Below, in pieces: positions 1 to 64,000 of a DNA stretch of 64,000 nucleotides. Within the stretch, counting starts at the first letter, position 1. Each line of letters starts with the position of its first letter. This DNA comes from Eubacteriales bacterium (GTDB lineage Bacteria > Bacillota > Clostridia > Oscillospirales > Butyricicoccaceae), in NCBI GenBank assembly GCA_030540435.1, contig JAUNWG010000001.1, positions 1 to 64,000 on the forward strand, written 5' to 3'. The notes beneath the pieces were generated by a model. That model did not search any database, had not been told where the DNA came from, and saw only the letters and a list, made by a program, of their open reading frames with translations. The position numbers were made by a program, and so were the translations under genes.

Positions 1-2
1 TA

Positions 3-521
3 GGCTTTGGGATCGCATGTTTCATCGGAGTTTTAGCTTGTATCTGTAGCTTGATTAGTGATAGAACTGTTCCGGCAAGAAATATAAAGAACAAAGAGGA
101 GTATGATAATAATCAAGCGCTTTTGGCTCACAGTAAAGAAAAATATGCATTGCGATTAAAGGAATTGAATGAAGCAAAAAGAAAGTTAACACAAATGAAG
201 AAAAATTCAATTGTACCTGAAAAATATTTAGGTTCTGCGTCTACACTTCTCGAATTTCTTGAGGATGGCAGAGCTGACAATATGAAGGAAGCGTTGAATT
301 TATTACATCAATATTGGGATGAGCTTGACAGATATCATGAGATGGAACGTCATCATAGGGCCTTGGAACAGGAAAATGCGCAGCATAACGCACAAGTAGA
401 AGCTGCACTTCGGCGTAACTCCGCTGCTGCTGAAAGGGCGGCAGATGCCGCAGAGGACGCTGCGTATTGGGAAAAGAGAAAGTATTATGATGATTTCTTC
501 GATGATTTAATTGGTAAATAA
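3..521 (+). CDS. Membrane-anchored coiled-coil protein, 5' end outside window
   Basis: The frame is open to the left edge, so the start lies upstream; 172 residues are visible. The first visible residues (GFGIACFIGVLACICSLI) are a hydrophobic segment, either a transmembrane helix or signal anchor. The rest is charged and rich in Lys, Glu and Ala with heptad-like spacing, ending in an Ala-rich stretch (RNSAAAERAADAAEDAA) and an acidic-aromatic tail. The expected topology is one N-terminal anchor with a coiled-coil domain outside or inside the membrane. I do not recognise the family and assign no function. A strong hairpin terminator follows directly. Confidence 0.6.
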   Translation, partial: GFGIACFIGVLACICSLISDRTVPARNIKNKEEYDNNQALLAHSKEKYALRLKELNEAKRKLTQMKKNSIVPEKYLGSASTLLEFLEDGRADNMKEALNLLHQYWDELDRYHEMERHHRALEQENAQHNAQVEAALRRNSAAAERAADAAEDAAYWEKRKYYDDFFDDLIGK

Positions 522-540
522 AAACAAAGCGAAGTAAAAC

Positions 541-592
541 AACAGCAACACAAAGCAGAGGATTTTCTCTGTTCCGTGTTGCTGTTTTTATG
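541..592 (+). terminator. Intrinsic terminator after the partial first gene
   Basis: An 11-bp perfect stem (AACAGCAACAC at 541-551 with its complement at 576-586) encloses a second small stem (CAGAG/CTCTG) and is followed by a T run. Confidence 0.85.
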
Positions 593-596
593 TTTT

Positions 597-815
597 CACT
601 CCCTCTAGCTTCCTTGTCTGAGGGAGCCTCGGGACAATTATTGTAAATCTGGCGCACCAAAGGCTCCTTTTGAAAGGAGCTGTCAGCGAAGCTGACTGAG
701 GATTGTTATGGATGGATTGAGCCAAGCCAAATCTAAGACTTTTACATGGTAACAATCCTCCGTCTTCGCCTTCGGCGAATCCACCTCCTTTCAAAAGGAG
801 GCTAAGGGCGGTAGT
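597..815. repeat. Palindromic intergenic repeat element (MITE-like)
   Basis: The arms AGGCTCCTTTTGAAAGGAG near 661 and CTCCTTTCAAAAGGAGGCT near 785 are inverted copies. Inside them GAGGATTGTTA (699-709) pairs with TAACAATCCTC (750-760). Smaller hairpins (GTCAGCGAAGCTGAC, TTCGCCTTCGGCGAA) lie between. No coding frame explains it. Similar palindromic elements built on GGCTCC..CAGCGAAGCTGAC are scattered in Clostridia genomes from memory; copy number here cannot be seen. Confidence 0.6.
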
Positions 816-859
816 TGTTCATCTGGCATACCGCGACTTTCAAAAGAAGCCCATTCTCT

Positions 860-2065
860 TCACCCCTCCAGCAAATGATCCATCAGCTCATAGCCGTGCT
901 CGATCAGCTTGCCGGTGCTTTTTGCCATTTCCTCGTTATACAGCATTCCGGCATTATCCAGCGGCTTGGTGCTGTCATACAGCAGATAAGGGATGGAGTC
1001 GCTGGTGTGCGTGCGGCAACGGATGGGAGTAGGATGATCCGGCATGACGAGCAGACGGAAGTCCTCGCCTGCCTTTGTCAGTTCGTCCACGACAACGCGG
1101 ATCACGCGCTGGTCAAGATATTCGATCGACTGGACCTTGTTTGCAACATTGCCCTGATGCCCCATTTCATCCGGCGCTTCGACATGGATGTATGCAAAAT
1201 CCTTGCCGCCCCGCAGCGCATCCACAGCAGCCATTGCCTTGCCCTCATAGTTGGTATGCAGCGAGCCGGTCGCGCCCTCTACCTCAATAACTTCCATGCC
1301 TGCGCCGACGGCGATGCCTTTGAGCAGATCGACGGCGGAGATCATCACGCCGGTCTTGCCGGTCTTTTCCTCGAACGACGAGAGCGCCGGACGGGTGCCT
1401 GCGCCCCAGAACCACAGGCAGTTCGCCTTGTTTAAGCCCTTGCGCGCGCGTTCGATGTTGATCGGATGCTCGTTCAGAATATCATAGCTGCGAATCATCA
1501 TATCGCGCAGAACCGGGTCAGACGGAATATAGGGAGCAATGACTTCCCCCAGATGGTCATGGGGCTGCGCCAGATCAATCACCTCGCCATGATCCCAGAT
1601 CAGCAGATGGCGGTAGCTGGTGCCGACATGGAAGTGATAGGTATCGGTTTCAAATTCCTTTTTGACCGCGTCGATGAGCACGGCGGCATCCTCGGTGGAG
1701 ATTTCCCCTGCGCTGTGGTCAATGATCGTGCGCTGCTCAAACGGAATGCCTTCCTCCTCTGTGAGCGTTACAATATTGGTGCGCAGGGCGATATCCGTCG
1801 GCTTCATGTCGACGCCAATGCTCAGCGCCTCCAGCGGGGAGCGTCCGGAATAATATTTGCGCGGATTGTAGCCCATGACAGCGAGATTTGCCGTATCGCT
1901 GCCCGGCTTCATGCCGTCCGGAATCGTATGTACCATTGCAATTTCAGACTTTGGCGCCAGTGCATCCAGCATAGGCGTAGCGGCATAGGCAAGCGGCGTT
2001 TTTCCGCCGAGCGCTTCGATCGGCTCGTCTGCCATGCCGTCGCCAAGTACAACAATATATTTCAT
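860..2065 (-). CDS. apgM: 2,3-bisphosphoglycerate-independent phosphoglycerate mutase, archaeal type (ApgM)
   Basis: Interconverts 3- and 2-phosphoglycerate in lower glycolysis in the cytoplasm; some relatives are annotated as proposed homoserine kinases. The 401-residue protein has the alkaline-phosphatase-superfamily start YIVVLGDGMAD with a metal-binding Asp, the region MKPGSDTANLAVMGY carrying the phosphorylated Ser, and C-terminal metal ligands in APDEMGHQG and MPDHPTP. Length fits the ApgM family (about 400) rather than the longer GpmI family. I chose the ATG at 2065 because AAAGGAG sits 6 bases upstream; an in-frame upstream start at 2083 has no such site. It is transcribed alone, convergent with the first gene. 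Confidence 0.9.
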   Translation of the reverse strand: MKYIVVLGDGMADEPIEALGGKTPLAYAATPMLDALAPKSEIAMVHTIPDGMKPGSDTANLAVMGYNPRKYYSGRSPLEALSIGVDMKPTDIALRTNIVTLTEEEGIPFEQRTIIDHSAGEISTEDAAVLIDAVKKEFETDTYHFHVGTSYRHLLIWDHGEVIDLAQPHDHLGEVIAPYIPSDPVLRDMMIRSYDILNEHPINIERARKGLNKANCLWFWGAGTRPALSSFEEKTGKTGVMISAVDLLKGIAVGAGMEVIEVEGATGSLHTNYEGKAMAAVDALRGGKDFAYIHVEAPDEMGHQGNVANKVQSIEYLDQRVIRVVVDELTKAGEDFRLLVMPDHPTPIRCRTHTSDSIPYLLYDSTKPLDNAGMLYNEEMAKSTGKLIEHGYELMDHLLEG

Positions 2066-2303
2066 CAGAATCTCCTTTGACATGTTTTTGAAAACGTAAA
2101 ATATCCTTCATACCATATCATTATGATACAAAAACATGCTGTTGTCCAGCAAAAAAGCGGATTTTGCGAACTTTTTTGCATTTGTACGCGGTAGAAAGAT
2201 GAATGGGAGCAATGTGCGCGACACGCGGACAAATGCACGTATAAAAAAGAGCGCATCCAGCAAGCACAGTTAAAAATTCCGTACATTGCCGGATGTCTGC
2301 GGA

Positions 2304-2340
2304 TGAAAAAGGACAGCGCACATACCTGCACGCTGTCCAT
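2304..2340 (-). terminator. Terminator after spoIVA
   Basis: GGACAGCG (2311-2318) pairs with CGCTGTCC (2331-2338). On the minus strand the hairpin is followed by TTTTTC, as expected downstream of spoIVA. Confidence 0.8.
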
Positions 2341-2349
2341 ACAAATGCT

Positions 2350-3828
2350 TCATAGAATAATACAGATCAGGCCGCCGGAGCCTTCGTTGATGATGCGCTC
2401 CAGCGTTTCCTGTAATTTGCTGCGGGCGTCATCCGGCATCCGCATGAGCTTGGTGGACATGCCGTCATTGACCAGCTCGTTGAGGGACTTGCCAAAGATG
2501 TTGGTCTGCCAGATGCGTTCCGGCTCGCCGTCAAATTCCGACATCAGATATTGTACCAGATCAGCAGACTGCTTTTCTGAGCCGACGATTGGGGAGACTT
2601 CTGTCTGGATATCTGCGCGGATCATGTGGATCGATGGGGCAGAGGCAGTCAGCTTGACGCCGTAGCGCCCACCCTGCTTGACGATCTCCGGCTCATCCAG
2701 CTTGAGCTCTTCGATGGTCGGCAGGACAATGCCATAGCCGGTCTGCCGCACCTGCGCGAGCGCACCGTCAAAGCGCTCATATTCCTTCTGGATCTTGGCG
2801 AGCTTGGTGAGCAGGGGAATGAGGTCGGCCTCTCCTTTGATGGTCAGACCGGATTGCTCCCCGGCGATCTGATAAAAGATCGACTGCGGGATACGCATTT
2901 CCAGCCGGACAGAACCGGTGCCCAGATCCATCGACTGCACCTGTGCATCCGAAACATATTCGGTCTGTGCCAGCGCCTTCGCACAGGTCTGCATGTCGCG
3001 CATACGCCCGATATGGTCCGCCTGACCGCGGATGCCGCTGTAAACAGCTTCTTTTACCTTGTGTCCCGCTGGTAGTGTACCGACCCACGGCGGGAGAATG
3101 ATACCCACCTCGCGTACGGGAAATTCATACAGCACGGATTTTAGTACGCTGCCCATCTGTGTAGCATCCATGTTCAGGCAGTCAACCGCCAGCGCCGTGA
3201 CATCATAGGTATCGGAAATCTGCTTGCATATCTGCTGTGCTGCTGCGCCCTGGGGCTGGGTGGAATTGACCAGTACGAGGAATGGCTTGTTTAATCCCTG
3301 CAATTCCCGTATGACGCGGTCCTCTGCTTCCAGATAGTTCTCACGTGGGATATCCGTGACGGTACCGTCTGTTGTAACCACAAGGCCAATGGTGGAATGG
3401 TCGGCAATAACCTTACGCGTGCCAAGCTCGGCGGCTTCTGCCATCGGCATGGGCTGGTCGCTCCAAGGAGTAGACACCATACGCGGTTCATCCTCCTCGG
3501 TGTGTCCGAGGGCGCCGTCAACCAGATAGCCGACACAATCCACCAACCGCACCTTGCAGGTACTGCCGCCGTCCAGCGCGATCTCCGCCGCTTCCTCCGG
3601 TACAAATTTCGGCTCTGCCGTCATGATCGTGCGGCCGGAACCGGACTGCGGCAGCTCATCCTTTGCCCGTTCGCGGCGGTAGACATTTTCAATGCCGGGC
3701 AGGACGAGCGTTTCCATAAACCGTTTGATGAGTGTGGATTTGCCTGTCCGTACCGGCCCGACGACACCGATGTAAATGGTGCCGCCGGTGCGGCGGCTGA
3801 TATCTTCATACAGCTTTTGATGTTCCAT
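2350..3828 (-). CDS. spoIVA: Stage IV sporulation protein A, coat-basement ATPase
   Basis: SpoIVA is the ATPase that polymerises on the outer forespore membrane to form the platform for coat assembly. The product is 492 residues, the same as the Bacillus subtilis protein. The N-terminal TRAFAC-type ATPase domain shows the P-loop GVVGPVRTGKST (about residues 20-31), the following DCVGYLVDGA segment (Walker B region) and VLVNSTQPQ in place of NKxD. The C-terminal half is the polymerisation and SpoVM-binding region. Start at 3828 is set by GGAGGTGCAT-ATG. It lies 20 bp after sipL, its known binding partner, in one operon, and spoVM, its membrane anchor, is 3.8 kb away. Confidence 0.97.
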   Translation of the reverse strand: MEHQKLYEDISRRTGGTIYIGVVGPVRTGKSTLIKRFMETLVLPGIENVYRRERAKDELPQSGSGRTIMTAEPKFVPEEAAEIALDGGSTCKVRLVDCVGYLVDGALGHTEEDEPRMVSTPWSDQPMPMAEAAELGTRKVIADHSTIGLVVTTDGTVTDIPRENYLEAEDRVIRELQGLNKPFLVLVNSTQPQGAAAQQICKQISDTYDVTALAVDCLNMDATQMGSVLKSVLYEFPVREVGIILPPWVGTLPAGHKVKEAVYSGIRGQADHIGRMRDMQTCAKALAQTEYVSDAQVQSMDLGTGSVRLEMRIPQSIFYQIAGEQSGLTIKGEADLIPLLTKLAKIQKEYERFDGALAQVRQTGYGIVLPTIEELKLDEPEIVKQGGRYGVKLTASAPSIHMIRADIQTEVSPIVGSEKQSADLVQYLMSEFDGEPERIWQTNIFGKSLNELVNDGMSTKLMRMPDDARSKLQETLERIINEGSGGLICIIL

Positions 3829-3848
3829 ATGCACCTCCATAGGCTCCT

Positions 3849-5339
3849 TTACTGCACAGGGATCAGCAGCATCTGTGCGTGCGCACTCAGGTGATCTGCA
3901 CTGAGCTGGTTTGCCTGCCGGATGGCATCCACTGTTGTGCGGTAGCACTTGGCGATATCCCACAGCCGTTCCTCTGCGTCAACATAGCGCAGGATGATGG
4001 AAACCGGAGCGGCAGATGCGATATTTCCCTCCTCTACCGTCAGGGCAGACAGATTGCTCAACTGCAGCGGCTCCTCACAGAGCAGGCCGCAGCGTCCGCT
4101 GAGGGAGAGTACGACGGAATCCTCTCCGCTGATGGAGGCGGAGGCGCGGCACTGCATCCCGTTCAGGCGCACCTGCTGCGTACCATCCGGCAGGCTCAGC
4201 GGCATCTGCACAGCGCGATGTACCGAATAATATTCCCCGTCGTCTGAGCGATAGACAACACAGGCCATCATGCGCAGCACGGTGCGGGATGGTTCCTGGA
4301 TTAACGTATCAAAAACCGCAGAAACATCCGCGATCTGTGCGATCTTCATGCCGACAGGGATGGTTTCCGAAGCCTCACAGCCCAGCTCTGCCAGCGGATG
4401 GCTGGCAGGGATGCTGACCGGCGCTGTCTCCACATGTACAGGGTGCTCCAGATGGTATACATCAGCGACTAGATGCAGCGTATGCGTTTCAAATGCTGTG
4501 AGCAATGCACCGGCACCCAGACCGACTGCCAGCGTGCCGTCATCCCGCAGTTCCGCGTCCAAATGCCGGATGGAAAAGCTGACACAGACCTGCTGATTGT
4601 CTGACATACCGTCGACTTCAAATATTTGCGTAAAGGGAAGGACGCATTCTGCATTTTCCAGCGTGTTTTCATGCGTGATCGCCAGCAGATGCAGGGCGAC
4701 ATCTCCCTTGAGGACCGCTTTGCCGTTCATCAGGCGGCAGTCGGACAGGCGCAGCTCTGCGCGTGGGGCGGCGATCTCACGATAGCGTGTGCCATCCGGC
4801 AGTGAGACGTCGTCCATCAGCGTAAATTCCCGGCGGTGTACCGCTACGGGAACGGTAATGGTATGGGTAGAGGTGAGCATTTCCAGCCCGGTTTCATCGC
4901 CGGCGAAGCCGTCGGTCAGCGCCAGCGTGTCCGGTACAAATACGCGGCAGGAAATGGAGAGTGTCGCCGTGACGGACAGCTTGCGGGAATTCATGATGTG
5001 CGCATCCGCTGCCACAACGCGGCAGGAGACAAACAGCTGGCTGTCTTCGTTGATACCGGCAGCCTCTTCAATATGTGCAAAGCTGATGGGAATGTCCAGT
5101 CGGCAAAGCGGTCCGCCGCCATCGGGGACATACAATACGGTCATGCGGACAGAGCCGGAGATCAGCACCCTGCCGGACTGCGGCGTATCATCCTTTAGCT
5201 GCGGGTTACCATATACGGCGGCAATGCGGGAAATATCGGGGAACGTGTCCGGAACAATGGCATCGGTCGTTTCTTCATAATTATTCCATGCATCTAAAAT
5301 CAGACGGCTCAGGTTTACACTGCTTTGGGTCAACTCCAT
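3849..5339 (-). CDS. sipL: SipL-like SpoIVA-interacting protein (SPOCS/DUF3794 repeats plus LysM)
   Basis: In Clostridioides difficile SipL binds SpoIVA and is needed for coat localisation. This 496-residue protein has the same architecture. It consists of N-terminal and middle beta-rich SPOCS (DUF3794) modules, with repeated segments such as RVLISGSVRMTVLYV and SISCRVFVPDT, and a C-terminal LysM of about 45 residues (DAEERLWDIAKCYRTTVDAI .. MLLIPVQ). The LysM is the part used for SpoIVA binding in C. difficile. Start at 5339 follows GGAGGAAG with a 4-base gap. It is the first gene of a sipL-spoIVA operon, behind a sigma-E-like promoter at 5372-5400. Confidence 0.92.
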   Translation of the reverse strand: MELTQSSVNLSRLILDAWNNYEETTDAIVPDTFPDISRIAAVYGNPQLKDDTPQSGRVLISGSVRMTVLYVPDGGGPLCRLDIPISFAHIEEAAGINEDSQLFVSCRVVAADAHIMNSRKLSVTATLSISCRVFVPDTLALTDGFAGDETGLEMLTSTHTITVPVAVHRREFTLMDDVSLPDGTRYREIAAPRAELRLSDCRLMNGKAVLKGDVALHLLAITHENTLENAECVLPFTQIFEVDGMSDNQQVCVSFSIRHLDAELRDDGTLAVGLGAGALLTAFETHTLHLVADVYHLEHPVHVETAPVSIPASHPLAELGCEASETIPVGMKIAQIADVSAVFDTLIQEPSRTVLRMMACVVYRSDDGEYYSVHRAVQMPLSLPDGTQQVRLNGMQCRASASISGEDSVVLSLSGRCGLLCEEPLQLSNLSALTVEEGNIASAAPVSIILRYVDAEERLWDIAKCYRTTVDAIRQANQLSADHLSAHAQMLLIPVQ

Positions 5340-5371
5340 AGAACTTCCTCCAGTCAAACGGTATTACTATA

Positions 5372-5400
5372 GTTCTATGGCGTACAGCAGGCAGATATGC
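5372..5400 (-). promoter_or_regulatory. Sigma-E-like promoter of sipL-spoIVA
   Basis: On the minus strand GCATATC (plus 5394-5400) and CATAGAAC (plus 5372-5379) are separated by 14 bases. This fits the Bacillus sigma-E pattern of an ATATT-type -35 and a CATACAnT-type -10, as expected for mother-cell genes. Inferred from sequence only. Confidence 0.6.
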
Positions 5401-5411
5401 CAAAAATAGGA

Positions 5412-5441
5412 TTGCCTAGCGGTATGGGTTCGTGGTACAAT
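5412..5441 (+). promoter_or_regulatory. Sigma-A-like promoter of the HAD hydrolase gene
   Basis: TTGCCT (5412-5417), an 18-base spacer and TACAAT (5436-5441), with a TG extended -10 element just before the hexamer. Confidence 0.55.
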
Positions 5442-5465
5442 GTAACATGGAAGGATGTGTGAGAT

Positions 5466-6161
5466 GTGCAGAAGTTCGCAGTTATTTTTGATTTTAACGG
5501 CACGATGCTGTTTGATACCCCACTTCAGTTCCATGCATGGGATGAGCTGGCGAAGGAAACATTGGGGCACGGTATTTTGTGGGATGAATTTATCCGGTGT
5601 ACCAATGGGCGGACCAGTAGTGAGACCGTGGAATATTTTTGGGGCGATACCATAGATAAAGAGGAGAAGAAGGCGCTCATCAGGCGCAAACGGGAGCTGT
5701 ACCAGCAGCAATGTCTGGCGCATCCGGAGGTATTCCATCTTGCGGAGGGCATTCCGGAGGTTTTGGATATGCTCAAGCAAAAAAGGATTTCCTTTACGAT
5801 TGCGACCTCTTCCAATCCGCAGAGTGTAGATTTTTATTTTGCGCATCTGAATCTGGGAAAATGGTTTGAACGGAAGAGGGTCATTTGTAGTGACCAAAAA
5901 TTCCCCGGCAAGCCCGCGCCGGATATTTACCGTATTGCAGCGCAACGATTGGCGGTCCCGCCGGCGCGGTGCATTGTGGTTGAGGATGCGCTTGCGGGCG
6001 CCAAGGCAGCGCGCGGCGCAGGCGTCGGGTATGTGATCGTCATAGATTCAGATAATACCGGCGCGATCTGGGTCGGGGATGAAGTGGATTATGTGATCCA
6101 TGCGCACAGTGAATTGAATGAGATTCTGTGCAATATCATGCATGGGTTTGAGGCGGACTGA
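5466..6161 (+). CDS. HAD-superfamily hydrolase, beta-phosphoglucomutase-like
   Basis: A 231-residue cytoplasmic haloacid-dehalogenase-type phosphatase or phosphomutase; the substrate is not predictable. Motif I is FDFNGT (nucleophile Asp9), motif II is IATSS (about residue 113), motif III is the Lys in GKPAPDIYR and motif IV is VVEDALAGAKAA. The helical cap between motifs I and II places it in subfamily I with beta-PGM/phosphatase-like members. The usual second Asp of DxDGT is Asn11, which may lower or alter acid-base catalysis. Start is GTG at 5466, 10 bases after GGAAGGA. Transcribed alone between sipL and a convergent MFS gene. Confidence 0.85.
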   Translation: MQKFAVIFDFNGTMLFDTPLQFHAWDELAKETLGHGILWDEFIRCTNGRTSSETVEYFWGDTIDKEEKKALIRRKRELYQQQCLAHPEVFHLAEGIPEVLDMLKQKRISFTIATSSNPQSVDFYFAHLNLGKWFERKRVICSDQKFPGKPAPDIYRIAAQRLAVPPARCIVVEDALAGAKAARGAGVGYVIVIDSDNTGAIWVGDEVDYVIHAHSELNEILCNIMHGFEAD

Positions 6162-6185
6162 GTTGCTCGGATATTATTGTGAAAG

Positions 6186-6226
6186 AAAAAAAGGACGATC
6201 CCCTTTTAACTGGAACGTCCTTTTGT
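6186..6226. terminator. Bidirectional terminator between HAD and MFS genes
   Basis: AAAGGACG (6190-6197) pairs with CGTCCTTTT (6216-6224); A and T runs on both sides let it serve both convergent genes. Confidence 0.8.
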
Positions 6227-6238
6227 AATGGTTGGATA

Positions 6239-7423
6239 TCAGTCCAGACCGTGCTTTTTGCGATAAGTGAAGGAAGACGGGTGGTTACGTCCCCATGCCA
6301 TGTAAATCACGATGGACAGGATATTGAAAACAGCCATAATGACAAACATGTGGTTGTAGCCGACTGCGGTGATCAGAGAACCGGCGATGCCGCCGCCGAC
6401 ACCGATGCCGATATCATAAGCGCACAGGAAGGTGGAATTTGCGCTGCCACGGCACTCCGGCGGCGCAATGGCAACTGCCATGGACTGCAGCGCAGGCTCC
6501 AATCCGCCAAAGCCGAAACCTGCCAGGACGGCGGAGAGCAGATAGGTAACGATATTCGGGCACAGACCCATCAGCAGGAAGGCAACGAGCATGGCGATAT
6601 TACAAGTGTAAGCGAAGATGCTTTCACCGTGCTGGTCCGTTACCTTTCCGGCGGAAAGACGGGTGACCAAAAGTGCGACAGCCATGATAGCGAAGAAAAT
6701 ACCGCCGCTGGGCAGGCCCTGTTCTGCTGCGAATTTTGCGGTGAAGTTTTCTAGCGCACCGTAGGTCAGCATAAAGATTAAAGCAGTAAAAGAGGCCGGA
6801 AGTGCATCCTTATCCAGCAGACCCTTGATGGTAAACGGTTTGCTTTCAACCTCGATCTTCGGTACCCGAAGCATCAGAAACAGGATGAGCGCAATGACAA
6901 CGGAGATCGCTGCAAACAGGAACAGTGTGGTAAAGCCCATATGATCCATCAGGGCAAGACCGAGCGCCGGTGCGCAGGCAGTTGCAAGTGCAGTCGCCAG
7001 ACCGAACATACCCATGCCTTCGGCAAAACGGGCTTTTGGGATGATGTCGGTAGCGATCGTAGAGGTCGAAGTATTGGAAAAGGCAAGCGATGCGCCGTGA
7101 ACCATACGGCAGACAAACGCAAGGAACATGGTGGAAAGCACAAGATAGCCGACCGGCATCAGCGCCATACCGCACAGGCCGATGATAAGGATCGTCTTAC
7201 GCTTGCCGTTATCCAGCATCCAGCCGATGATCGGGCGGAAGACAACTGCGACAATGGAAAACAGTGCGGCAGCAAGGCCGGCAACGGTTTCCGAACCGCC
7301 CAGATATTCGATATAAAACGGAAAGGTCGACAGGATCATCAGATGATTCATAAATACAAGGAAATTGATGATAATGATCAACGTAAAATCCTTTGTCCAT
7401 AGCTTAACTGGTTTTTGACTCAT
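6239..7423 (-). CDS. Major facilitator superfamily transporter
   Basis: A 394-residue integral membrane protein with about 12 hydrophobic helices. The loop after helix 2 carries the MFS motif A variant GWMLDNGKRK, and a charged central loop (VPKIEVESKPFTIKGLLDKD) divides the two six-helix halves. It looks like a drug/metabolite exporter of the YfcJ/AraJ-like type; the substrate is not predictable. It starts at 7423 after CAGGAG. The gene has its own promoter and a 98-base leader containing a terminator-like hairpin, so expression may be set by attenuation (see separate entries). Confidence 0.9.
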   Translation of the reverse strand: MSQKPVKLWTKDFTLIIIINFLVFMNHLMILSTFPFYIEYLGGSETVAGLAAALFSIVAVVFRPIIGWMLDNGKRKTILIIGLCGMALMPVGYLVLSTMFLAFVCRMVHGASLAFSNTSTSTIATDIIPKARFAEGMGMFGLATALATACAPALGLALMDHMGFTTLFLFAAISVVIALILFLMLRVPKIEVESKPFTIKGLLDKDALPASFTALIFMLTYGALENFTAKFAAEQGLPSGGIFFAIMAVALLVTRLSAGKVTDQHGESIFAYTCNIAMLVAFLLMGLCPNIVTYLLSAVLAGFGFGGLEPALQSMAVAIAPPECRGSANSTFLCAYDIGIGVGGGIAGSLITAVGYNHMFVIMAVFNILSIVIYMAWGRNHPSSFTYRKKHGLD

Positions 7424-7468
7424 AAATAAACACTCCTGAAAAAAATATTTTCGAGTATGTACAGACGA

Positions 7469-7510
7469 AAAAAGAGCGTAAGCCCAGATTATCCCTGGAT
7501 TTACGCTCTT
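7469..7510 (-). promoter_or_regulatory. Terminator-like hairpin in the MFS leader (putative attenuator)
   Basis: AAGAGCGTAA (7469-7478) pairs with TTACGCTCTT (7501-7510) with an inner CCAGA/CTGG stem. On the minus strand, the direction of the MFS gene, the hairpin is followed by TTTTTT. It lies between the promoter at 7528-7557 and the start codon at 7423, so full-length transcription must read through it. No known riboswitch class was recognised. Confidence 0.65.
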
Positions 7511-7527
7511 CGCAACTCGGTGTGCCT

Positions 7528-7557
7528 ATTTTAACAAATCATTGTATCAGATGTCAA
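7528..7557 (-). promoter_or_regulatory. Sigma-A promoter of the MFS gene
   Basis: Read on the minus strand: TTGACA (plus 7552-7557), 18-base spacer, TAAAAT (plus 7528-7533). Initiation would be near 7521, about 10 bases before the attenuator stem. Confidence 0.75.
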
Positions 7558-7595
7558 GAATAAATTTTGCAGCTGCGGTTCATGTACGCTCCATT

Positions 7596-7682
7596 TTAGG
7601 GCGTCGGCACTTTTTTGATGCCAAAGATACTGCGCAGAATACCGGCAAGCAGCTTAGGGCTCTTGATGACAACGATTTTCAT
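7596..7682 (-). CDS. spoVM: Stage V sporulation protein M, 28-aa amphipathic membrane anchor
   Basis: The 28-residue product starts MKIVVIKSPKLLAGILRSIF. It matches the SpoVM pattern MKxxxIKxPKxLxGIxRxxxG, including the Pro9 that breaks the helix, and ends with a short basic tail. SpoVM is an amphipathic helix that recognises the convex forespore membrane and anchors SpoIVA there. It is too short for routine gene calling. AAAGGGG lies about 10 bases before the ATG. It is 20 bp downstream of another tiny membrane-protein gene in the same direction, and spoIVA and sipL are close by. Confidence 0.9.
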   Translation of the reverse strand: MKIVVIKSPKLLAGILRSIFGIKKVPTP

Positions 7683-7702
7683 AAAAAACGACCCCTTTCG
7701 GA

Positions 7703-7849
7703 TTATCGGAGATGAATGACGATGCCGACCGCAACCAGCATCAGCGAAGATACCGGTACAAGGATGACCGCCGGGAGCAACGTGGCAAGCAGCAGGCCCA
7801 GCCCGAATGCGGCCGCCGTCAGTCCGAAGGTCTTCCAGCAGCAGTGCAT
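7703..7849 (-). CDS. Small membrane protein upstream of spoVM
   Basis: A 48-residue product starting MHCCWKTFGL, followed by an almost unbroken hydrophobic region of about 35 residues with Gly/Pro breaks (GLGLLLATLLPAVILVPV), enough for one or two membrane helices. The ATG is preceded by GAGGTGAGGTAA, a good ribosome site. I do not recognise the family. Its 20-bp spacing from spoVM suggests cotranscription and possibly a sporulation or membrane-remodelling role, which is inference only. Confidence 0.6.
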   Translation of the reverse strand: MHCCWKTFGLTAAAFGLGLLLATLLPAVILVPVSSLMLVAVGIVIHLR

Positions 7850-7911
7850 TTACCTCACCTCTGCAAGCAGTATAAGCGAAAGAGGATGGAATGGTGCGTG
7901 TCCGGCAAAAA

Positions 7912-8313
7912 TTATTTTTTTAGACGGGCGTTGATCTCCCGCAGCGTGGCGCGGCGAATGAGAAATAGGACAAAATGGATGATAACATACATAATGAGAA
8001 CGGAGGGCAGCATACGCATCAGCAGAACAGAGAAGGATCCGTCGCCGTAATTCAGAATCCAACCGGAAATCAATGCGACGGCAATTGTGATGGGCGCATG
8101 GATCATGGTAGCTGTGATGTCTGTCAAGCGGTCGCTTTCATATACAATAGAGATCAGTCCGATCAATGCTGCGGCAATCAGCCATACAATGATCTGCTTT
8201 AACATTTCATTCATACCGAAATTGACATACAAGCTGAACGTGATGGCAATGGCGCCAAAGGCAATGGCAACAGCGATATACATTAGGCTTGTTTGAATGA
8301 TAGAATGTTTCAT
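7912..8313 (-). CDS. DUF3021-type four-helix membrane protein
   Basis: A 133-residue protein with four predicted membrane helices (roughly residues 8-30, 40-58, 70-90 and 100-118) and a basic C-terminal tail. It fits DUF3021, a family found almost always beside a LytTR DNA-binding protein, as here: the LytTR stop is 3 bases before this start. Family members are thought to modulate the partner regulator at the membrane, but the mechanism is not established. It is the second gene of a two-gene operon. Confidence 0.85.
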   Translation of the reverse strand: MKHSIIQTSLMYIAVAIAFGAIAITFSLYVNFGMNEMLKQIIVWLIAAALIGLISIVYESDRLTDITATMIHAPITIAVALISGWILNYGDGSFSVLLMRMLPSVLIMYVIIHFVLFLIRRATLREINARLKK

Positions 8314-8316
8314 AGT

Positions 8317-8766
8317 TCACAACTCCTTTATAACATATTGGCGGAAGGGTTTAAAATACTTGCGGGAAATCGTCAGTCGGGTCTTACGGTCGCTGAGCGT
8401 GGCAGTATAGTTTCCGGAAAATTCCGGCTCAACAGACAGCACGTCGTGTACGTTGACTAAGATCGCTTTGCTGATCTGGACAAAGCCGTTGCCGGACAGC
8501 ATATCCGCCAGCTCATACAGCTTATAGCGGGATTCCATCGTGCCCTGCAGGGTGTGGGCAAGGATTTTGCCGTGCATTGCTTCAAAATACAGAATCTCGG
8601 AGACAGGGCACAGGTATTCCTTTTCCTCCCGATACAGGAACAGACGGGAAATCACCTTTGCCGCAGTGAGTGCAGCAATGATTTTCGGCACCTGCGGGTC
8701 ATTGAGGTCGCCGCGGATGATGATTTCCAATTCATCATTTTCCGCAGGCTCTAGCGTGAACTTCAT
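8317..8766 (-). CDS. LytTR-domain DNA-binding response protein
   Basis: A 149-residue regulator without a receiver domain. The N-terminal about 50 residues (LEPAENDELEIIIRGD .. KVISRLFL) form a small alpha/beta part, and residues about 55-149 are a LytTR domain (LCPVSEILYFEAMHGKILAH, FVQISKAILVNVHDVLSVEP, SRKYFKPFRQYV). LytTR proteins bind paired direct repeats upstream of targets, often their own operon. The start at 8766 follows GAGAGGAGGAATACC. It forms a pair with the DUF3021 gene. A weak promoter (GAGACA, 17 bases, TATACT at plus 8800-8828) lies upstream. Confidence 0.9.
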   Translation of the reverse strand: MKFTLEPAENDELEIIIRGDLNDPQVPKIIAALTAAKVISRLFLYREEKEYLCPVSEILYFEAMHGKILAHTLQGTMESRYKLYELADMLSGNGFVQISKAILVNVHDVLSVEPEFSGNYTATLSDRKTRLTISRKYFKPFRQYVIKEL

Positions 8767-8799
8767 GGTATTCCTCCTCTCTGTTTTGCTTGTGTACAC

Positions 8800-8828
8800 A
8801 GTATAGCAGAGGGCGAGATATTTGTCTC
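8800..8828 (-). promoter_or_regulatory. Possible promoter of the LytTR-DUF3021 operon
   Basis: Minus strand GAGACA (plus 8823-8828), 17-base spacer, TATACT (plus 8800-8805). The -35 is weak. The overlapping palindrome GAGATATTTGTCTC could be an operator. Confidence 0.4.
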
Positions 8829-8926
8829 AGATTTTGCGGCAAGTGGTCGGCATTGGGGGCTGAAAGGTAGAAATGCGGAAGTGAAAAATTCAAGGGCAGG
8901 AGTAAAATATTTTAAACAGCATATAC

Positions 8927-8955
8927 TTGAAAGTGCCTGACAGATGTGGTATATT
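8927..8955 (+). promoter_or_regulatory. Promoter of the small antisense-type RNA
   Basis: TTGAAA (8927-8932), exactly 17 bases, TATATT (8950-8955), with TGG directly before the -10 (extended -10). No ORF follows before the hairpin at 9001-9036, so the product should be a short RNA of about 80 bases. Confidence 0.7.
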
Positions 8956-8961
8956 TGTTCT

Positions 8962-9042
8962 AGGCAAATGTTAAGATAATTTCTTCCACGAGCAAAACGA
9001 AATCCCCCGGAGACTGCTACTCTCCAGGGGATTTCTATTCCT
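8962..9042 (+). ncRNA. Candidate antitoxin small RNA convergent with the peptide gene
   Basis: Predicted transcript from the promoter at 8927-8955 to the shared hairpin. Its 5' part contains GATAATTTCTTCCAC (8975-8989). The ten bases TTTCTTCCAC (8980-8989) are identical to plus-strand 9163-9172, the complement of the start-codon region of the 31-aa peptide. The RNA can therefore pair with the peptide mRNA at its translation start and again through the common terminator. This is the layout of the par/Fst RNA I-RNA II pair. The RNA itself is predicted, not observed. Confidence 0.55.
9000..9037. terminator. Shared bidirectional terminator of the toxin-antitoxin-like pair
   Basis: GAAATCCCC (from 8999) and GGGGATTTC (9027-9035) form the outer stem, with GGAGA/TCTCC inside. 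T-rich tails flank it on both strands (CTATTCCTTT on plus, CGTTTT on minus), so it can end both convergent transcripts. Confidence 0.7.
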
Positions 9043-9076
9043 TTATAGGCGGCTTAGACCTTTTAGACTGACTGTT

Positions 9077-9172
9077 TTACCGTTTGCTGTTGCTATCCAG
9101 CCATTTGCAAATGAAGTAGGCAACGACATTTGCTGCGACAGCAACACTGAATGATAAAATATTTTCTTCCAC
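9077..9172 (-). CDS. 31-aa hydrophobic peptide, candidate type I toxin
   Basis: The peptide has an acidic start (MEEN), one membrane helix of about 18 residues (ILSFSVAVAANVVAYFICKW) and a polar, basic tail (LDSNSKR). Size, single helix and charged tail fit the short membrane toxins of type I systems in Firmicutes; the exact family is not recognised. The start is GTG at 9172 behind a near-perfect GGAAGGAGGTGACC. It has an extended -10 promoter at 9227-9235, a 5' leader of about 48 bases and a terminator at 9000-9037 shared with an opposing small RNA. Confidence 0.6.
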   Translation of the reverse strand: MEENILSFSVAVAANVVAYFICKWLDSNSKR

Positions 9173-9226
9173 TTGGGTCACCTCCTTCCCATGTAGGCGG
9201 GAAGAAAGTGGTAAAACAGTAAAAAT

Positions 9227-9255
9227 AGTATAGCATATATTCGACAAAAAGAAAA
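9227..9255 (-). promoter_or_regulatory. Extended -10 promoter of the 31-aa peptide gene
   Basis: Minus strand TGC-TATACT (plus 9227-9235), with a poor -35 TTTTCT 17 bases upstream (plus 9250-9255). Confidence 0.55.
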
Positions 9256-9293
9256 CCGGCAGACACCGAAGGGCGTCTGCCGGAAATTTTTTA
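9250..9293. terminator. Hairpin just outside the left att site, probably the original pfp terminator
   Basis: CCGGCAGAC (9256-9264) and GTCTGCCGG (9275-9283) form a stem with T runs on both strands. It lies 26-53 bases beyond the left att copy. In the empty chromosome it would sit just after the pfp stop codon; now it follows the integrase gene instead. Confidence 0.75.
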
Positions 9294-9308
9294 GGTTATG
9301 AGAAAATG

Positions 9309-9326
9309 TGTCTATTACTCAGCGAC
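9309..9326. repeat. att site, left copy
   Basis: TGTCTATTACTCAGCGAC, identical to 17302-17319. It marks the left junction of the element. Confidence 0.9.
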
Positions 9327-9430
9327 AATTGCAAACCCTTTATAACGTGGTAATATTGTGTCAAATTTCTTGCAATATATATTAAATCAGAGAACATTTC
9401 GAGCAAAAAGTTATTGGCTCTAATTCTTTT

Positions 9431-9450
9431 TAGAGCCAAAATAGAGCCGG
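9431..9450. repeat. Left arm-type repeat pair (integrase binding candidate)
   Basis: Two TAGAGCC units 11 bp apart (9431 and 9442) followed by GG, 105 bp inside the left att. The matching pair is at 17178-17197. An inverted GGCTCTA lies at 9416-9422. Confidence 0.65.
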
Positions 9451-9452
9451 TT

Positions 9453-10508
9453 TTATTGTAGATTTTGCAGCCGTGCGGCAACCTGCTCTTGTTTGTTTGG
9501 GTACAAATGGGCGTATGTGTTGAGGGTAGTTTCCACTTTTTCATGTCCGAGCCGGTCGGCAATCAGAAGAGGGCTAAAACCCTGCTCGATCAACAGGGAA
9601 GCGTGAGAATGACGAATATCGTGAATCCGTATCTTTTTCACGCCTGCCTTGATGCATCCGCGCTGTAATGCCTTGGTGAGCATGTGCACGGTAAAGTCAA
9701 AGATGCGGTTGTTTTCTTTAAGGTCGTAAATCTGCCCCATATATGCGCTCAGTTCGTCGGTAAGAAACGGGGGCATAGTTATTATGCGATTGCTCTTCGG
9801 TGTTTTAGGTGGCGTTATAACGTCCTTTCCGTCCATCCTGGTGTAGGTCTTGTTAATAGAGATAGTTCCGGCTTCTAGGTCAATGTCTGCCGGAGTCAAG
9901 GCGAGTAGCTCCCCGCAGCGCATACCGGTATAATACAGAAGTTGAAACGCCATGTATGCCGATGGCTTTTTTTCAAGAACCTTCCGAAATTGTTTGTATT
10001 CTTCCAGCGTCCAGAATTGCATTTCTTCCGCTTTGTTTTTGCCAATACTGCCCGCTTTCTTGCAGGGGTTCTCCGGCAGTTTATAATATCTGACTGCATA
10101 GTTGAACATAGCGGATAGCTGATTGTTTACGGTCTTTAGATAGGTCTGTGAATATTCATGAGGATCTGTCATTAAAGCATTCTGCCACTTGCGGATATCC
10201 GACGGAGTAACGCCGCACAACGGTTTCTTTCCAAAATAAGGTAGTATTTTTAATTCAATTATATATTTTTTCTGTCGATAGGTGGTTTCCCGTACACGGT
10301 GCTGCATGTCTTCTAGGTACAGTTTCGTGAAGGAATCTATTGACATATTGATATTCGCGGTTTCACGGCTAAGAAATTCCCGCTCCCATTCAAGGGCAGC
10401 CTTTCTAGTCTCGAAGCCGCGTTTTTTCTTTTTCTTCCGGGTGCCAGTCCAATCGGTATAGTAGCATTGCACTGTCCATGTTCCGTTGGTGTCTTTATTC
10501 GCTGGCAC
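9453..10508 (-). CDS. int: Tyrosine-type site-specific integrase
   Basis: Catalyses integration and excision of the element. The protein has 351 residues. The N-terminal arm-binding domain (about 1-55, with the basic run TRKKKKKRG) is followed by a SAM-like core-binding domain (about 57-150). The catalytic domain carries Arg197 (TGMRCGEL), His296 and Arg299 (IHDIRHSH), His322 (LGHEKVETT) and the nucleophile Tyr332 (NTYAHLY), so all active-site residues are present. The start is GTG at 10508 after AGGAGGTGCAGCC. It lies at the left end beside its att site, as usual, and resembles Tn916/phage-type integrases of Firmicutes. Confidence 0.95.
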   Translation of the reverse strand: MPANKDTNGTWTVQCYYTDWTGTRKKKKKRGFETRKAALEWEREFLSRETANINMSIDSFTKLYLEDMQHRVRETTYRQKKYIIELKILPYFGKKPLCGVTPSDIRKWQNALMTDPHEYSQTYLKTVNNQLSAMFNYAVRYYKLPENPCKKAGSIGKNKAEEMQFWTLEEYKQFRKVLEKKPSAYMAFQLLYYTGMRCGELLALTPADIDLEAGTISINKTYTRMDGKDVITPPKTPKSNRIITMPPFLTDELSAYMGQIYDLKENNRIFDFTVHMLTKALQRGCIKAGVKKIRIHDIRHSHASLLIEQGFSPLLIADRLGHEKVETTLNTYAHLYPNKQEQVAARLQNLQ

Positions 10509-10544
10509 GGCTGCACCTCCTACGTCGGCTCAAAAATGAGCGCA

Positions 10545-11039
10545 CTAGTCGTTGTCTTTCTTGATAGTGATTTTTTCACCGGTTACACGATCTTCAATAG
10601 TGGTTTTCTCTATGTCGTGCGCGATAGCAGCATCCAGCCTGCGCCCCTCTGTAAATTCGGGAATATTTGTCATTTCAGCCGTGCGCTTGACCGCTTCTTC
10701 CTGCCCGTGGGCGTTTAGCTTGCGAAAATTTGTTGTCAGTCTTTCAAGGCGTTCGCTTTCTGCGGCGTCGGCTTTTTTTATGTCTTCCGTAACTTTATTC
10801 CGTGCCTTATCAAAATCCGCGCCGGTTTCATAGGTTTCGATTTCCGAGGAAGCAAGCAACTCTGTTACAGGTATATTCAAAGCGGCTGCGATTTTTTGTT
10901 GCTGTTCAAGTCGTGGTTCTCTTTTCTCGCTCTCGTATTGGCGGATAGTTATTGTGGCAACGCCGAGTTTTTCGGCAAGTTGAGCTTGTGTTAATCCGGA
11001 TTGCATTCGATGTTTTTTTATTTGACTTCCAATACCCAT
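10545..11039 (-). CDS. CI-like XRE-family repressor of the element
   Basis: A 164-residue protein. Residues about 3-60 are an XRE helix-turn-helix (IGSQIKKHRMQSGLTQAQLA, TITIRQYESEKREP, IAAALNIPVTELL). The rest is a charged helical region without a recognisable LexA-type protease domain, so induction by RecA cleavage is not indicated. The start at 11039 follows GAGGTG. It faces the Cro-like gene across a 130-bp region with three ATTC-N5-GAAT operators. It most likely keeps the right-hand genes silent. Confidence 0.88.
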   Translation of the reverse strand: MGIGSQIKKHRMQSGLTQAQLAEKLGVATITIRQYESEKREPRLEQQQKIAAALNIPVTELLASSEIETYETGADFDKARNKVTEDIKKADAAESERLERLTTNFRKLNAHGQEEAVKRTAEMTNIPEFTEGRRLDAAIAHDIEKTTIEDRVTGEKITIKKDND

Positions 11040-11085
11040 AAGATAAATCACCTCTTTTAGATAGAGTATCACATTGAATGAAAAT

Positions 11086-11154
11086 ATTCAAGATGAATCT
11101 CAAAAAACACTTGACAGATTCGAAATGAATTGATATTATATATTCAAATTGAAT
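11086..11154. promoter_or_regulatory. Operator array and divergent promoters of the lysogeny-type switch
   Basis: Three ATTC-N5-GAAT palindromes lie at 11086-11098, 11118-11130 and 11142-11154. The rightward promoter TTGACA (11111-11116), 17 bases, TATTAT (11134-11139) has one operator inside its spacer and one over the start point. A weaker leftward promoter (TTGAAT, 17 bases, TACTCT) overlaps the first operator. Confidence 0.75.
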
Positions 11155-11171
11155 CGGTTGGAGGTGAGACT

Positions 11172-11372
11172 ATGCGAATCAACCGTAGGAAGTTGAATAT
11201 CGCAATGGCACGCGCTTGTATGAAGCCCAAAGACATTGTGAAAGCAGGTATTCCACGTGGAACGTGGTGCCGGTCATTAAACAGCGATGTGAGCGCCGCA
11301 ACAGTCGGCAAAATCGCCCGCGCTTTAGGCGTGGACGTACTGGACATTATCGAACAGGAGGAAAAGCCGTGA
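11172..11372 (+). CDS. Cro-like helix-turn-helix protein
   Basis: A 66-residue protein that is almost entirely one XRE-type helix-turn-helix domain (RKLNIAMARACMKPKDIVKA, SDVSAATVGKIARALGVDVL). It is the first gene of the rightward operon and starts at 11172 after GGAGGTGAGACT. Its position opposite the CI-like repressor and its small size suggest a Cro-type antirepressor. Its stop overlaps the GTG of the next gene (GTGA). Confidence 0.85.
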   Translation: MRINRRKLNIAMARACMKPKDIVKAGIPRGTWCRSLNSDVSAATVGKIARALGVDVLDIIEQEEKP

Positions 11373-11563
11373 AAACGACAAAATATGCAGAGGGCAATAC
11401 CCGATATGTCACCGCTGCGGAAGTAGCGGAAGCAATGGGCGTTTGTCTGGCAACTGCCTACACAGTTATTAAGAAGCTCAACGCCGAGCTGAATGAAAAG
11501 GGATACATAACTGTTCGTGGTAAGGTGTCCCGCAAGTATTTTGAAGAACGCTGCATGTATTGA
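11369..11563 (+). CDS. Excisionase-like winged HTH protein
   Basis: A 64-residue protein with a MerR/Xis-type helix-turn-helix (YVTAAEVAEAMGVCLATAYT, followed by the wing KGYITVRGKVSRKYFEER). Such proteins in Firmicute integrative elements act as excisionases or transcription factors. The GTG start overlaps the previous stop and is preceded by AGGAGGAAAAGCC. Role assigned from family and position in the element. Confidence 0.75.
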   Translation: MKTTKYAEGNTRYVTAAEVAEAMGVCLATAYTVIKKLNAELNEKGYITVRGKVSRKYFEERCMY

Positions 11564-11591
11564 TGCAGGACGGGTATAAGAAAGCAGGTGA

Positions 11592-13565
11592 ATGACCACG
11601 GAATTACAGGAATTTCTATCGCACTTTAAAAACGTGAAGCCGTATAACGGCTATTACATGGCTATGTGCCCGGTACATAACAAAAAAGATACGACCTTGA
11701 GCATTAAGCAGGTCGAAGACGGAAAAATACTATTGCACTGTCACAGAGAATGCAAAACAGAGGATATTGTTGCCGCAGCGGAATTAACAATGGCCGATCT
11801 GTTCCCTGATCGACACAGCGCAGCTTCGGCTTCCCGCGATTTCAAGAAGATCGAGCAGCCGCCAAAGAAGCAGCCTAAGCCGTGGAAACAGCGGTATGAT
11901 ATCGCCGCGTCATACGAATATAGGGACGACGGCGGGCATCTGCTGGCGGTTAAAGACCGGTATTACAAAGACGGTAAGAAGCAACAGTGTTGGCGGCATC
12001 AGGATAGATCTGGTGCATGGTATTACGGCGCGGGTGGCGTAGAACTTCCACTGTATAAGCATGAATGTATCAGCAATCCTGTATTTCTCGTTGAAGGAGA
12101 AAAGGACGTTGACACGATGCTGGCGGGCGGTCTCCACGCTGTCACCAATCCGAACGGCGCGGGCGAATGGAAAGACCGGTACACCGAACAACTGCGCGGC
12201 TATGATGTGTGTATCATCCCGGACAATGACGCGCCGGGAAGGAAGCACGCCGAGACAGCAGCTAACGCCCTACATGGTGTAGCAGCGTCGGTAAAGCTGC
12301 TCGACCTATCCGAACTGTGGCCAGATATACCGGAGAAAGGCGACGTGACCGACTATGTAGAATGGTGTCGGAGCATAGGACGCAAGGATGGCGATATATT
12401 CAATTGCCTGAGCTTGGCGCGGGATGGCGCGTCGGAGTTTGTACCTAATGAGGACAATACCAAAATCGACACCGTTGTCGATTTTGATTGGGGAATGTTT
12501 CGACCATTAAACGATTTTGAAGAAGTCGAACCGGAATGGCTTGTACCACGATGGATTCCAAAGGAGCAAATAACCATTTTTGCATCCGAGGGCGGCGTAG
12601 GTAAAACGTCGATGGTTTGCGACATAGCCGCGGCAATCAGCAACGGCGGGCAATGTATCTTAGACGCAGAAGATATAGAACGTAATCCGGCGAAAGTTTT
12701 GTTCATGACCACAGAGGACAGCATCAGTAAGAAATTGCGGAAGCAATTAAGGCTTGCCGGTGCGAATATGCAAAATATTTTTGCACCAGATCCCCAAAAG
12801 GACAAAGAGTATAAGGCGTTAAAGATTAAATTCGGTTCTCCTGAATTGGAAGCAATGATTGAGCATTTCAAGCCTGCGTTGTGCATATTTGACCCGATAC
12901 AGGGTTATGTGCCGCCGAATATCAACATGATATCGCGTAATGCAATGCGTGATTGTCTCGCGCCGTTGATACCGCTGGGCGAGAAAACCGGATGTACGTT
13001 TATTCTTGTATGTCACAGTAACAAAAAGCGCGGCGCGTTTGGTCGTGAGAGGATTTCGGACTCGTCGGATTTGTGGGACATTGCACGGTCGGTCATAATG
13101 GCGGGATACACAGACCAGCACGATAAAAAAATCAGATATGTGTCAAACGAGAAAAACAGTTACGCAACGACCATGCAAACGATTTTATTTTCCATCGGTG
13201 AAAATCGACAGATTGTTTTTGAAGGGCATTCCGATAAGAGCGATTATGATTTTTCCACGGCGATCTTTGAGGAAAGAGCAAAGAAGCCGCCTGAACCGTT
13301 GAATGAAAAACTCTTGGAAGCATTGAAGGATGCTGCAAGCCCGTTTGATGCCGTCAAGTTTTTTTACGCGGAATTTGAAGAAAAATATGGCGCGACGATC
13401 TACGGCGGCAAGCAGCCTAAAAAAGCTCTTGACCTGATGAAACCACATATGGAAGAAGCCGGGTATTCTTTAATCACAAAACAAATAAAGATCGGAAAGC
13501 AAGGCGGAAAAGGTTTTGTCATTCAGCCGATAAACGACAACGAACCAGAACAGATTGCAGTATGA
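11592..13565 (+). CDS. Primase-helicase fusion, replication protein of the element
   Basis: A 657-residue replication protein. A CHC2-like zinc motif is formed by Cys26, His29, Cys50 and Cys54. A TOPRIM domain follows, with FLVEGEKDVDT (about 166) and IIPDNDAPGR as acidic metal sites. A RepA/KaiC-like AAA ATPase then carries the P-loop EGGVGKTS (about 333) and a Walker B-like ALCIFDPIQGY. The C-terminus is a charged winged-helix-like tail. It should unwind and prime DNA at the element's own origin, like the pri-rep proteins of satellites. The start is ATG at 11592 with AGGTGA close upstream. Confidence 0.9.
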   Translation: MTTELQEFLSHFKNVKPYNGYYMAMCPVHNKKDTTLSIKQVEDGKILLHCHRECKTEDIVAAAELTMADLFPDRHSAASASRDFKKIEQPPKKQPKPWKQRYDIAASYEYRDDGGHLLAVKDRYYKDGKKQQCWRHQDRSGAWYYGAGGVELPLYKHECISNPVFLVEGEKDVDTMLAGGLHAVTNPNGAGEWKDRYTEQLRGYDVCIIPDNDAPGRKHAETAANALHGVAASVKLLDLSELWPDIPEKGDVTDYVEWCRSIGRKDGDIFNCLSLARDGASEFVPNEDNTKIDTVVDFDWGMFRPLNDFEEVEPEWLVPRWIPKEQITIFASEGGVGKTSMVCDIAAAISNGGQCILDAEDIERNPAKVLFMTTEDSISKKLRKQLRLAGANMQNIFAPDPQKDKEYKALKIKFGSPELEAMIEHFKPALCIFDPIQGYVPPNINMISRNAMRDCLAPLIPLGEKTGCTFILVCHSNKKRGAFGRERISDSSDLWDIARSVIMAGYTDQHDKKIRYVSNEKNSYATTMQTILFSIGENRQIVFEGHSDKSDYDFSTAIFEERAKKPPEPLNEKLLEALKDAASPFDAVKFFYAEFEEKYGATIYGGKQPKKALDLMKPHMEEAGYSLITKQIKIGKQGGKGFVIQPINDNEPEQIAV

Positions 13566-13894
13566 CCGAGGGAGTGCAAAAAACAGAAACCAGAAACCAA
13601 AGATTTTAAACGTGAAAAAGGTTATATAACGAATGCAATTATGTTTTATTTTTACGTTTTTTACCGTTATAAGTTACTGGTTTCCAAGTTTCTATTTTTC
13701 TTCCTCACGGTAAAGCGGTAACCGTGCCGGAAAAACGGTAACCAAAAATGTAATCCGTGCAGACGGCGCAAAATTGCGCTATAGGATTGGACACCTAAAA
13801 CTTTAGGTGTCGAAATGACGGGACAAAGGGGCAGAAAATTTCCACATTTCACGCTCAACGATTGGCGACGTTGGGCACAAAGGAGGTGAACATC
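13566..13894. other. Noncoding, repeat-rich stretch: candidate replication origin of the element
   Basis: No plausible gene lies here. The block has an AT-rich core (13620-13700), three direct CGGTAA motifs (13708, 13716, 13736) with one inverted TTACCG (13661-13666), a perfect 14-bp palindrome GCGCAAAATTGCGC (13766-13779), and a perfect 10-bp stem GACACCTAAA/TTTAGGTGTC with a 2-base loop (13790-13811). Its place just after the primase-helicase gene fits an origin, by inference. Confidence 0.5.
13605..13619. repeat. 15-bp direct repeat, copy 1
   Basis: TTTAAACGTGAAAAA, repeated exactly at 14514-14528; the two copies enclose the candidate origin and the block of tiny genes. Confidence 0.6.
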
Positions 13895-14041
13895 GTGAAG
13901 AAAAACTTAGCTTCCACGCGAACCAACGAAAAGGCACTTGCACATGCAATGCAGCGGGGCTTTGGAGCATTCCGACAGAGACCCAAGCGGGTTGAAGTGC
14001 CGGAGGAGTGGCGTAAAAAGCCGATTACAAAACAGGAGTAA
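13895..14041 (+). CDS. Small basic protein of the element
   Basis: A 48-residue, Lys/Arg-rich protein (MKKNLASTRTNEKALAHAMQ .. PEEWRKKP), starting at GTG 13895 behind AAAGGAGGTGAACATC, a very strong ribosome site. No family is recognised. The charge would suit nucleic-acid binding, but there is no motif to prove it. First of a run of tiny genes after the candidate origin. Confidence 0.6.
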   Translation: MKKNLASTRTNEKALAHAMQRGFGAFRQRPKRVEVPEEWRKKPITKQE

Positions 14042-14076
14042 TACAAATAGTAATCATATTACAGGAGGTAATTATT

Positions 14077-14202
14077 ATGAACAACAATCAGACAATGCAG
14101 GCTGAATACCTGCGCGAAGCAATCAAGACGTTGGTAGACCGTATGGACGATGTTGACGAGCTCACAGAAGTTCTCGACATGCTCGGATATTATGGAGGTT
14201 AA
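14077..14202 (+). CDS. Tiny acidic helical protein of the element
   Basis: A 41-residue protein (MNNNQTMQAEYLREAIKTLV .. LTEVLDMLGYYGG), mostly one or two acidic helices. ACAGGAGGTAATTATT precedes the ATG. No family is recognised. It ends 5 bases before the next start, whose ribosome site overlaps its last codons. Confidence 0.6.
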   Translation: MNNNQTMQAEYLREAIKTLVDRMDDVDELTEVLDMLGYYGG

Positions 14203-14207
14203 TTATT

Positions 14208-14417
14208 ATGAAGTACACACATAACGCAGACGGCAGCACTACCATTCAGTATACCAAGCTGGAAGCACAGAAATATCAGCATTATCGTGGACGCTGCGAG
14301 GAGATGCTGAGATCGGCTCGGAGGATACCGAATGACTCAGCAGGAAAAGGAAAACCGTATGATTCGAGAGTTGCGGCAGGAGATTATTGCATCTGTCATG
14401 CTGATCGGCGATTATGA
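14208..14417 (+). CDS. Small hypothetical protein overlapping the next gene
   Basis: A 69-residue frame starting MKYTHNADGSTTIQYTKLEA with a good GGAGGTTAATTATT ribosome site. The first about 40 residues look protein-like; the last part (DSAGKGKPYDSRVAAGDYCI) runs in another frame over the next gene by 86 bases and looks less so. Either both frames are used or this one was extended by loss of an earlier stop. Confidence 0.45.
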   Translation: MKYTHNADGSTTIQYTKLEAQKYQHYRGRCEEMLRSARRIPNDSAGKGKPYDSRVAAGDYCICHADRRL

Positions 14418-14484
14418 TGAATTGATGAAGATTTATGCAGATGTACTTTGGTACGCTGTAGGTCCGCCGAGTGTACACGGGTGA
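14332..14484 (+). CDS. Small helical protein of the element
   Basis: A 50-residue protein (MTQQEKENRMIRELRQEIIA .. YADVLWYAVG), mainly charged helix with a hydrophobic end. The ATG is preceded by GGAGG with a 6-base gap, lying inside the previous frame. No family is recognised; a small regulatory role is typical for this position in phage-like elements but not shown. Confidence 0.55.
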   Translation: MTQQEKENRMIRELRQEIIASVMLIGDYDELMKIYADVLWYAVGPPSVHG

Positions 14485-14815
14485 TACGCTCAAAATTGAG
14501 CACAAAAACACCGTTTAAACGTGAAAAATAATAAAAAACATGACTTTTCCAAACTTTAGTGCCACTGATCTACTAAGTGCCTTGAAAAGTTGCAAAAACA
14601 GAATGTTTTTAAAGAAATAGGGGGCATACCGCCCTCCCCAGCGCAACGCTGAGCTTCATACGGCGTACTGCACAAATATCTCGCGGAGATTAAAAAGACT
14701 CTTTCCCATCCGCCTACCAAGCAGGGAAAGAGCCACGTACACCTACCCACACAGGGCGGCTATCTGGTCTCATTGTACCAGAGCCGCCCGCCAGATACAA
14801 GGAGAATTTGAAAAA
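14485..14815. other. Structured noncoding gap in the element
   Basis: No credible gene. It holds a perfect palindrome GCTCAAAATTGAGC (14488-14501), the second copy of the 15-bp repeat (14514-14528), a hairpin CTCTTTCCC/GGGAAAGAG (about 14699-14731), and a long GC-rich hairpin near 14755-14790 (GGGCGGCT-TCTGGT with ACCAGA-CCGCCC) just before the next gene. A regulatory RNA, a packaging site or a second origin are possible. Confidence 0.5.
14514..14528. repeat. 15-bp direct repeat, copy 2
   Basis: TTTAAACGTGAAAAA, identical to 13605-13619. Confidence 0.6.
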
Positions 14816-15091
14816 ATGTCTTTTTTGCTCAGCAGTTTTGACGATGTATGTGCAAGGCTTGAAATGCATGTTGAACGCGCTCTATTCGTCCACGGTGATA
14901 TGACCAATGAAACGAATGAAATTGATTTTGACAAGGATGAACGTTGGAAGCTCGAACTCGTCGGAAGACACACCGCCATGCGTGCTGAAATCATTTTTGA
15001 CTATTTGTGGATGATGAACAATGAAATAGATGAGCTGAAGGAGCTTGTACAGGCATTACAGAACCAGAAGAAAAGTGGTGGTCAGGCATGA
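14816..15091 (+). CDS. Hypothetical protein of the element
   Basis: A 91-residue, acidic, mainly helical protein (SFDDVCARLEMHVERALFVH .. EIDELKELVQALQNQKKSGG) with a short coiled-coil-like C-terminus. CAAGGAG lies 11 bases before the ATG. No family is recognised. The stop overlaps the next start (ATGA), so the two are translated together. Confidence 0.65.
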   Translation: MSFLLSSFDDVCARLEMHVERALFVHGDMTNETNEIDFDKDERWKLELVGRHTAMRAEIIFDYLWMMNNEIDELKELVQALQNQKKSGGQA

Positions 15092-15282
15092 AAATCAAGA
15101 TTACATATCAGTCGGGTGAGCCGGTCACAGACATATTGAACGCTCTTGCGCCGTTCTTTCAGGCAGACCCGCACGCAACCTGTAAAACATCGACCAATCA
15201 CCTACCGTATTATCACATCTATGTGACCTTTACACCACGCGAGAAAAAAACAGATCCGGGCGAGAAAGTCCATATAGATTGA
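15088..15282 (+). CDS. Small hypothetical protein of the element
   Basis: A 64-residue protein (MKIKITYQSGEPVTDILNAL .. YYHIYVTFTPREKK) with a likely beta-alpha-beta fold. It is translationally coupled to the preceding gene by ATGA overlap and has its own GGTGGTCAGGC ribosome site. No family is recognised. Last gene before the small-RNA candidate. Confidence 0.6.
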   Translation: MKIKITYQSGEPVTDILNALAPFFQADPHATCKTSTNHLPYYHIYVTFTPREKKTDPGEKVHID

Positions 15283-15331
15283 CTACTTTCAGGTATTGAG
15301 GGCGGAAAAGTTGCGAAAATCAACAGTTTTA

Positions 15332-15360
15332 TTGACTATACCCCCTATATGTGATATAAT
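15332..15360 (+). promoter_or_regulatory. Very strong sigma-A promoter inside the element
   Basis: TTGACT (15332-15337), exactly 17 bases, TATAAT (15355-15360), with TG at the extended -10 position. It is the strongest-looking promoter in the element and drives the RNA described next, and possibly the capsid genes by readthrough. Confidence 0.8.
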
Positions 15361-15366
15361 AAAACC

Positions 15367-15441
15367 ATAGAGTACCGCCGGTAACGGTTAGCTGATTCGA
15401 GGCATGGGAAACAGTGGAAACGCTGCGCCCATGCCTTTTTT
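15367..15441 (+). ncRNA. Small RNA or attenuator leader ending in a GAAA-capped terminator
   Basis: About 75 bases from the strong promoter to an intrinsic terminator. The outer stem is GGCATGGG (15401-15408) with CCCATGCC (15428-15435), the inner stem CAGTG/CGCTG closes a GAAA tetraloop, and TTTTTT follows. No ORF lies within. It is either a discrete small RNA or a leader that attenuates the scaffold-capsid operon starting at 15541. Confidence 0.6.
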
Positions 15442-15540
15442 CATTGGTGGGGTTTCTATCCTTTCTCCCCGCAAATCGCCCGGCAATACTCTAATATAAT
15501 ATTAGCCGAAACTCACAGGCGTAAAACGGAGGTATTTATT

Positions 15541-16044
15541 ATGAATGAACAGATACAGAACATTGAACAGCCGCAGGACAGCACCCAGCAGGGAGCACCA
15601 ACTCAGCCGGAGGAAAACGGTGGCGCTGGTAAGATGTTCACGCAAGAGGACGTTAATAGAATCGTATCGGAACGCCTGGCACGCGACAGAGCCAATAAGG
15701 GAACGTCTTCCGATGATCGGGAAGCAGGGCTTAATAAGCGAGAAGCTGAACTCCAAGCGCGAGAAGCCCGCCTTGCGCAGATGGAAATTGACAACTTGAA
15801 ATTACGCGTCGCTATGGAGGTAGGCTTACCGCTTGCAATGGCGAGCCGTCTTACAGGCGACGATGAGGATGCAATCCGCGCCGACGCAAATGAGCTGGCG
15901 AAACTGATGAAGCCGCAGCACAAAGCGCCGCCTATGAGAAATCCAGATGCAAAGCCGGGGGCTGCAATTGCGGGATACGGTTCTGAGATGTCCAATACAA
16001 AACATAAACCAAAAAGATATGAAATTGGATATTATGATGATTGA
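15541..16044 (+). CDS. Phage capsid scaffold-like protein (GP20/DUF4355 type)
   Basis: A 167-residue protein with a Gln/Pro-rich N-terminus, the segment GKMFTQEDVNRIVSERLARD that is typical of phage scaffolding proteins, a long charged coiled coil (about 55-100), and a basic, disordered C-terminus. Scaffolds guide capsid protein into procapsids and are then removed. It starts at 15541 after ACGGAGGTATTTATT and lies 6 bp upstream of the capsid gene, the classical order. Confidence 0.8.
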   Translation: MNEQIQNIEQPQDSTQQGAPTQPEENGGAGKMFTQEDVNRIVSERLARDRANKGTSSDDREAGLNKREAELQAREARLAQMEIDNLKLRVAMEVGLPLAMASRLTGDDEDAIRADANELAKLMKPQHKAPPMRNPDAKPGAAIAGYGSEMSNTKHKPKRYEIGYYDD

Positions 16045-16050
16045 TATATT

Positions 16051-16938
16051 ATGAGTATTGAATTAGTAAAAAAATTTGCGCCTTACACCGATGAGGTTTT
16101 CAAGGCGGAATCGAAAACAAGCCTTTTAACCAACAGTGATTTTGATTGGACGGGTGCACATTCTGTTTCCGTGTGGAAGATTAGCACTGTTCCTCTTCAA
16201 AATTATGCGAGAAATCGCAGCGCAGCGGATTATTCCGATCCTGACAGCGTGGCAAGTATTTCCCGATACGGAGAAATTATTGACCTTGACGCGCAGACGG
16301 AAGAAATGCTGCTGAAGAATGACCGTAGCTTTATCTTCAATGTTGACCGGCTGGATGCCGACGAAACAGCGGGACAGTTGGAAGCGGGCAAGGCGCTCAC
16401 GCGCGAGTTGCGGGAGGTTGTCGTGCCGGAAGTTGATAAATATGTGTACGGTGTTATGGTGGAAAAAGCTGGTACAGTAGCAGAACCAGCGAATGCTGTG
16501 GGTTGGAGTGCTTACACAGCTATCGCAAAGGGCAATGAGGCTCTTGACGATGCAGAAGTACCAGAAACAGATCGCGTTATTGTTGTTACACCTGCAACAT
16601 ACCGCAGTTTGAAAGAGTGCCCGGATGTTTACCTTGACTGCGATATTGCGCAGGAAATGCGAATGAAGGGCGTTGTTGCTATGATTGATGGGTGCGCGGT
16701 TGTCAAGGTTCCTGCTGCACGTCTGCCGAAAAACTTCGGTTTCATGATTGCTCATCCGTCCGCAACAGTCGCTCCGGTCAAGCTGGAGGACTACGGTACG
16801 CACACCGATACACCGCTTTCTAGCGGTACAATTGTAACCGGTCGTATTTGCTATGACGCTTTTGTACTCGATAACAAAAAGATGGGTATTTACTATCAGC
16901 CGCTTATCGAATCAGAGACTGGAACGACTGGGGAATAA
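16051..16938 (+). CDS. Phage major capsid-like protein
   Basis: A 295-residue protein beginning MSIELVKKFAPYTDEVFKAE, with SRYGEIIDLDAQTEEMLLKN, a long central helix (LEAGKALTRELREVVVPEVD), and a C-terminal beta-rich half (RVIVVTPATYRSL, MIDGCAVVKVPAARLP, FMIAHPSATVAPVKLEDY). This order of E-loop-like segment, spine helix and P-domain resembles HK97-fold coat proteins of P22/SU10-like phages. Length is normal, so it is not a fragment. Start ATG at 16051 is preceded only by a weak site, which suggests coupling to the scaffold gene. No portal or protease gene accompanies it. Confidence 0.8.
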   Translation: MSIELVKKFAPYTDEVFKAESKTSLLTNSDFDWTGAHSVSVWKISTVPLQNYARNRSAADYSDPDSVASISRYGEIIDLDAQTEEMLLKNDRSFIFNVDRLDADETAGQLEAGKALTRELREVVVPEVDKYVYGVMVEKAGTVAEPANAVGWSAYTAIAKGNEALDDAEVPETDRVIVVTPATYRSLKECPDVYLDCDIAQEMRMKGVVAMIDGCAVVKVPAARLPKNFGFMIAHPSATVAPVKLEDYGTHTDTPLSSGTIVTGRICYDAFVLDNKKMGIYYQPLIESETGTTGE

Positions 16939-16942
16939 CACT

Positions 16943-17077
16943 ATGGGCGACGAATTGAGAAATGCATATTTGAAGCTGGTGCACGACATTTGTGAACAGA
17001 TCAAACGGCAGTGGGAAGCTGACAGAATCAATAGATCGTTACCAGGCTTGCTTCAAAAGCTGGCACAGGAAATTTAA
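16943..17077 (+). CDS. Small last gene of the capsid operon
   Basis: A 44-residue amphipathic helical protein (MGDELRNAYLKLVHDICEQI .. LLQKLAQEI), starting 4 bp after the capsid stop. GGGGAATAAC is a moderate ribosome site. No family is recognised. It could be a minor capsid or accessory peptide, or a truncated remnant. A strong terminator follows. Confidence 0.5.
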   Translation: MGDELRNAYLKLVHDICEQIKRQWEADRINRSLPGLLQKLAQEI

Positions 17078-17082
17078 AGTTA

Positions 17083-17120
17083 CGGGGGGATGGTAAAAGC
17101 CGTCCCCCCTGTTCTTTATT
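17083..17120 (+). terminator. Terminator of the capsid operon
   Basis: GGGGGGA (17084-17090) pairs with TCCCCCC (17103-17109), followed by TGTTCTTTATT. Confidence 0.75.
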
Positions 17121-17177
17121 CATATGGGGAGCTGCACGCAGATTTGCGCTGTGAACAAAAGAAGATTGACTGATAAG

Positions 17178-17197
17178 TAGAGCCATTTTAGAGCCGG
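17178..17197. repeat. Right arm-type repeat pair
   Basis: Two TAGAGCC units 11 bp apart (17178 and 17189) followed by GG, about 105 bp inside the right att. Spacing, orientation and distance mirror the left pair at 9431-9450. Confidence 0.65.
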
Positions 17198-17202
17198 GCA
17201 CA

Positions 17203-17250
17203 AAACAAAGAACCCCGCAATCCAACTTTTTTGCGGTTGAACTGCGGGGA
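17203..17250 (-). terminator. Element-borne terminator that now serves pfp
   Basis: CCCCGCA (17213-17219) pairs with TGCGGGG (17243-17249). On the minus strand, reading out of pfp, it is followed by TTCTTTGTTTTG. It lies inside the element and can replace the native hairpin displaced to 9250-9293. Confidence 0.65.
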
Positions 17251-17301
17251 TTTGCTTGAAATTATCTGAATACAGAATAAATTCGGGTGGATTGGAAATG
17301 C

Positions 17302-17319
17302 TGTCTATTACTCAGCGAC
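17302..17319. repeat. att site, right copy, overlapping the pfp stop codon
   Basis: TGTCTATTACTCAGCGAC, identical to 9309-9326. It includes the last three codons and stop of pfp (TTA at 17308-17310 is the stop on the minus strand), so insertion leaves the protein intact. Confidence 0.9.
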
Positions 17320-18543
17320 GATCTTAGCCAGCTTTGCAAAGCGCGGCAGACCATTTTCCTTCTTCATCTGGGTCTCGCCCTGAATCAGCGGCAGAGCGTA
17401 GTTGATGAAGTCCTGAGATACGTTGTTGCCACGCTCGTTGATCCACTCTACCGGAACCTTCTTCTCGTAGTTTGCTACGTCGGACAGGTTCAGCAGCTTG
17501 GTGGTGCAGGTGTAGCCGTTCTCACGGGAGCACTCGAACGCAACCATCTTGTCGGTCTCGCCAGCAACTGCGGAGTTAACAGCAGTCTGACCAGCCAGGA
17601 AGGACTCGTCGATATCAGTCTGGGAAGCGCAGTGTGCAGCGCAGCGCTGCAGCAGAGACAGCTCGATGGCACGAACCTTAACGCCGAGCTTTTCCTTGAC
17701 AACGTCTGCCAGCATAGCAGCCAGACCGCCCAGCTGCGCATGACCGAAGCCGTCGGTAGCAGAGGTCTTAGCCTCGGATACGAAGGAACCGTCAGCATAG
17801 TGGATGCCTTCGGAAACAGCTACGATAACGTTGTGGTTCTTGTCCCAGATAGCCTGAACATCTTCCAGGAACTCGTCCATATTGAAGTCGACCTCCGGCA
17901 GGTAAACCAGATCAGCCGGATAACCAGCGACCTCAGCCAGGGAAGCAGCGCCAGCCAGCCAGCCTGCATGACGACCCATGATCTCAATGATGGAAACCTG
18001 ACCCTTGTCGTATACGTGGGAATCCTGATAAACTTCTGCGATGGAAGTAGCGATATACTTAGCAGCAGAAGCGAAGCCCGGGCAGTGGTCAGTGCCGAAC
18101 AGGTCGTTGTCGATGGTCTTCGGGATACCCATTACGCGGCAGTCATAGCCAACCTTCTTCATATACTTGGAAATCTTGTTGCAGGTATCCATGGAGTCGT
18201 TACCGCCGTTGTAGAAGAAGTAACGAACGTCATACTTCTTGAAGATCTCAAGGATGCGCTTGTAATCGGTGTCATCAACATCCGGGTCAGCGATCTTGTA
18301 GCGGCAGGAACCCAGTGCAGAGGACGGGGTGTACTTCAGAAGCTCCAGCTCAGCCGGGTCTTCCTTGTCCATTACATACAGTTTATCGTTCAGAACACCG
18401 ACAATGCCGTTTGCAGCGCCGTATACGGTGGTGATGGAATCAGAATCCAGACCAGCCTTGATTGCGCCGTATGCGCTGGCATTGATAACAGAAGTAGGAC
18501 CACCGGACTGACCGATGATCATTGCGCCCTTCAGCTCACTCAT
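17308..18543 (-). CDS. pfp: 6-phosphofructokinase, PPi-dependent type
   Basis: Phosphorylates fructose 6-phosphate to the 1,6-bisphosphate, most likely with pyrophosphate. The 411-residue protein has the phosphoryl-donor motif YNGGNDSMDT and the substrate motif GIPKTIDNDL. The Asp after GGN and the Lys in PKTID are the residues that distinguish PPi enzymes from ATP enzymes (GGDGS, PGTID). MGRHAGWLAG binds the sugar phosphate. The ATG at 18543 follows AGGAGG with a 9-base gap. Its promoter is at 18647-18675. The integrative element is inserted across its last codons without changing the protein. Confidence 0.93.
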   Translation of the reverse strand: MSELKGAMIIGQSGGPTSVINASAYGAIKAGLDSDSITTVYGAANGIVGVLNDKLYVMDKEDPAELELLKYTPSSALGSCRYKIADPDVDDTDYKRILEIFKKYDVRYFFYNGGNDSMDTCNKISKYMKKVGYDCRVMGIPKTIDNDLFGTDHCPGFASAAKYIATSIAEVYQDSHVYDKGQVSIIEIMGRHAGWLAGAASLAEVAGYPADLVYLPEVDFNMDEFLEDVQAIWDKNHNVIVAVSEGIHYADGSFVSEAKTSATDGFGHAQLGGLAAMLADVVKEKLGVKVRAIELSLLQRCAAHCASQTDIDESFLAGQTAVNSAVAGETDKMVAFECSRENGYTCTTKLLNLSDVANYEKKVPVEWINERGNNVSQDFINYALPLIQGETQMKKENGLPRFAKLAKIVAE

Positions 18544-18646
18544 AATCAAAAACCTCCTAAATTATCACGAAACAAATGCGGCGGGATTTTGGCAGAAAAC
18601 CACGGGAGATGTGTCCTGTCAAGCCGCACTTTCCGATGTTAAGATG

Positions 18647-18675
18647 AATATACCATATTTTTTGTGGAAAATCAA
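18647..18675 (-). promoter_or_regulatory. Promoter of pfp
   Basis: Minus strand TTGATT (plus 18670-18675), 17-base spacer, TATATT (plus 18647-18652), with an extended -10 TGG. The leader is about 95 bases. Confidence 0.65.
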
Positions 18676-18881
18676 GGTAACGCAGAATAAATGATGCTGC
18701 CAATTTGCTTGCAGACGGACATATAGGGACAGGACGGGAAGGGGAGCGCCTGTAGCCTCCTGTTTTCGTTTTTTTGCACAGCTATTAGAAATTTTTTGCC
18801 GAAAGCCCGCATACTATTCCGGCGTTACCTTTGTAAGTGCACAAATTTTGAGCAGGATTTAGATAAAATTTGCGAAAATTA

Positions 18882-18920
18882 TATAATCGACTTGATTTTA
18901 TATGGAAAGGCTGGTAAAAT
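18882..18920 (+). promoter_or_regulatory. Two overlapping promoter candidates of fba
   Basis: One is TATAAT (18882-18887) with a weak TTTAGA -35. The other is TTGATT (18892-18897), 17 bases, TAAAAT (18915-18920) with TGG. The second has the same -35 and spacing as the pfp promoter. Confidence 0.55.
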
Positions 18921-18989
18921 ATCATCATACGGAATCCGTGTGTCGTGAGGAACGTGTACATGCGGAAAAATCTGAAAGGAAGATGAATA

Positions 18990-19958
18990 ATGGCACTTGT
19001 AACTACTACTGAGATGTTCAAGAAGGCTTATGACGGCGGCTACGCTGTTGGTGCTTTCAATGTAAACAACATGGAAATCGTACAGGGCATCACTGAGGCT
19101 GCTGGAGAACTGAAGTCCCCGGTTGTCCTCCAGGTTTCCAAGGGCGCACGCGCTTATGCAAACCACACCTATCTGGTAAAGATGGTTGAGGCAGCAGTAA
19201 TTGAGAACCCGGATATCCCGATCGCACTGCATCTGGACCACGGCGATTCTTTTGAGGTTTGTAAGTCCTGCATCGACGGCGGCTTCACCTCCGTTATGAT
19301 CGACGCTTCCTCCAAGCCGTTCGAGGAGAACATCGAACTGACCAAGAAGGTCGTAGAGTATGCGCACGAGCGCGGCGTAGTTGTTGAGGCTGAGCTGGGC
19401 ACTCTGGCTGGCGTTGAGGACGAAGTCGTTGTTGAAGCTGGTCAGGAAAGCTACACCCATCCGGAAGAGGTTGAGGAATTTGTTTCCCGCACCGGATGTG
19501 ACTCCCTGGCAATCGCAATCGGCACCTCCCACGGCGCTTACAAGTTCACCCCGGAGCAGTGCACCCGCAATGAGGAAGGCATCCTTGTTCCGCCTCCGCT
19601 GCGTTTCGACGTACTGGAAGAGTGCATCAAGCGTCTGCCGGGCTTCCCGATCGTTCTGCACGGTTCCTCTTCTGTTCCGCAGGAGTTCGTAAAGCTGGTT
19701 AACACCTACGGCGGCAATATGCCGGATGCAATCGGCATTCCGGAGGATCAGCTGCGTAAGGCTGCTAAGCTGGCTGTATGCAAGATCAACATCGACTCTG
19801 ACATCCGTCTGGCTATCACTGCTTCTATCCGTAAGCACTTTGCTGAGCATCCGGATCACTTTGACCCGCGCCAGTACCTGAAGCCGGCTCGTCAGGCTGT
19901 TAAGGACATGGTAGCTCATAAGATCGTTAACGTTCTGGGCTCCGATGGCAAGGCCTAA
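18990..19958 (+). CDS. fba: Class II fructose-1,6-bisphosphate aldolase
   Basis: Splits fructose 1,6-bisphosphate into dihydroxyacetone phosphate and glyceraldehyde 3-phosphate, directly downstream of the Pfp reaction. The 322-residue zinc enzyme has LHLDHGDSFE with the catalytic Asp and Zn-binding His, the Zn ligand Glu in VVEAELG, IAIGTSHGAYKF, and the Zn-binding His in VLHGSSSVP. KINIDSDIR binds phosphate. The start is ATG at 18990 after GGAAGATGAATA. It is transcribed divergently from pfp and closed by a strong terminator. Codon use is highly biased, as expected for an abundant glycolytic enzyme. Confidence 0.95.
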   Translation: MALVTTTEMFKKAYDGGYAVGAFNVNNMEIVQGITEAAGELKSPVVLQVSKGARAYANHTYLVKMVEAAVIENPDIPIALHLDHGDSFEVCKSCIDGGFTSVMIDASSKPFEENIELTKKVVEYAHERGVVVEAELGTLAGVEDEVVVEAGQESYTHPEEVEEFVSRTGCDSLAIAIGTSHGAYKFTPEQCTRNEEGILVPPPLRFDVLEECIKRLPGFPIVLHGSSSVPQEFVKLVNTYGGNMPDAIGIPEDQLRKAAKLAVCKINIDSDIRLAITASIRKHFAEHPDHFDPRQYLKPARQAVKDMVAHKIVNVLGSDGKA

Positions 19959-19982
19959 TTGATTTTCCCTTCAAACAAAACA

Positions 19983-20012
19983 GAGCCGCATCCGTTTGGA
20001 TGCGGCTCTTTT
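19983..20012 (+). terminator. Terminator of fba
   Basis: An 11-bp stem GAGCCGCATCC (19983-19993) with GGATGCGGCTC (19998-20008), then TTTT. Confidence 0.9.
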
Positions 20013-20159
20013 CCGTGGACGGGGCCGGCACATGGGAGAAAACGAATCAATCTGCCCAAATAGCCTTGCGGCATGAATCAAATCATGCGGAAAATGCAGA
20101 AAAAAACGAAGTAGCATTCAAAAAAATGGCGATATCCGCAAAAAATTGCGGCAAGGCTC

Positions 20160-20188
20160 TTGCAATATGCAGGGAAGTTATATAAAAT
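20160..20188 (+). promoter_or_regulatory. Promoter of ilvE
   Basis: TTGCAA (20160-20165), 17 bases, TAAAAT (20183-20188). The 220-base intergenic stretch before it shows no gene, and no T-box-like structure was recognised. Confidence 0.6.
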
Positions 20189-20251
20189 ATTCTCATATGA
20201 ATAATTATTTTAACAAATTCGCTGTATGGCGGGAAAAGAGTGAAATATAAA

Positions 20252-21319
20252 ATGCTTAACATCAAGATCACTCCGGCAACGGAGAAGAAGCAGAAGCCGG
20301 ACCAGACAAAGCTGGGCTTCGGTATCTATTACACCGATAATATGTTTATGATCGACCATACCGAAGGGATCGGCTGGCATGATGCCCGCATCGTACCGTA
20401 CCAGCCGCTTCAGATCGATCCGGCAGCGATGGTCCTGCATTACGCAATGGAGTCCTTTGAGGGCTTGAAGGCTTACCGCACACCGGAAGGCAAGATCCAG
20501 CTGTTCCGTCCGGACTGCAATGCAGAGCGTATGATCAATACCAATGCACGTATGTGCCTGCCGTCTCTGCCTGTTGAGGATTTCGTTCAGGCGGTCAAGA
20601 CACTGGTCAAGGTAGAAGAGGACTGGGTTCCGACCGAGCCGGGCACCTCGCTGTACATCCGCCCGTTTGTCATTGCAACAGAGCCGCATCTGGGCGTCCG
20701 TCCGTCTAAGACTCACCACTTTATTATCATCTGCTCCCCGGTTGGCGCTTACTATTCTACTGGTATCAATCCGGTTAAGATTTTCGTTGAGGATGAATAT
20801 ACCCGTGCATGCCCGGGCGGCACCGGCTTTACCAAGTGCGGCGGTAACTACGCTGCATCGCTGATTTCCCAGGTCAAGGCACATGACCTCGGCTATGAGC
20901 AGACCCTGTGGCTGGATGGCGTAGAGCACAAGTATGTAGAAGAGGTCGGTTCGATGAACTGCTTCTTTAAGATCGACGGCAAGGTTTACACTGCTCCGTG
21001 CGTAGGCACTGTACTGCCGGGCGTTACCCGCCGTTCCTGCATTGACCTGCTGAAGAAGTGGGGCTATGAGGTGTCGGAGGAGCGTCTGCCGATCGCTGAC
21101 GTTATGAAGGCTTTCAAGGAAGGCAAGCTGGAAGAAGTATTCGGCACTGGTACGGCTGCGGTCATCTCTCCGGTTGGCGAGCTGCGCTATGAGGGCGAGG
21201 TCGCTTACATCAATAACGGCGAGATCGGCCCGGTGACCCATAAGCTGTATGATACTCTGACCGGTATCCAGTGGGGCACGCTGCAGGACGATATGGGCTG
21301 GACCGTTCCGGTTGAGTAA
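20252..21319 (+). CDS. ilvE: Branched-chain amino acid aminotransferase
   Basis: PLP-dependent fold type IV enzyme that transfers the amino group between glutamate and the keto acids of Leu, Ile and Val. The 355-residue length fits the class including eukaryotic BCATs and Bacillus IlvE/YwaA. Visible motifs are LHYAMESFEGLKAYR, LYIRPFVIATE, GGTGFTKCGGNYA with the PLP-binding Lys, EEVGSMNCFF, and PGVTRRSCIDL. I prefer ATG 20252 (MLNIKITPAT); a GTG at 20240 is in frame but has no better ribosome site. Closed by its own terminator. Confidence 0.93.
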   Translation: MLNIKITPATEKKQKPDQTKLGFGIYYTDNMFMIDHTEGIGWHDARIVPYQPLQIDPAAMVLHYAMESFEGLKAYRTPEGKIQLFRPDCNAERMINTNARMCLPSLPVEDFVQAVKTLVKVEEDWVPTEPGTSLYIRPFVIATEPHLGVRPSKTHHFIIICSPVGAYYSTGINPVKIFVEDEYTRACPGGTGFTKCGGNYAASLISQVKAHDLGYEQTLWLDGVEHKYVEEVGSMNCFFKIDGKVYTAPCVGTVLPGVTRRSCIDLLKKWGYEVSEERLPIADVMKAFKEGKLEEVFGTGTAAVISPVGELRYEGEVAYINNGEIGPVTHKLYDTLTGIQWGTLQDDMGWTVPVE

Positions 21320-21343
21320 TTTTTCATTTTTTTCACAATAAAA

Positions 21344-21391
21344 CAGGGGATGGACCGCGATGCGTCTTTTCGCTGGTTCATCCTCTTTTTT
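21344..21391 (+). terminator. Terminator of ilvE
   Basis: GGATGGACC (21348-21356) pairs with GGTTCATCC (21375-21383), then TCTTTTTT. Confidence 0.8.
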
Positions 21392-21424
21392 ATAAAAATC
21401 AAATTTAAAGAAGGGACAAAAGAC

Positions 21425-23641
21425 ATGAAAAAAGGCACAAAACGTGTGCTGGCGATGTGTTTGGCTTTGCTTGTCGTAATGGGCGGTATGTTCTTTCCCG
21501 CAGGAAGTACGGCAAAAGCGGCAGAGGTCATCACGGTTGGCACAAATGCAGAATTTCCGCCGTTTGAGTACATCAACAATGACGGCGAACCGGATGGCTT
21601 TGACATGGCTATCATGAAGGCCATTGGTGAAGCAGAGGACTTTGAGGTCAAGTTCACCAATATGGAGTTCAAATCTCTGGTTGCGTCGCTGGCGACAGGC
21701 AGTCTGGATGCCGTCATTGCCGGTATGACGATCACAGAGGAGCGCCAGCAGTCGGTCGATTTTTCCGACAGCTATTACACAGCAAAGCAGTGCATTGTTA
21801 TTCCAAAGGACAGCAATATTACCTCGCTGGCAGACCTGAACGGCAAGAAGATCGCCGTGCAGGAAGGCACGACAGGTGATATCCTGTGTACCCCGGCAGA
21901 GGATAATGATGTCATTACAGACGAGAATACAGAAGTAAAGCGCTTCAAAAAGGGCACGGATGCCATTGTCACGCTGAACAACGGCGGTGTCGATGCGGTC
22001 GTCATCGACAAAAACCCGGCAGAAAATTTTGTCGCCAACAATGAAGACAAGCTCAAGATGATCGAGGACGATACCTCTACGGAGGAATATGCGATCGCAG
22101 TTGGCAAGGGCGATACCGAGCTGTTGGAAAAGATCAATGCAGGTCTTGAAAAGATTAAGGAAGATGGCACCTTTGATAAGCTGGTTGCAGAATATATTGG
22201 CGGTGACACGGAGGAAGAGGCTGCTTCTGAGGCAGAGTTTACTATCACGGTCGGTACGAACGCTGAATTTCCGCCGTTTGAGTACATCAACAATGACGGC
22301 GAGCCGGATGGCTTCGACATGGCGGTCATTAAGGCCATCGGCGAGGCGGAAGGCTTTGATGTTAAGATCACCAATATGGAGTTCAAAGCCCTGATCGCAT
22401 CGCTTGCTACGGGCAGCCTGGACGCTGTCATTGCTGGTATGACAATCACGGAAGAGCGCCAGCAGTCGGTTGACTTTTCTGACAGCTATTATACGGCGAC
22501 ACAGTGTATCGTCATTCCGAAGGATAGCCAGATTACCAGCCTTGCAGACCTGAACGGCAAAAAGATCGCGGTACAGGAGGGCACGACAGGAGACATTCTG
22601 TGCACACCGGCAGAGGACAATGACATCATCACCGATGAGAGCACGGAAGTACAGCGCTTTAAAAAGGGAACAGACGCCATTGTCACGTTGAATAACGGCG
22701 GTGTCGATGCGGTCGTCATTGACAAAAACCCGGCAGAGAACTTTGTTGCAAACAACGCGGACAGCCTGAAGCTGATCAAGGACGATACCTCTACAGAGGA
22801 ATATGCAATTGCGGTGGGCAAGGGCAACACCGAGCTGCTGGAAAAGATCAATGCAGGTCTTGCAAAGATCAAGGAAGACGGTACATTCGATGAGCTGGTT
22901 GCCGAATATATCGAAGGAAATACCAGCGACATAGAGGACAGCGACGGAGCGCAGAAAAAGACGTTCCTTGAAAATCTGAAATATGTATTCGTCGACACCA
23001 ATGGCTATCAGCTGATGCTGAACGGCCTGGGCGTTACGATCGGTATCTCGTTTGCGGCAGGCGTTCTGGGCATTGCTCTGGGCTTTGTTCTGGCGCTGAT
23101 GAAACTGACAGAGACGCGCAAAAAGCGTAAGACGGTACTGTCCCGCATCGCAGGCGCGTACATTGATATCATCCGCGGCACGCCGGCAATGGTCCAGCTG
23201 CTTATCATGTTCATGGTAATCTTCCGCAGTAAGTATGCACCGATCGCGGCGATCCTGTCCTTTGGTATGAACAGCGGTGCATATGTTGCAGAAAACATTC
23301 GCGCTGGCATTCTGGCAGTGGACATCGGACAGATGGAAGGCGGACGTTCGCTCGGCTTTACCTATGGCGAGACGATGCGCTATATTATCCTGCCGCAGGC
23401 GATCAAGAATGTCATTCCGGCTTTGGGCAATGAGATGATCACACTGGTAAAGGAGACATCTATTGTCGGCTATGTTGCGATCGTTGACTTGACGAAGGCG
23501 GGCGACTTTATCGTATCGCGTACCTATCAGGCATTCCTGCCGCTGATCGCGGTTGCGATTGTCTACTATATCATTGTAAAGATCATGACCAAGATTCTGG
23601 CTGTTATCGAAAGGAGGCTGCGTCAGAGTGATAATCGTTAA
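21425..23641 (+). CDS. Amino-acid ABC transporter: two fused substrate-binding domains plus permease (GlnP-like)
   Basis: A 738-residue fusion. It has a signal peptide (about 1-35, [14 protein letters not shown]), substrate-binding domain 1 (about 35-262), domain 2 (about 272-498), and a C-terminal permease with about five helices (about 520-735). The EAA loop is [20 protein letters not shown]. Each binding domain starts [20 protein letters not shown], the polar amino-acid family signature. This is the architecture of Lactococcus GlnP, which carries tandem receptor domains for Gln/Glu/Asn. Here the two domains are nearly identical along their length, a recent duplication. Start ATG at 21425. 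The ATPase gene overlaps its end by 14 bp. Confidence 0.93.
21527..22910 (+). repeat. Tandem duplication of the binding-domain DNA
   Basis: Two units of about 680 bp (21527-22200 and 22238-22910) encode the two binding domains. They match over most of their length, often base for base, with mainly third-position differences. Confidence 0.85.
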
Positions 23642-24353
23642 GGACTTAAAGAAGAGCTTTGGCGAGCTTGAGGTTTTAAAAGGGATCGATTGCCATGTCC
23701 ATCCGGGCGAGTGCGTTGTTGTCATCGGGCCGTCTGGCTCCGGCAAGAGCACATTCCTGCGCTGCCTGAACCGGTTGGAGGAACCATCCGGCGGCGAAAT
23801 TGTTTTCGACGGGCAGAATGTTGTGGACAGGTCAAATGATATCAATAAGATCCGCCAGAAGCTGAGCATGGTATTCCAGCATTTCAATCTGTTCAACCAT
23901 TTGACGGTGGAACAAAATCTGACGCTTGCGCCGGTGAAGCAGAAGCTGATGAATGAAGCGGAAGCGAAGAAAAAGGCGATGGAGCTGCTCACCCGTGTTG
24001 GGTTGGAGGAAAAGGCGGATAATTATCCGGCACAGCTTTCCGGTGGTCAGAAGCAGCGTGTTGCCATTGTGCGTTCGCTGATGATGAACCCAAAGGCGAT
24101 TTTGTTTGATGAGCCGACAAGTGCACTTGACCCGGAAATGGTCGGTGAAGTTCTGGACGTTATGAAGGCTTTGGCAAAGGAAGGTATGACAATGGTCGTC
24201 GTTACCCATGAGATGGGCTTTGCAAAGGATGTGGCTGACCGCATTATCTTTATGTCGGACGGCTACATTACCGAGGAAGGCACGCCGGAGCAGATATTTG
24301 AGCACCCACAGCAGGAACGTACACAGGCGTTTCTCCGTGCGGTCATGACGTAA
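23628..24353 (+). CDS. Amino-acid ABC transporter ATP-binding protein (GlnQ-like)
   Basis: A 241-residue ATPase that powers the upstream GlnP-like fusion. It has the Walker [11 protein letters not shown]-loop [12 protein letters not shown], signature LSGGQKQR, Walker [14 protein letters not shown] and H-loop VVTHEM, all typical of the polar amino-acid uptake subfamily. It starts at GTG 23628 after AAAGGAGGCTGCGTCAGA, inside the end of the permease gene, so translation is coupled. The terminator follows at once, so the transporter is a two-gene operon. Confidence 0.95.
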
Positions 24354-24365
24354 GGAAAAATAGAA

Positions 24366-24398
24366 TAAAAGGGCGGCTGCAATATGCCGTCCTTTTTG
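24366..24398 (+). terminator. Terminator of the ABC transporter operon
   Basis: AAAGGGCGGC pairs with GCCGTCCTTT across a short loop, followed by more T. Confidence 0.8.
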
Positions 24399-24439
24399 TT
24401 ATACTGGATATGTAAATGAAAGTACGGGGAGGAAGGAAC

Positions 24440-24757
24440 ATGGAAATCAGAAGGATGGACTGTAAGGGGTGCAGCAATGGCTGCCCGCTGACGGTAACCG
24501 TTGAACAGCAAGAGGTGGTTGACGTCACAGGGAACTGCTGCCACAGAGGGATTGCAAGTGCGAAAGCACAGTTGAAGAGTGTACAGCAGCAGTGGCAGCA
24601 GCCCGGCAGATATTCTGGTCGGAGAAATATTTTTTGCAGTGGTTGCAGCAACCGCTGTTTGCTGACTGTGACGGTACTGGATGGCGTGGTGCACAGCCTG
24701 ACTGGGGAGGGCTGCCGCAGGGGTATCATCAGTGCGAGGAAGCAGCTGGAAAAATAA
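24440..24757 (+). CDS. Tandem DUF1667-like cysteine-motif protein
   Basis: A 105-residue protein with two copies of the same unit. Each has CxxCxxxC followed by LTVTV and then a C..RGI motif. Unit 1 is CKGCSNGCPLTVTVE with VTGNCCHRGIASAKAQL. Unit 2 is CSGCSNRCLLTVTVLDG with LTGEGCRRGIISARKQL. This resembles DUF1667, usually a single unit of about 110 residues beside glycerol-3-phosphate or FAD-dependent oxidoreductase genes; here it stands alone. Metal or iron-sulfur binding is likely from the cysteines, but function is unknown. Start at 24440 follows GGGGAGGAAGGAAC. Confidence 0.65.
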   Translation: MEIRRMDCKGCSNGCPLTVTVEQQEVVDVTGNCCHRGIASAKAQLKSVQQQWQQPGRYSGRRNIFCSGCSNRCLLTVTVLDGVVHSLTGEGCRRGIISARKQLEK

Positions 24758-24814
24758 AAATCATGCGGACGTAGAGCCACGTAAGCGGGCTGCTCCTGTC
24801 ATGTCGATATTTGT

Positions 24815-24843
24815 CACCAAAGGGCTTGTTGCCACATAGAATA
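24815..24843 (+). promoter_or_regulatory. Sigma-K-like promoter of the YmaF-like gene
   Basis: CACC (24815-24818), a 16-base spacer and CATAGAATA (24835-24843) match the Bacillus sigma-K pattern of mACm and CATAnnnTA. This suggests expression late in the mother cell. Confidence 0.6.
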
Positions 24844-24891
24844 AAACAGAGGCAATCATTGCCTCAAATTTAAAGCAGGGGGCACTGTTTT

Positions 24892-25482
24892 ATGGATTAC
24901 GGTCTTTTACAGGGCAGATTCAACGGCGAAGACAGCGTATCGTTCGCGTTCGGTAAAAGAAGCGGTGATTGCGGCTGTGGCGATAAGGACAAAGGCAAGG
25001 AGAAGGGCTGTGGCTGTGACGACCACGGCAGAAACAATGGCCGTGGCCGTGATGACGACGGCAGAAACAATGGCTGCGGCTGTGATGACCACGGCAGAAA
25101 AAATGACTGTGGCTGTGGCTACGGAGATAACGGCAATGACAGAGGGAACGGCCGCAAACAGCGGCACGTGCATGAGGTCGTTGGCAGCACACAGATCGAG
25201 GGTTGCTGCGACGAGGCGCATAACCACCGCTTTGCAACCGTAAGCGGTGAGGCGATCCCGAAGGGCTGCGATGACCATGTACACGAAATCTGTTTCCGCA
25301 CAGACTCTACGGATGGGCATTGTCACGAGTTCAAGGGCAAGACCGGCGGTGCTATTGACGTTGGCGACGGACGCCACGTGCATTTTGCTGAGGCAAAGAC
25401 GGATGAGGCAGATGGACACAAACATTGCTTCCGTGTAGCTTCTCTCATTGACGACCCGATCGGCAAGTGCAAGAAAGACTAA
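24892..25482 (+). CDS. YmaF-family His- and Cys-rich protein, probable spore-surface component
   Basis: A 196-residue protein. The N-terminal part (about 25-90) is a low-complexity Gly/Asp/Cys/Arg repeat (GCGCDDHGRNNG and variants). The C-terminal half carries spaced His pairs (RQHVHEVVGS-like, EAHNHRFATVSG, DDHVHEICF, DGHCHEFKG, RHVHFAEAKT, DGHKHCFRVAS) typical of YmaF. These are likely metal sites. The sigma-K-like promoter fits a late spore coat role, by inference. The ATG lies after GCAGGGGGCACTGTTTT. A hairpin GAGGCAATCATTGCCTC sits in the leader. Confidence 0.75.
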   Translation: MDYGLLQGRFNGEDSVSFAFGKRSGDCGCGDKDKGKEKGCGCDDHGRNNGRGRDDDGRNNGCGCDDHGRKNDCGCGYGDNGNDRGNGRKQRHVHEVVGSTQIEGCCDEAHNHRFATVSGEAIPKGCDDHVHEICFRTDSTDGHCHEFKGKTGGAIDVGDGRHVHFAEAKTDEADGHKHCFRVASLIDDPIGKCKKD

Positions 25483-25489
25483 CAGCACA

Positions 25490-25525
25490 CAAAAAGGGGC
25501 AGTCCCGTACGGGACTGCCCTGTTG
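25490..25525. terminator. Convergent terminator between the YmaF-like and DD-carboxypeptidase genes
   Basis: GGGCAGTCCC-GTAC-GGGACTGCCC (25497-25520) is a perfect stem. The T run (CTTTTTG) is on the minus strand, with TGTTGTT on the plus strand. Confidence 0.85.
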
Positions 25526-25539
25526 TTATCGTACTACGT

Positions 25540-27132
25540 TTATTTTCTGCGGTTTTGCTTCCTGCGCTTTTGTGCAAGACGGCGTTTCTTATTGCGGCGG
25601 TTGCGACCTGCAATGAACGAAAGGATCAGATACAGGACGAAAACCGCGATAATAATGATGACAGCGATGCGTACCGGCATCAGGCTGAAGAATTTTGCAA
25701 TTTCATCGAGCGCATACAGGATGGGGGAGCGCTTGACCTCCGTCAGCGAGACCAGATCGGCGGACGCACATTCCATGCCTTGGTAGGAATAGGTGACTGT
25801 GCCGAGCTTTTCTCCCTTGGCGATCGGTGCATCATAGCTGTCTTCTACAGAGATATCGACGTCCAGTTCGCTCGGATCAAGCCCGTCCGGCACCAGCACT
25901 GGGACATCCTCGGAGGTGACAAGTGTTACATGGTCTGTGCCGCGTCCAAGGCGGACCGGGCATTCCGTAACAGCCTCGCCGGATTCCGTCGCGGTCAGCA
26001 TGCTGAAATTATCAAATGCCCATTCAAACATGCGGCGCGTCTCAGTAAAGCTGCCCGCATATTCCTCGCCGGCCTTTGCGCCGAGCACAACGGAATAATA
26101 CGTATAGCCGCTCTGCTTTGCATACGAAACAAGGCAATAGCCAGCCGGTGTGGTATGACCGGTCTTGATGCCGTAGCAGTTGTCGTAGTAAATGGAAGAA
26201 TAACTGCTCAGGATCAGGGAATTGGTGGTATAAATGATGCGCTCGGCATTCATATTGGACGCCGGGAGCTTTTTCTGCGCCGTATTGACGACTGTGGCAA
26301 AGGTGGAATTTTGCATGGCCTGCTGCGCAATGAGATACAGGTCATAGGCGCAGGTGTAATGGTTTTCGTTATGTAAGCCGTTCGGGTTTACAAAGTGCGT
26401 ATTGACACAGCCAAGCTCCTTGGCGCGGTCGTTCATCATGGAGACAAACTGGTCTACAGAACCGCCTACGGTACGTGCCAGCGCATTGGCAGCTTCGTTG
26501 CCGGAGGGGAGCATCAGACAGTACAGCAGGTTTTCGACTGTGATCTTTTCACCGACCTTCAGACCGGCGTTGCTTGCACCGTTGTTGACGTCGGTAAAAT
26601 CCTCTTCCTGCATTGTGACAACAGTATCCAAGCTGCATTTTTCCAGCGCCAGCAGAGCGGTCATGATCTTCGTACAGGAAGCCGGATATCTCTTTTCCTT
26701 TTCATTGTCTGCATGGACAATTTCGCCGGTTTCCGCATTGACCAGGATAGAAGCCTCTGCATCTACGGTGATCGTCGGCATACGGACATTGCCGTTTTCA
26801 TCCACGGAGGACGTCTGGTTTTCCGGTTCCTCCTGCGCGGGCTGCTGTGCGGCAGTATCGTCGGCAGGTGTGGCAGTGTCTGCGCCCTCTGCCGGGGTTT
26901 CCGTACCGTCTGTACCGGCGGCGTCCGTTGCGGGGGTCGCAGCATCCGGCTGGGTATTGGCATCCGCACCGTCTGTACCCGACTGCTCCGGCGCAGTAGT
27001 ATCTGTGGTCTGGGTCGTCGTTGTGGGATTTTCAGCAGTATCCGGCTCCGGCTCGGCAAAGGAAGGAACTGCCGTACCGGCAAGCAGTACCACCGAGAGC
27101 AGCAGGGCTGCAAGCTGTTTATTCGTCTTCAT
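25540..27132 (-). CDS. D-alanyl-D-alanine carboxypeptidase (DacF-like PBP)
   Basis: A 530-residue class C low-molecular-weight penicillin-binding protein that trims peptidoglycan pentapeptides outside the membrane. It has a signal peptide (ALLLSVVLLAGTAVPSFA) and an unusually long Thr/Asp/Ala/Pro linker (about 28-120). The peptidase domain carries YPASCTKIM (SxxK), LPSGNEAANALA (SxN) and GIKTGHTTPAGY (KTG). A PBP5-type C-terminal domain, one membrane helix (VRIAVIIIIAVFVLYLILSF) and a very basic tail follow. Start at 27132 follows GAGGAGCCTGAAA and overlaps the end of the upstream gene by 14 bp, indicating one operon. Confidence 0.93.
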   Translation of the reverse strand: MKTNKQLAALLLSVVLLAGTAVPSFAEPEPDTAENPTTTTQTTDTTAPEQSGTDGADANTQPDAATPATDAAGTDGTETPAEGADTATPADDTAAQQPAQEEPENQTSSVDENGNVRMPTITVDAEASILVNAETGEIVHADNEKEKRYPASCTKIMTALLALEKCSLDTVVTMQEEDFTDVNNGASNAGLKVGEKITVENLLYCLMLPSGNEAANALARTVGGSVDQFVSMMNDRAKELGCVNTHFVNPNGLHNENHYTCAYDLYLIAQQAMQNSTFATVVNTAQKKLPASNMNAERIIYTTNSLILSSYSSIYYDNCYGIKTGHTTPAGYCLVSYAKQSGYTYYSVVLGAKAGEEYAGSFTETRRMFEWAFDNFSMLTATESGEAVTECPVRLGRGTDHVTLVTSEDVPVLVPDGLDPSELDVDISVEDSYDAPIAKGEKLGTVTYSYQGMECASADLVSLTEVKRSPILYALDEIAKFFSLMPVRIAVIIIIAVFVLYLILSFIAGRNRRNKKRRLAQKRRKQNRRK

Positions 27133-27583
27133 TTTCAGGCTCCTCATGGGTTTCTTCCGGTATATCCGGTTCGGTTTGTTCTGCGGGTTCATCCGACGCA
27201 GCGTTGTCCGGCTCCGGTGCCGTGGCAGGCGCATCATCATCCTCCCAAAGATCGGCAAATTGGCTGAGATCATCGGAGATCAGCGGCTTGTGCGGGAGAT
27301 CGGCGGGCTTGTCCTGCGGCTTGGGGTCGGCGGGCGCGTCGGTTTCGTTTTCCTCAAAGAAGAAATCATCAGCGGTAAACCGTCCGCGGATGCGGGCAGG
27401 CTTTGGTGGCCTGCGGCGCAGGGCGTCATATTCAAACCGGCGGCAGCTGCCTGCCATGGCGACGATGCCGCGGTAATCACATACGCCCTGATATTCATTG
27501 TCCGGCTTGCAGTGCGCGCAATATGCGCAGTGCGGTTCGATGGACTCGTTATATAAGCAGTTCCTTCGGAACAGATTGAACAT
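27119..27583 (-). CDS. Cys-cluster protein with acidic tail, unknown function
   Basis: A 154-residue protein. The N-terminal 55 residues carry a compact cysteine cluster (HCAYCAHCKPDN, GVCDYRGIV, GSCRRFEYD) likely to bind zinc. The rest is disordered, rich in Pro, Asp and Glu (PEPDNAASDEPAEQTEPDIP). I know no function. It is translationally coupled to the DD-carboxypeptidase gene and starts at 27583 behind AAAGGAGAATTTCC. Confidence 0.7.
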   Translation of the reverse strand: MFNLFRRNCLYNESIEPHCAYCAHCKPDNEYQGVCDYRGIVAMAGSCRRFEYDALRRRPPKPARIRGRFTADDFFFEENETDAPADPKPQDKPADLPHKPLISDDLSQFADLWEDDDAPATAPEPDNAASDEPAEQTEPDIPEETHEEPENEDE

Positions 27584-27715
27584 GGAAATTCTCCTTTTCA
27601 CAGCATAGGGCACTATTTCAATATTATAGCGCATATCGCCCGCGGTTTCCAGATGTATTCGGCGAAAAATATCGCCAAAAAACAGCTTCCGGCATGTGGA
27701 AATCTCGGTGCAGTC

Positions 27716-28699
27716 CTATACCGGACAGGGAAGCAGGCGGAGCAGGAGGATGCACAGCAGCGCCGCAAGGCAAGCGTGCAGACATTTGCCGCGGATACAC
27801 CGGGAGATACGCAGTCCTTCTGCGGCAGCGGCGGACTGGAACAGGACAGACGCCCCGCCAAATGCGCATAAAAAGGAAACAGCTGTCAGCCGGGCCGCTG
27901 TTGTTCCTGCTGCGCCGGTTATACCGGCAAGTCCCTGTGTCAGCTCTGCGCAACCGGTGAGTAGTGCAAGTGTGCCGCTTTCCGAAAGGCCGAGTGGGGA
28001 AAAGAGCGGCGCGGCGGCGCGGCACAAGGCAGGAAGCAGACCGGTCAGCCGAAGCAGGCATAATATGATCGAAAAGAACAGGATAAACGCCGAAACCATC
28101 AGGCAGGAGCGGCCTGCGGACAGAACTGACTGCGTCAAACAGCGGAAAAACGGGATGTCCTCTGACTGTGTCTGCTTGTGTACGGTAGGCGGACAGGCCT
28201 TCGGGCGGAATAATACGGCGGCCAGCAGGGCGGAGCAGATGTGTACGGCATACAAAAACAGTCCGGCGCGCAGGGAATGGAACAATCCGCCGCCGCACAT
28301 GCCGATGAGGAAGGCAGGGCCGGTGTTGTTGCATACGGACAGCAGCGCTTCCGCTTCGGACTGGGAGCAGGCACCGCTGCGCCATAGCTCTGCCGCCATG
28401 CACGCCCCGGCAGGATAGCCGCCAAGAAAGCCGAGCACAAGTGCCGCAGCTCCGCAGCCCGGCAGATGGAAGATGCGCCGCGTGAGCGGTGACAATAGGT
28501 TCCCAAGCGATTGCGCCATGCCGCAGGAAACAGCCAGTGAGCTGGCGGCAAAAAACGGGAACAGCGACGGCACCGCCGAACGGAGGCATAGCTCGATTGC
28601 CGCCCGCACGGCATCGGCACAGTCTGCGGAATACCAACACAGCAGCGTGAGGAATGCTGTACAGCCGGCGTAAGTGAGCAGACGCCGCATACAAATCAC
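27716..28699 (-). CDS. ylbJ: YlbJ/SpoVV-like sporulation membrane protein
   Basis: A 327-residue membrane protein with 8-10 helices and the nucleoside-recognition (Gate) domain pattern (SLFPFFAASSLAVSCG, GFLGGYPAGACMAAEL, NNTGPAFLIGMCGGGLF). In Bacillus, YlbJ (SpoVV) moves dipicolinic acid across the outer forespore membrane. It is somewhat shorter than Bacillus YlbJ (about 400). I chose GTG 28699 (AAGGAG, 7-base gap); ATG 28690 is an alternative. It is divergent from yqfC, another sporulation gene. The downstream 130 bp before the Cys-cluster gene hold nothing recognised. Confidence 0.85.
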   Translation of the reverse strand: MICMRRLLTYAGCTAFLTLLCWYSADCADAVRAAIELCLRSAVPSLFPFFAASSLAVSCGMAQSLGNLLSPLTRRIFHLPGCGAAALVLGFLGGYPAGACMAAELWRSGACSQSEAEALLSVCNNTGPAFLIGMCGGGLFHSLRAGLFLYAVHICSALLAAVLFRPKACPPTVHKQTQSEDIPFFRCLTQSVLSAGRSCLMVSAFILFFSIILCLLRLTGLLPALCRAAAPLFSPLGLSESGTLALLTGCAELTQGLAGITGAAGTTAARLTAVSFLCAFGGASVLFQSAAAAEGLRISRCIRGKCLHACLAALLCILLLRLLPCPV

Positions 28700-28821
28700 C
28701 GCCTTTCTCCTTCATCCTATCGAAAAAAGGCAACAAACATGCCTGCAACGCATACAAATTTCAAAAAAGCAGGCGCTATCTGGTTTTCTGATACGCCATG
28801 GTTCCGAAAGGGGGCGGCGCG

Positions 28822-29061
28822 GTGGAGCGCGGGAAACTGCCGCATATGAACGGCCCGGTGATCGAGCTGGATGCGAACCGGAGCATTGTCATTGCCGGAA
28901 AGTGTGCGATCACATTGTACAGCGAGACAGAGATGCGCGTGCAGTGCGGGCGGCTGACGATCCGTGTCAGCGGGGACGGGCTGGAACTGTGCACACTGGA
29001 TGAAAACGAACTGTCCATCATCGGGCTGATCGCTGAGGTGGGCTTTTTGTCCGGAACGTAG
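28822..29061 (+). CDS. yqfC: Sporulation protein YqfC (YabP/YqfC family)
   Basis: A 79-residue beta-rich protein with the family core IELDANRSIVIAGKCAITLY and LTIRVSGDGLELCTLDENEL. YqfC is made in the mother cell under sigma-E in Bacillus and is needed for efficient sporulation; its molecular role is not established. GTG 28822 is favoured because AAAGGGGG lies 7 bases upstream. ATG 28798 is in frame but has no ribosome site. It is followed after 16 bp by yqfD, the usual partner. Confidence 0.85.
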   Translation: MERGKLPHMNGPVIELDANRSIVIAGKCAITLYSETEMRVQCGRLTIRVSGDGLELCTLDENELSIIGLIAEVGFLSGT

Positions 29062-29077
29062 GGGAAGGAGGGATGCA

Positions 29078-30322
29078 ATGGTTTCTGACTGGATCCGCCT
29101 GTGCGGCGGCATGTTGGATATCCGGGTGCGCGGTGCGGAGCTGGAACGGTTTTTAAACCTGTGTGCGCGCAAGCGCATCCGCCTGCACCGGATGGAGCGC
29201 AAGGACATTGATGAAATGCGGGCATCCATTTCCGTCCGTGATTTTTACCGCCTGTCCCGGCTGCCGCAGCGGACGCGGTGCCGCGTACACATCATCAAGC
29301 GGCGCGGATTGCCCTTTCTGCTGAAGAAGCTGCGGCGGCGGTATGCGCTGTGGGGCGGCCTGCTGCTCATGTGCTTTGTGTGTTATGAGCTGTCCACGCG
29401 GATATGGGTCATACAGGCAGATTTTCCACAGGGTGTGGATGGCTATGCCGTGATGGAGGAGCTGGAACAGCTGGGCATCGGCATTGGGACAAAAAGCGCT
29501 GATATTGACGCCCATGCGGTCAAGGTGCATATGATGACCGCATTGGATGAGCTGAAATTTTTTGCCGTAAATGTGGACGGGAATACCCTGTCCGTCGAAA
29601 CAGCGGCGGCGGAAGACCCGCCGGAAAATGAAAAGGAAAACGGTATCCATGACGTCGTCGCGCTGCGGGACGGCGTGATACAGAAGCAGGTTGTGCGCCG
29701 CGGTACAGAACAGCGGGAGGAAGGCGACGCGGTGCTCAAGGGTGATGTGCTGGTGGATGCGCTGGTCGAGCCAAAGGAGGAGCTGTACAGCGTTGGAGGA
29801 AGCCATCTGGTGGACGCCAGCGCGGATATCTGGGCGGCGACGCGGTATTATGTCACGCGCAAAATGCCGCTGGAAGCGGACAAAAAGTACAAAACAGGCG
29901 CGTCGAAAACGCGGTATGCCATATGTTTTGGCAAAACACGGATAAATTTATATTTCAGCAGTAGTCTAACACAGGGGAATTGTGATAGAATAATATCAAC
30001 TGAGACGATCTGGCTCAATGACCATCTGGCGCTCCCGTTGTCGCTGTATTGTGAGACAGTCGAGCTATACACGAGCAAGCGCGTCACGCATACGGCGGAG
30101 GAGCTGCAGGCGAAGCTGGAGTATGGCGCGCGCCGTGCAGTTGAGCAGCAGCTGAACGAGGGGAACATCACCTCCATGCAGGCGGATGCGGCGGAAGAGG
30201 ACGGTGCGGCGGTGCTGCGTGCTGCGGTATGGTGCTATGAACAGATCGGCGAAAGCGTCGAGGACGGCAGGACACAGGCCGACCTGCCGCAGGAGGAGCC
30301 AGAGGAAACAGAGGGATCATAA
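29078..30322 (+). CDS. yqfD: Sporulation protein YqfD
   Basis: A 414-residue membrane-anchored protein. The N-terminal domain (about 1-85) holds RVRGAELERFLNLCARKRI, one transmembrane helix lies at about 90-108 (ALWGGLLLMCFVCYELS), and the large external domain begins with a POTRA-like segment (TRIWVIQADFPQGVDGYAVM). The C-terminus is acidic. YqfD is a sigma-E-controlled sporulation protein paired with YqfC across Firmicutes. The ATG is preceded by GGGGAAGGAGGGATGCA. It heads the housekeeping run phoH-ybeY-era-recO. Confidence 0.9.
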   Translation: MVSDWIRLCGGMLDIRVRGAELERFLNLCARKRIRLHRMERKDIDEMRASISVRDFYRLSRLPQRTRCRVHIIKRRGLPFLLKKLRRRYALWGGLLLMCFVCYELSTRIWVIQADFPQGVDGYAVMEELEQLGIGIGTKSADIDAHAVKVHMMTALDELKFFAVNVDGNTLSVETAAAEDPPENEKENGIHDVVALRDGVIQKQVVRRGTEQREEGDAVLKGDVLVDALVEPKEELYSVGGSHLVDASADIWAATRYYVTRKMPLEADKKYKTGASKTRYAICFGKTRINLYFSSSLTQGNCDRIISTETIWLNDHLALPLSLYCETVELYTSKRVTHTAEELQAKLEYGARRAVEQQLNEGNITSMQADAAEEDGAAVLRAAVWCYEQIGESVEDGRTQADLPQEEPEETEGS

Positions 30323-30354
30323 AAGCTGTAAAAACAAGGAGAGCGAAAACATAT

Positions 30355-31362
30355 ATGGCAGAAACGACCATGCACATCGATTCGATCGACCTGATTATGG
30401 GAATCTTCGGTGCATTTGATGAAAATATGAAGGTGCTGGAAAAAGCGCTGGATGTCACCGTGCTCAGCCGGGAAAATGAGCTGAAGGTCACGGGCAGTGA
30501 CCCGGAGCACGTAGAGCTGGCAATGAAGACCATCCAGTCGCTGATGCAGCTGGCGGAGCGCGGCGAGAGCATCGGCACGCAGACTGTGCAGTATGTGCTC
30601 GGGCTGGTAAAGGACGGACGGCAGAATCAGGTGTCTGAGATCGGGCGCGACGTTGTTTGCATCACGGCAAAGGGCAAGCCGGTCAAGGCGAAGACATTGG
30701 GGCAGAAGCGCTATATGGATGCGATGCGCACGCATACCGTCACCATCGGCATCGGCCCGGCGGGCACGGGTAAGACCTATCTCGCTGTAGCAGCAGCGGT
30801 GGCGGCCTTCCGCGACAAGCAGATCAGCCGCATTATTTTGACGCGCCCTGCGGTAGAGGCGGGCGAAAAGCTGGGCTTCCTGCCGGGCGACCTGCAAAGC
30901 AAGGTCGACCCATACCTGCGCCCGCTGTATGACGGTCTGTTTGATATGATGGGTGCGGAAACCTTCAACAAGCTGCTTGAGCGCGGCAGCATCGAGGTTG
31001 CGCCGCTGGCATACATGCGCGGACGCACGCTGGACGATTCGTTTATCATTCTGGATGAAGCGCAGAACACCACGCCGGAGCAGATGAAGATGTTTTTGAC
31101 GCGTATCGGCTTTGGCTCCAAGGCGGTCGTCACCGGCGATATCACGCAGATCGACCTGCCGGGCGACCGCGTGAGCGGCTTGAAGGAAGCGATCAAGGTA
31201 TTGAAAAACGTCGAGGATATCGCGCAGTGCACGCTGACCGACCGCGACGTTGTGCGCCATGAACTGGTGCAGCGCATTGTACGCGCGTATGAAAAGTATG
31301 AACAGCAGAAGGTCCTGCGTCAGGTGAAGGACACCCCGAAGCGCAGACCGGCGAAAAAGTAA
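30355..31362 (+). CDS. phoH: PhoH-family ATPase
   Basis: A 335-residue cytoplasmic protein with an N-terminal KH-like region (about 1-100) and a PhoH ATPase domain carrying Walker A GIGPAGTGKTYLA (about residue 135) and Walker B SFIILDEAQN. The neighbouring TPEQMKMFLTRIGFGSKAVV and GDITQIDLP are family signatures. PhoH proteins are linked to RNA metabolism and nearly always precede ybeY, as here (13 bp). ACAAGGAGAG lies upstream of the ATG. Confidence 0.93.
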   Translation: MAETTMHIDSIDLIMGIFGAFDENMKVLEKALDVTVLSRENELKVTGSDPEHVELAMKTIQSLMQLAERGESIGTQTVQYVLGLVKDGRQNQVSEIGRDVVCITAKGKPVKAKTLGQKRYMDAMRTHTVTIGIGPAGTGKTYLAVAAAVAAFRDKQISRIILTRPAVEAGEKLGFLPGDLQSKVDPYLRPLYDGLFDMMGAETFNKLLERGSIEVAPLAYMRGRTLDDSFIILDEAQNTTPEQMKMFLTRIGFGSKAVVTGDITQIDLPGDRVSGLKEAIKVLKNVEDIAQCTLTDRDVVRHELVQRIVRAYEKYEQQKVLRQVKDTPKRRPAKK

Positions 31363-31375
31363 GGAGGGAAACCGC

Positions 31376-31876
31376 ATGGAACACCGCATCCGTATTACGC
31401 CGGAGGCTGAGGTAGCGGAGCTGGACAGCGTTTGTGAACTGATCACGCGCTGTGCGCAGGCTGCGCTGGAAGCCGAGGGCGCGCCGGAAGGCTGTTTTGT
31501 CGATGTGACTATCGTCGACGGTGACACCATCCGTGAGATCAACCGGGAAAACCGCGGCAAGGACACTGTTACCGACGTGCTGTCCTTCCCGATGCTGGAA
31601 TTTTTCAACGGCGAATGGCCGGAGGATGTCGAGGAGGAGCGCAGCCCGGAGGACGGCTTGCTGTTTCTCGGCGATATGATATTGAATTATGACCGCGCTG
31701 TGGAGCAGGCCGAGGAATACGGACATTCCGTACAGCGGGAATGTGGGTTTTTGACTGTGCATTCCATGCTGCATCTGCTGGGCTATGACCATGAGCGCAG
31801 CGAGGACGAGCGGCAGCTCCAGCGGAAGCAGGAGGAAGCGGTGCTGTCGTCGTTCGGCCTGCTCCGGGAAACCTGA
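31376..31876 (+). CDS. ybeY: Endoribonuclease YbeY (16S rRNA maturation)
   Basis: A 166-residue zinc-dependent endoribonuclease that works in 16S rRNA 3'-end processing and ribosome quality control. The metal site HSMLHLLGYDH (HxxxHxxGYDH) is complete, with TDVLSFPM as the other conserved segment. It has a C-terminal extension of about 15 residues (KQEEAVLSSFGLLRE). AAGGAGGGAAACCGC precedes the ATG. It lies between phoH and era; dgkA and cdd, often found here, are absent. Confidence 0.95.
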   Translation: MEHRIRITPEAEVAELDSVCELITRCAQAALEAEGAPEGCFVDVTIVDGDTIREINRENRGKDTVTDVLSFPMLEFFNGEWPEDVEEERSPEDGLLFLGDMILNYDRAVEQAEEYGHSVQRECGFLTVHSMLHLLGYDHERSEDERQLQRKQEEAVLSSFGLLRET

Positions 31877-31906
31877 TGGATTGAGAAAAATACAAGGAGA
31901 ACATAC

Positions 31907-32800
31907 ATGAGTGTGAAAAAAAGTGCCATTATTTCCATCGTTGGCAAACCGAATGTCGGCAAGTCCACGCTGCTCAATCAGCTGGTGGGCGCAAAAATCG
32001 CAATCGTGTCCAGCAAGCCGCAGACGACGCGCACACGCATCACCGGCGTGTTGACAAAAGGCGACTGCCAGTTTGTTTTTCTGGACACGCCCGGCCTGCA
32101 CAAGCCGCGCTCTCGTCTGGGCGATTACATGGTAAAGGTCGTCAATGATACCGTCACGGATGTGGATATTGCGGCGCTGGTTGTCGACCCGACGGCGCAT
32201 ATCGGCCCCGCCGAGCAGGAGCTGATCGCGCGGATGAAGCAGTACCACATGCCGTCTGTGCTCATCATCAACAAGATCGACACGGTAAAAAACGAGGAGC
32301 TGCTGGCAGTCATTGCCGCCTATTCGCAGGCGCATGAATGGGACGCTGTCGTACCGCTGTCTGCCAAAAACGGTGAAAACTGCGACATCCTGTTTGACGA
32401 ATTTTCCAAGTTTGCGATCGAAGGGCCGCAGCTGTTCCCGGATGATATGCTGTGCGACCAGCCGGAGCGCCAGCTTGTGGCGGAAATGGTGCGCGAGAAA
32501 ATGCTCCTGCTGCTGGATCGCGAGGTGCCGCACGGCACAGCGGTCGCGGTGGAACGCATGCGGGAGCGCGACGACGGCCTGATCGAGATCGACGCGACGA
32601 TCTACTGCGAAAAGAAGAGCCACAAGGGCATCATCATCGGCAAGGGCGGTTCGATGCTCAAGAAGATCGGCGCGCAGGCGCGTGCAGATATTGAGGAACT
32701 GCTGGACGCGCGCGTGTTCCTCCAGCTTTGGGTCAAGGTCAAGGAGGACTGGCGCAATAACCAGTACCAGATGCGCAACTTTGGTTACGAGGACGAATAA
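31907..32800 (+). CDS. era: GTPase Era
   Basis: A 297-residue GTPase that binds the 3' end of 16S rRNA and checks 30S assembly. G1 is GKPNVGKSTL, G3 is DTPGLHKP, G4 is NKID and the effector region is TTRTRITGV. The C-terminal KH domain shows GIIIGKGGSMLKKIGAQA. Length and domains are typical. ACAAGGAGAACATAC precedes the ATG. Cotranscribed with ybeY (30-bp gap) and recO. Confidence 0.97.
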   Translation: MSVKKSAIISIVGKPNVGKSTLLNQLVGAKIAIVSSKPQTTRTRITGVLTKGDCQFVFLDTPGLHKPRSRLGDYMVKVVNDTVTDVDIAALVVDPTAHIGPAEQELIARMKQYHMPSVLIINKIDTVKNEELLAVIAAYSQAHEWDAVVPLSAKNGENCDILFDEFSKFAIEGPQLFPDDMLCDQPERQLVAEMVREKMLLLLDREVPHGTAVAVERMRERDDGLIEIDATIYCEKKSHKGIIIGKGGSMLKKIGAQARADIEELLDARVFLQLWVKVKEDWRNNQYQMRNFGYEDE

Positions 32801-32818
32801 GACAGAAGGGGAACGGGC

Positions 32819-33589
32819 ATGGCACATGTGACGGTAAAGGGGCTGGTAATCCGCGAGACAGATTTCGGTGAGGCAGACCGTTTTATTACCGTTTTGACTG
32901 CAGAGCTGGGAAAAATCGAGGTGCTGTGCCGTGGACTGCGCCGTAAAAAAGGACGGCTCGCCAATGCGGCGGGACTGTTCTGTTACAGTGAATTTACGCT
33001 GTTTTCCGGCAAACGGTACATGCTGAACGACGCGGAGATCGACACGCAGTTTTGGGGCATTACCAGCAATATCGAGCATTATGCGCTGTGCTGCTATTTT
33101 GCCGAGCTTGCGGGTATGGCGGCGGATGCGGATACCAATGGCACATCCGAACTGCTCGCAATGTTCCTGCGTGCGCTGTATGCGCTCGACCGCCAGCGCC
33201 GCCCGGTACAGACTGTCAAGGCCGCGTTTGAGCTGCGGCTGGCATCCCAACTGGGCTTTCTACCCGATCTGACCGGCTGCGCCGTGTGCGGCACGGCGGA
33301 GACCGGCGCGTGGTCGTTCCTGCTGGAAAACGGCGCACTGGTCTGTGCAGACTGTCGCAAGCGCGTGGGCGGCACCTATTTCGATGTAGCGCCGGGCGTG
33401 CTGTCCGCGATGCGGTATATTGTCTCCTGCGAGGGCAAAAAGCTGTTTGCCTTTGCGGTGAACGAACAGACCGCCGCACAGCTGGGGATGATCTGTGAGC
33501 GGTATCTGCTGTACCATCTTGAGGTGCACTGCCCGACATTGGATTTTTATCATTCTCTTTTTTCAGATACAACATCAAACACAACATGA
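32819..33589 (+). CDS. recO: DNA repair protein RecO
   Basis: A 256-residue recombination mediator that loads RecA with RecF/RecR. It has an N-terminal OB fold (VKGLVIRETDFGEADRFITV), a helical middle and a zinc finger CAVCGTAE .. CADCRKRVGG (four Cys). AAGGGGAACGGGC precedes the ATG at 32819. It ends 15 bp before a MITE-like element, so the operon is cut off from mutS2 by the insertion. Confidence 0.93.
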   Translation: MAHVTVKGLVIRETDFGEADRFITVLTAELGKIEVLCRGLRRKKGRLANAAGLFCYSEFTLFSGKRYMLNDAEIDTQFWGITSNIEHYALCCYFAELAGMAADADTNGTSELLAMFLRALYALDRQRRPVQTVKAAFELRLASQLGFLPDLTGCAVCGTAETGAWSFLLENGALVCADCRKRVGGTYFDVAPGVLSAMRYIVSCEGKKLFAFAVNEQTAAQLGMICERYLLYHLEVHCPTLDFYHSLFSDTTSNTT

Positions 33590-33603
33590 GGAGTGAAAAG
33601 AAA

Positions 33604-33866
33604 TAGGCGCTATCTGAAAACCAAGAAAATGACGAATATTTCGCAAAGACGAGATGGATTCGAGGCAAACAAAACATTTCCAGCTGCACTGGCGTTTGCT
33701 GTAAATATCTGTGCTACGCACAGTTCACTACGTGAAGTGTTTTGCATAACTCGCTGCGGCTCGAAAATTCATGCAGGAATCCTTTCGGATTTCAAGTGAT
33801 TTTAACGAAGAAGCCATCCGTATTTGTAGAAATAGTCAAAATTTTCGACTTTTCAGATGCGCCCTA
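33604..33866. mobile_element. MITE-like element upstream of mutS2
   Basis: A 263-bp noncoding segment with imperfect terminal inverted repeats: TAGGCGCTATCTGAAAA at 33604-33620 and TTTTCAGATGCGCCCTA at 33850-33866. Inside are several short hairpins (for example AATCCTTTCGGATT and GTGCTACGCAC). No transposase frame. It starts 15 bp after recO and ends 11 bp before the mutS2 ATG. Confidence 0.65.
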
Positions 33867-33877
33867 ACTAAACAGAT

Positions 33878-36268
33878 ATGAGCAAATTATCAGAAAAAAG
33901 CCTGAGAATATTGGAATATTACACCATCCTTGACCAGCTGGCGGAACGCTGTGTCAGCAACAAGGCGAAGCAGGCGGCAAAGTCGCTGCGCCCGCTGCAT
34001 GATATCGAGGATGTCCGTGAGCTGCTGACACAGACAGATGATGCGAAGCGCCTGATGACGACCGGCGGCGCGCCGGCTTTCGGCGGCATCCGCGATGTCA
34101 CCGCAGCGCTCAGCCGCGCTGACCACGGCGGCGTGCTGTCCACAAGGGAGCTGCTCAACGTGGCGTCTCTGCTGCACGCCGCAAATCAGGTGCGCAAATA
34201 CGGCGCAGAGCAGCAGGAAAAGGGAAATTCCACAACGCTGGACGCCTATTTCAATCGGATCAACAGCAACAAATACCTGGAGGACAAGATCAACCGCGCG
34301 ATCATCAGCGAAGAGGAGATCGCGGATGCCGCGTCTACGACGCTTGCCAACCTGCGCCGCCAGATGCGCCAGCAGAATACGCGCGTGCGGGAAACGCTGA
34401 ATCATATAGTCTCGTCCCAGACGTACGCCAAGTATTTGCAGGAAAGCCTGATTACCCAGCGCGATGGGCGCTATGTTATCCCGGTCAAGAGCGAATACCG
34501 CGGCAATATCCCCGGCATGGTGCACGATGTATCCTCCTCCGGCGCGACGCTGTTTGTCGAGCCGTCGCAGGTCGTGGATGCAAATAACCAGATCAAGATT
34601 TTGCTGGGCAAGGAAAAGGCAGAGATCGAGCGCATCCTTGCCGAGCTGACGGCGGATGTTGCGGAATTTTCCGGCGCAATCGAGGCGGATTATGATGTGC
34701 TGTGCAAGCTGGATTTCATTTTTGCCAAGGCGCAGTATTCCTTTGCACTGAATGCCTGTACGCCGAAGATCAGTGAGAAGACGCAGGTAAGCCTGATTCA
34801 GGCGCGCCATCCGCTGCTGGATCAGAAAAAGGCGGTGCCGATCGATATTGCCCTCGGCGTGGATTACGATACGCTGGTCATCACCGGCCCGAATACGGGC
34901 GGCAAGACGGTCAGTCTGAAAACGCTGGGGCTACTCAGTCTGATGGCAGCGTCCGGCCTGCATATCCCGGCGAATGAGGAGAGTACCGTCTGCCTGTTCC
35001 AAAATATTTATGCGGATATCGGCGATGAGCAGAGCATCGAGCAGTCGCTGTCCACCTTCTCAGCGCATATGAAAAACATTGTTGCCATCATGCAGAAGTG
35101 TGGGCCGGATGATCTCATTTTGTTTGACGAGTTGGGTGCAGGCACAGACCCGGAGGAAGGTGCGGCACTGGCGATCGCTGTCATTGAGTATGGCAGGAAG
35201 ATGTGCTCACTGGTCGCGGCAACGACGCATTATTCCGAGCTGAAGGTGTTTGCGCTGACAACGGACGGTGTGGAAAATGCATCGTGCGAATTTGACGTCA
35301 AGACCTTACAGCCGACCTATCATTTGCTCACCGGTGTGCCGGGCAAGTCAAATGCGTTTGCGATCTCCCGCCGCCTTGGGCTGCCGCCTGCGATTATTGA
35401 GCGCGCAAAGGAGCAGATCTCTGCGGAAAGCACACGGTTTGAGGATGTTCTGGAACATCTGGAGCGCGAACGGTATCAGCTGCAGAAGCAGCGGGAGGAC
35501 GCCGACCGGCTGCGCCGTACCGCCCAGTCGGAAAAGGATAAGGCAGTTACGATGAAGGGCCGCGCGGAGGATGAAACCGATGCCATTCTGGAAAAAGCGC
35601 GCGAGCAGGCAGAGCGTATCCTGCGCGAAGCGCGCATGGCGTCCGAGACGGTATTCGCCCAGCTGGATGAGATGAAAAAGAACGCGCAAAAGGATGCGGC
35701 AGACCAGAATCTTGCGGCGGCGCGCGCCGCCCTGCGCAGTACGATGACGCAGGCGGAAAAGAAGGCGATGCACCGCGAAAAGAAAAAGGTGGAGCCGGAG
35801 AGCATCCGCCCGCTCAAGGTGGGCGATACCGTGCACCTTATCAATGTCGGCGTGGATGGCACAGTGCTCAAGCCGCAGGACAAGGACGGCATGGTATATG
35901 TACAGGCGGGTATCCTCAAAGTCAATGTACCCATAAACGAACTGCGACCGGTTGAAAAGAAGAAGCCGAAGAAACAGGCGTACCGCGCACCGTCCAGTGG
36001 CGTGCGTGAGCTGCGCCGTTCGGCAGCAAAGAGTGAGCTGGATGTGCGCGGCATGATGGTGGAGGAGGCGCTGATGGAGGTAGACCGCTATCTGTCCGAC
36101 TGCCTGCTTGCCCGCCTTGATGTGGTAACCATCATCCACGGCAAGGGCACCGGCGCGCTGCGTGAGGCGATCCAGCAGCATTTGCGACATGATAAGCATG
36201 TCAAATCCATGCGCAGTGGACGCTACGGCGAGGGTGAAACCGGCGTCACGATCGTTGAATTGAAATGA
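33878..36268 (+). CDS. mutS2: Endonuclease MutS2
   Basis: A 796-residue protein of the MutS2 family, which acts against recombination intermediates and, in Bacillus, rescues collided ribosomes. It has MutS core and lever regions (about 1-300) and an ATPase with VITGPNTGGKTVSLKTLG (Walker A) and LILFDELGAGTDPEEG (Walker B). A long coiled coil, a KOW-like segment (PLKVGDTVHLINVGVDG) and a C-terminal Smr nuclease domain (LDVRGMMVEEAL, IIHGKGTGALR) follow. No ribosome site lies before the ATG, where the MITE-like element ends, so translation signals may have been altered. Confidence 0.95.
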   Translation: MSKLSEKSLRILEYYTILDQLAERCVSNKAKQAAKSLRPLHDIEDVRELLTQTDDAKRLMTTGGAPAFGGIRDVTAALSRADHGGVLSTRELLNVASLLHAANQVRKYGAEQQEKGNSTTLDAYFNRINSNKYLEDKINRAIISEEEIADAASTTLANLRRQMRQQNTRVRETLNHIVSSQTYAKYLQESLITQRDGRYVIPVKSEYRGNIPGMVHDVSSSGATLFVEPSQVVDANNQIKILLGKEKAEIERILAELTADVAEFSGAIEADYDVLCKLDFIFAKAQYSFALNACTPKISEKTQVSLIQARHPLLDQKKAVPIDIALGVDYDTLVITGPNTGGKTVSLKTLGLLSLMAASGLHIPANEESTVCLFQNIYADIGDEQSIEQSLSTFSAHMKNIVAIMQKCGPDDLILFDELGAGTDPEEGAALAIAVIEYGRKMCSLVAATTHYSELKVFALTTDGVENASCEFDVKTLQPTYHLLTGVPGKSNAFAISRRLGLPPAIIERAKEQISAESTRFEDVLEHLERERYQLQKQREDADRLRRTAQSEKDKAVTMKGRAEDETDAILEKAREQAERILREARMASETVFAQLDEMKKNAQKDAADQNLAAARAALRSTMTQAEKKAMHREKKKVEPESIRPLKVGDTVHLINVGVDGTVLKPQDKDGMVYVQAGILKVNVPINELRPVEKKKPKKQAYRAPSSGVRELRRSAAKSELDVRGMMVEEALMEVDRYLSDCLLARLDVVTIIHGKGTGALREAIQQHLRHDKHVKSMRSGRYGEGETGVTIVELK

Positions 36269-36405
36269 TATCCAAATAAAGGAGAAAAATTTCCTGTGGA
36301 AATCGCGGTCTGATTGGGAAAAATGCCTAGTCAGTTTCCGGGATGACGGCAGAACATCCTACAAATTTTGACGGGAAAATGCTCTCTTTTGGTACAAAAG
36401 CATAT

Positions 36406-36434
36406 TGACGAAATCGAAAAAAACAGGTATGCTA
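36406..36434 (+). promoter_or_regulatory. Promoter of the HPr-like gene
   Basis: TTGACG (36406-36411), 17 bases, TATGCT (36429-36434). The leader is about 85 bases. Confidence 0.65.
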
Positions 36435-36526
36435 TTAATAATATGTGATTCCTTATGGAATCGAGCTGTTCATGTATATGTTTGTGTAGGTTTAGTTTTA
36501 ATTTTGTTTATAGGAGCGATGTTGAA

Positions 36527-36805
36527 ATGTTTTCACAGGAAGTTCAGGTAACGAACCAGGTAGGGCTGTATGCACGCCCGGCTACATTTTTTATTCAGTG
36601 CGCAAATGGCTTTAAGAGCACGATTCTGGTTGAGAAGGAAGAGCGCAGAGTCAACGCAAAAAGCCTGCTGGGTATTTTGTCCCTCGGCATCACCAAGGGC
36701 ACCACAATCACGCTGATTGCTGACGGCGTAGATGAAGTTGAGGCAGTAAACGCACTGACCGATCTGATTCAGTCCAATTTCAGCGATTCGAACTTCAGCG
36801 ACTGA
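36527..36805 (+). CDS. HPr-like protein with Tyr at position 15 (Crh-like)
   Basis: A 92-residue HPr-fold protein. The PTS-active residue His15 of HPr is Tyr15 here (VGLYARPATFF, codon TAT), while the regulatory site Ser46 is kept (VNAKSLLGILSLG). Without His15 it cannot carry phosphate from enzyme I. With Ser46 it could be a target of HPr kinase and a CcpA partner, like Crh of Bacillus, which has Gln15. The C-terminus ends with a short repeat (NFSDSNFSD). Start ATG 36527 has AGGAG 10 bases upstream. It is a single-gene unit with its own promoter and terminator. Confidence 0.85.
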   Translation: MFSQEVQVTNQVGLYARPATFFIQCANGFKSTILVEKEERRVNAKSLLGILSLGITKGTTITLIADGVDEVEAVNALTDLIQSNFSDSNFSD

Positions 36806-36823
36806 TTTCAATCCAACGCATCA

Positions 36824-36863
36824 CAGGGGGCACCGCCGAATTTTGCGGTGCCCCCCCTTTTTT
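36824..36863 (+). terminator. Terminator of the HPr-like gene
   Basis: GGGGGCACCGC (36826-36836) pairs with GCGGTGCCCCC (36845-36855), then CCTTTTTT. Confidence 0.92.
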
Positions 36864-36884
36864 GCAAAAGGAGGGATTTTCCAC

Positions 36885-38729
36885 ATGGCAGACCGCGATG
36901 AGCTGCACCGTAGGGTGCTGACCCTGCCGCGTGAGCCGGGCGTATATATCATGAAGAACAAGCATGGTCAGGTTATCTACGTCGGCAAGGCAAAGGTATT
37001 AAAAAACCGCGTTTCGCAATATTTCCAGAATGAAGCACGGCATACGCCGAAAACGCGGAAAATGGTGGGAAATATTGATGACTTTGATATTATCGTGTGT
37101 TCTTCGGAATTTGAAGCACTGGTTTTGGAAAACCAGATGATTAAAAAATATCAGCCAAAGTACAACATCCTGCTCAAAGACGACAAAGGATATCCGTTTA
37201 TCCGTGTGACAACTGGGCAGCCGTACCCGGAATTTTCCGTTGTCGCAAAGCCAAAAGCGGATGCGGCACGGTATCTGGGACCATATACCGGACAGGGTGC
37301 GGCAATGCGTGCGATTGATACAGTCAGCCGTGCGCTCGGTTTGCGCACTTGCCGCCGTGTGCTGCCGCGCGATATTGGCAAAACACGGCCCTGCCTGAAC
37401 GCACAGCTCGGACGTTGCTGTGCGCCGTGTGCAGGAAACGTTTCGCAGGAGGAATATGCTGCACGCGTTGCACAGGCGATCGATGTGCTGGAGGGTAATT
37501 ATGAACAACTTGCGGCGCAGCTGGAGCAGGAAATGCAGCAGGCGGCGGAGGAAGAACGCTTTGAACAGGCGGCGCAGCTGCGCGACCGGATGCGCGCCAT
37601 TACACGTGCCGGACAGCACCAGATGGTCGTCGCAAGCGGTTTTTCGGATATGGATATCCTTGCGTTTGTACAAGGTGAGACAAAGGGCTGTATCGTTACG
37701 CTGCATTATATTGCGGGAAATTTTCATGACAAGGAATATACGATGCTGGACGGGACATCCGCAGAAGACGGCGCAGAGCTGTTGGGCAGTTATATCAAGC
37801 AGTATTATTCCATGCGCGGTGTCGCGCCGAGCTTGGTGTTGATCTCAGAGGAGATCGAGGATATGCAGGCGGTAGAACAGTTTTTGAGGTCAGTTGCTGG
37901 GAAAAAGGTTACGCTGACTGTTCCACAGCGCGGCAGACGGCGTGAGCTTATACTGATGGCAAAAAAGAATGCTACAGAGGAAATTACCCGTTCGGAAACC
38001 AGCGCAGAGCGCAGACAAAAATCGTTGGAGCTGTTCGGCAAGATGATGGGACTGGAGCAAACACCGGTCAGCTTTGAGGCGTATGATATTTCCAATCTTG
38101 CGGGGACAAATACGGTCGGCTCGATGATTGTATTTGAAAATGGACAGCCTAAGCGCAGTCGATACCGCAGGTTCCGCATTGAATCAGTGGCGAACGGGCA
38201 GGATGATTACAAAGCGATGGAGGAAATGCTCACGCGGCGTATGCAGCGCTGGAAGGATGGAGATGAAAAATTTTCCGAGCTGCCCAGCGTATTCTTGATC
38301 GACGGCGGGCTGGGACATGCACATATCGCCCAACAGGTCATGGATCGTTTTGGTTGTACGCGCCCAGTATTCGGCATGGTGAAGGATGACCACCACCGCA
38401 CCCGGGGATTGGTTGCACCGGATGGCAGAGAATTTAGCATTTCTACAACACCGGCGGTGTTTGCACTCGTTGGCCGTATGCAGGAGGAGGTGCACCGGTT
38501 TGCGATCACCTACCAGCGTTCGCTGCGGCAGGCGGAGACCGTGCGTTCCGAGCTGGATAACATCCCAGGCATTGGCGAAAAACGCCGCGCTGCCCTGTTA
38601 AAGACCTTTAAGAGCATCAAGCGCATCCGGCAGGCGAGTGAGGAGGAGTTGGAGGCAGCGGTGCCACGTTCGGCAGCTAAGGCAGTTTATGCATATTTTC
38701 ACAGCACGCAGGAGGAGGAAAAACAATGA
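36885..38729 (+). CDS. uvrC: Excinuclease ABC subunit C
   Basis: A 614-residue nuclease that makes both incisions in nucleotide excision repair after UvrB loading. The N-terminal GIY-YIG domain shows EPGVYIMKN and QVIYVGKAKVLKNRV. A Cys-rich segment (GRCCAPCAG) and the UVR motif EERFEQAAQLRDRM follow. Then comes the RNase H-like domain (FEAYDISNLAGTNTVGSMIV, FLIDGGLGH) and C-terminal helix-hairpin-helix repeats (LDNIPGIGEKRRAALLKTF). Start 36885 follows AAAGGAGGGATTTTCCAC. Its stop overlaps the rsmD start by ATGA. Confidence 0.96.
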   Translation: MADRDELHRRVLTLPREPGVYIMKNKHGQVIYVGKAKVLKNRVSQYFQNEARHTPKTRKMVGNIDDFDIIVCSSEFEALVLENQMIKKYQPKYNILLKDDKGYPFIRVTTGQPYPEFSVVAKPKADAARYLGPYTGQGAAMRAIDTVSRALGLRTCRRVLPRDIGKTRPCLNAQLGRCCAPCAGNVSQEEYAARVAQAIDVLEGNYEQLAAQLEQEMQQAAEEERFEQAAQLRDRMRAITRAGQHQMVVASGFSDMDILAFVQGETKGCIVTLHYIAGNFHDKEYTMLDGTSAEDGAELLGSYIKQYYSMRGVAPSLVLISEEIEDMQAVEQFLRSVAGKKVTLTVPQRGRRRELILMAKKNATEEITRSETSAERRQKSLELFGKMMGLEQTPVSFEAYDISNLAGTNTVGSMIVFENGQPKRSRYRRFRIESVANGQDDYKAMEEMLTRRMQRWKDGDEKFSELPSVFLIDGGLGHAHIAQQVMDRFGCTRPVFGMVKDDHHRTRGLVAPDGREFSISTTPAVFALVGRMQEEVHRFAITYQRSLRQAETVRSELDNIPGIGEKRRAALLKTFKSIKRIRQASEEELEAAVPRSAAKAVYAYFHSTQEEEKQ

Positions 38730-39280
38730 GAGTCATCAGTGGGAGCGCCCGCGGCAAGGTATTGGAATCTGTGCCCGGCATGGATACACGACCGACTACA
38801 GACAGGGTGAAGGAGTCAGTATACAATATCCTCCAGTTCCGTGTGATGGGCGCATCGATGTTGGATTTATTTGCAGGAACCGGTCAGATGGGGATTGAAG
38901 CGCTCAGCCGCGGTGCATCGCACGCAGTTTTTGTCGATCAAGCGCCGCAGGCAATTTCCGTCATTCGGAAGAATATTGCAGCGGCGCGAGTTCAACCGCG
39001 TGCTGAAATCATACAGGCAGGATATCGGCAGGCGCTCGAACGCTTGTCTGAACAAAAATTTGACATTATCTTCCTAGATCCGCCATATGGAGGCGAACTG
39101 TTAAATTCTGCGCTGAAAGCAGTAGAATTGTTTGACATCTTGTCGGTGGATGGTATAATAATATGTGAAAGCTCCATCGGAGATAAAGTGATCTGCCCGG
39201 ATGGTTTTGCGGTGCGTAAGACCTATCAATATGGCACGATCCGTCTGACCACGATGGAATGGAAAAAAGAAACAGACTGA
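38726..39280 (+). CDS. rsmD: 16S rRNA (guanine966-N2)-methyltransferase RsmD
   Basis: A 184-residue SAM-dependent methyltransferase of the small ribosomal subunit. The motif order is RVISGSARGKVLE, TRPTTDRVKESVYNIL, MLDLFAGTGQMGIEALSRGA (SAM binding) and the catalytic IIFLDPPYGG (DPPY). Typical length. It overlaps uvrC by 4 bp and precedes coaD, a pairing common in Firmicutes. Confidence 0.95.
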   Translation: MRVISGSARGKVLESVPGMDTRPTTDRVKESVYNILQFRVMGASMLDLFAGTGQMGIEALSRGASHAVFVDQAPQAISVIRKNIAAARVQPRAEIIQAGYRQALERLSEQKFDIIFLDPPYGGELLNSALKAVELFDILSVDGIIICESSIGDKVICPDGFAVRKTYQYGTIRLTTMEWKKETD

Positions 39281-39317
39281 GGCTCTGCCCGCGGCAGAGT
39301 CGGAAAGGCACACAGTT

Positions 39318-39803
39318 ATGAGAATCGGGGTATATCCCGGCAGCTTTGATCCTGCCACACTCGGACATCTTGACATTATTCGCCGTGCGTCCAAGCTTTT
39401 TGACAAGCTGATTGTTGCGGCAATGGTAAATGGCGAAAAGCGTTCTTCGTTTACGATGGAGGAAAAGGTAGATTTCCTTAAGCGCATGACATGTGATTTG
39501 CCTAATGTCGAGGTGGAAAGCTTCAGCGGTCTGCTGGCAGATTATGTAAAGGAAAAACAGGCGTGCGCAATCGTTAAGGGGTTACGTGCAGTATCAGATT
39601 TCGAGTATGAATTTCAGATGGCGCTGGCAAATAAAAAGCTGAATGCGGATGTGGATACAGTCTTTCTGATGACAGAACAGAAATATCTGTTCCTTAGTTC
39701 AACGATTGTGCGTGATATCGCGCGCCACGGGGGAGATATCACAGGCTTTGTCTCGGAAGAGATACGAGATGATATTATGAATAAACTGGATCAGGCGAAG
39801 TGA
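39318..39803 (+). CDS. coaD: Phosphopantetheine adenylyltransferase
   Basis: A 161-residue nucleotidyltransferase that makes dephospho-CoA from 4'-phosphopantetheine and ATP. It shows YPGSFDPATLGHLDIIRRAS with the HxGH-type motif (TLGH), KGLRAVSDFEYEFQMALANK and LSSTIVRDIARHGGDI. Length is standard. CGGAAAGGCACACAGTT precedes the ATG. It is in the rsmD operon. Confidence 0.96.
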   Translation: MRIGVYPGSFDPATLGHLDIIRRASKLFDKLIVAAMVNGEKRSSFTMEEKVDFLKRMTCDLPNVEVESFSGLLADYVKEKQACAIVKGLRAVSDFEYEFQMALANKKLNADVDTVFLMTEQKYLFLSSTIVRDIARHGGDITGFVSEEIRDDIMNKLDQAK

Positions 39804-39840
39804 TTCGGCGGGACGATAAAGAATATGGAGGACAATGGTA

Positions 39841-40302
39841 ATGGTAGCTGTTTTGGAAGAACTTGTGAATTCGTTATACGATATGGTTCAAGAGGCACGC
39901 AGTGTCCCGCTTAGCGCGGAAAAATGCATGATTGACCGGGAGAAGGCGCTTGATATCCTGGATGAGATCCGCAATAATATGCCGAAGGATCTGGAGATGG
40001 CACGTGCCATTGTCGAAAAGCGGAATGATATGGTTGAGGCCGGCAAGAAGGAAGTGGAGAATCTGCGTAGGAAAGCAGAGGAATATGTCCGTAAGACGGT
40101 AAATGAAAGCGCAATGGTCACAGAAGCGCAGAAGCAGGCGGATGAGATCGTCGCAGCGGCAGAACAGCAGGCTGCACAGCTGCGCAGTGCAGTCGGCACA
40201 TACTGTGATGAAAAGCTGGCAGCAACCGAAGCGTGCGCCGCAGCGACGCTGGAAGAAGTCAAGAAGTGCCGTGCGCAGTTTGAAAATGCGACCAGGAAAT
40301 AA
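39841..40302 (+). CDS. Coiled-coil protein of unknown function
   Basis: A 153-residue protein that is nearly all helix: an N-terminal segment (VLEELVNSLYDMVQEARSVP), then a long Ala/Glu/Lys-rich coiled coil (KKEVENLRRKAEEYVRKTVN .. AEQQAAQLRSAVGTYCDEKL). It resembles DivIVA-like or ATPase-subunit-H-like annotations, without a diagnostic motif. Start at 39841 is preferred since GGAGG (39827-39831) is 9 bases away; ATG 39835 is too close. It closes the uvrC-rsmD-coaD run and is followed by a terminator. Its place just upstream of the division cluster may be chance. Confidence 0.7.
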   Translation: MVAVLEELVNSLYDMVQEARSVPLSAEKCMIDREKALDILDEIRNNMPKDLEMARAIVEKRNDMVEAGKKEVENLRRKAEEYVRKTVNESAMVTEAQKQADEIVAAAEQQAAQLRSAVGTYCDEKLAATEACAAATLEEVKKCRAQFENATRK

Positions 40303-40323
40303 GTTATATGCTTACGCAAAAAT

Positions 40324-40362
40324 GGGCAGAGGATGGCAAGATGCCGTTCTCTGCCTTTGTTG
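40324..40362 (+). terminator. Terminator after the coiled-coil gene
   Basis: GGCAGAG (40325-40331) pairs with CTCTGCC (40349-40355), with an inner GGC/GCC, then TTTGTTGT. Confidence 0.75.
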
Positions 40363-40481
40363 TATTTGTTGGTTTGCGGAAAGTAACAGGAAAATTGCGA
40401 ACGCGCGTTCGTTTTGGACAAAATCTGTTTACAACTCACTAAAAAAGTCACAAATTATCAATAAAAAAATCGCGCTTTGCC

Positions 40482-40510
40482 TTGCAATTTAAGATTGCAA
40501 AACGTATAAT
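40482..40510 (+). promoter_or_regulatory. Promoter of the division and cell wall cluster
   Basis: TTGCAA (40482-40487), 17 bases, TATAAT (40505-40510), an excellent sigma-A promoter. Confidence 0.8.
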
Positions 40511-40516
40511 AAATAT

Positions 40517-40534
40517 GTGGTGGGGAAGAGTGGT
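40517..40534 (+). promoter_or_regulatory. MraZ-type operator at the transcription start
   Basis: GTGGG (40520-40524), five bases, GTGGT (40530-40534), with another GTGGT at 40517. MraZ of E. coli binds direct TGGG-type repeats with a 5-base spacer in its own promoter, so this is a probable autoregulatory site. Confidence 0.6.
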
Positions 40535-40581
40535 TTAAAATACCACATACCTCCATGCAAATGGATCAGGAGGGCGCGATA

Positions 40582-40998
40582 GTGAAGGGCGAATACCGGC
40601 ACACGTTGGATGCAAAAGGTCGCCTGTTTATCCCGGCAAAGCTGCGGGAAGAGCTGGGTGACAGCTTCGTCGTGACCAAAGGGCTGGATCAATGCCTGTT
40701 CCTGTATCCACAGGCGGCATGGAATGCACTGGAGGAAAAAATCCGGCAGCTTCCGATGTCTAAATCCAGAGATTTACAGCGTTTCTTCCTGTCATCGGCG
40801 TCAGATGTCTCCGTGGACAAGCAGGGACGCATTGTTGTCCCGACGGTTTTGCGCGGCTATGCGGCGCTGGATCATGATGTTACCGTTATCGGTGTAAGCG
40901 AACGGGCAGAGATCTGGGATACACAGGCGTGGGACGCATACAACGGCAGGCTGGATGCCGCCAGCATCGCACAGGCGATGGAAGATCTGGGCTTTTAA
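40582..40998 (+). CDS. mraZ: Transcriptional regulator MraZ
   Basis: A 138-residue AbrB-fold, DNA-binding regulator that controls its own division and cell wall operon. It has two SpoVT-AbrB halves, each with a DxKGR-type motif: HTLDAKGRLFIPAKLREELG and VSVDKQGRIVVPTVLRGYA. GTG 40582 is the start because AGGAGG lies 8 bases upstream and MKGEYRHTLD matches the family start. ATG 40555 is in frame but has no ribosome site. It is the first gene of the cluster. Confidence 0.93.
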   Translation: MKGEYRHTLDAKGRLFIPAKLREELGDSFVVTKGLDQCLFLYPQAAWNALEEKIRQLPMSKSRDLQRFFLSSASDVSVDKQGRIVVPTVLRGYAALDHDVTVIGVSERAEIWDTQAWDAYNGRLDAASIAQAMEDLGF

Positions 40999-41019
40999 GC
41001 ATTGGAGGAATGGGTGCAT

Positions 41020-41964
41020 ATGGAGTTTCAGCACGTTTCAATTTTACTTTCTGAATGTCTGGACAGCCTGCATATCCGCCCGGACGGCGTTTATGTAGAT
41101 GCAACGCTGGGCGGCGCAGGGCACTCACGGCATATTGCGGAACGACTGACAGAGGGCGGCAGGCTGATCGCACTGGATCGAGACGATATGGCGCTGGAAA
41201 ACGCGAAGATTCGTTTGGCAGATGTCATGGATCGTGTGACATTGGTCAAAAGTGATTTCCGCAATCTGGATACCGCACTGGCATCGTGCGGCGTGCATCA
41301 GGTGGACGGCATTTTGTTTGATCTCGGCGTATCGTCTCCGCAGTTGGATATCGCGGAGCGGGGCTTTTCCTATATGCAGGATGCCCGATTAGATATGCGT
41401 ATGGATCAACAGCAGGCGCTGTCTGCTTACGAAGTCGTTAATGAATGGAGTCGTCAGGAGCTTCGTCGCATTCTGTGGGAATACGGCGAGGAACGCTATG
41501 CACCACAAATTGCAGCGGCAATTGATCGCGAACGACAGCAACAGCCGATTGAAACGACGATGCAGCTGGCTGATATCATCCGCGCGGCGATGCCGCCGGC
41601 AGCGCGCAGAGAAAAGCAGCATCCAGCAAAGCGGAGTTTTCAGGCAATTCGTATCGCCGTCAATGACGAGCTGATGGCAGTGCAGGAGGCAATGAAGCGT
41701 GCGATTGATGCATTGGCACCCGGTGGACGGCTTGCCGTTATTACCTTCCATTCGCTGGAAGATCGCATTGTCAAAAGTGCGTTCAGAAATGCCGCGCAGG
41801 GCTGTACCTGCCCGAAGGATTTTCCGGTTTGTGTATGCGGAAAAAAAGCAAAGGTAAAGCTGACAGCGCGAAAACCTGTGCTGCCGTCTATGGAGGAAAT
41901 CGCTCGAAATCCCCGCGCACGAAGCGCAAAGTTGAGAGTATGCGAGAAATTATTGGAAAATTAA
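41020..41964 (+). CDS. rsmH: 16S rRNA (cytosine1402-N4)-methyltransferase RsmH
   Basis: A 314-residue methyltransferase. It starts HVSILLSECLDSL and has YVDATLGGAGHSRHI (SAM binding), GILFDLGVSSPQLDIAERGF, and RSFQAIRIAVNDEL .. FHSLEDRIVK in the C-terminal catalytic part. ATG 41020 fits the usual N-terminus; GGAGG lies 11 bases before it. It is second in the cluster, as in nearly all Firmicutes. Confidence 0.95.
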   Translation: MEFQHVSILLSECLDSLHIRPDGVYVDATLGGAGHSRHIAERLTEGGRLIALDRDDMALENAKIRLADVMDRVTLVKSDFRNLDTALASCGVHQVDGILFDLGVSSPQLDIAERGFSYMQDARLDMRMDQQQALSAYEVVNEWSRQELRRILWEYGEERYAPQIAAAIDRERQQQPIETTMQLADIIRAAMPPAARREKQHPAKRSFQAIRIAVNDELMAVQEAMKRAIDALAPGGRLAVITFHSLEDRIVKSAFRNAAQGCTCPKDFPVCVCGKKAKVKLTARKPVLPSMEEIARNPRARSAKLRVCEKLLEN

Positions 41965-41982
41965 AGGGAGAGCGGCTCAGAT

Positions 41983-42459
41983 ATGACAAATTATTCCGGT
42001 AGCAGTGCAACAGTTGCACGCACCGTTGATAATAAAGGAAAAAACAGCAGACAAAGAGAGCGGAATGCGCGTATGCGGCGCAGGCGTGCACGCCTGCGTA
42101 TGCTGGCGATCGGCATGGTGGGAATTATTTTTGCGTTTTTAGCAATGACCACTGTGTCATATTATGTTCAGGTGACAGAGCTCAAAGGCGAAGTCGAAAC
42201 CAAGAAATCGACGCTGGCGCAGCTGGACAGTGAATTTGTTTCGCTCACAGCCAAGAAGCAAAATTCCATTGACCTTTCCTATGTAGAGGAATATGCGGAA
42301 AATGTGCTCGGATTGGTCAAGATGGATCGCAGCCAGGAGGAATATCTGGAGCTGCAAAAAACCGACCAAGTCGAGGTGAACGAGGCTTCCAGTGGGGTGG
42401 AGAAGCTGGTCTCCAGCTTTGTAAAGAGCTTCAATGCAATTTTGTCATTTTTGCGCTGA
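41983..42459 (+). CDS. ftsL: FtsL-like cell division protein
   Basis: A 158-residue bitopic membrane protein. It has a basic cytoplasmic N-terminus (RQRERNARMRRRRARLR), one membrane helix (MLAIGMVGIIFAFLAMTTVS), an external coiled coil (YVQVTELKGEVETKKSTLAQ) and the segment YVEEYAENVLGLVKMD typical of FtsL/DivIC. FtsL joins FtsQ and FtsB in activating septal wall synthesis. GGGAGAGCGGCTCAGAT precedes the ATG. A terminator follows, so the downstream PBP gene also has its own promoter. Confidence 0.85.
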   Translation: MTNYSGSSATVARTVDNKGKNSRQRERNARMRRRRARLRMLAIGMVGIIFAFLAMTTVSYYVQVTELKGEVETKKSTLAQLDSEFVSLTAKKQNSIDLSYVEEYAENVLGLVKMDRSQEEYLELQKTDQVEVNEASSGVEKLVSSFVKSFNAILSFLR

Positions 42460-42485
42460 TGCATCATATACATATGGAAAGCAGT

Positions 42486-42527
42486 GGGAGTGAGAAGTGT
42501 GAACAACCTTCTGACTCCTGTTTTTTG
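42486..42527 (+). terminator. Terminator inside the division cluster, after ftsL
   Basis: GGAGTGAGAAG (42487-42497) pairs with CTTCTGACTCC (42508-42518) with one central mismatch, then TGTTTTTTG. Confidence 0.75.
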
Positions 42528-42558
42528 TCATAATGACGATGAAATGGCATGACAGTTG

Positions 42559-42567
42559 TGATATAAT
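42559..42567 (+). promoter_or_regulatory. Extended -10 promoter before the PBP gene
   Basis: TGATATAAT (42559-42567) is a perfect extended -10; the -35 region is poor. It would restart transcription after the preceding terminator. Confidence 0.6.
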
Positions 42568-42627
42568 ATTCGCGGAGCAGTTTGATTTTTTTGTATTCAA
42601 ACGTTCATTTGACAGGAGAATGGATCT

Positions 42628-44937
42628 ATGGCACAAAAACGCCCAACCAAAGTAAATAAAACCATGCGAAACCGACTGACTATCTTGATCATTGCGGTTG
42701 CTATATTGGGTTTTGTTGCCGTCGGTGTAAAGCTGTTTTACTTACAGGTTATCAACACCAATTTCTATCAGGGAAAGGCAGCGGAGAATCAGACAAAGGA
42801 TCTGATTATCACGCCGACCCGCGGTACGATTTATGACCGTAATATGACGGAGCTTGCCGTCAGCGCAACGACGCAGGAGATCAGTGTCGACCCGAGCATT
42901 ATAAAGGACAAAGGCGAAAAGTCTGTCGAAACACGGACGGATGAAAACGGAAAGAACGTTGCGGCAACGGATGGCGAGATTGCCGCAGCGCGCAAGGCCT
43001 ATCAGGAAAAGGTCGCAACGCTGCTGGCGGAAAAGCTGGAGCTGGATTACGAGGAGACACTGGAAAAGGTACAGCGCGATGCTTCGTATGTGCGCATTGC
43101 ACGCCGTGTGGATGCAGACGTCGCGGATGAGCTGATACAGGAGCTGGAGGATGCGGGGCTTGTAGGTGTATATACCACCGCAGATTCCAAGCGGTATTAC
43201 CGGTATGGGACGTTTGCGTCGCAGGTGCTCGGCTTTACCAACGATGACGGCGAGGGCCTGTACGGCATTGAGCTGCAGTATAACGACGTGCTCAAGGGCG
43301 TAGCCGGGCGCGTGGTCAAAGCGACCAATGCCCTCGGCTCGGATATGCCGTATGAGTATGAAAAGTATGTCCCGGAGCAGAACGGCGACGGCGTCGTCAC
43401 CACGATAGATGAAGGCGTGCAGCATTATCTCGAAAAGCATCTGGAGGAAGCGTTGCAGGATTATCAGGCAAAGTATGGTGTCTGCGGCATTGTCATGGAC
43501 ATCAAGACCGGTGAGATCTTCGGAATGTCTACCAAGCCGGACTTTGACCTCAATGACCCGCGCACGATTCCAGAGGAGTATACTTCGCTGCTTGCTGAGC
43601 TGAATAATCTGAGTGGTGAGGAATACAGCAAGAAATACAGCGAGATCCTGCTACGGCTGTGGCGCAATAAGCCCATCAACGATACCTATGAGCCCGGTTC
43701 AACATTTAAGATATTTACTGTGTCCTCTGCATTGGAGGAGGGAGTTGTCTCGGAGGACGATACGTTTTCCTGTGGCGGCTCCAAGGTCGTCAAGGACCGT
43801 ACCATCAGATGCTGGAAGACGGGCGGTCATGGCTCCCAGATTCTGAAGGATACGCTTGCCAATTCGTGCAACGTTGCGATGATGGATATCAGTGCACTGA
43901 TGGGCACGGATATATTCCGCAAGTTTTTTGAAGCCTATGGCATGATGGAGAAGACAAATATCGACCTTCCAGGTGAAGCGACCGGTATTTTCTTTGACAG
44001 CATGGGAGAGGTCGACCTTGCGACCGCATCGTTTGGTCAGAACTTCCAGGTCACGCCGCTGCAGGAGCTGTGTATGGTTGCAGCTGTCTGCAATGGCGGC
44101 AAGCTGGTCACACCGCATGTGGTGCGTGAGATCGTGGATACCGACGGCAATGTCCGGGAAACGATGTCCACAGAGGTCAAGCGGCAGATCATCTCTGAGG
44201 AGACCAGTGCGACCATGCGGGAGTATCTGGAAAATGTTGTGGCAAACGGCACAGCCCAGAATGCATATGTAGCCGGTTACCGGATCGGTGGTAAGACGGC
44301 TACCTCGGAGAAGCAGCCAAAGAGCAATAAAAATTTGCGTATTGCTTCGTTTATCGGTGTGGCGCCGATGGATGACCCGCAGTATGCGGTACTGGTCATG
44401 ATCGATGAGCCGCAGACGGTGAACAAGGGCGGCGGCGCATTGGCAGCACCTGTTGTTGGGCGTATTTTTGAGGATATCCTGCCCTATCTGGGTGTGGAAG
44501 CAGTGTATTCTGAGGATGAGACAGATCGGCAGGAAATCACCGTTCCGACGCTCACCGGCAAGTCCGTTGAGGATGCAAAGGCGGCGCTGGATGAGCTTGG
44601 TCTGGAGTACCGCGTCAAGGGCGACGGAGAGGACGTTACAGACCAGCTTCCGGTGGCAGGCATTTCCATCCAGCCGGGCAATACGGTCGTGCTGTATGCG
44701 GATGAGCACAGGCCAGAGGATAAGGTAGAAGTTCCAGACGTCAGCGGCATGTCGATTTCGGCAGCGCGTCAGCAGCTGGCTGACTATGGATTGTATATGA
44801 AACAGAACGGTATTGCCGATTGGCGCGCGTCCAGCGCATCTATTGCGATGGCGCAAAGCCCGGCTGCCGGAAGCAAGGTTGCACCTGGCTCGGTCGTTAC
44901 GGTAGCATTCGGCAATAACGTCAGCAGTCAGGAATAG
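42628..44937 (+). CDS. Division/sporulation transpeptidase with PASTA domains (FtsI/SpoVD type)
   Basis: A 769-residue class B penicillin-binding protein that cross-links septal or spore peptidoglycan. It has one N-terminal membrane helix (about 17-38), a dimerisation domain (TPTRGTIYDRN) and a transpeptidase domain with YEPGSTFKIF (nucleophile Ser358, SxxK), ANSCNVAMM (SxN) and GGKTATSEK, where the third motif is KTA not KTG. Two C-terminal PASTA domains follow (VPTLTGKSVEDAKAALDELG and VPDVSGMSISAARQQLADYG). In its place after ftsL it may serve as SpoVD, FtsI or both. GACAGGAGAATGGATCT precedes the ATG. Confidence 0.93.
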   Translation: MAQKRPTKVNKTMRNRLTILIIAVAILGFVAVGVKLFYLQVINTNFYQGKAAENQTKDLIITPTRGTIYDRNMTELAVSATTQEISVDPSIIKDKGEKSVETRTDENGKNVAATDGEIAAARKAYQEKVATLLAEKLELDYEETLEKVQRDASYVRIARRVDADVADELIQELEDAGLVGVYTTADSKRYYRYGTFASQVLGFTNDDGEGLYGIELQYNDVLKGVAGRVVKATNALGSDMPYEYEKYVPEQNGDGVVTTIDEGVQHYLEKHLEEALQDYQAKYGVCGIVMDIKTGEIFGMSTKPDFDLNDPRTIPEEYTSLLAELNNLSGEEYSKKYSEILLRLWRNKPINDTYEPGSTFKIFTVSSALEEGVVSEDDTFSCGGSKVVKDRTIRCWKTGGHGSQILKDTLANSCNVAMMDISALMGTDIFRKFFEAYGMMEKTNIDLPGEATGIFFDSMGEVDLATASFGQNFQVTPLQELCMVAAVCNGGKLVTPHVVREIVDTDGNVRETMSTEVKRQIISEETSATMREYLENVVANGTAQNAYVAGYRIGGKTATSEKQPKSNKNLRIASFIGVAPMDDPQYAVLVMIDEPQTVNKGGGALAAPVVGRIFEDILPYLGVEAVYSEDETDRQEITVPTLTGKSVEDAKAALDELGLEYRVKGDGEDVTDQLPVAGISIQPGNTVVLYADEHRPEDKVEVPDVSGMSISAARQQLADYGLYMKQNGIADWRASSASIAMAQSPAAGSKVAPGSVVTVAFGNNVSSQE

Positions 44938-44955
44938 CTTGAAGGAGGATATCAA

Positions 44956-46404
44956 ATGAAACTGGAAAAAATCCTCGTCGGCGTGGACATCGCAGAGCAG
45001 ACTGCGGACGCCGCATGTGAGATCAAAGAACTGAAATATGATTCCCGTCAGGTACAGCCGGGCGATGTGTTTGTCGCCATTACCGGTTTCGAGACGGACG
45101 GACACAAGTATATCGCCAAGGCAGTTGCACAGGGCGCTGCTGTGGTCGTGTGCGAGTATATCCCGGAGGGCGGCATTGCCGTGCCGTATGTGCGTGTGGC
45201 GTCGTCGCGCCGCGCGCTGGCACAGATGGCGGCAAATTACTTTGACCATCCGGCGGACAGCATGACCATGATCGGCATTACAGGCACCAACGGCAAGACG
45301 ACCACGACCTACCTGCTCAAGACCATTTTGGAAGCGCAGGGACATAAGGTCGGACTCATCGGCACGAATCAGAACATGATCGGCGACGAGGTTTTGGAAA
45401 CGGAGCGCACGACGCCGGAATCGTTTGAGCTGCAAAAGCTGTTTGCGCATATGCGCGATGCGGGCTGCTCGCACGTGCTGATGGAGGTTTCGTCTCATTC
45501 GCTTGTGCTTGACCGCGTGTACGGTATTACGTTTGTGGTCGGTGCATTTACCAATCTGACACAGGATCATCTGGACTTCCACAAGACGATGGAGGCCTAC
45601 CGCGACGCCAAGGCACTGCTGTTCCACCAGAGCGTGAACGGTGTCATGAATCTGGACGACGCGGATGGGCGCGTGATTCTGGCGGAGCAGGCATGTCCGT
45701 TCCTGACCTATGGCGAGCAGGACGGCTGCGATATGTGCGCAAAGGATATTCAGCTGCATGCGGACAGCATCAGCTTCAGCTGCGTGGCAGCGGGCGAGGT
45801 CGTGCCGGTCACGCTGGGTATCCCGGGACAGTTTACCGTATATAATGCGCTCTGCGCGCTGTCGTGCGCAAAGGCGCTGGGTATCCCGACTGCACAGGCT
45901 GCGGCTGCGCTGCGCACAGCGCATGGCGTCAAGGGCCGTGTAGAGGTCGTTCCGACAGATACGGATTATACCGTTCTCATTGACTATGCGCATTCCCCGG
46001 ACGGCGTGGAAAACGTCCTGCGCGCGGCACGCGGATTCACAAAGGGCCGTGTCATTGGTTTGTTTGGCTGCGGCGGCGACCGCGATCGTACCAAGCGTCC
46101 GAAAATGGGTGCAATCGCAGCACAGCTTTCCGATCTGTGCATCGTCACCTCGGATAACCCGCGTACAGAACAGCCGGAGGCAATCATCGACGACATCCTC
46201 GAAGGCATGAAGGACACGGCGACGCCGTATGAGGTTATTGTCAATAGACCGGAGGCGATCTGGCACGCGATGGATATCGCACAGGCGGGCGATACCATTG
46301 TCCTGATGGGCAAGGGCCATGAGACATATCAGGAGATCAACCATGTCAAGCATCATCTGGATGAGCGTGAAGTGGTTGCAGAATATTTCACAAAGAAAAA
46401 GTAA
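44956..46404 (+). CDS. murE: UDP-MurNAc-L-Ala-D-Glu:meso-diaminopimelate ligase
   Basis: A 482-residue ATP-dependent ligase adding the third peptide residue to the peptidoglycan precursor. It shows GITGTNGKTTTTYLLK (P-loop), a middle domain with THE-type HSLVLDRVYGI, and the C-terminal YAHSPDGVENVLRAAR. The motif SDNPRTEQPEAI contains DNPR, which selects meso-diaminopimelate rather than lysine. AAGGAGGATATCAA precedes the ATG. It comes 18 bp after the PBP gene. Confidence 0.96.
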   Translation: MKLEKILVGVDIAEQTADAACEIKELKYDSRQVQPGDVFVAITGFETDGHKYIAKAVAQGAAVVVCEYIPEGGIAVPYVRVASSRRALAQMAANYFDHPADSMTMIGITGTNGKTTTTYLLKTILEAQGHKVGLIGTNQNMIGDEVLETERTTPESFELQKLFAHMRDAGCSHVLMEVSSHSLVLDRVYGITFVVGAFTNLTQDHLDFHKTMEAYRDAKALLFHQSVNGVMNLDDADGRVILAEQACPFLTYGEQDGCDMCAKDIQLHADSISFSCVAAGEVVPVTLGIPGQFTVYNALCALSCAKALGIPTAQAAAALRTAHGVKGRVEVVPTDTDYTVLIDYAHSPDGVENVLRAARGFTKGRVIGLFGCGGDRDRTKRPKMGAIAAQLSDLCIVTSDNPRTEQPEAIIDDILEGMKDTATPYEVIVNRPEAIWHAMDIAQAGDTIVLMGKGHETYQEINHVKHHLDEREVVAEYFTKKK

Positions 46405-46448
46405 AATACCCTATGGGGATAGAAAGATAAGGTAAGAGGAGAAGCAGT

Positions 46449-47807
46449 ATGAAGATGATTACGGCTGCACAGGCTGCCGCCTTTGCCGGCGGTACGGTTG
46501 TTGGAGATGGTGCGGTGCAGATTACCGGCATATCTACCGATTCCCGTTCGATTCCGGCGGGAAGCCTGTTTATCCCGATCCGCGGTGAGCGGTTCGACGG
46601 GCATGATTTTCTGGAAAAGGCTGTAGAGCAGCATGCGGCAGCAGTAATGTCAGAAAAAGAGATCGACCTGCCGGTGCCGGTGATCCGCGTGGATGACACG
46701 CGCCGGGCGATCCTTGCGCTGGCTGGCGGCTATCGTTCGCTGTTCCGCGTGCCGGTCGTCGGCGTGACCGGTTCTGTCGGCAAGACGACCACAAAGGAAA
46801 TGACGGCTTCGGTGCTGGCACAGAAGTTCAACACCATGTATACACAGGGAAACCTGAACAACGAGATCGGCATGCCGCTGACATTGTTCCGCATGGGTGA
46901 GGACACACAGGCGGCTGTTGTGGAGATGGGAATGTCCAACTTCAAGGAGATTTCCCGCATGACGGTGCAGGCAAAGCCGGATGTTGCAGTGATTACCAAT
47001 GTGGGCACAGCGCATATTGAATTTCTCGGCTCCCGCGAGGGTATCCGGGACGCAAAGCTGGAGATCCTTGAGGGCCTGCAGCCCGGCGGTACAGCGGTGC
47101 TCAATGGAGATGAGCCTCTGCTGTGGTGCAAAAAGAACCGTCTGGGCGTCAAAACGCTGTATTTCGGTATCGACAACCCGGAATGCGATGTACGTGCGGA
47201 ACATATTGTATTGAAGGATGACCATGTTGATCTGACGATCGTCCACCCGGGCGGCAGCTTCGATGCAGTGTTGGGAACAGCCGGTATGCATAACGTGTAC
47301 AACGCATTGGCGGCAACGGCTGCGGGCCTGTGCCTTGGGCTGTCGCATGAGCAGATTGCCGCAGGTCTGGCTTCTTTCCGTGACCTGCACCAGACCATTA
47401 CCTATGAGGATGGCTATGCCATTATTGATGCATGCTATAATGCAAGCCCGGATGCGGTGGAGGCATCGCTGGAGGTGCTCAAAAGCCTGCATGTCACCGG
47501 CAGACGGTTTGCCGTGCTGGGTGGTATGCGTGAGCTGGGCAAATTCTCCCAGACCGGACATCAGAACTGCGGCAGAAAAGCGGCAGCATGTGCGGATTTC
47601 TTATACTGCTATGGCGACGGCGCGGAGGATTACCGCCTTGGCGCGATAGCGGCAGGCATGCCGGATCAAAACATCCATATCCTGCATTCGCACGAGGGTC
47701 TTGCAGGTGCGCTCAAGCGTGCGGCAAAGCCGGGGGATGCCCTGCTGTTCAAGGGCAGCCGTTATTGGAAGATGGAAAAAGCGCTGGAGCTGTTCCGTGA
47801 GAAATAA
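46449..47807 (+). CDS. murF: UDP-MurNAc-tripeptide:D-alanyl-D-alanine ligase
   Basis: A 452-residue ligase adding D-Ala-D-Ala to complete the UDP-MurNAc-pentapeptide. Motifs are GVTGSVGKTTTKEMTA (P-loop), MYTQGNLNNEIGMPLTLF, MGMSNFKEISRM and IIDACYNASPDAVEASL. AAGAGGAGAAGCAGT precedes the ATG. It follows murE by 44 bp and precedes mraY, the classical order. Confidence 0.96.
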   Translation: MKMITAAQAAAFAGGTVVGDGAVQITGISTDSRSIPAGSLFIPIRGERFDGHDFLEKAVEQHAAAVMSEKEIDLPVPVIRVDDTRRAILALAGGYRSLFRVPVVGVTGSVGKTTTKEMTASVLAQKFNTMYTQGNLNNEIGMPLTLFRMGEDTQAAVVEMGMSNFKEISRMTVQAKPDVAVITNVGTAHIEFLGSREGIRDAKLEILEGLQPGGTAVLNGDEPLLWCKKNRLGVKTLYFGIDNPECDVRAEHIVLKDDHVDLTIVHPGGSFDAVLGTAGMHNVYNALAATAAGLCLGLSHEQIAAGLASFRDLHQTITYEDGYAIIDACYNASPDAVEASLEVLKSLHVTGRRFAVLGGMRELGKFSQTGHQNCGRKAAACADFLYCYGDGAEDYRLGAIAAGMPDQNIHILHSHEGLAGALKRAAKPGDALLFKGSRYWKMEKALELFREK

Positions 47808-47831
47808 AAAGAAAGACAGGGATTTGAAAAC

Positions 47832-48893
47832 ATGGTAACCAATACATCAATGATGATTGCAGTGTCGGTGATCGCGTCGTTTCTGATTGCGGCAGCAATA
47901 GGCCCGGCATTGATTAAATATTTGCGCAACAAGCACTTTGGGCAGAAGATTTTGTCCTATGTGCCGGAGCACGCCGGAAAGCAGAACACCCCGACGATGG
48001 GCGGCTTTATGTTCATCATCAGCATTACCGTCGTGACCGTAGCGGTGAACCTGATTATGAATCAGGATATCGGCATTCAGTCGTTTACCGTACTGGTATT
48101 GTCGCTGTGCTATGGCGTCATTGGCTTTATTGACGACAGCACAAAGATCCGCAAGGCGGAGAATGCCGGACTGACCTCCGGGCAGAAATTCGCGCTCCAG
48201 CTGGTGCTGGCGCTGGTTTTCCTGACGGTCGTCCATATGGGCGGTTACCTGATGCCGAGCCTGTACATTCCGTTTGTGAATGTATCGCTGGATATCCCGT
48301 GGCTGATCTATGTTGTCATCGCGGCATTCATTATGGTCGGCTGCAACAATGCAGTCAACCTGACGGATGGACTGGATGGCCTTGCCGCAGGCGTGACGCT
48401 GCCGGTAGCGATTTATTTCATTGTCATTGGCGCGATTTCCGATAATACGCCGGTCGTGATCTTTGCCTCTGCACTGGCAGGCGGCCTGGCTGCATTCCTC
48501 ATCTTTAACTTCAATCCGGCAAAGGTATTCATGGGAGATACCGGCTCGTTGTTCCTCGGCGGCGCTGTGGCGGGTCTTGCCTTTGCCTGCGACCAGCCGC
48601 TGGTGCTGGTGCTGGTCGGACTGATCTATGTGATCGAGACACTGTCTGACATTGCACAGGTGGCATACTATAAAGCGACCAAAAAACCGGTGCTGGATGA
48701 AAACGGCAATCCGGTCCGCGATGCAAAGGGCAACATTAAGATGGCAGGAAAGCGCATCTTTAAGAAAGCGCCGATCCACCATCATTTCCAGCTGTGCGGC
48801 TGGGGCGAGAAAAAGATCGTATTTGTCTTTGCGGGTATTACGGTAGTGATGTGCATTCTTGCATACATTGGCGTGGCACCGCGGTATATGTAA
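47832..48893 (+). CDS. mraY: Phospho-MurNAc-pentapeptide transferase MraY
   Basis: A 353-residue ten-helix membrane enzyme that loads the pentapeptide precursor onto undecaprenyl phosphate to make lipid I. It has KQNTPTMGGFMFI, the Asp pair in GFIDDSTKI, the catalytic NLTDGLDGLAAG, MGDTGSLFLGG and the His cluster APIHHHFQLCGW. GACAGGGATTTGAAAAC precedes the ATG. murD, which usually follows, is missing; ftsW comes next. Confidence 0.96.
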   Translation: MVTNTSMMIAVSVIASFLIAAAIGPALIKYLRNKHFGQKILSYVPEHAGKQNTPTMGGFMFIISITVVTVAVNLIMNQDIGIQSFTVLVLSLCYGVIGFIDDSTKIRKAENAGLTSGQKFALQLVLALVFLTVVHMGGYLMPSLYIPFVNVSLDIPWLIYVVIAAFIMVGCNNAVNLTDGLDGLAAGVTLPVAIYFIVIGAISDNTPVVIFASALAGGLAAFLIFNFNPAKVFMGDTGSLFLGGAVAGLAFACDQPLVLVLVGLIYVIETLSDIAQVAYYKATKKPVLDENGNPVRDAKGNIKMAGKRIFKKAPIHHHFQLCGWGEKKIVFVFAGITVVMCILAYIGVAPRYM

Positions 48894-48918
48894 ACGATAC
48901 ACGTGACACAGGCGGGAA

Positions 48919-50199
48919 ATGGAGGTGATCTCCCTGCCGGCAACTTATCATTCCAATCGAAGGGGGAAGGCACGCAGGCGTGCGGTTTCCCGCAGCACGC
49001 GGAAGGAGGAATCCAATCCGCAGAGAAAGAATAGAAAAAAGCAGGCGTACAGGCAGCAGACACGCAGGCAGGCGCCGCGCATACCGATGACGCAGGGCAT
49101 GGCGCAGGAGAGACGGCGGAAGGTGGATGCACCGCTGCTGCTGATCACCATTATGCTGCTCATTGTCGGCTTGATTTCTCTGCTGTCTGCGAGCTACCCA
49201 AAGGGCTATTACAGTACGAATATCGGTCCATTTTATTACTTTATCCGCCAGTTGGGCATGGCAATCGTCGGACTGGTGCTGATGTGGATCGTCTCTTCCA
49301 TCCATTATGAAAATTACCGCAAATATGCGATCTGGCTGTATTTGATTTCGGCGGTGCTGCTGGTTCTGGTTTTGACGCCGCTGGGCACGACGCTCAATAA
49401 ATCGCAGCGCTGGCTGTTTGGCTTCCAGCCGTCTGAAATCGCGAAGCTCGCCATTATTGTGGTGTTTGCCGCACTGGCGAGCAATCAGCCGGAGAGCGTA
49501 TTCCGCCTGCGCACGCTGATGTTCTATGCTGCGCTGGTTGCGGTCTACGTCGGGCTTCTGGCGCTGGAGCCGCATATGTCAGCGGCAATGATTATTGTCG
49601 TCATTGCCTTTGTCATTTTGTTTGTCGCAGGCATGCATGTCGGATTTTTGGTTCCCGTGGGCATTGCGGGCGTGTGCGTGTCCATTGCTTCGTATTTCCT
49701 GCTCGGTCATGTGCAGGCTAGATTAAGAGTGTTTCTTGATCCATTCTCTGATGCCCGAGGAAAGGGCTGGCAGGCAGTCCAGTCGCTGATCGCCATTGGT
49801 TCAGGCGGGACATTTGGTCTTGGTCTTGGACAGAGCCGACAGAAGTTTCTGTATCTGCCGGAGCCGATGAATGATTTCATTTTTTCGGTTATCTGCGAGG
49901 AGCTTGGCTTTATCGGCGCATCCTTGATCCTGATTCTGTTTGCCTATCTTGTTTACCGCGGATTTTCCATTGCACGGCGTGCTGCTGACCGTTTCGGCTG
50001 TCTGCTAGCCACCGGCATCACGATGCAGTTTGCATTCCAGATTTTGTTGAATCTTGCGGTGGTATCCGGATTGTTTCCGGTTACCGGCGCATCGCTGCCG
50101 CTGTTCAGCTATGGCGGTACAGCATTGGTCATGCAGCTGGTGGAGATCGGCATCCTATTGAATATTTCACGACACATACCACCGTCCAAACAGGATTGA
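48919..50199 (+). CDS. ftsW: FtsW/SpoVE-type peptidoglycan polymerase (SEDS)
   Basis: A 426-residue SEDS glycosyltransferase that polymerises lipid II at the septum or spore. A long basic, Gln/Arg-rich cytoplasmic N-terminus (about 1-70) precedes ten membrane helices. Visible family segments are GFQPSEIAKLAIIVVFAALA, FLDPFSDARGKGWQAVQSL, IGSGGTFGLGLGQSRQK and YGGTALVMQLVEIGILLNIS. It pairs with the class B PBP encoded upstream. The start is uncertain: ATG 48919 has only GGCGGGAA before it, and the GGAGGTGAT just inside suggests a slightly later start. Confidence 0.92.
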   Translation: MEVISLPATYHSNRRGKARRRAVSRSTRKEESNPQRKNRKKQAYRQQTRRQAPRIPMTQGMAQERRRKVDAPLLLITIMLLIVGLISLLSASYPKGYYSTNIGPFYYFIRQLGMAIVGLVLMWIVSSIHYENYRKYAIWLYLISAVLLVLVLTPLGTTLNKSQRWLFGFQPSEIAKLAIIVVFAALASNQPESVFRLRTLMFYAALVAVYVGLLALEPHMSAAMIIVVIAFVILFVAGMHVGFLVPVGIAGVCVSIASYFLLGHVQARLRVFLDPFSDARGKGWQAVQSLIAIGSGGTFGLGLGQSRQKFLYLPEPMNDFIFSVICEELGFIGASLILILFAYLVYRGFSIARRAADRFGCLLATGITMQFAFQILLNLAVVSGLFPVTGASLPLFSYGGTALVMQLVEIGILLNISRHIPPSKQD

Positions 50200-50231
50200 C
50201 GGTCAGCCTAACGAAAAGGGGTAGATCTGAT

Positions 50232-51356
50232 ATGAAATTGCTTATTACAGGCGGCGGAACCGGCGGCCATGTCAACCCCGGTCTTGCCATTGCAAAATAT
50301 GTGCAGTCGCGCCGGAATGATGCAGAGGTGCGGTTTGCCGGAACATCGACGGGCATTGAATCCAAGCTGGTGCCGCGCGAGGGATATCAACTGTATACGG
50401 TTGATGTGCGCGGCTTACGGCGCTCGCTGTCGCCGTCCGCGATTGCATACAACATCGGAACGCTGCAGAAGTCTGTAACGGCTTCCGGCAAGGCGAAAAA
50501 GATACTGAAGGAATACAAGCCGGATGTTGTGATTGGCTGCGGCGGCTATGCCAGCTATCCGATGGTACATGCGGCACAGCAGCTGCATATCCCGACCGTG
50601 CTGCTGGAGGTCAATGCTTTTCCGGGCGTTGTCACCAAGTCGTGTGCAAAGAAGGCAGACCGTGTCCTGATCAGCTTTGAAAATACCCGTGCGCTGTTGG
50701 AAAACCGTCCGAATATTCATCTGACCGGTGCGCCGGTGCGCGGTGAAATCATCTTTGCACGCCGGGCGGATGCACGCCGTAAGCTGAAGCTGCAGGATGG
50801 CGAAAAGCTGGTCGTTTCGTTCTGGGGCAGTATGGGCGCCCTGTATATGAACCGTCACATGGCAGGCTTTATCAAGCTAGAAAGCGAAACGGATGCGTTC
50901 CGGCATATCCACGCGACTGGCGCCGCAGCCTATAAATGGCTGCCGGACAGTGTGCGCGAGATGGGCGTCGACTTGGACAAGCATCCGAATATCGAGCTGC
51001 GCGAATATATCTACGATATGGCGGATGTCATGGCGGCGGCAGATTTGGTTATCTGCCGTGCCGGTGCGGCAACATTGGGTGAGTTGTGCGTGCTGGGCAA
51101 GCCGTCCATTATCGTGCCGTCTCCCTATGTCGCAGAAAACCATCAGGAAAAGAATGCGCGTGCGCTGGAGCAGAAGGGCGCATGTAAGGTCATTACCGAG
51201 CCGGAATGCACACCGGAAAAACTGTACAACGCCGTGACCGAGCTGCTGATGGATGATGAGAAGCTCGAAGAAATGGGACACTGTGCTAAGACGATGGCAA
51301 TTGTTGATTCCAGTGAGAAAATTTACCAGCATATTCTGGAGGCTGCCCGCAGATAA
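50232..51356 (+). CDS. murG: UDP-GlcNAc transferase MurG
   Basis: A 374-residue GT28 glycosyltransferase that converts lipid I to lipid II at the inner membrane face. It starts MKLLITGGGTGGHVNPGLAI and has DVVIGCGGYASYPMVHAAQ, VVSFWGSMGALYMNRHMAGF and ICRAGAATLGELCVLGKPSI with VAENHQEKNA, the nucleotide-sugar site. ATG 50232 is preceded by AAAAGGGG. It lies between ftsW and ftsQ. Confidence 0.95.
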   Translation: MKLLITGGGTGGHVNPGLAIAKYVQSRRNDAEVRFAGTSTGIESKLVPREGYQLYTVDVRGLRRSLSPSAIAYNIGTLQKSVTASGKAKKILKEYKPDVVIGCGGYASYPMVHAAQQLHIPTVLLEVNAFPGVVTKSCAKKADRVLISFENTRALLENRPNIHLTGAPVRGEIIFARRADARRKLKLQDGEKLVVSFWGSMGALYMNRHMAGFIKLESETDAFRHIHATGAAAYKWLPDSVREMGVDLDKHPNIELREYIYDMADVMAAADLVICRAGAATLGELCVLGKPSIIVPSPYVAENHQEKNARALEQKGACKVITEPECTPEKLYNAVTELLMDDEKLEEMGHCAKTMAIVDSSEKIYQHILEAARR

Positions 51357-51383
51357 CCGCAGGCAGCCGGAGAGGAGGGGGAA

Positions 51384-52427
51384 ATGGCGAGGCAAAACCA
51401 TTCCCGACAATCCGATAAGGCATCCGCACCACGTGCATCACGCCCCGCAGACGGCCGCAGCAGAAGCGCCCGCAATTCGGGGAAACAGCGCATCCGGCGG
51501 AAACGGCGCAACCAACTGCTGTTTAAGGTGATTTGCGGCGTTATGATCTGTGTCGTCATTGTTCTTGCACCAACTGTCTTTTTCCGTGTTTCTACGATCA
51601 GGGTCGCAGGAGACACGCGGTATACGCAGGAGGAGCTGATCGCATCCAGCGGCGTGCGGGAAGGCGATAACATGTTTTTCTTGGACTCCGGACGCATCGC
51701 TGACACGCTGTACGACGAGTATCCCTATCTGGAAACCGTGACGCTGCACCGCAGGCTGCCGAGTACGCTGCAGATTGAGGTCAGTGAGCGCACACCGGCG
51801 CTGTCCATAGAGAGCGGCAATGATTATCTGCTGATGGACATGTCCGGCAAGATCGTGGAAAAAACATCGGCGGAAGCGGCGGATACCGTCGTTGTGACTG
51901 GTGTAGATACCAGCGGGATAGAGGTGGGCAACACCATCGGCGAGAAGCAGGAAAAGCTGTTGACAGTGCTCAATTTGATGGAGCTGATGACGCAGTATGA
52001 GCTGAATACTGAAATAAAGAGTATCGACATCCAAAAAGCATATGATGTACGTGTGCAGTATGCAGACCGGTATACCATCCTGTTTGGCAATCTGAGTGAG
52101 CTGGAGCATAAGATTCAGTTCCTGCAGGCGATCCTGCGGGAGTCGTCCCTGCCGGACAGCGGCGTGATTGATCTGACGGATGACAAGGAGGCGCGTTACC
52201 GCCCGGCATTGGAGAGCGATTCGAGTGATAGCGACGACGAGAAGACGCAGGAAGACACCAAGAAAGAACAAACCGCGGACAACGGCGACAGCGCGCAAGA
52301 CGGTACGCAGGACACCGAGTCTGACGGCAATGCGGACAGCACGGACCAGGAAGATACGCAGACAGATGATGCAGAGCAGACAGGGGATACCGGACAGGCG
52401 GAAAATGTCGAACAGACGGATACATAA
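51384..52427 (+). CDS. ftsQ: Cell division protein FtsQ/DivIB
   Basis: A 347-residue bitopic protein. A basic cytoplasmic part (about 1-45) and one helix (VICGVMICVVIVLAPTVFF) are followed by a POTRA domain (VSTIRVAGDTRYTQEELIAS .. VTLHRRLPSTLQIEVSERTP) and a FtsQ beta domain. The C-terminal about 85 residues are highly acidic and disordered (Asp/Glu/Gln/Thr repeats), longer than usual. It recruits FtsL and FtsB to the divisome. AGGAGGGGGAA precedes the ATG. Confidence 0.9.
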   Translation: MARQNHSRQSDKASAPRASRPADGRSRSARNSGKQRIRRKRRNQLLFKVICGVMICVVIVLAPTVFFRVSTIRVAGDTRYTQEELIASSGVREGDNMFFLDSGRIADTLYDEYPYLETVTLHRRLPSTLQIEVSERTPALSIESGNDYLLMDMSGKIVEKTSAEAADTVVVTGVDTSGIEVGNTIGEKQEKLLTVLNLMELMTQYELNTEIKSIDIQKAYDVRVQYADRYTILFGNLSELEHKIQFLQAILRESSLPDSGVIDLTDDKEARYRPALESDSSDSDDEKTQEDTKKEQTADNGDSAQDGTQDTESDGNADSTDQEDTQTDDAEQTGDTGQAENVEQTDT

Positions 52428-52547
52428 ACTACTGCGTACCCTGCGGAAGCGGTGCCGAATTGGATGGAATTTCCAGAATCCGGCATGACTTCCAGCCACT
52501 GTTCGTGCGAAAACCGCAAGTTTTTTTGAAGAATACGCCATCTTATC

Positions 52548-52576
52548 TTGCAAAAGCGGCGGGAAAGAGGTAGAAT
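52548..52576 (+). promoter_or_regulatory. Promoter of ftsZ
   Basis: TTGCAA (52548-52553), 17 bases, TAGAAT (52571-52576). The leader to the ftsZ ATG is about 95 bases. The rest of the 250-base gap after ftsQ holds no gene. Confidence 0.65.
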
Positions 52577-52676
52577 GAAAGAAATAGGTTTCCCGGTGTC
52601 CGCAGCAGGCGCCGCAGGGCTTATTCAATTGGAAATTTGAAAAGTATTTCATAGATTATCACGGAGGAGATCAGAT

Positions 52677-53837
52677 ATGGGTTTCGAGTTTGAAATGGAT
52701 TATGATACCATTGTCAACATTAAGGTCATCGGTGTTGGCGGCGGCGGAAACAACGCAGTAAACCGCATGGTCACCAGCGGCCTGCAGGGTGTTGAGTTTA
52801 TTGCGATCAATACGGACAAGCAGGCGCTGAATCGTTCCGAGGCTTCGGTAAAGATTCAGATCGGCGCAAAACTGACCAAGGGCCAGGGCGCGGGCTCCAG
52901 ACCGGAGACAGGCCGCAAAGCTGCCGAGGAGAGCCGCGAGGAGATCTCCCGTGCTCTGGAAGGCGCACATATGGTATTTATCACCGCAGGCATGGGCGGC
53001 GGCACTGGCACTGGCGGTGCGCCGGTCGTAGCACAGATCGCCCGTGAGCTGGGTATCCTGACAGTCGGCGTTGTCACCAGACCGTTCGGCTTTGAGGGCA
53101 GAAAGCGCATGGAGCAGGCAAATGAGGGCATTGAAAACCTGAAGGAAAATGTCGACTCCCTGATCGTTATCCCGAATGAGCGCCTCAAGTTTGTTTCCGA
53201 TCAGAAGATCAGCTTCAAGAACGCATTTGAGATCGCAGATAACGTACTGCGTCAGGCAGTGGCGTCTATCTCCGAGCTGATTACCGTTCCGGGCCTGATC
53301 AACCTTGACTTTGCAGACGTTACTTCTGTTATGAAGGGCGCAGGCTATGCACATATGGGCGTCGGCTCCGCAAGCGGCAAGGACAAGGCAGAGGAAGCTG
53401 CAAAGCAGGCGATCCAGTCCCCGTTGCTTGAGACCTCCATCAATGGCGCACACGGCGTTATCCTGTCTGTCATTGGCTCTGACGATATCGGTTTGGACGA
53501 GATTGAGCAGGCTGCAAGCATGGTACAGGCAGCAGCACACCCGGATGCACATATCATCTTCGGCGCTTCCATTGCGGACGACGTAGACGACGAGATCCGT
53601 GTTGTTGTTATCGCAACCGGCTTCGATGCACCTCCGACTCCGAAGCAGCAGCAGTCCACGATCTTCTCCAATGCGAGAAAGACCGCTTCTACATTCTCTG
53701 CACCGGCACAGACCTTTACGGCAGCGCCGACACCGGCACCGCAGCAGTCTCAGGCAGAGGCAAGCGTTGCTGACGGCAAGCCGGTTGAGGCCGACGATCC
53801 GTTTGCAGATATCATGAAGATATTCAGCAGCAAATAA
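52677..53837 (+). CDS. ftsZ: Cell division protein FtsZ
   Basis: A 386-residue tubulin-like GTPase that forms the division ring. It has [26 protein letters not shown], the tubulin signature [12 protein letters not shown] and the T7 loop LINLDFADV. The C-terminal linker is Ala/Pro/Gln-rich and the tail ends [13 protein letters not shown], without the FLRRR-type peptide that binds FtsA in other bacteria; no ftsA is found nearby. GGAGGAGATCAGAT precedes the ATG. Own promoter and terminator. Confidence 0.97.
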
Positions 53838-53889
53838 TTTTGCCGATTCATTCGAGCTTTTTTGAGCATTATCGACATATCATAGATGA

Positions 53890-53922
53890 ACCGCCCTTCT
53901 TCTTCGGAGGAAGGGCTTTTCA
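53890..53922 (+). terminator. Terminator of ftsZ
   Basis: GCCCTTCTTC (53893-53902), loop TTCG, GAGGAAGGGC (53907-53916), then TTTT. Confidence 0.85.
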
Positions 53923-54008
53923 TCGGGAAGAATTTTCAAAGGCACTGTGGGGCAGGCTGAAAGAAGGACGCGCTCTGCGGTATCTGTCCGATCAGGGGAG
54001 GTGTGTGC

Positions 54009-54947
54009 ATGATTGAATATTTAAAATCAGATGGCGGCAAAATGGCTGCGCTGGAACAGGCGGAGCCGGGCTGCTGGATCAATCTGGTCAATCCGACACA
54101 GGCAGAGGTAGACAGTGTAATCATGTCGCAGAAAGTGGATGCCGGCTTTGTGCGTGCCGCACTTGACCCGGAGGAATCCTCGCGTGTGGAGGTCGAGGAC
54201 GACCAGGTGCTGTTGATCGTCGACATTCCGGTAGAGGAACAGAGCGACAGTATCACGCGCGATGTGCAGATGTATGCGACACTGCCAATGGGGATTGTCG
54301 TGGCAGAAAACGTTGTCATCACGGTCTGCCTGCAAGAAACCAGTGTGACACGCGATATTGCTTCGGGCAAGGTCACGCGGGGCATCCACACGGCGATGCG
54401 TACCCGCTTTGTGTTCCAGCTGTTGCTGCGCGTAGCAGGGCGTTTTCTGAATTATCTGCATCGCATCGAACGCAGCTTTACCGAGATCGAACGCCGTCTG
54501 TACGACAGCCTGCGCAATGAGGAACTGATGCAGCTGTTGGGCTTGCAAAAGTCTCTCGTCTATTTTTCCGCATCCCTCAAGGGCAATGAGGTCACGATGG
54601 AGAAGGTGCTGCGCGGGCGCATTTTAAAGCTGTATGAGGATGACCGCGATTTGCTGGAGGATGCCCTGATTGAGATCCGTCAGGCGATCGAGATGTCCAG
54701 TATTTATTCCTCCATTCTTGCGGGCACGATGGAAACCTACTCCTCCGTAGTTTCCAACAACATGAATGACATCATGAAGGCCCTCACGGTTATCACCCTG
54801 ATTATGACCATTCCAAACATGATTTTTGGCTTCTATGGTATGAACGTTTCCATGCTGCCCGGTGCGGTCAGCTTTATTCCGCTGATCATTTCCATTGTTG
54901 CATGCATCATTGCATGGCAGTTCCTCAAGAAGCACAAGCTGTACTGA
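54009..54947 (+). CDS. CorA-family divalent cation transporter
   Basis: A 312-residue protein. A large cytoplasmic N-terminal domain with alpha/beta fold and long stalk helices is followed by two C-terminal membrane helices (ALTVITLIMTIPNMIFGF and FIPLIISIVACIIAWQF). The pore signature is YGMN (FGFYGMNVSMLPG). CorA proteins form pentamers for Mg2+, Co2+ or Zn2+ movement. ATG 54009 follows GGGGAGGTGTGTGC; a GTG lies two codons earlier. It is separated from ftsZ by a terminator. Confidence 0.92.
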   Translation: MIEYLKSDGGKMAALEQAEPGCWINLVNPTQAEVDSVIMSQKVDAGFVRAALDPEESSRVEVEDDQVLLIVDIPVEEQSDSITRDVQMYATLPMGIVVAENVVITVCLQETSVTRDIASGKVTRGIHTAMRTRFVFQLLLRVAGRFLNYLHRIERSFTEIERRLYDSLRNEELMQLLGLQKSLVYFSASLKGNEVTMEKVLRGRILKLYEDDRDLLEDALIEIRQAIEMSSIYSSILAGTMETYSSVVSNNMNDIMKALTVITLIMTIPNMIFGFYGMNVSMLPGAVSFIPLIISIVACIIAWQFLKKHKLY

Positions 54948-54975
54948 TTTGCATTTATGATAAAAGGAGAGCACA

Positions 54976-55320
54976 ATGACAACAAAAACGATTCCTTCGG
55001 TAGTTTCTCTTGCCGGACTGCTCAAGAGCATTTTTGTTTCCGGCAGGTTTAAAAAGGACCTTCCTATGCAGATTGTGGACCCAAAGGGCAATCCAGTCTG
55101 CGAAATTCGTGCAGAGGACCCGGAACGCTGGATCCGCACGAATTATAAGGACAGCATCGCCTGTACACGCAGGCTGTGCACCCGTTCCCAGTGGGACAAA
55201 ATGGATATTGTCCAACAGGTGCGACTGTGTGACTGTTGGGAGGCGCTGGCTGTGATGGAATATCTTGATGTAGGCTATGACGACGGCAATCGGTTCGAGA
55301 TTGACGAATACGAGTGCTAA
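54976..55320 (+). CDS. Hypothetical protein
   Basis: A 114-residue protein with a hydrophobic start (SVVSLAGLLKSIFVSG), then a mixed region (MQIVDPKGNPVCEIRAEDPE) and a Trp/Cys-containing helical end (LCDCWEALAVMEYLDVGYDD). No family is recognised. AAAGGAGAGCACA precedes the ATG, so translation is likely. It lies between corA and the MATE gene in the same direction (20 bp before the latter), suggesting a shared transcript. Confidence 0.65.
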   Translation: MTTKTIPSVVSLAGLLKSIFVSGRFKKDLPMQIVDPKGNPVCEIRAEDPERWIRTNYKDSIACTRRLCTRSQWDKMDIVQQVRLCDCWEALAVMEYLDVGYDDGNRFEIDEYEC

Positions 55321-55339
55321 TAGAAAGAAGGGATTTTTC

Positions 55340-56722
55340 ATGGCTGAAGTCGAAAGACAGGAAAACAAAATGGGCGTCATGCCGGTCAATCAACTGCTGA
55401 TCTCCATGGCGTTGCCGATGATTGTCTCTATGCTGGTACAGGCGCTGTATAATATCGTCGACAGTATCTTCGTTTCCCGTATCTGTGAGGATGCGCTTTC
55501 TGCTGTTTCACTTGCGTTTCCAGTTCAGAACCTGATGATTTCGATTGCATCCGGCACGGGCGTTGGTATGAATGCGCTGCTTTCGCGTTCGCTGGGTCAA
55601 AAAAACCAGAAGTCGGCAAATGACGCCGCGAAAAACGGCGTATTTCTTGCTGTGTGCAGCTATTTGGTATTTCTGGTATTCGGACTGGTGGCATGCGATC
55701 TGTTTTTCCGCTCACAGACCGACAGCGTATCGATCATTGGATATGGCAATACATATTTGCAGATATGCCTGATCTGCTCCTTTGGCATGTTTATACAGAT
55801 GGCCTTTGAGCGCATTTTACAGGCGACCGGGCGCACGCTGCTTACGATGTTCACGCAGGGCATTGGCGCGATCATCAACCTCATTCTCGACCCGATCCTG
55901 ATTTTCGGTTTGCTGGGTGCGCCGAAGATGGGTATTGCCGGTGCCGCGATTGCTACCGTTATGGGGCAGATCGTGGCGGCACTGTTGGCAGTTGTCTTTA
56001 ATTATAAGTTGAATCCGGATGTAAACCTGGATTTCCGCGGATTCCGCCCCAATGGTATGATTATCAAGCGGATTTATTCCGTCGGCGTGCCGTCCATCCT
56101 GATGATGTCGATTTCATCCGTCATGGTATACGGCATGAATCGGATCCTGATCGCCTTTACCTCGACGGCTACCGCAGTATTCGGCGTATATTATAAATTG
56201 CAGTCGTTTATCTTCATGCCGATCTTTGGCATGAACAACGGCATGGTTCCGATCGTTGCATACAACTATGGTGCATGTAAGCCGGAACGCATTACAAAGA
56301 CCATCAAGCTGGCTGTCATGTATGCAGAGATTCTCATGCTGATCGGTCTGGCTGCATTCCAGCTTATCCCTGCCCCGCTGCTCGGTTTCTTCAATGCGTC
56401 ACCGGAAATGGTCGCTATTGGCGTTCCGGCGTTGCGGACATTATCATGGAGCTATCTGGTTGCAGGTATTTGTATTATCTGCTCGTCGTCATTCCAGGCG
56501 CTGGGCAACGGCGTATACAGCCTGTTGATCTCGTTTGGCAGACAGCTGATCGTCCTGCTTCCGGCTGCATACCTTCTGTCGCTGACGGGCAGTGTAGATG
56601 CCGTCTGGTGGTCCTTCCCGATCGCTGAGGTTGCATCGCTGATGCTGTCTATGACCTTTCTGCGCAGAGTCAACCGCAAGATCATCCGCCCGTTGTACGA
56701 TATGCAGAGGGAAAGTGCATAA
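55340..56722 (+). CDS. MATE-family efflux transporter
   Basis: A 460-residue, twelve-helix exporter of the multidrug and toxin extrusion family, driven by Na+ or H+ gradients. The two halves start with LISMALPMIVSMLVQALYNI and IYSVGVPSILMMSISSVMVY. FVSRICEDALSAVSLAFPVQ and PIFGMNNGMVPIVAYNYGA are typical of the NorM/DinF-like group common in Clostridia. The substrate is unknown. ATG 55340 follows AAGAAGGGATTTTTC. Confidence 0.93.
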   Translation: MAEVERQENKMGVMPVNQLLISMALPMIVSMLVQALYNIVDSIFVSRICEDALSAVSLAFPVQNLMISIASGTGVGMNALLSRSLGQKNQKSANDAAKNGVFLAVCSYLVFLVFGLVACDLFFRSQTDSVSIIGYGNTYLQICLICSFGMFIQMAFERILQATGRTLLTMFTQGIGAIINLILDPILIFGLLGAPKMGIAGAAIATVMGQIVAALLAVVFNYKLNPDVNLDFRGFRPNGMIIKRIYSVGVPSILMMSISSVMVYGMNRILIAFTSTATAVFGVYYKLQSFIFMPIFGMNNGMVPIVAYNYGACKPERITKTIKLAVMYAEILMLIGLAAFQLIPAPLLGFFNASPEMVAIGVPALRTLSWSYLVAGICIICSSSFQALGNGVYSLLISFGRQLIVLLPAAYLLSLTGSVDAVWWSFPIAEVASLMLSMTFLRRVNRKIIRPLYDMQRESA

Positions 56723-56729
56723 TAGAAAC

Positions 56730-56766
56730 GAAACCGCTGGTGCAGCAATGTACCAGCGGTTTTTGA
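56730..56766 (+). terminator. Terminator of the MATE gene
   Basis: ACCGCTGGT (56733-56741) pairs with ACCAGCGGT (56752-56760), followed by T5. Confidence 0.9.
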
Positions 56767-56839
56767 CACGATTTGACGTACTATGCCGTGTTTGCTATAA
56801 TTTAAACAGATAAAAGATCGAGCGGGAGGTGAGGCCGCA

Positions 56840-58825
56840 ATGGGAATAAAGGAACGGCTGGAGCGGCAGGAACCGCTGTTCGGCTCGTGGTATGTGGGTG
56901 ATGAAATCGGCGAAGGCAGCTATGGACGCGTTTACCGTATTCGCCGCAGGGACGGGCTTGGAAATCAATATACTGCCGCATTAAAGGCAATCGAAATTTT
57001 GGCAGAACAGACCGAAAAAACGCCGGAAGATTTGGCGGCAAAGGTCAAACGAGATTATATGGGCGAGGTACAGACGCTGATCCGACTGCGCGGTGCGGCA
57101 AATGTTGTTTATATCGAGGATTATGATTTGCTGGAAAACCGCGAAAACGGGCAGCTGCTCGGCTGTGACCTGCTGATCCGCATGGAGGAGCTGGAGGGTG
57201 TCTCCAGGCTGATGGTAAAGGACGCCTCCCTGCGCACACAGAAGGAAGCCCGTAAGCTGGGTATGGATATCTGCCGTGCACTGATGGCATGTGACGCTGC
57301 CGATTATATCCATCGGGACATCAAGCCGGGCAACCTGTTCCGCAGCCCGTTTGGGGATTATAAGCTGGGGGATTTCGGTGTTGCCAAGCAGCTGGAAGGG
57401 ACGATACATGCAAAGACAGCGATCGGTACAGAGCCATATGCCGCACCGGAGGTCCACGAAAAGAATTATGATGCTCGTGTCGACACCTATTCGTTGGGGC
57501 TGGTGCTGTATCAGCTGATGAATGACGGCTTTCTGCCGTTTTATACTGCTGAGACAGTCGGAGAGGACCAGAAGCGGCAGGCGATCATGCGCCGCTTGAG
57601 CGGTGAAGCGCTGCCGCCGCCGGCACATGCGGATGCGGCATTTCAAGCTGTGATTTTAAAAGCCTGCGCCTTTCAGCCGGCTGATCGATTCTGTTCAGCG
57701 GAGGAAATGTACGATGCACTCCGGGCACTGGAGGAGCAGGGAAGACCGGCTGCCGTGCAGACACAGCAGCCCTCTGCGCTCAGCATCTGGCAGGCGAAGG
57801 ATGAAAAGAAAACATTTCTCAGCGCATTTGGTCTGTCTGTTTCTGCAACGCCGGAAATGCGGTATATGGCACAACAGCTGACTGGAAATTATGGCAGGAA
57901 CGGTAAAGCGGAGGGCGTACTAACGCCCCGCGGTGCAGCGCGCCTGCCTGCATGGCGCATCCGTGCACCGTGGTTTCCATTTAATCATCTGACGATCCGC
58001 GGCTATACCTCCATTGCTGACCGGGCGTTCCGTGGGAGGAAGGATTTGGTGTCCCTGCGATGCAGCGGCAGCGTCAAGACCATCGGCGCGGAAGCATTTA
58101 TCCATTGCTCCAATATCAGCGAGGTGCACTGTGCCACAGGGCTGGTACAGGTGATGGACGGTGCATTTTCTGATTGCGTGCGCCTGGCACGCTGCCATCT
58201 GCCGGATACGGTGCAGCTGCTCGGCAGCAGGTGCTTTGCCGGGTGTGGGGCGCTGGCGTCATTGCGGTTGCCGGACGGGCTGCAGCGTTTGCCGGATCAG
58301 ATGTGTGACGGCTGCACCGCACTGCATCAGGTGACATTGCCGTCAGCGTTGTGCAGCATTGGACAGGCAGCATTCCGCAGCAGCGGATTGCACAAGATCC
58401 TCCTGCCGGACAGTTGTGTTCAGCTGGGAGATGGGGCATTTTCCGGCTGCAAAAAGCTGGTGTCTGTGCAGATGTCTCTGCGCATGGCGGTGTTGCCGAA
58501 AAACTGCTTTACCGGCTGCGTCTCGCTCGCGCAGATCGACCTGCCGTTTCAGCTGACAGAGATTCGTGAGCGTGCCTTTTATGGATGCACGGCGCTGACG
58601 CAGGTAGTCATACCGGAGGGCGTGCGCAGCATTGGCGGCAAGGCATTTGCTCGATGTGATAATCTGACTGCGCTCCGTGTTCCACGAACCGTGACTTACA
58701 TTGGCGAGGATGCATTTCCCGCAAAGCGCAAGCTGCGCAGCAAATTGACGGTTGTAACAAAGAAGGGCAGCTATGCGTGGGACTATTGTAAGCAGTATGG
58801 CATTCGAGTCAAGGAGGAAGCATGA
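56840..58825 (+). CDS. Ser/Thr protein kinase fused to BspA-type leucine-rich repeats
   Basis: A 661-residue protein without signal peptide or membrane helix. Residues about 15-290 form a Hanks-type kinase: glycine loop IGEGSYGRVY, AALKAIE with the ATP Lys, catalytic loop YIHRDIKPGNLF, DFGVAK, and APE in YAAPEVHE. A linker follows, then from about 390 to 645 several 23-residue LRR_5 units (for example RAFRGRKDLVSLRCSGSVKT and AFSGCKKLVSVQMSLRMAVL). Bacterial LRR_5 repeats are usually surface-exposed, so a soluble kinase carrying them is unusual; they may choose the substrate. GGGAGGTGAGGCCGCA precedes the ATG. It overlaps the next gene by 4 bp. Confidence 0.9.
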   Translation: MGIKERLERQEPLFGSWYVGDEIGEGSYGRVYRIRRRDGLGNQYTAALKAIEILAEQTEKTPEDLAAKVKRDYMGEVQTLIRLRGAANVVYIEDYDLLENRENGQLLGCDLLIRMEELEGVSRLMVKDASLRTQKEARKLGMDICRALMACDAADYIHRDIKPGNLFRSPFGDYKLGDFGVAKQLEGTIHAKTAIGTEPYAAPEVHEKNYDARVDTYSLGLVLYQLMNDGFLPFYTAETVGEDQKRQAIMRRLSGEALPPPAHADAAFQAVILKACAFQPADRFCSAEEMYDALRALEEQGRPAAVQTQQPSALSIWQAKDEKKTFLSAFGLSVSATPEMRYMAQQLTGNYGRNGKAEGVLTPRGAARLPAWRIRAPWFPFNHLTIRGYTSIADRAFRGRKDLVSLRCSGSVKTIGAEAFIHCSNISEVHCATGLVQVMDGAFSDCVRLARCHLPDTVQLLGSRCFAGCGALASLRLPDGLQRLPDQMCDGCTALHQVTLPSALCSIGQAAFRSSGLHKILLPDSCVQLGDGAFSGCKKLVSVQMSLRMAVLPKNCFTGCVSLAQIDLPFQLTEIRERAFYGCTALTQVVIPEGVRSIGGKAFARCDNLTALRVPRTVTYIGEDAFPAKRKLRSKLTVVTKKGSYAWDYCKQYGIRVKEEA

Positions 58826-59511
58826 GGGAACAAATCAGAAGCCGCCTGTATGCGCTGGCAGAACCGAAATACCGCGACTTTTCCGCAGCGCTCGTTCCGG
58901 GCGGAGAAGGGATGTTGGGTGTTCGGCTGCCAAAGCTGCGTGCGCTGGCGAAGGAGCTGGCAAAGGATAGCGATGCATATTTTGCGGAGCCATGCGGCGA
59001 GCTATTTGAGGAGATCATGCTGCGCGGCATGGTCATCGGCTGTATGAAATGCAGCACGGAGCAGCGCATGGCGCAGATGCGCGCGTTTATCCCCATGATC
59101 GCAAACTGGTCGGTGTGCGACAGCTTTTGTACCGGAATCAAGGAAGCGAAACGCCGCCCGGAGGAATATTGGGATTTTATCCTGCCCTATCTGCACAGTG
59201 AACAGGAATTTGCGGTGCGGTTTGCCGTGGTGATGCTGCTTGCCCATTTCAGCAAGGGGGAATGGCTGCCACGCACGCTGGAGCAGCTGGAAGCAGTTTC
59301 CCATACCGGCTATTATGTCAAGATGGCAGTGGGTTGGGCGGTTTCCGTCTGCTATGTTCATGACCCGGCGTATACATGGGAATGGCTGCAACGGGTACAG
59401 CTGGATACCGAGACAGAGCGCATGGCAATACAGAAGATCATGGATTCCCGCCGTGTGACCGGTGCGAACCGCGAACGCATCAGACAGTATAGAGAAAGCA
59501 AAAAGCCCTGA
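58822..59511 (+). CDS. AlkD-like DNA alkylation repair protein
   Basis: A 229-residue all-helical HEAT-like-repeat protein of the AlkD family, DNA glycosylases that remove N3- and N7-alkylated bases. Supporting segments are YRDFSAALVPGGEGMLGVRL, ANWSVCDSFCTGIKEAKRRP, EEYWDFILPYLHSEQEFAVR and HTGYYVKMAVGWAVSVCYV. It is coupled to the kinase-LRR gene by an ATGA overlap with GTCAAGGAGGAAGC upstream. Functional link with the kinase is unknown. Confidence 0.85.
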   Translation: MREQIRSRLYALAEPKYRDFSAALVPGGEGMLGVRLPKLRALAKELAKDSDAYFAEPCGELFEEIMLRGMVIGCMKCSTEQRMAQMRAFIPMIANWSVCDSFCTGIKEAKRRPEEYWDFILPYLHSEQEFAVRFAVVMLLAHFSKGEWLPRTLEQLEAVSHTGYYVKMAVGWAVSVCYVHDPAYTWEWLQRVQLDTETERMAIQKIMDSRRVTGANRERIRQYRESKKP

Positions 59512-59528
59512 ACGAATCAGGGCTTTTC
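59500..59528. terminator. Bidirectional terminator between alkD-like and thioesterase genes
   Basis: AAAAGCCCTG (59501-59510) pairs with CAGGGCTTTT (59518-59527); A and T ends let it work both ways. Confidence 0.88.
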
Positions 59529-59530
59529 TG

Positions 59531-59965
59531 TCAGGGCTGTTGCTTCGGCTGCGCAAGCAGACGGTATTTTTCATAAATCTCCGGCAAATGCCGCTTGAGT
59601 GATACGGGATGTCCATTTTCACGGACAAAGCAGTGCCCGGAGGTCGCCGTACCGCACAGTTCATCGGTTTTTGCGTCGTGGAACTCATAGCTGAGCGTCA
59701 TGCGGACAGGGGAAAATGTAGTGATTGCAACATCAATACGGCAGGTCTGACCGAAACGCATCATCGCCTTGTAATCGCAGGTCACGGAGATCACCGGGAT
59801 GCCGATGCCGTCGCGCTCCATTGCGTCATAGCCATAACCGACATCCTCCATGAATGCGATGCGAGCCTCCTCCATCCAACGGATGTAATTGGAATGGTGG
59901 ACGATACGCATTCCGTCGGTTTCATAATACTGAATACGGTGTGAATAAGAATAAATTGGGTCCAT
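59531..59965 (-). CDS. Acyl-CoA thioesterase, YbgC/4HBT hotdog family
   Basis: A 144-residue hotdog-fold enzyme that hydrolyses acyl-CoA thioesters. The active-site segment is YYETDGMRIVHHSNYIRWME, where Asp17 matches the catalytic Asp of 4-hydroxybenzoyl-CoA thioesterase. GYGYDAMERDGIGIPVISV and YKAMMRFGQTCRIDVAITTF are further family features. The substrate is not predictable. It stands alone on the minus strand, convergent with the AlkD-like gene. Confidence 0.9.
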   Translation of the reverse strand: MDPIYSYSHRIQYYETDGMRIVHHSNYIRWMEEARIAFMEDVGYGYDAMERDGIGIPVISVTCDYKAMMRFGQTCRIDVAITTFSPVRMTLSYEFHDAKTDELCGTATSGHCFVRENGHPVSLKRHLPEIYEKYRLLAQPKQQP

Positions 59966-60305
59966 ATGCTACCATCCTGATTTTATGATAAGTTTATCAT
60001 ACACCTGATTTATCAAAAATAAAAGAGCAAATTCAGGATATCGTGGGGCGTATCCGAAAAAGCTGGGATATTTGTTGCTTTCTTTGCTTTTACATACGCC
60101 ATTCGACAGAATATTTTAGACATAGTGTGGGAAAATGTATATGATTTTTCGGTGAATTTTATAAAATTCTTTGTTTATAATTTACAAATGAGAGAAATCA
60201 TATTATAATAAAACAAACAATGAAATAGATAAAAAATACTGCATACCTGTAGACCGCTGGAGAGAGCTGCAGATGTGCATAGATTTCAGATGAGGAGTAT
60301 GCTGT
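59966..60305. other. Intergenic region between the divergent thioesterase and glgB genes
   Basis: AT-rich, no gene. Apart from the glgB promoter (60181-60209), it holds a leader hairpin at about 60240-60284 (TGCATA..CTGTAG pairing with CTGCAG..TGCATA) just before the GAGGAG ribosome site, which could affect glgB expression. Confidence 0.5.
60181..60209 (+). promoter_or_regulatory. Promoter of glgB
   Basis: TTTACA (60181-60186), 17 bases, TATAAT (60204-60209). The leader is about 90 bases with the hairpin described for this gap. Confidence 0.7.
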
Positions 60306-62255
60306 ATGGAAAAAAAAAGGAGCACAAAGCGCTCGCGTGTCATGAAGCCGTCAGAGCAGTCACCGTTTATCACGGAATTTGACCAGTATCTGTTTGGACA
60401 AGGTGTGCACTATGAAATTTATAAAAAAATGGGCGCACATCCCGCAGAGAAGGATGGCAAAAAGGGTGTTTATTTTGCAGTGTGGGCGCCGAATGCCAAG
60501 AGCGTATGCCTTGTAGGTGATTTTAACGAATGGGATCCGGAGGCAACGCCAATGACCCGCTTGGAGCCGTTGGGGATTTATGAAATATTCATGCCGGGCA
60601 TGACGGAGGATACGCTGTATAAGTATGCCGTCACAGGACAGGAGGGTAGGACTGTCCTGAAATGTGATCCGTATGGCTTTAGTGCAGAGCTGCGCCCGGG
60701 TACAGCTTCCAAGGTGGCTTCGATCGAGGGCTTCAAGTGGAGCGATGCACGCTGGATGGATGCACGTCGCAAGTTCCAGTTCAAGAAGGAACCGATGTCT
60801 ATTTATGAAATGCATCCCGGCTCCTGGAAGAAGCATGAGCCGCAGGACGAGGATGATCCGGGCTACTACAACTTCCGTGAGCTGGCGCCGGAGCTTGTCA
60901 CCTATCTCAAGGAAATGGGGTATACCCATGTTGAGCTGATCGGTATTGCAGAGCATCCGTTTGACGGCTCGTGGGGCTATCAGGTCACCGGCTATTATGC
61001 GCCGACCTCCCGTTATGGCTCCCCGAAGGACTTCATGTATTTTATCAATTACTTACACAAGCACAAGATCGGCGTTATCCTTGACTGGGTTCCGGCGCAT
61101 TTCCCGCGGGATGAGCATGGTCTTGCGAACTTTGACGGCTATCCGCTGTATGAATACGGTGATCCGAAGAAGGGTGAGCATCCGGACTGGGGCACCAAGA
61201 TATTCGACTATGGACGCAATGAAGTCAAGAATTTCCTCATTGCCAATGCGCTGTATTGGCTGACGGAGTACCATGTTGACGGCCTGCGCATTGATGCAGT
61301 CGCATCCATGCTGTATCTGGACTATGGTAAGCAGGACGGTCAGTGGGTTGCCAATGAATACGGTGAAAATAAGAACCTCGACGCGATTGAGTTCTTCCGC
61401 CATCTCAATTCCATCGTGCATCAGAACAAGCCGGGTACGATTATGATCGCAGAGGAATCGACTGCATGGCCGATGGTTACCGGTTCCCCAGTAGACGGCG
61501 GTCTGGGCTTTGACCTCAAGTGGAACATGGGCTGGATGAATGACTTCCTGGAATATCAGAAGTGCGACCCGTATTTCCGCAAGTACAACCACAACAAGAT
61601 GACGTTCTCCATGACCTATGCCTACAGCGAGAATTATGTGCTTGTTATTTCGCACGACGAGGTTGTACATCTGAAGTGCTCCATGCTGGAGAAAATGCCG
61701 GGTGATGACGAGCATAAGTTTGCGAACCTCAAGGCTGCCTATGCATTTATGATCGGCCATCCGGGCAAGAAGCTGCTGTTCATGGGTCAGGAATTTGGTC
61801 AGCGCCGTGAATGGAGCGAAGCGCGTGAGCTGGATTGGGGCTGCCTGCTGGATCAGAAGCACAATGACTTGAAGGCTTTTGTCGGACAGCTGCTCAATAT
61901 GTACAAAAAGTATCCGGCGCTGTATGCAATGGACGACACATGGGATGGCTTCCAGTGGGTCAATGCGAATGACGGCGACCGCAGCATCTTTAGCTTTATC
62001 CGCTATTCCCCGACCAAGCGCAACAATCTGCTGTTTGTTATCAACTTTACGCCGGTCGACCGCCCGGATTACCGCGTCGGCGTGCCGAAGAAAAAGCGTT
62101 ATACCAAGATATTCAGCACGGATGCACCGGAGATCGGTGGCATCGCGGACACAACGCCGGAGGTTTATAATTCGGTCGTATCCGAGTGCGACGGACAGCC
62201 TTGCTCGTTTGCATATCCGCTGCCGGGCTATGGCGTAGCTGTGTTTAAGTTCTAA
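60306..62255 (+). CDS. glgB: 1,4-alpha-glucan branching enzyme
   Basis: A 649-residue GH13 enzyme that makes alpha-1,6 branches in glycogen. It starts with a basic tail (KKRSTKRSRVMK), then a CBM48 domain (YFAVWAPNAKSVCLVGDFNE). The catalytic barrel has VILDWVPAHFPRD, the nucleophile Asp in DGLRIDAVASMLY, the acid Glu in MIAEESTAWP and the third carboxylate in ISHDEVVH. A C-terminal all-beta domain follows. GATGAGGAGTATGCTGT precedes the ATG. No other glycogen gene is adjacent, so it may be regulated alone. Confidence 0.95.
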   Translation: MEKKRSTKRSRVMKPSEQSPFITEFDQYLFGQGVHYEIYKKMGAHPAEKDGKKGVYFAVWAPNAKSVCLVGDFNEWDPEATPMTRLEPLGIYEIFMPGMTEDTLYKYAVTGQEGRTVLKCDPYGFSAELRPGTASKVASIEGFKWSDARWMDARRKFQFKKEPMSIYEMHPGSWKKHEPQDEDDPGYYNFRELAPELVTYLKEMGYTHVELIGIAEHPFDGSWGYQVTGYYAPTSRYGSPKDFMYFINYLHKHKIGVILDWVPAHFPRDEHGLANFDGYPLYEYGDPKKGEHPDWGTKIFDYGRNEVKNFLIANALYWLTEYHVDGLRIDAVASMLYLDYGKQDGQWVANEYGENKNLDAIEFFRHLNSIVHQNKPGTIMIAEESTAWPMVTGSPVDGGLGFDLKWNMGWMNDFLEYQKCDPYFRKYNHNKMTFSMTYAYSENYVLVISHDEVVHLKCSMLEKMPGDDEHKFANLKAAYAFMIGHPGKKLLFMGQEFGQRREWSEARELDWGCLLDQKHNDLKAFVGQLLNMYKKYPALYAMDDTWDGFQWVNANDGDRSIFSFIRYSPTKRNNLLFVINFTPVDRPDYRVGVPKKKRYTKIFSTDAPEIGGIADTTPEVYNSVVSECDGQPCSFAYPLPGYGVAVFKF

Positions 62256-62724
62256 TTCATATATGTGAACGTGCTGTATTTGAAGATATCATGCAGTTAT
62301 AGTCGTTTACGCGATTGAAGAGAGGGAACCGACGTCGGTTCCCTCTCTTCGCTCTCCTTCGACGCCAAAGAACCTATGGTTCTCTGGACTCTCCTCTATG
62401 TGGCCGCGCTTGCGCTCCATGACGCCAAAAGCGCCGCGCGCGGCATTTACCGTATACGCTGAGATTTGCAGGATATGTGCCAGCACAATGAAGAATCTCC
62501 ACACAGCATTACCGGATACGCGGAAAGGTTGCGGTTTCGGCGTGTTGCTCTCGGCGCGCAAAGCCCCATAGACTGCCGAAAAACTTTGGTGTCAAGGGGG
62601 TTTTCGGCAGTCACGCCGCGCCCATAGCCCGGAGAGGGAGCGAAGAGGGAGAACCGGGCTTATCGGTTCTCCCTCTTCAGTACATGAAGCGGCAATAACT
62701 GCATGAAAAAGCAAACCAGCACAG
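62256..62724. repeat. Palindrome-rich intergenic region, probable repeat element
   Basis: A 470-bp gap without a convincing gene. It has a perfect 34-bp palindrome at 62317-62350 (half-site GAAGAGAGGGAACCGAC) and a related 15-bp stem with 7-base loop at 62642-62678 (GAAGAGGGAGAACCG). The two similar hairpins flank about 290 bp with further short inverted repeats (AAGAACC..GGTTCT, GCCGCGCGCGGC, TGCCGAAAA..TTTTCGGCA). Confidence 0.55.
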
Positions 62725-62979
62725 TTAATCCTCTCCATCCATCAAATACTCGTAACTTACGTCAAATAACTTTGCAAAACCGCGAATTTCAATATCTGTA
62801 ACATAACGCTGATTATTTTCAATACGGGTGATAACGTTCTTATCAATGTCATATCCGGCAAGCTGCATCTGATGAGCCAGTTCACGCTGAGAAAGATTGT
62901 GCTGCTTCCGAAGTGTAATAAGCCGCTTGCTGATTAAATTTTTCTCGCCATTGTTTGTGCGTGGTCTTGGTGTAGACAT
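62725..62979 (-). CDS. XRE-family HTH regulator
   Basis: An 84-residue, single-domain regulator. The helix-turn-helix covers about residues 17-75 (KRLITLRKQHNLSQRELAHQ, IDKNVITRIENNQRYVTDIE, FAKLFDVSYEYLMDGE). ATG 62979 follows GGAGGACTGTATC. It is divergent from the gene at 63093, and two 17-bp inverted operator arms lie between them, so it most likely represses both itself and that gene. Confidence 0.85.
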   Translation of the reverse strand: MSTPRPRTNNGEKNLISKRLITLRKQHNLSQRELAHQMQLAGYDIDKNVITRIENNQRYVTDIEIRGFAKLFDVSYEYLMDGED

Positions 62980-62996
62980 GATACAGTCCTCCGAAT

Positions 62997-63069
62997 TGTC
63001 CCGGTTTTACAACTTTTCATATTGATTTTATTCGGAAGAAAGCGTATAATCGGTTGTAAAACAGGGACA
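62997..63069. promoter_or_regulatory. Inverted operator pair around a divergent promoter
   Basis: TGTCCCGGTTTTACAAC (62997-63013) and GTTGTAAAACAGGGACA (63053-63069) are inverted 17-base arms with one mismatch. Between them sits a promoter to the right: TTGATT (63022-63027), 17 bases, TATAAT (63045-63050). Confidence 0.75.
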
Positions 63070-63092
63070 CAAGAAGGGAGGATACAATATTT

Positions 63093-63503
63093 ATGGAAAT
63101 ACCAACAGAAAATACCGGACAAAAACAGCCGGATCCATCGAAAGAAACGACACTGTTTAGTATGCTCTATTATCGGGAATTGATGCAGCAAGTAATATAT
63201 GGTTCGGACGCGCTGGCAGAGCGGGTATATGACATAGTGATGGGCCTAATTGACCACAAGGATTATCCTATTCCACAGGTGGAGTTCGTGGAAAATGCCT
63301 TTGCTGACGGCGAGCCGTGCGAACGGTTATATGAACAGATGCACGATGCAGCTGCGCGGGTATATAAGCGGCTGGGCATGGAGAAGGACAGAGATGTAGA
63401 AGATATCATTTATAGATGGATGGATATGATGCATATTGTATCTATAAAAATGTTTGAATACGGCATGAAATTTGCACAGGAGCAAAACAAAAGCGCACAG
63501 TAG
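63093..63503 (+). CDS. Hypothetical helical protein under a divergent regulator
   Basis: A 136-residue acidic, mainly helical protein. A disordered start (MEIPTENTGQKQPDPSKETT) is followed by helices (ALAERVYDIVMGLIDHKD, EDIIYRWMDMMHIVSIKMFE). No family is recognised with confidence. AAGAAGGGAGGATACAATATTT precedes the ATG region. A strong promoter flanked by operator arms suggests tight control by the HTH protein encoded on the other strand. Confidence 0.7.
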   Translation: MEIPTENTGQKQPDPSKETTLFSMLYYRELMQQVIYGSDALAERVYDIVMGLIDHKDYPIPQVEFVENAFADGEPCERLYEQMHDAAARVYKRLGMEKDRDVEDIIYRWMDMMHIVSIKMFEYGMKFAQEQNKSAQ

Positions 63504-63523
63504 CAATACGGTGCGCTTTTTCA
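63489..63523 (+). terminator. Terminator after the gene at 63093
   Basis: AAAGCGCAC (63490-63498) pairs with GTGCGCTTT (63511-63519), then more T. Confidence 0.8.
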
Positions 63524-63526
63524 CGG

Positions 63527-64000
63527 TTATTCCTCTGTCAACGGTGCAAAATCCGTGCGGATCAGCCTTGTCAAACAGCATTCAGGCGAATACTGCCAGC
63601 TGGATAAATGACCGCTTTCAATGAAATAGGACAACGGCGGCGGGACAGCAGCTGCATGGCCAATGTGGTCGATCAGGTTTAATTTGATCTTCATGCGCTC
63701 CGACAGGATGGATTTGATGTAGCAGGATACCATTTCACCGGGGGATACCGGAAACCGCTGTTCTGCCAGCCCGGACAGGTTTGGCGTCAATTCAATAAAC
63801 ACGCCGTAATCCTCTACACTGCGCACAATGCCGCAGACGGTTTCACCCGGCGCAAATTGCGCGGCATTCTGCTCCCATGTACCTAGTAGCTCGCGGTGCG
63901 TCAGCGAGACACGTCCGGCGTCAGCGTCTAAGCTGACGATCACAGCCCGCAGAAGCTGACCGATGCTCACCCGGTCGGATGGATGGAAAATGCGGCTGAC
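63527..64000 (-). CDS. S1-domain RNA-binding protein, 5' end outside window
   Basis: The frame stays open to the right edge (first visible residues VSRIFHPSDRVSIGQLL), so only the last 157 residues are seen. The visible start is the end of one S1 domain (VIVSLDADAGRVSLTHRELL), followed by a second S1 domain (PGETVCGIVRSVEDYGVFIE .. SGLAEQ) and a C-terminal tail rich in aromatics. It resembles the S1-like 4-hydroxy-3-methylbut-2-enyl-diphosphate/ribosomal S1-type proteins of Clostridia, but which one cannot be told from this part. Confidence 0.75.
   Translation of the reverse strand, partial: VSRIFHPSDRVSIGQLLRAVIVSLDADAGRVSLTHRELLGTWEQNAAQFAPGETVCGIVRSVEDYGVFIELTPNLSGLAEQRFPVSPGEMVSCYIKSILSERMKIKLNLIDHIGHAAAVPPPLSYFIESGHLSSWQYSPECCLTRLIRTDFAPLTEE

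Follow-up and report, generated by a model that had tools for sequence, protein, structure and literature searches.

A family of small, probably satellite-like elements in the Clostridia with a core of scaffold and capsid genes but no portal or terminase

The analysis of a 7,993-bp integrated element in a genome of the Butyricicoccaceae (Eubacteriales bacterium, assembly GCA_030540435.1) points to a phage satellite that probably, though with much room for doubt, makes its own small shell on the portal, packaging motor and tail of a helper phage. The element lies at 9309-17319 of the window, by which we mean the whole 64,000-nucleotide stretch analyzed (contig JAUNWG010000001.1, positions 1 to 64,000). 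Both major capsid protein (MCP) homologs in satellites and capsid-forming satellites are already known. What is new is a conserved pair of scaffold and full-length MCP genes as the core of a lineage, without portal or terminase. The family is widespread and apparently undescribed, for no account of it was found in the open-access papers to which the search extended.

The ends of the element are exact 18-bp direct repeats (TGTCTATTACTCAGCGAC, at 9309-9326 and 17302-17319, with exactly two copies within the window), and its site is the 3' end of a gene that we take to be pfp from its sequence and from general knowledge, not from a family search. The right-hand repeat overlaps the pfp stop codon. 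In four genomes of the same genus, in which this 3' end is uninterrupted, a terminator follows directly 3' of the stop codon; in the window the matching hairpin is found at about 9247-9292, to the left of attL and some 8 kb away from pfp. Since the hairpin sits beyond the left repeat here and adjoins pfp in the four relatives, the element must have separated pfp from its terminator and rebuilt its stop codon. The features of the element and its target, with the evidence for each, are as follows.

9309..9326, no strand: attL, 18-bp direct repeat copy (exact repeat)
9453..10508, minus: tyrosine integrase, 351 aa (phrog_1 4e-82; PF00589, PF14659, PF14657)
10545..11072, minus: CI-like HTH repressor, 175 aa (HTH_3 5e-14; phrog_8 3e-16)
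11130..11372, plus: Cro-like small HTH protein, divergent from cI (HTH_26 0.003, weak; position, the same in relatives)
11216..11563, plus: excisionase-like protein, true start probably near 11369 (phrog_989 1e-20; NF047858 ICEBs1 Xis 4e-14, under the curated cut-off)
11592..13565, plus: primase-helicase, 657 aa (phrog_6088 and phrog_239 2e-29; AAA_25 4e-21)
13862..14041, plus: small ORF, no assigned function (ORF list; no PADLOC match)
14208..14417, plus: small ORF, no assigned function (no family, PADLOC included)
14816..15091, plus: small ORF, 91 aa, no assigned function (no family, PADLOC included)
15088..15282, plus: small ORF, 64 aa, no assigned function (no family; own cluster of 3 loci)
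15541..16044, plus: capsid scaffold protein, 167 aa (phrog_233 4e-21; PF14265, Gp46, 4e-8, above the cut-off)
16051..16938, plus: major capsid protein, predicted HK97 fold, 295 aa (phrog_422 3e-50; Z 14.2 to 8e16)
17302..17319, no strand: attR, 18-bp direct repeat copy at the pfp 3' end (exact repeat)
17308..18549, minus: pfp, presumably 6-phosphofructokinase-type, the integration target (orthologs 94-97% identical in other genomes of the genus)

All ORFs of the element are intact. The original prediction of an integrase, a CI/Cro switch, an excisionase-like protein, a primase-helicase and scaffold and capsid genes, all undamaged between perfect att repeats, is thus borne out by family matches and by the exact 18-bp repeats, and so is the absence of portal, terminase, tail and lysis genes: none is present in the element, in which the largest unassigned ORF (plus strand) encodes 91 aa. 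No TerS or interference gene was recognized among the ORFs between primase and scaffold, nor CpmAB or TerS anywhere in the element; searches of the window for tRNA genes and Rfam families gave no match, and the sole match of the defense-system models to the element was a weak one to the primase domain. Homologs of the 64-aa ORF sit immediately 5' of the scaffold gene in close relatives.

An HK97 fold for the 295-aa protein had been put forward as a point to check by structure prediction. The model, which was built from 43 relatives and has a mean pLDDT of 63 (moderate confidence), matches the capsid of phage Che8 (Foldseek E 1e-11, VIA Z 14.2), with HK97-fold phage capsids as the top rows, and a PDB profile search also returns Che8; on this model the window MCP has the HK97 fold. 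Its N-terminal arm region is complete and aligns to phage MCPs without loss. In one related locus (L229, 8145-9458) the MCP frame extends about 90 residues beyond the usual C terminus, and no separate scaffold was recognized upstream.

The satellite-type MCPs stand well apart from those of known phages. A full-length phage carrying the same segment, which would have marked the element as a recent deletion product, was sought and none was found: the closest MCP reaches 42% identity in 50,697 phage records and 43% in plasmids, and a deeper scan of viral contigs yielded phages at no more than 47%. The phages at the 42% level (Streptococcus Javan phages and Geobacillus phage phiOH2) have the order TerS-TerL-portal-minor head-scaffold-MCP-connectors-tail. 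In an MCP tree of 95 rows, in which fragments with too little context carry the label U, the satellite type forms one clade of 72 rows (support 98/100), and inside it fall three rows bearing TerL/portal and the phage-like L186. This last locus has the unusual order TerL-MCP-portal-minor head and a second, unrelated major head protein downstream. Among the roughly 90 loci with an MCP at least 50% identical, TerL/portal is confined to L046 and L168, as judged with profiles derived from the related phage type. When 343 Clostridia genomes were sampled evenly, a phrog_64 portal lay at most 4 kb from the MCP at none of the four loci with 52% identity or higher, among them the window's, versus 9 of 13 at 35-42% (Fisher p=0.03).

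Pairwise dN/dS values (0.04-0.27 for the MCP and below 1 for the scaffold; 0.27 and 0.23, respectively, between the window and L001) indicate that MCPs of the satellite type are under purifying selection. Distances between scaffolds follow those between MCPs (r=0.65) far more closely than do those between integrases (0.23) or repressors (0.12), and the bootstrap range of the difference between the scaffold and integrase correlations is 0.27-0.58. As far as sequence distances can tell, the scaffold tracks the MCP and the integrase and repressor get swapped. High MCP conservation is in itself no evidence, because the loci were chosen by their MCP; the way in which scaffold and integrase differ does count as evidence.

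The family of related elements, which was gathered by MCP similarity through collection scans relying on short peptide patterns, comprises some 90 loci, fragments included, from Clostridia and Erysipelotrichaceae. The MCP scan of 84,980 species genomes gave 55 loci; viral contigs contributed 14 and 65 further loci, some of them phages. Most of the close loci with enough context agree in orientation and in the gene order int-cI-(cro/xis)-primase-small ORFs-scaffold-MCP. The original prediction had proposed to look for the same order at other sites in related genomes, and this arrangement turns up at numerous integration sites that are unrelated: besides pfp, these include rpsI (L008, L009, L019), tuf (L029, L035), the 3' ends of tRNA genes (L013, L014, L022, L032, L041) and others, the host genes being named from their sequence and not from a family search, and the 13-16 bp end repeats of some members being less certain. 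Sizes taken from end repeats run from 7,993 to about 9,400 bp, with the exception of the TerS-TerL-portal carrier L046 (13.9 kb). A large serine recombinase replaces the tyrosine integrase in L010, L012 and L023, and the primases belong to two unrelated families. Carriers are gut-type Clostridia, including named strains such as Massiliimalia massiliensis Marseille-P2963 and Acetatifactor muris DSM 23669; a 9,178-bp member, whose 23-bp repeat resembles a tRNA end, resides in a one-contig genome. Terminal repeats close five metagenome contigs into circles (L005, 8,333 bp; L107, 8,291; L108, 9,407; L115, 8,500; L117, 8,555), and a further metagenome contig (L114) holds head-to-tail copies of one element with a period of 8,513 bp, which suggests a concatemer, integration in tandem or repeated reading of one circle. 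Sixteen loci (L002, L024, L038, L040, L048, L107 and others) encode, typically just 3' of the MCP, a sigma-70-like factor (phrog_351, about 300 aa), which may turn on late genes of the satellite or the helper.

Members differ in what follows the MCP. The window element has no further head gene on this side; L005 has Neck1; L015, L019 and L021 have a head-tail adaptor and Neck1; L006 has a minor head protein; and L046 has TerS, TerL and portal. Through the few members that add neck, minor head or TerS-TerL-portal genes, the family therefore ranges from shell-only to nearly capsid-forming. In the TerL/portal carriers of the satellite clade TerS-TerL-portal comes after scaffold-MCP, whereas in phages it comes before. 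This reversed order, together with the nesting of the carriers within the satellite clade, suggests that these genes were gained later in the satellite lineage. The original prediction had seen in the element an intermediate strategy, with a self-made shell and a borrowed portal, motor and tail, and the idea is strengthened by these other members, because they add neck, minor head or TerS-TerL-portal genes; its novelty is reduced, in that MCP-bearing satellites without portal or terminase have precedents in SaPIbov5 Ccm and in Gram-negative PICIs.

One member, L162 (IMG 2845752767_000004, 2832-13208; 9,489 bp), has inserted into the MCP gene of a helper-like prophage that otherwise looks complete. 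The prophage has TerS-, TerL-, portal-, minor head-, scaffold-, connector-, tape measure-, tail- and lysin-like genes, of which the tape measure was identified by family search and the others were read from sequence and order. Both junctions hold ATGGACATT, a 9-bp shared core, and the first 90 residues of the interrupted MCP are 74% identical to the MCP of Streptococcus phage Javan351. In L106 (3861-4919) the satellite adjoins a tape-measure protein that matches profiles only from the middle onward, and this may be a second case of insertion within a phage gene. Elsewhere in the genome, 16 of 48 satellite hosts carry a portal of the phrog_64 type, which is the one that accompanies the MCP in related phages, versus 71 of 342 controls (p=0.06). 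Two short contigs (G000:C158 and G000:C4) carry TerL, a phrog_64 portal and minor head genes, with the MCP genes falling off the contig ends; the former has an intact portal and also a TerS-like gene, the latter has stop codons, and the two are possible fragments of helper prophages. A phrog_422 search of the genome returns only the window MCP and one distant copy, which belongs to a head cluster kept across the genus. A tail-less phage head cluster (G000:C115, about 78-86 kb, L077 and L078; G010:C2, L079) lies at matching chromosomal positions in two of the genus's species and consists of TerL, a portal-like gene, a scaffold, a 350-aa MCP and three more genes. Most genomes of the genus, as well as other genera of the family, have a homolog of the 350-aa MCP, mostly with an open frame, and the operon looks vertically kept and possibly domesticated.

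Taken with the observed gene content, intact frames, att repeats, lineage, purifying selection, covariation of scaffold and MCP, circular forms and absence of portal and terminase, the satellite cycle might be pictured as follows. Judging by gene family, the integrase and the ICEBs1-type excisionase would excise the element, its own primase-helicase would replicate it and the CI/Cro switch would maintain it. Upon helper induction the satellite scaffold and coat would assemble, probably around the helper portal, into a small shell sized for the 8-9 kb genome or for a dimer, which the helper terminase would presumably fill; connectors, tail and lysis would be supplied by the helper. If a 40-kb T=7 head is assumed and volume scales as T^1.5, T=3 corresponds to about 11 kb and T=4 to about 17 kb, so that a T=3 shell would hold a single genome and a T=4 shell two, although this is arithmetic and not evidence. 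Redirection of capsid size via a scaffold-like protein is known from P4 Sid and SaPI CpmB (see also PMC6893505), and via a capsid homolog from SaPIbov5 Ccm (PMC8569155); the window element has genes of both kinds, its coat protein being full-length.

That the element builds a complete shell of its own is what we infer from the conserved lineage, the separate MCP clade, the rarity of TerL/portal, the tight size, the dN/dS values, the covarying scaffold, the circles, the full N-terminal arm, L162 and the member in a one-contig genome. Against it we count the minor-subunit precedent of SaPIbov5, the dispensable capsid genes of Gram-negative PICIs, the pLDDT of 63, the weak portal excess and the choice of loci by MCP. 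The main rival, ranked next, is a mosaic shell of the kind redirected by SaPIbov5 Ccm, in which the satellite MCP would fill only some positions (e.g. pentamers), the rest of the shell being helper coat protein, and the satellite scaffold would bias assembly towards small size. Ccm, which is 24% identical to the helper coat protein, resides in pentamers and forms no shells alone (PMC8569155), sets the precedent for such a mosaic, and the satellite MCP is likewise far from known phage MCPs. Nevertheless, Ccm is devoid of a long N-arm and its helper of a separate scaffold, whereas here a full-length MCP covaries with its own scaffold, and the neck or TerS-TerL-portal genes of some members suit a self-made shell; we regard the mosaic as a serious but lesser possibility.

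Other readings seem to us improbable. Scaffold and MCP could act as an anti-phage module that poisons helper capsid assembly instead of carrying satellite DNA, given that interference with helpers through capsid genes is common in satellites and that the satellite in L162 interrupts the prophage's own MCP gene; yet the tight size of 8-9.4 kb, the mobility and the neck and packaging genes added in relatives are left unexplained by interference alone, and we deem this unlikely. Less credible still is a reduced or decaying prophage that retained scaffold and MCP by chance. The genes are indeed phage-derived, and the nearest phages have the same scaffold-MCP pair beside portal and terminase, but the same truncated content and size recur across dozens of unrelated sites and hosts, the MCPs form a separate clade under purifying selection with dN/dS well below 1, att sites and ORFs are intact, circular forms occur and no close full-length phage exists in the collections searched (best phage MCP identity 42-47%). 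The remnant reading is hence largely refuted.

On the self-made shell we are evenly divided about a broader proposal: that these "shell-only satellites" constitute an old, separate Clostridia lineage that replaces just the helper's shell, assembling a whole small capsid out of its own scaffold and coat protein on a helper portal and motor, that sub-lineages added neck, minor head or terminase and portal in a graded series, and that at least one member integrates in the very MCP gene it replaces.

Comparison with known systems shows features in common and features that differ. Like the Gram-positive PICIs (SaPIs, EfCIV583), it combines an integrase, a divergent repressor switch, a primase-type replication gene, specific att sites and small size with the lack of lysis and tail genes, and its int/divergent repressor/replication organization is theirs. 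Those islands, however, measure about 15 kb, compared with 7,993 bp here and up to 9.4 kb in the family, and are free of structural genes (no capsid or scaffold gene is recognizable in EfCIV583; PMC6893505), whereas scaffold and MCP are carried here. With cf-PICIs and the Streptomyces satellite viruses MulchRoom and MiniFlayer it would share a shell made by the satellite, as its genes suggest. It has its own MCP, but lacks the portal, connectors and terminases that these satellites encode (PMC10690885); L046, with its TerS-TerL-portal, stands close to this type. Because defining features are missing in each case, we assign the element to neither the Gram-positive PICI nor the cf-PICI class, even though it probably functions as a satellite of this general type. 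SaPIbov5 Ccm is likewise an HK97-fold MCP homolog in a satellite, redirecting or supplying the shell, but no scaffold partners it, the long N-arm is absent and it fills only pentamers of the helper shell (PMC8569155); the window element, by contrast, has both scaffold and arm. Among Gram-negative PICIs, 21 of 29 reference elements have MCP homologs, which are dispensable for transfer (PMC10111431). The helper-embedded 11capE of E. coli resembles L162 in lying in a prophage capsid gene, in having its own MCP and in its short identity block (10 bp versus 9 bp in L162; PMC10111431), but differs in host phylum and in a divergent layout, with int against primase-MCP; the window element itself lies in pfp and not in a prophage late gene. 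The phages with phrog_422-type MCPs (Streptococcus Javan, Geobacillus phiOH2) also have a scaffold followed by the same MCP family, though with TerS-TerL-portal-minor head before, tail genes after and an MCP only about 42% identical. A self-made shell on borrowed machinery would provide satellites with a third route to a capsid, besides remodelling the helper shell and building a whole head, with sub-lineages that show how other head modules get added, and it makes testable how freely shell, portal and packaging motor can be swapped between unrelated tailed phages.

Follow-up and report, generated by a model that had tools for sequence, protein, structure and literature searches.

The late genes of phage lambda lie behind a constitutive promoter, a short RNA and a terminator (PR', 6S RNA and tR'), with Q as the antitermination protein, and the CI RNA of P4 is another mobile-element RNA that is tied to transcription termination. 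The function of Q is described in the accessible part of PMC4825925, P4 CI RNA is named in that of PMC7567579, and two further mobile-element RNAs tied to termination, Gifsy-1 IsrK and Tn916 canT, appear in those of PMC4825925 and PMC11658703, respectively. In LicT/BglG-RAT systems, the antiterminator hairpin overlaps the 5' arm of the terminator and excludes it, a short RNA is made in the off state, and the gene of the antiterminator LicT is located immediately 5' of the RNA target (PMC1489936 and PMC3369936, in the portions available to us). According to the same portion of PMC3369936, the leaders of the ANTAR proteins (EutV, NasR) have two hairpins, P1 and, 3' of it, another which overlaps the terminator. 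ConAn1/conAn2 of pLS20 form a bipartite antitermination system which is processive over many terminators, according to an excerpt of PMC8955417. Regarding satellites, cfPICI carry their own full set of head and packaging genes, including terminases and portal, in the description given by part of PMC10690885.

The window, by which we mean the whole stretch of 64,000 nucleotides that was analysed, contains an element of 8.0 kb between two exact 18-bp direct repeats, the putative attL (9309-9326, TGTCTATTACTCAGCGAC) and attR (17302-17319), the latter overlapping the 3' end of a neighbouring gene on the minus strand (17308-18549). On the minus strand, the element encodes a tyrosine integrase (9453-10508; PF00589, E 3.5e-22; phrog_1, E 3.8e-82) and a Cro/CI-type repressor (10545-11072; HTH_3, E 5e-14). 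On the plus strand, it encodes a divergent small HTH protein (11130-11372, weak match to HTH_26), a primase/helicase (11592-13565; phrog_6088 and phrog_239, E 2e-29), a small protein of 64 residues referred to as sp (15088-15282), a scaffold protein (DUF4355; 15541-16044; PF14265, E 4e-8; phrog_233, E 4e-21) and a major capsid protein, MCP (16051-16938; phrog_422, E 3e-50); small ORFs are also present. The integrase, the repressor, the primase, the att-like repeats and a gene set too small for a phage are the attributes of PICI-like satellites. The ten window ORFs scanned against Pfam and PHROGs include no terminase, portal or tail gene, and we therefore read the element as a phage satellite, not as a phage. 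It resembles cfPICI and other PICI by its integrase, regulators, primase and own capsid gene, but the scaffold and MCP are its only head genes among these ten ORFs, which distinguishes it from the cfPICI as defined in the available part of PMC10690885.

Between sp and the scaffold gene, the original prediction had placed a strong promoter that feeds a noncoding RNA of about 75 bases with a GAAA-capped terminator, directly ahead of the scaffold and capsid genes, and all these parts are borne out. The promoter (TTGACT-17-TATAAT, 15332-15360, plus strand) is near consensus, with a TG one base 5' of the -10 (extended -10) and a CCCCC tract in the spacer (15341-15345); its score of 11/12 is reached by two of the 33 promoter-like sites that an 18-kb stretch has when both strands are counted. 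The RNA (15367-15441, plus strand), taken to start 7 nt downstream of the -10, has a U-run at its end. It comprises the conserved AGUACC on the 5' side of hairpin 1 (15371-15376), the hairpin P1 (GCCG-GUAA-CGGU, 15377-15388, supported by folding and covariation), the segment delta (GCU, 15391-15393), the terminator 5' arm beta (GGCAUGGGAA, 15401-15410), the GAAA loop predicted by folding (15417-15420), the 3' arm gamma (CCCAUGCC, 15428-15435) and the U-tract (15436-15441). The terminator stem joins 15399-15408 to 15428-15437, and the inner stem joins 15412-15416 to 15421-15425. The folding energy of the terminator region (51 nt) is -24.5 kcal/mol, compared to -11.05 (sd 2.29) for shuffled sequences (z -5.9), none of 200 shuffles being equally stable. 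The gap from the end of the U-run to the scaffold gene is 99 nt, and the MCP gene comes next.

The strongest answer to the objection of chance is the conservation of the RNA at the equivalent place in other genomes. With the capsid protein as bait, 80 loci of named genomes and 30 of IMG/VR were assembled, their record titles naming Lachnospiraceae, Oscillospiraceae, Erysipelotrichaceae, Acetobacterium and others; this sample is biased toward capsid neighbours. Parablautia and Acetatifactor strains are examples of cultured hosts with a member of the family. A search for AGTACC alone finds 66 of 108 loci and misses members with AGUC flanks, which is why a covariance model built from 45 members was used instead. 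The model matches the sense strand just 5' of scaffold and MCP in 79 of 100 related loci (E<=0.0054) and is also matched in 9 of 14 further sources, including the window (15369-15443, 55.6 bits, E 1.9e-9), which makes the RNA a member of a family. There is one match per locus, except in L103 (L numbers designate our loci), which has two copies. The distance from the match to the MCP gene ranges from 429 to 1310 nt in the 85 loci measured, and a genus-mate (G036) has the RNA at the equivalent place with 79% identity. Twenty related loci have scaffold and MCP genes and no called RNA, which indicates that the RNA is not indispensable; five of them have less than 500 nt of upstream DNA, and several loci without a model match include too little of it. 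The distant capsid relatives Javan246, phiOH2, Dulem virus 31 and an Anoxybacillus plasmid have no model match.

No Rfam 15 family matches the window at its gathering score; at E<=10, the sole match in 15250-15560 has 12 bits and lies outside the RNA, and nine further loci give just tRNA and one sRNA match, elsewhere. The family is widespread, absent from Rfam 15 in the sequences scanned, and apparently undescribed: within the PMC open subset, we found no description of this RNA or of the switching of satellite particle genes in gut Clostridia. When phage and plasmid records are searched with the locus by BLASTN, the only matches are short and promoter-like (E 0.8-0.9), and we judged them to be due to chance; an IMG/VR search with the scaffold protein as the sole query gave no relative.

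The anatomy of the RNA is conserved. The promoter score is at least 9 in 86 of 88 distinct RNAs, compared to 15% of 1,724 control windows, and 76 of these 88 have an extended -10. AGTACC is found in 84 of the 88, and in 30 of the 34 RNAs which were not selected by the AGTACC search; the RNA starts at or before this motif. The elements follow in the order AGUACC, P1 (variable in sequence and length), nAG, delta, and then the terminator with beta and gamma. Counts here and throughout include related sequences, and permutation leaves this relatedness in. Of the 86 rows of alignment A6, five are weak minus-strand matches and one is L097 (E 0.39). Over 78 distinct rows, 96% of the cells of P1 and beta:gamma are paired and the covariation is 0.589, compared to 0.303 in shuffled alignments (0/500), the alignment having been fitted to these two helices, which favours them.

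The pairing of delta with the start of beta is outside the covariance model. In the 75 rows that are left after removing identical rows and rows gapped in the three columns, all three pairs are formed in 71 (permuted mean 59, maximum 64) and all are strictly Watson-Crick in 49 (permuted mean 32, maximum 42), values that none of 2,000 permutations reaches. In a separate control (78 distinct rows), none of 500 shuffles equals the observed number of paired cells or the covariation score. When beta begins with AGC, GAC, CGC or GCC in place of GGC, delta is altered to match in 14 of 15 RNAs. The pairs with double changes are three, which is no excess (344 of 500 shuffles reach 3). In the window, delta:beta is GCU:GGC and includes one wobble. 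Since beta also pairs with gamma, the predicted delta:beta helix and the terminator are mutually exclusive, which is the hallmark of an antiterminator. Moreover, GGGAA is kept in beta (83/88) and UUCCC is rare in gamma (13/88), which shows that beta is constrained beyond its pairing with gamma.

The leader may also contribute. With a threshold of at least 6 consecutive Watson-Crick pairs, it can pair with gamma or with the sequence that follows the terminator in 61 of the 88 RNAs (permuted mean 25.5, maximum 36). It is complementary to gamma in 30 (mean 7.9, maximum 15) and to the U-tract and beyond in 39 (mean 18.8, maximum 30); in 34 of these 39, the pairing extends more than 9 nt beyond the last G/C of the stem, that is past the likely termination point, so that it would matter in the read-through RNA. 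The leader of the window copy has only a few nucleotides, and its alpha/P0 duplex is therefore weak (-2.9 kcal/mol). The minimum-energy fold of L042 combines leader:gamma, P1 and delta:beta. The leaders of L042, L062 and L092 have stronger alternative helices than that of the window copy. The default fold of the terminated window RNA is the terminator, and equilibrium folds favour it generally (the probability of beta:gamma is at least 0.5 in 67 of 88 terminated RNAs), which suggests that the alternative state needs help to form.

An intrinsic terminator in the leader and, on comparative evidence, an alternative helix that excludes one of its arms are what defines attenuator leaders in general. 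With the LicT/BglG-RAT systems, as far as the sources cited above describe them, the locus shares the exclusive antiterminator, the protein gene immediately 5' of the RNA and the short RNA in the off state. On the contrary, its element is AGUACC-P1-nAG with delta:beta, the neighbour belongs to a family of 50-64 residues without CAT or PRD match, and the RNA precedes satellite particle genes, whereas LicT/BglG-RAT controls sugar uptake. The succession of P1 and a second hairpin overlapping the terminator is as in the ANTAR leaders of the same partial account, but the P1 loops here vary in length, with no fixed loop having residues A1 and G4, and the neighbouring protein has no ANTAR match. The conAn system, compared by description only and from an excerpt of PMC8955417, likewise combines a protein with an RNA where a mobile-element operon of Gram-positives begins, but it is processive, whereas a local terminator switch is indicated here. 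P4 CI RNA, IsrK and canT, whose sequences were compared via Rfam only, differ in place and in inferred mode.

We propose that the RNA is a cis-acting terminator/antiterminator leader, which keeps the "late" operon of the satellite (capsid or packaging genes) silent until induction, with sp as the most likely trigger; from the comparative data, this is probably the case. RNA polymerase would start at the strong sigma-A promoter. By default, beta would pair with gamma, the terminator would form and only the RNA of about 75 nt would be made (OFF). In the ON state, delta, which is the conserved 3' flank of hairpin 1, would pair with the start of beta and exclude beta:gamma, a sufficiently long 5' leader (alpha or P0) could pair with the freed gamma or U-tract, and the polymerase would continue into the late genes. 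The likeliest trigger would be sp, produced from the gene just upstream, which would bind AGUACC-P1-nAG and stabilise the antiterminator like LicT or EutV. In cells, the signal would be given by the induction of the helper. The RNA looks like an on/off switch for the virus-particle genes of satellites.

The original prediction had hesitated between an attenuator and a free small RNA. The fixed place of the RNA, the covarying exclusive helix, the leader pairings past the termination point and sp make the attenuator well supported by comparative evidence, while nothing beyond the expected short terminated transcript speaks for the free RNA. The latter would act in trans on messages of the helper phage or of the satellite, in the manner of P4 CI RNA or IsrK. 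A short RNA is indeed what a strong promoter and a strong terminator should give, and the IsrK promoter produces a read-through mRNA as well as a terminated sRNA, according to the accessible part of PMC4825925. However, an RNA acting in trans need not be fixed on the sense strand before late operons, P1 and its loop are free to vary in sequence and length, the leader pairings use bases beyond the point of termination, and a helix that excludes its own terminator would be superfluous in a stand-alone RNA. A free trans-acting RNA is therefore less likely than the terminator/antiterminator switch, and in itself unlikely.

The spacer of the promoter raises the possibility of another mechanism, in which a Q-like protein would bind the spacer DNA at the C-tract and load onto the polymerase, the RNA being just a terminator. 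CCCC is present in the spacer of 37 of the 88 promoters, compared to 2.5% of random or control 17-mers, and the tract is a possible regulator site; the order of promoter, short leader RNA, terminator and late genes resembles that of lambda PR'-tR'. Yet the C-tract is missing from over half of the promoters, and the covariation of P1 and of the RNA antiterminator delta:beta, which sets this locus apart from that of lambda Q, would be left unexplained. The ten window ORFs have no match to a Q family in PHROGs; the helper could still encode such a protein. We consider this mechanism to be quite improbable.

Regarding the trigger of the switch that we propose, the evidence comes from the genomic neighbourhood. 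Of 96 RNA loci, 83 have a gene for a protein of 50-64 residues whose end lies just before the promoter, and 5 more have it about 1 kb further upstream; it is found in none of 20 loci without the RNA (Fisher p 4e-14, ignoring relatedness), a count that includes 3 RNA loci and 5 RNA-less loci with less than 500 nt of upstream DNA. By eye, L097, scored as lacking RNA and sp, resembles a divergent member that has the two, and L137, scored without sp, has a similar ORF. When the same 394 genomes are searched independently with the RNA model and with an sp profile, the two agree at 9 of 10 places each, and 8 genomes are common to both, compared to 0.2 expected (hypergeometric p 6e-15). The sp gene stays with the RNA where the downstream operon differs (L134, L136, L138, L146, L147, L149, L157 and L159). 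This co-occurrence could be mere linkage. The licT gene occupies the equivalent position relative to its RAT site, which makes sp the obvious candidate factor; the antiterminator may possibly come from the helper, but one encoded by the satellite is a better candidate.

The AlphaFold model of sp has a confident beta-alpha-beta-beta core (pLDDT block means 88-93, residues 1-50). The charge is positive in 67 of 71 members (median +5), and the window copy has a net charge of 0. Comparison of sp with Pfam, PHROGs, NCBIfam and PDB sequences gives scattered weak matches and no known domain, and no CAT, PRD or ANTAR family is among the matches listed for the 71 members against Pfam. Fold comparison gives matches (MinE, 2kxo, Z 4.8, rmsd 3.1 over 57 residues) that are too weak for assigning a fold family, and the lack of better matches carries no weight as evidence. 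If sp is a sequence-specific antiterminator of about 55 residues, it would represent a new family of RNA-binding proteins as well as a compact regulatory part. The defined RNA, its covarying switch helices and the candidate protein are small enough for in vitro or Bacillus work.

The linked sp, together with the covariation of delta:beta and of the leader, also argues against the RNA region being an unregulated insulator, whose terminator would stop early read-through, the promoter being basal or a by-product and the late genes using another promoter after induction. By eye, Javan246, phiOH2 and the Anoxybacillus plasmid, which have no RNA, do show a terminator-like hairpin and a T-run before the scaffold gene, but an insulator does not need a near-consensus promoter upstream of its terminator, and we regard this explanation as very improbable.

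The leader is not confined to capsid operons of one type. Capsid-independent searches were carried out with three DNA patterns and with the RNA model, which finds 10 places in 9 of the 394 genomes. The RNA precedes TerL in L146 and L147, TerS in L136 and L159, and an HK97-type major head gene in L134; in L137, L138, L149 and L157, the genes next to it are unassigned, and after them come genes that are sigma-like or regulator-like, or a tape-measure protein. Its presence before terminase and HK97-type capsid genes indicates a portable "late operon" leader, the common theme being small elements and their operons for particle building or packaging. More tentatively, the new RNA and the family of beta-alpha-beta-beta proteins of about 55 residues might form a portable two-part antitermination module of phage satellites across Clostridia, which would control whichever particle-building operon lies behind it (scaffold/capsid, TerS or TerL). 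The RNA can also serve as a marker for satellites that capsid or terminase searches overlook. A structural RNA of the particle, similar to the packaging RNA of phi29, is hardly credible and was set aside together with any capsid-specific role, because, although the RNA sits in capsid modules and some members (L062, L092) fold as closed junctions with paired ends, it also precedes terminase operons with no scaffold or MCP gene in the DNA examined there, its size varies widely, and what is conserved in it corresponds to the parts of a terminator switch.

Another conserved element of the locus (15504-15532, plus strand) consists of a small hairpin (AGCC..GGC) and the Shine-Dalgarno sequence of the scaffold gene. 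Here and in relatives, including some without the RNA, a hairpin AGCC..GGC or GUCC..GGAC precedes GUAAAACGGAGG, which is located at the ribosome-binding site of the scaffold gene; a loose motif matches 63 of 92 scaffold genes, and the element is perhaps a translational operator.

Many satellites (L021, L022, L152, L159, L136, L138 and others) have a sigma-70-like factor or similar regulator behind the capsid genes, which forms one cluster of 38 loci and matches phrog_351 in L159, L136 and L138. A tape-measure-like protein of 655-657 residues is encoded downstream in two RNA loci (L137:6510-8474 and L139:5499-7469), which suggests manipulation of the tail as well as of the head. L103 has two capsid/RNA copies 8.5 kb apart (at 2673 and 11186) and in L115 the RNA comes a long way after a capsid gene that is truncated; such arrangements are to be expected of satellites of about 8.5 kb that are circular or in tandem.

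Elsewhere in the window, a single ORF (21350-23641) encodes two near-identical tandem domains and then another domain, as read from the translation; we take the tandem pair to be solute-binding and the last domain to be permease-like. Last, we note that L122 (PP511318.1, Dulem virus 31) is filed as Microviridae, a taxonomy which looks wrong since its annotation has a terminase, a portal, a tail sheath and a tape measure.
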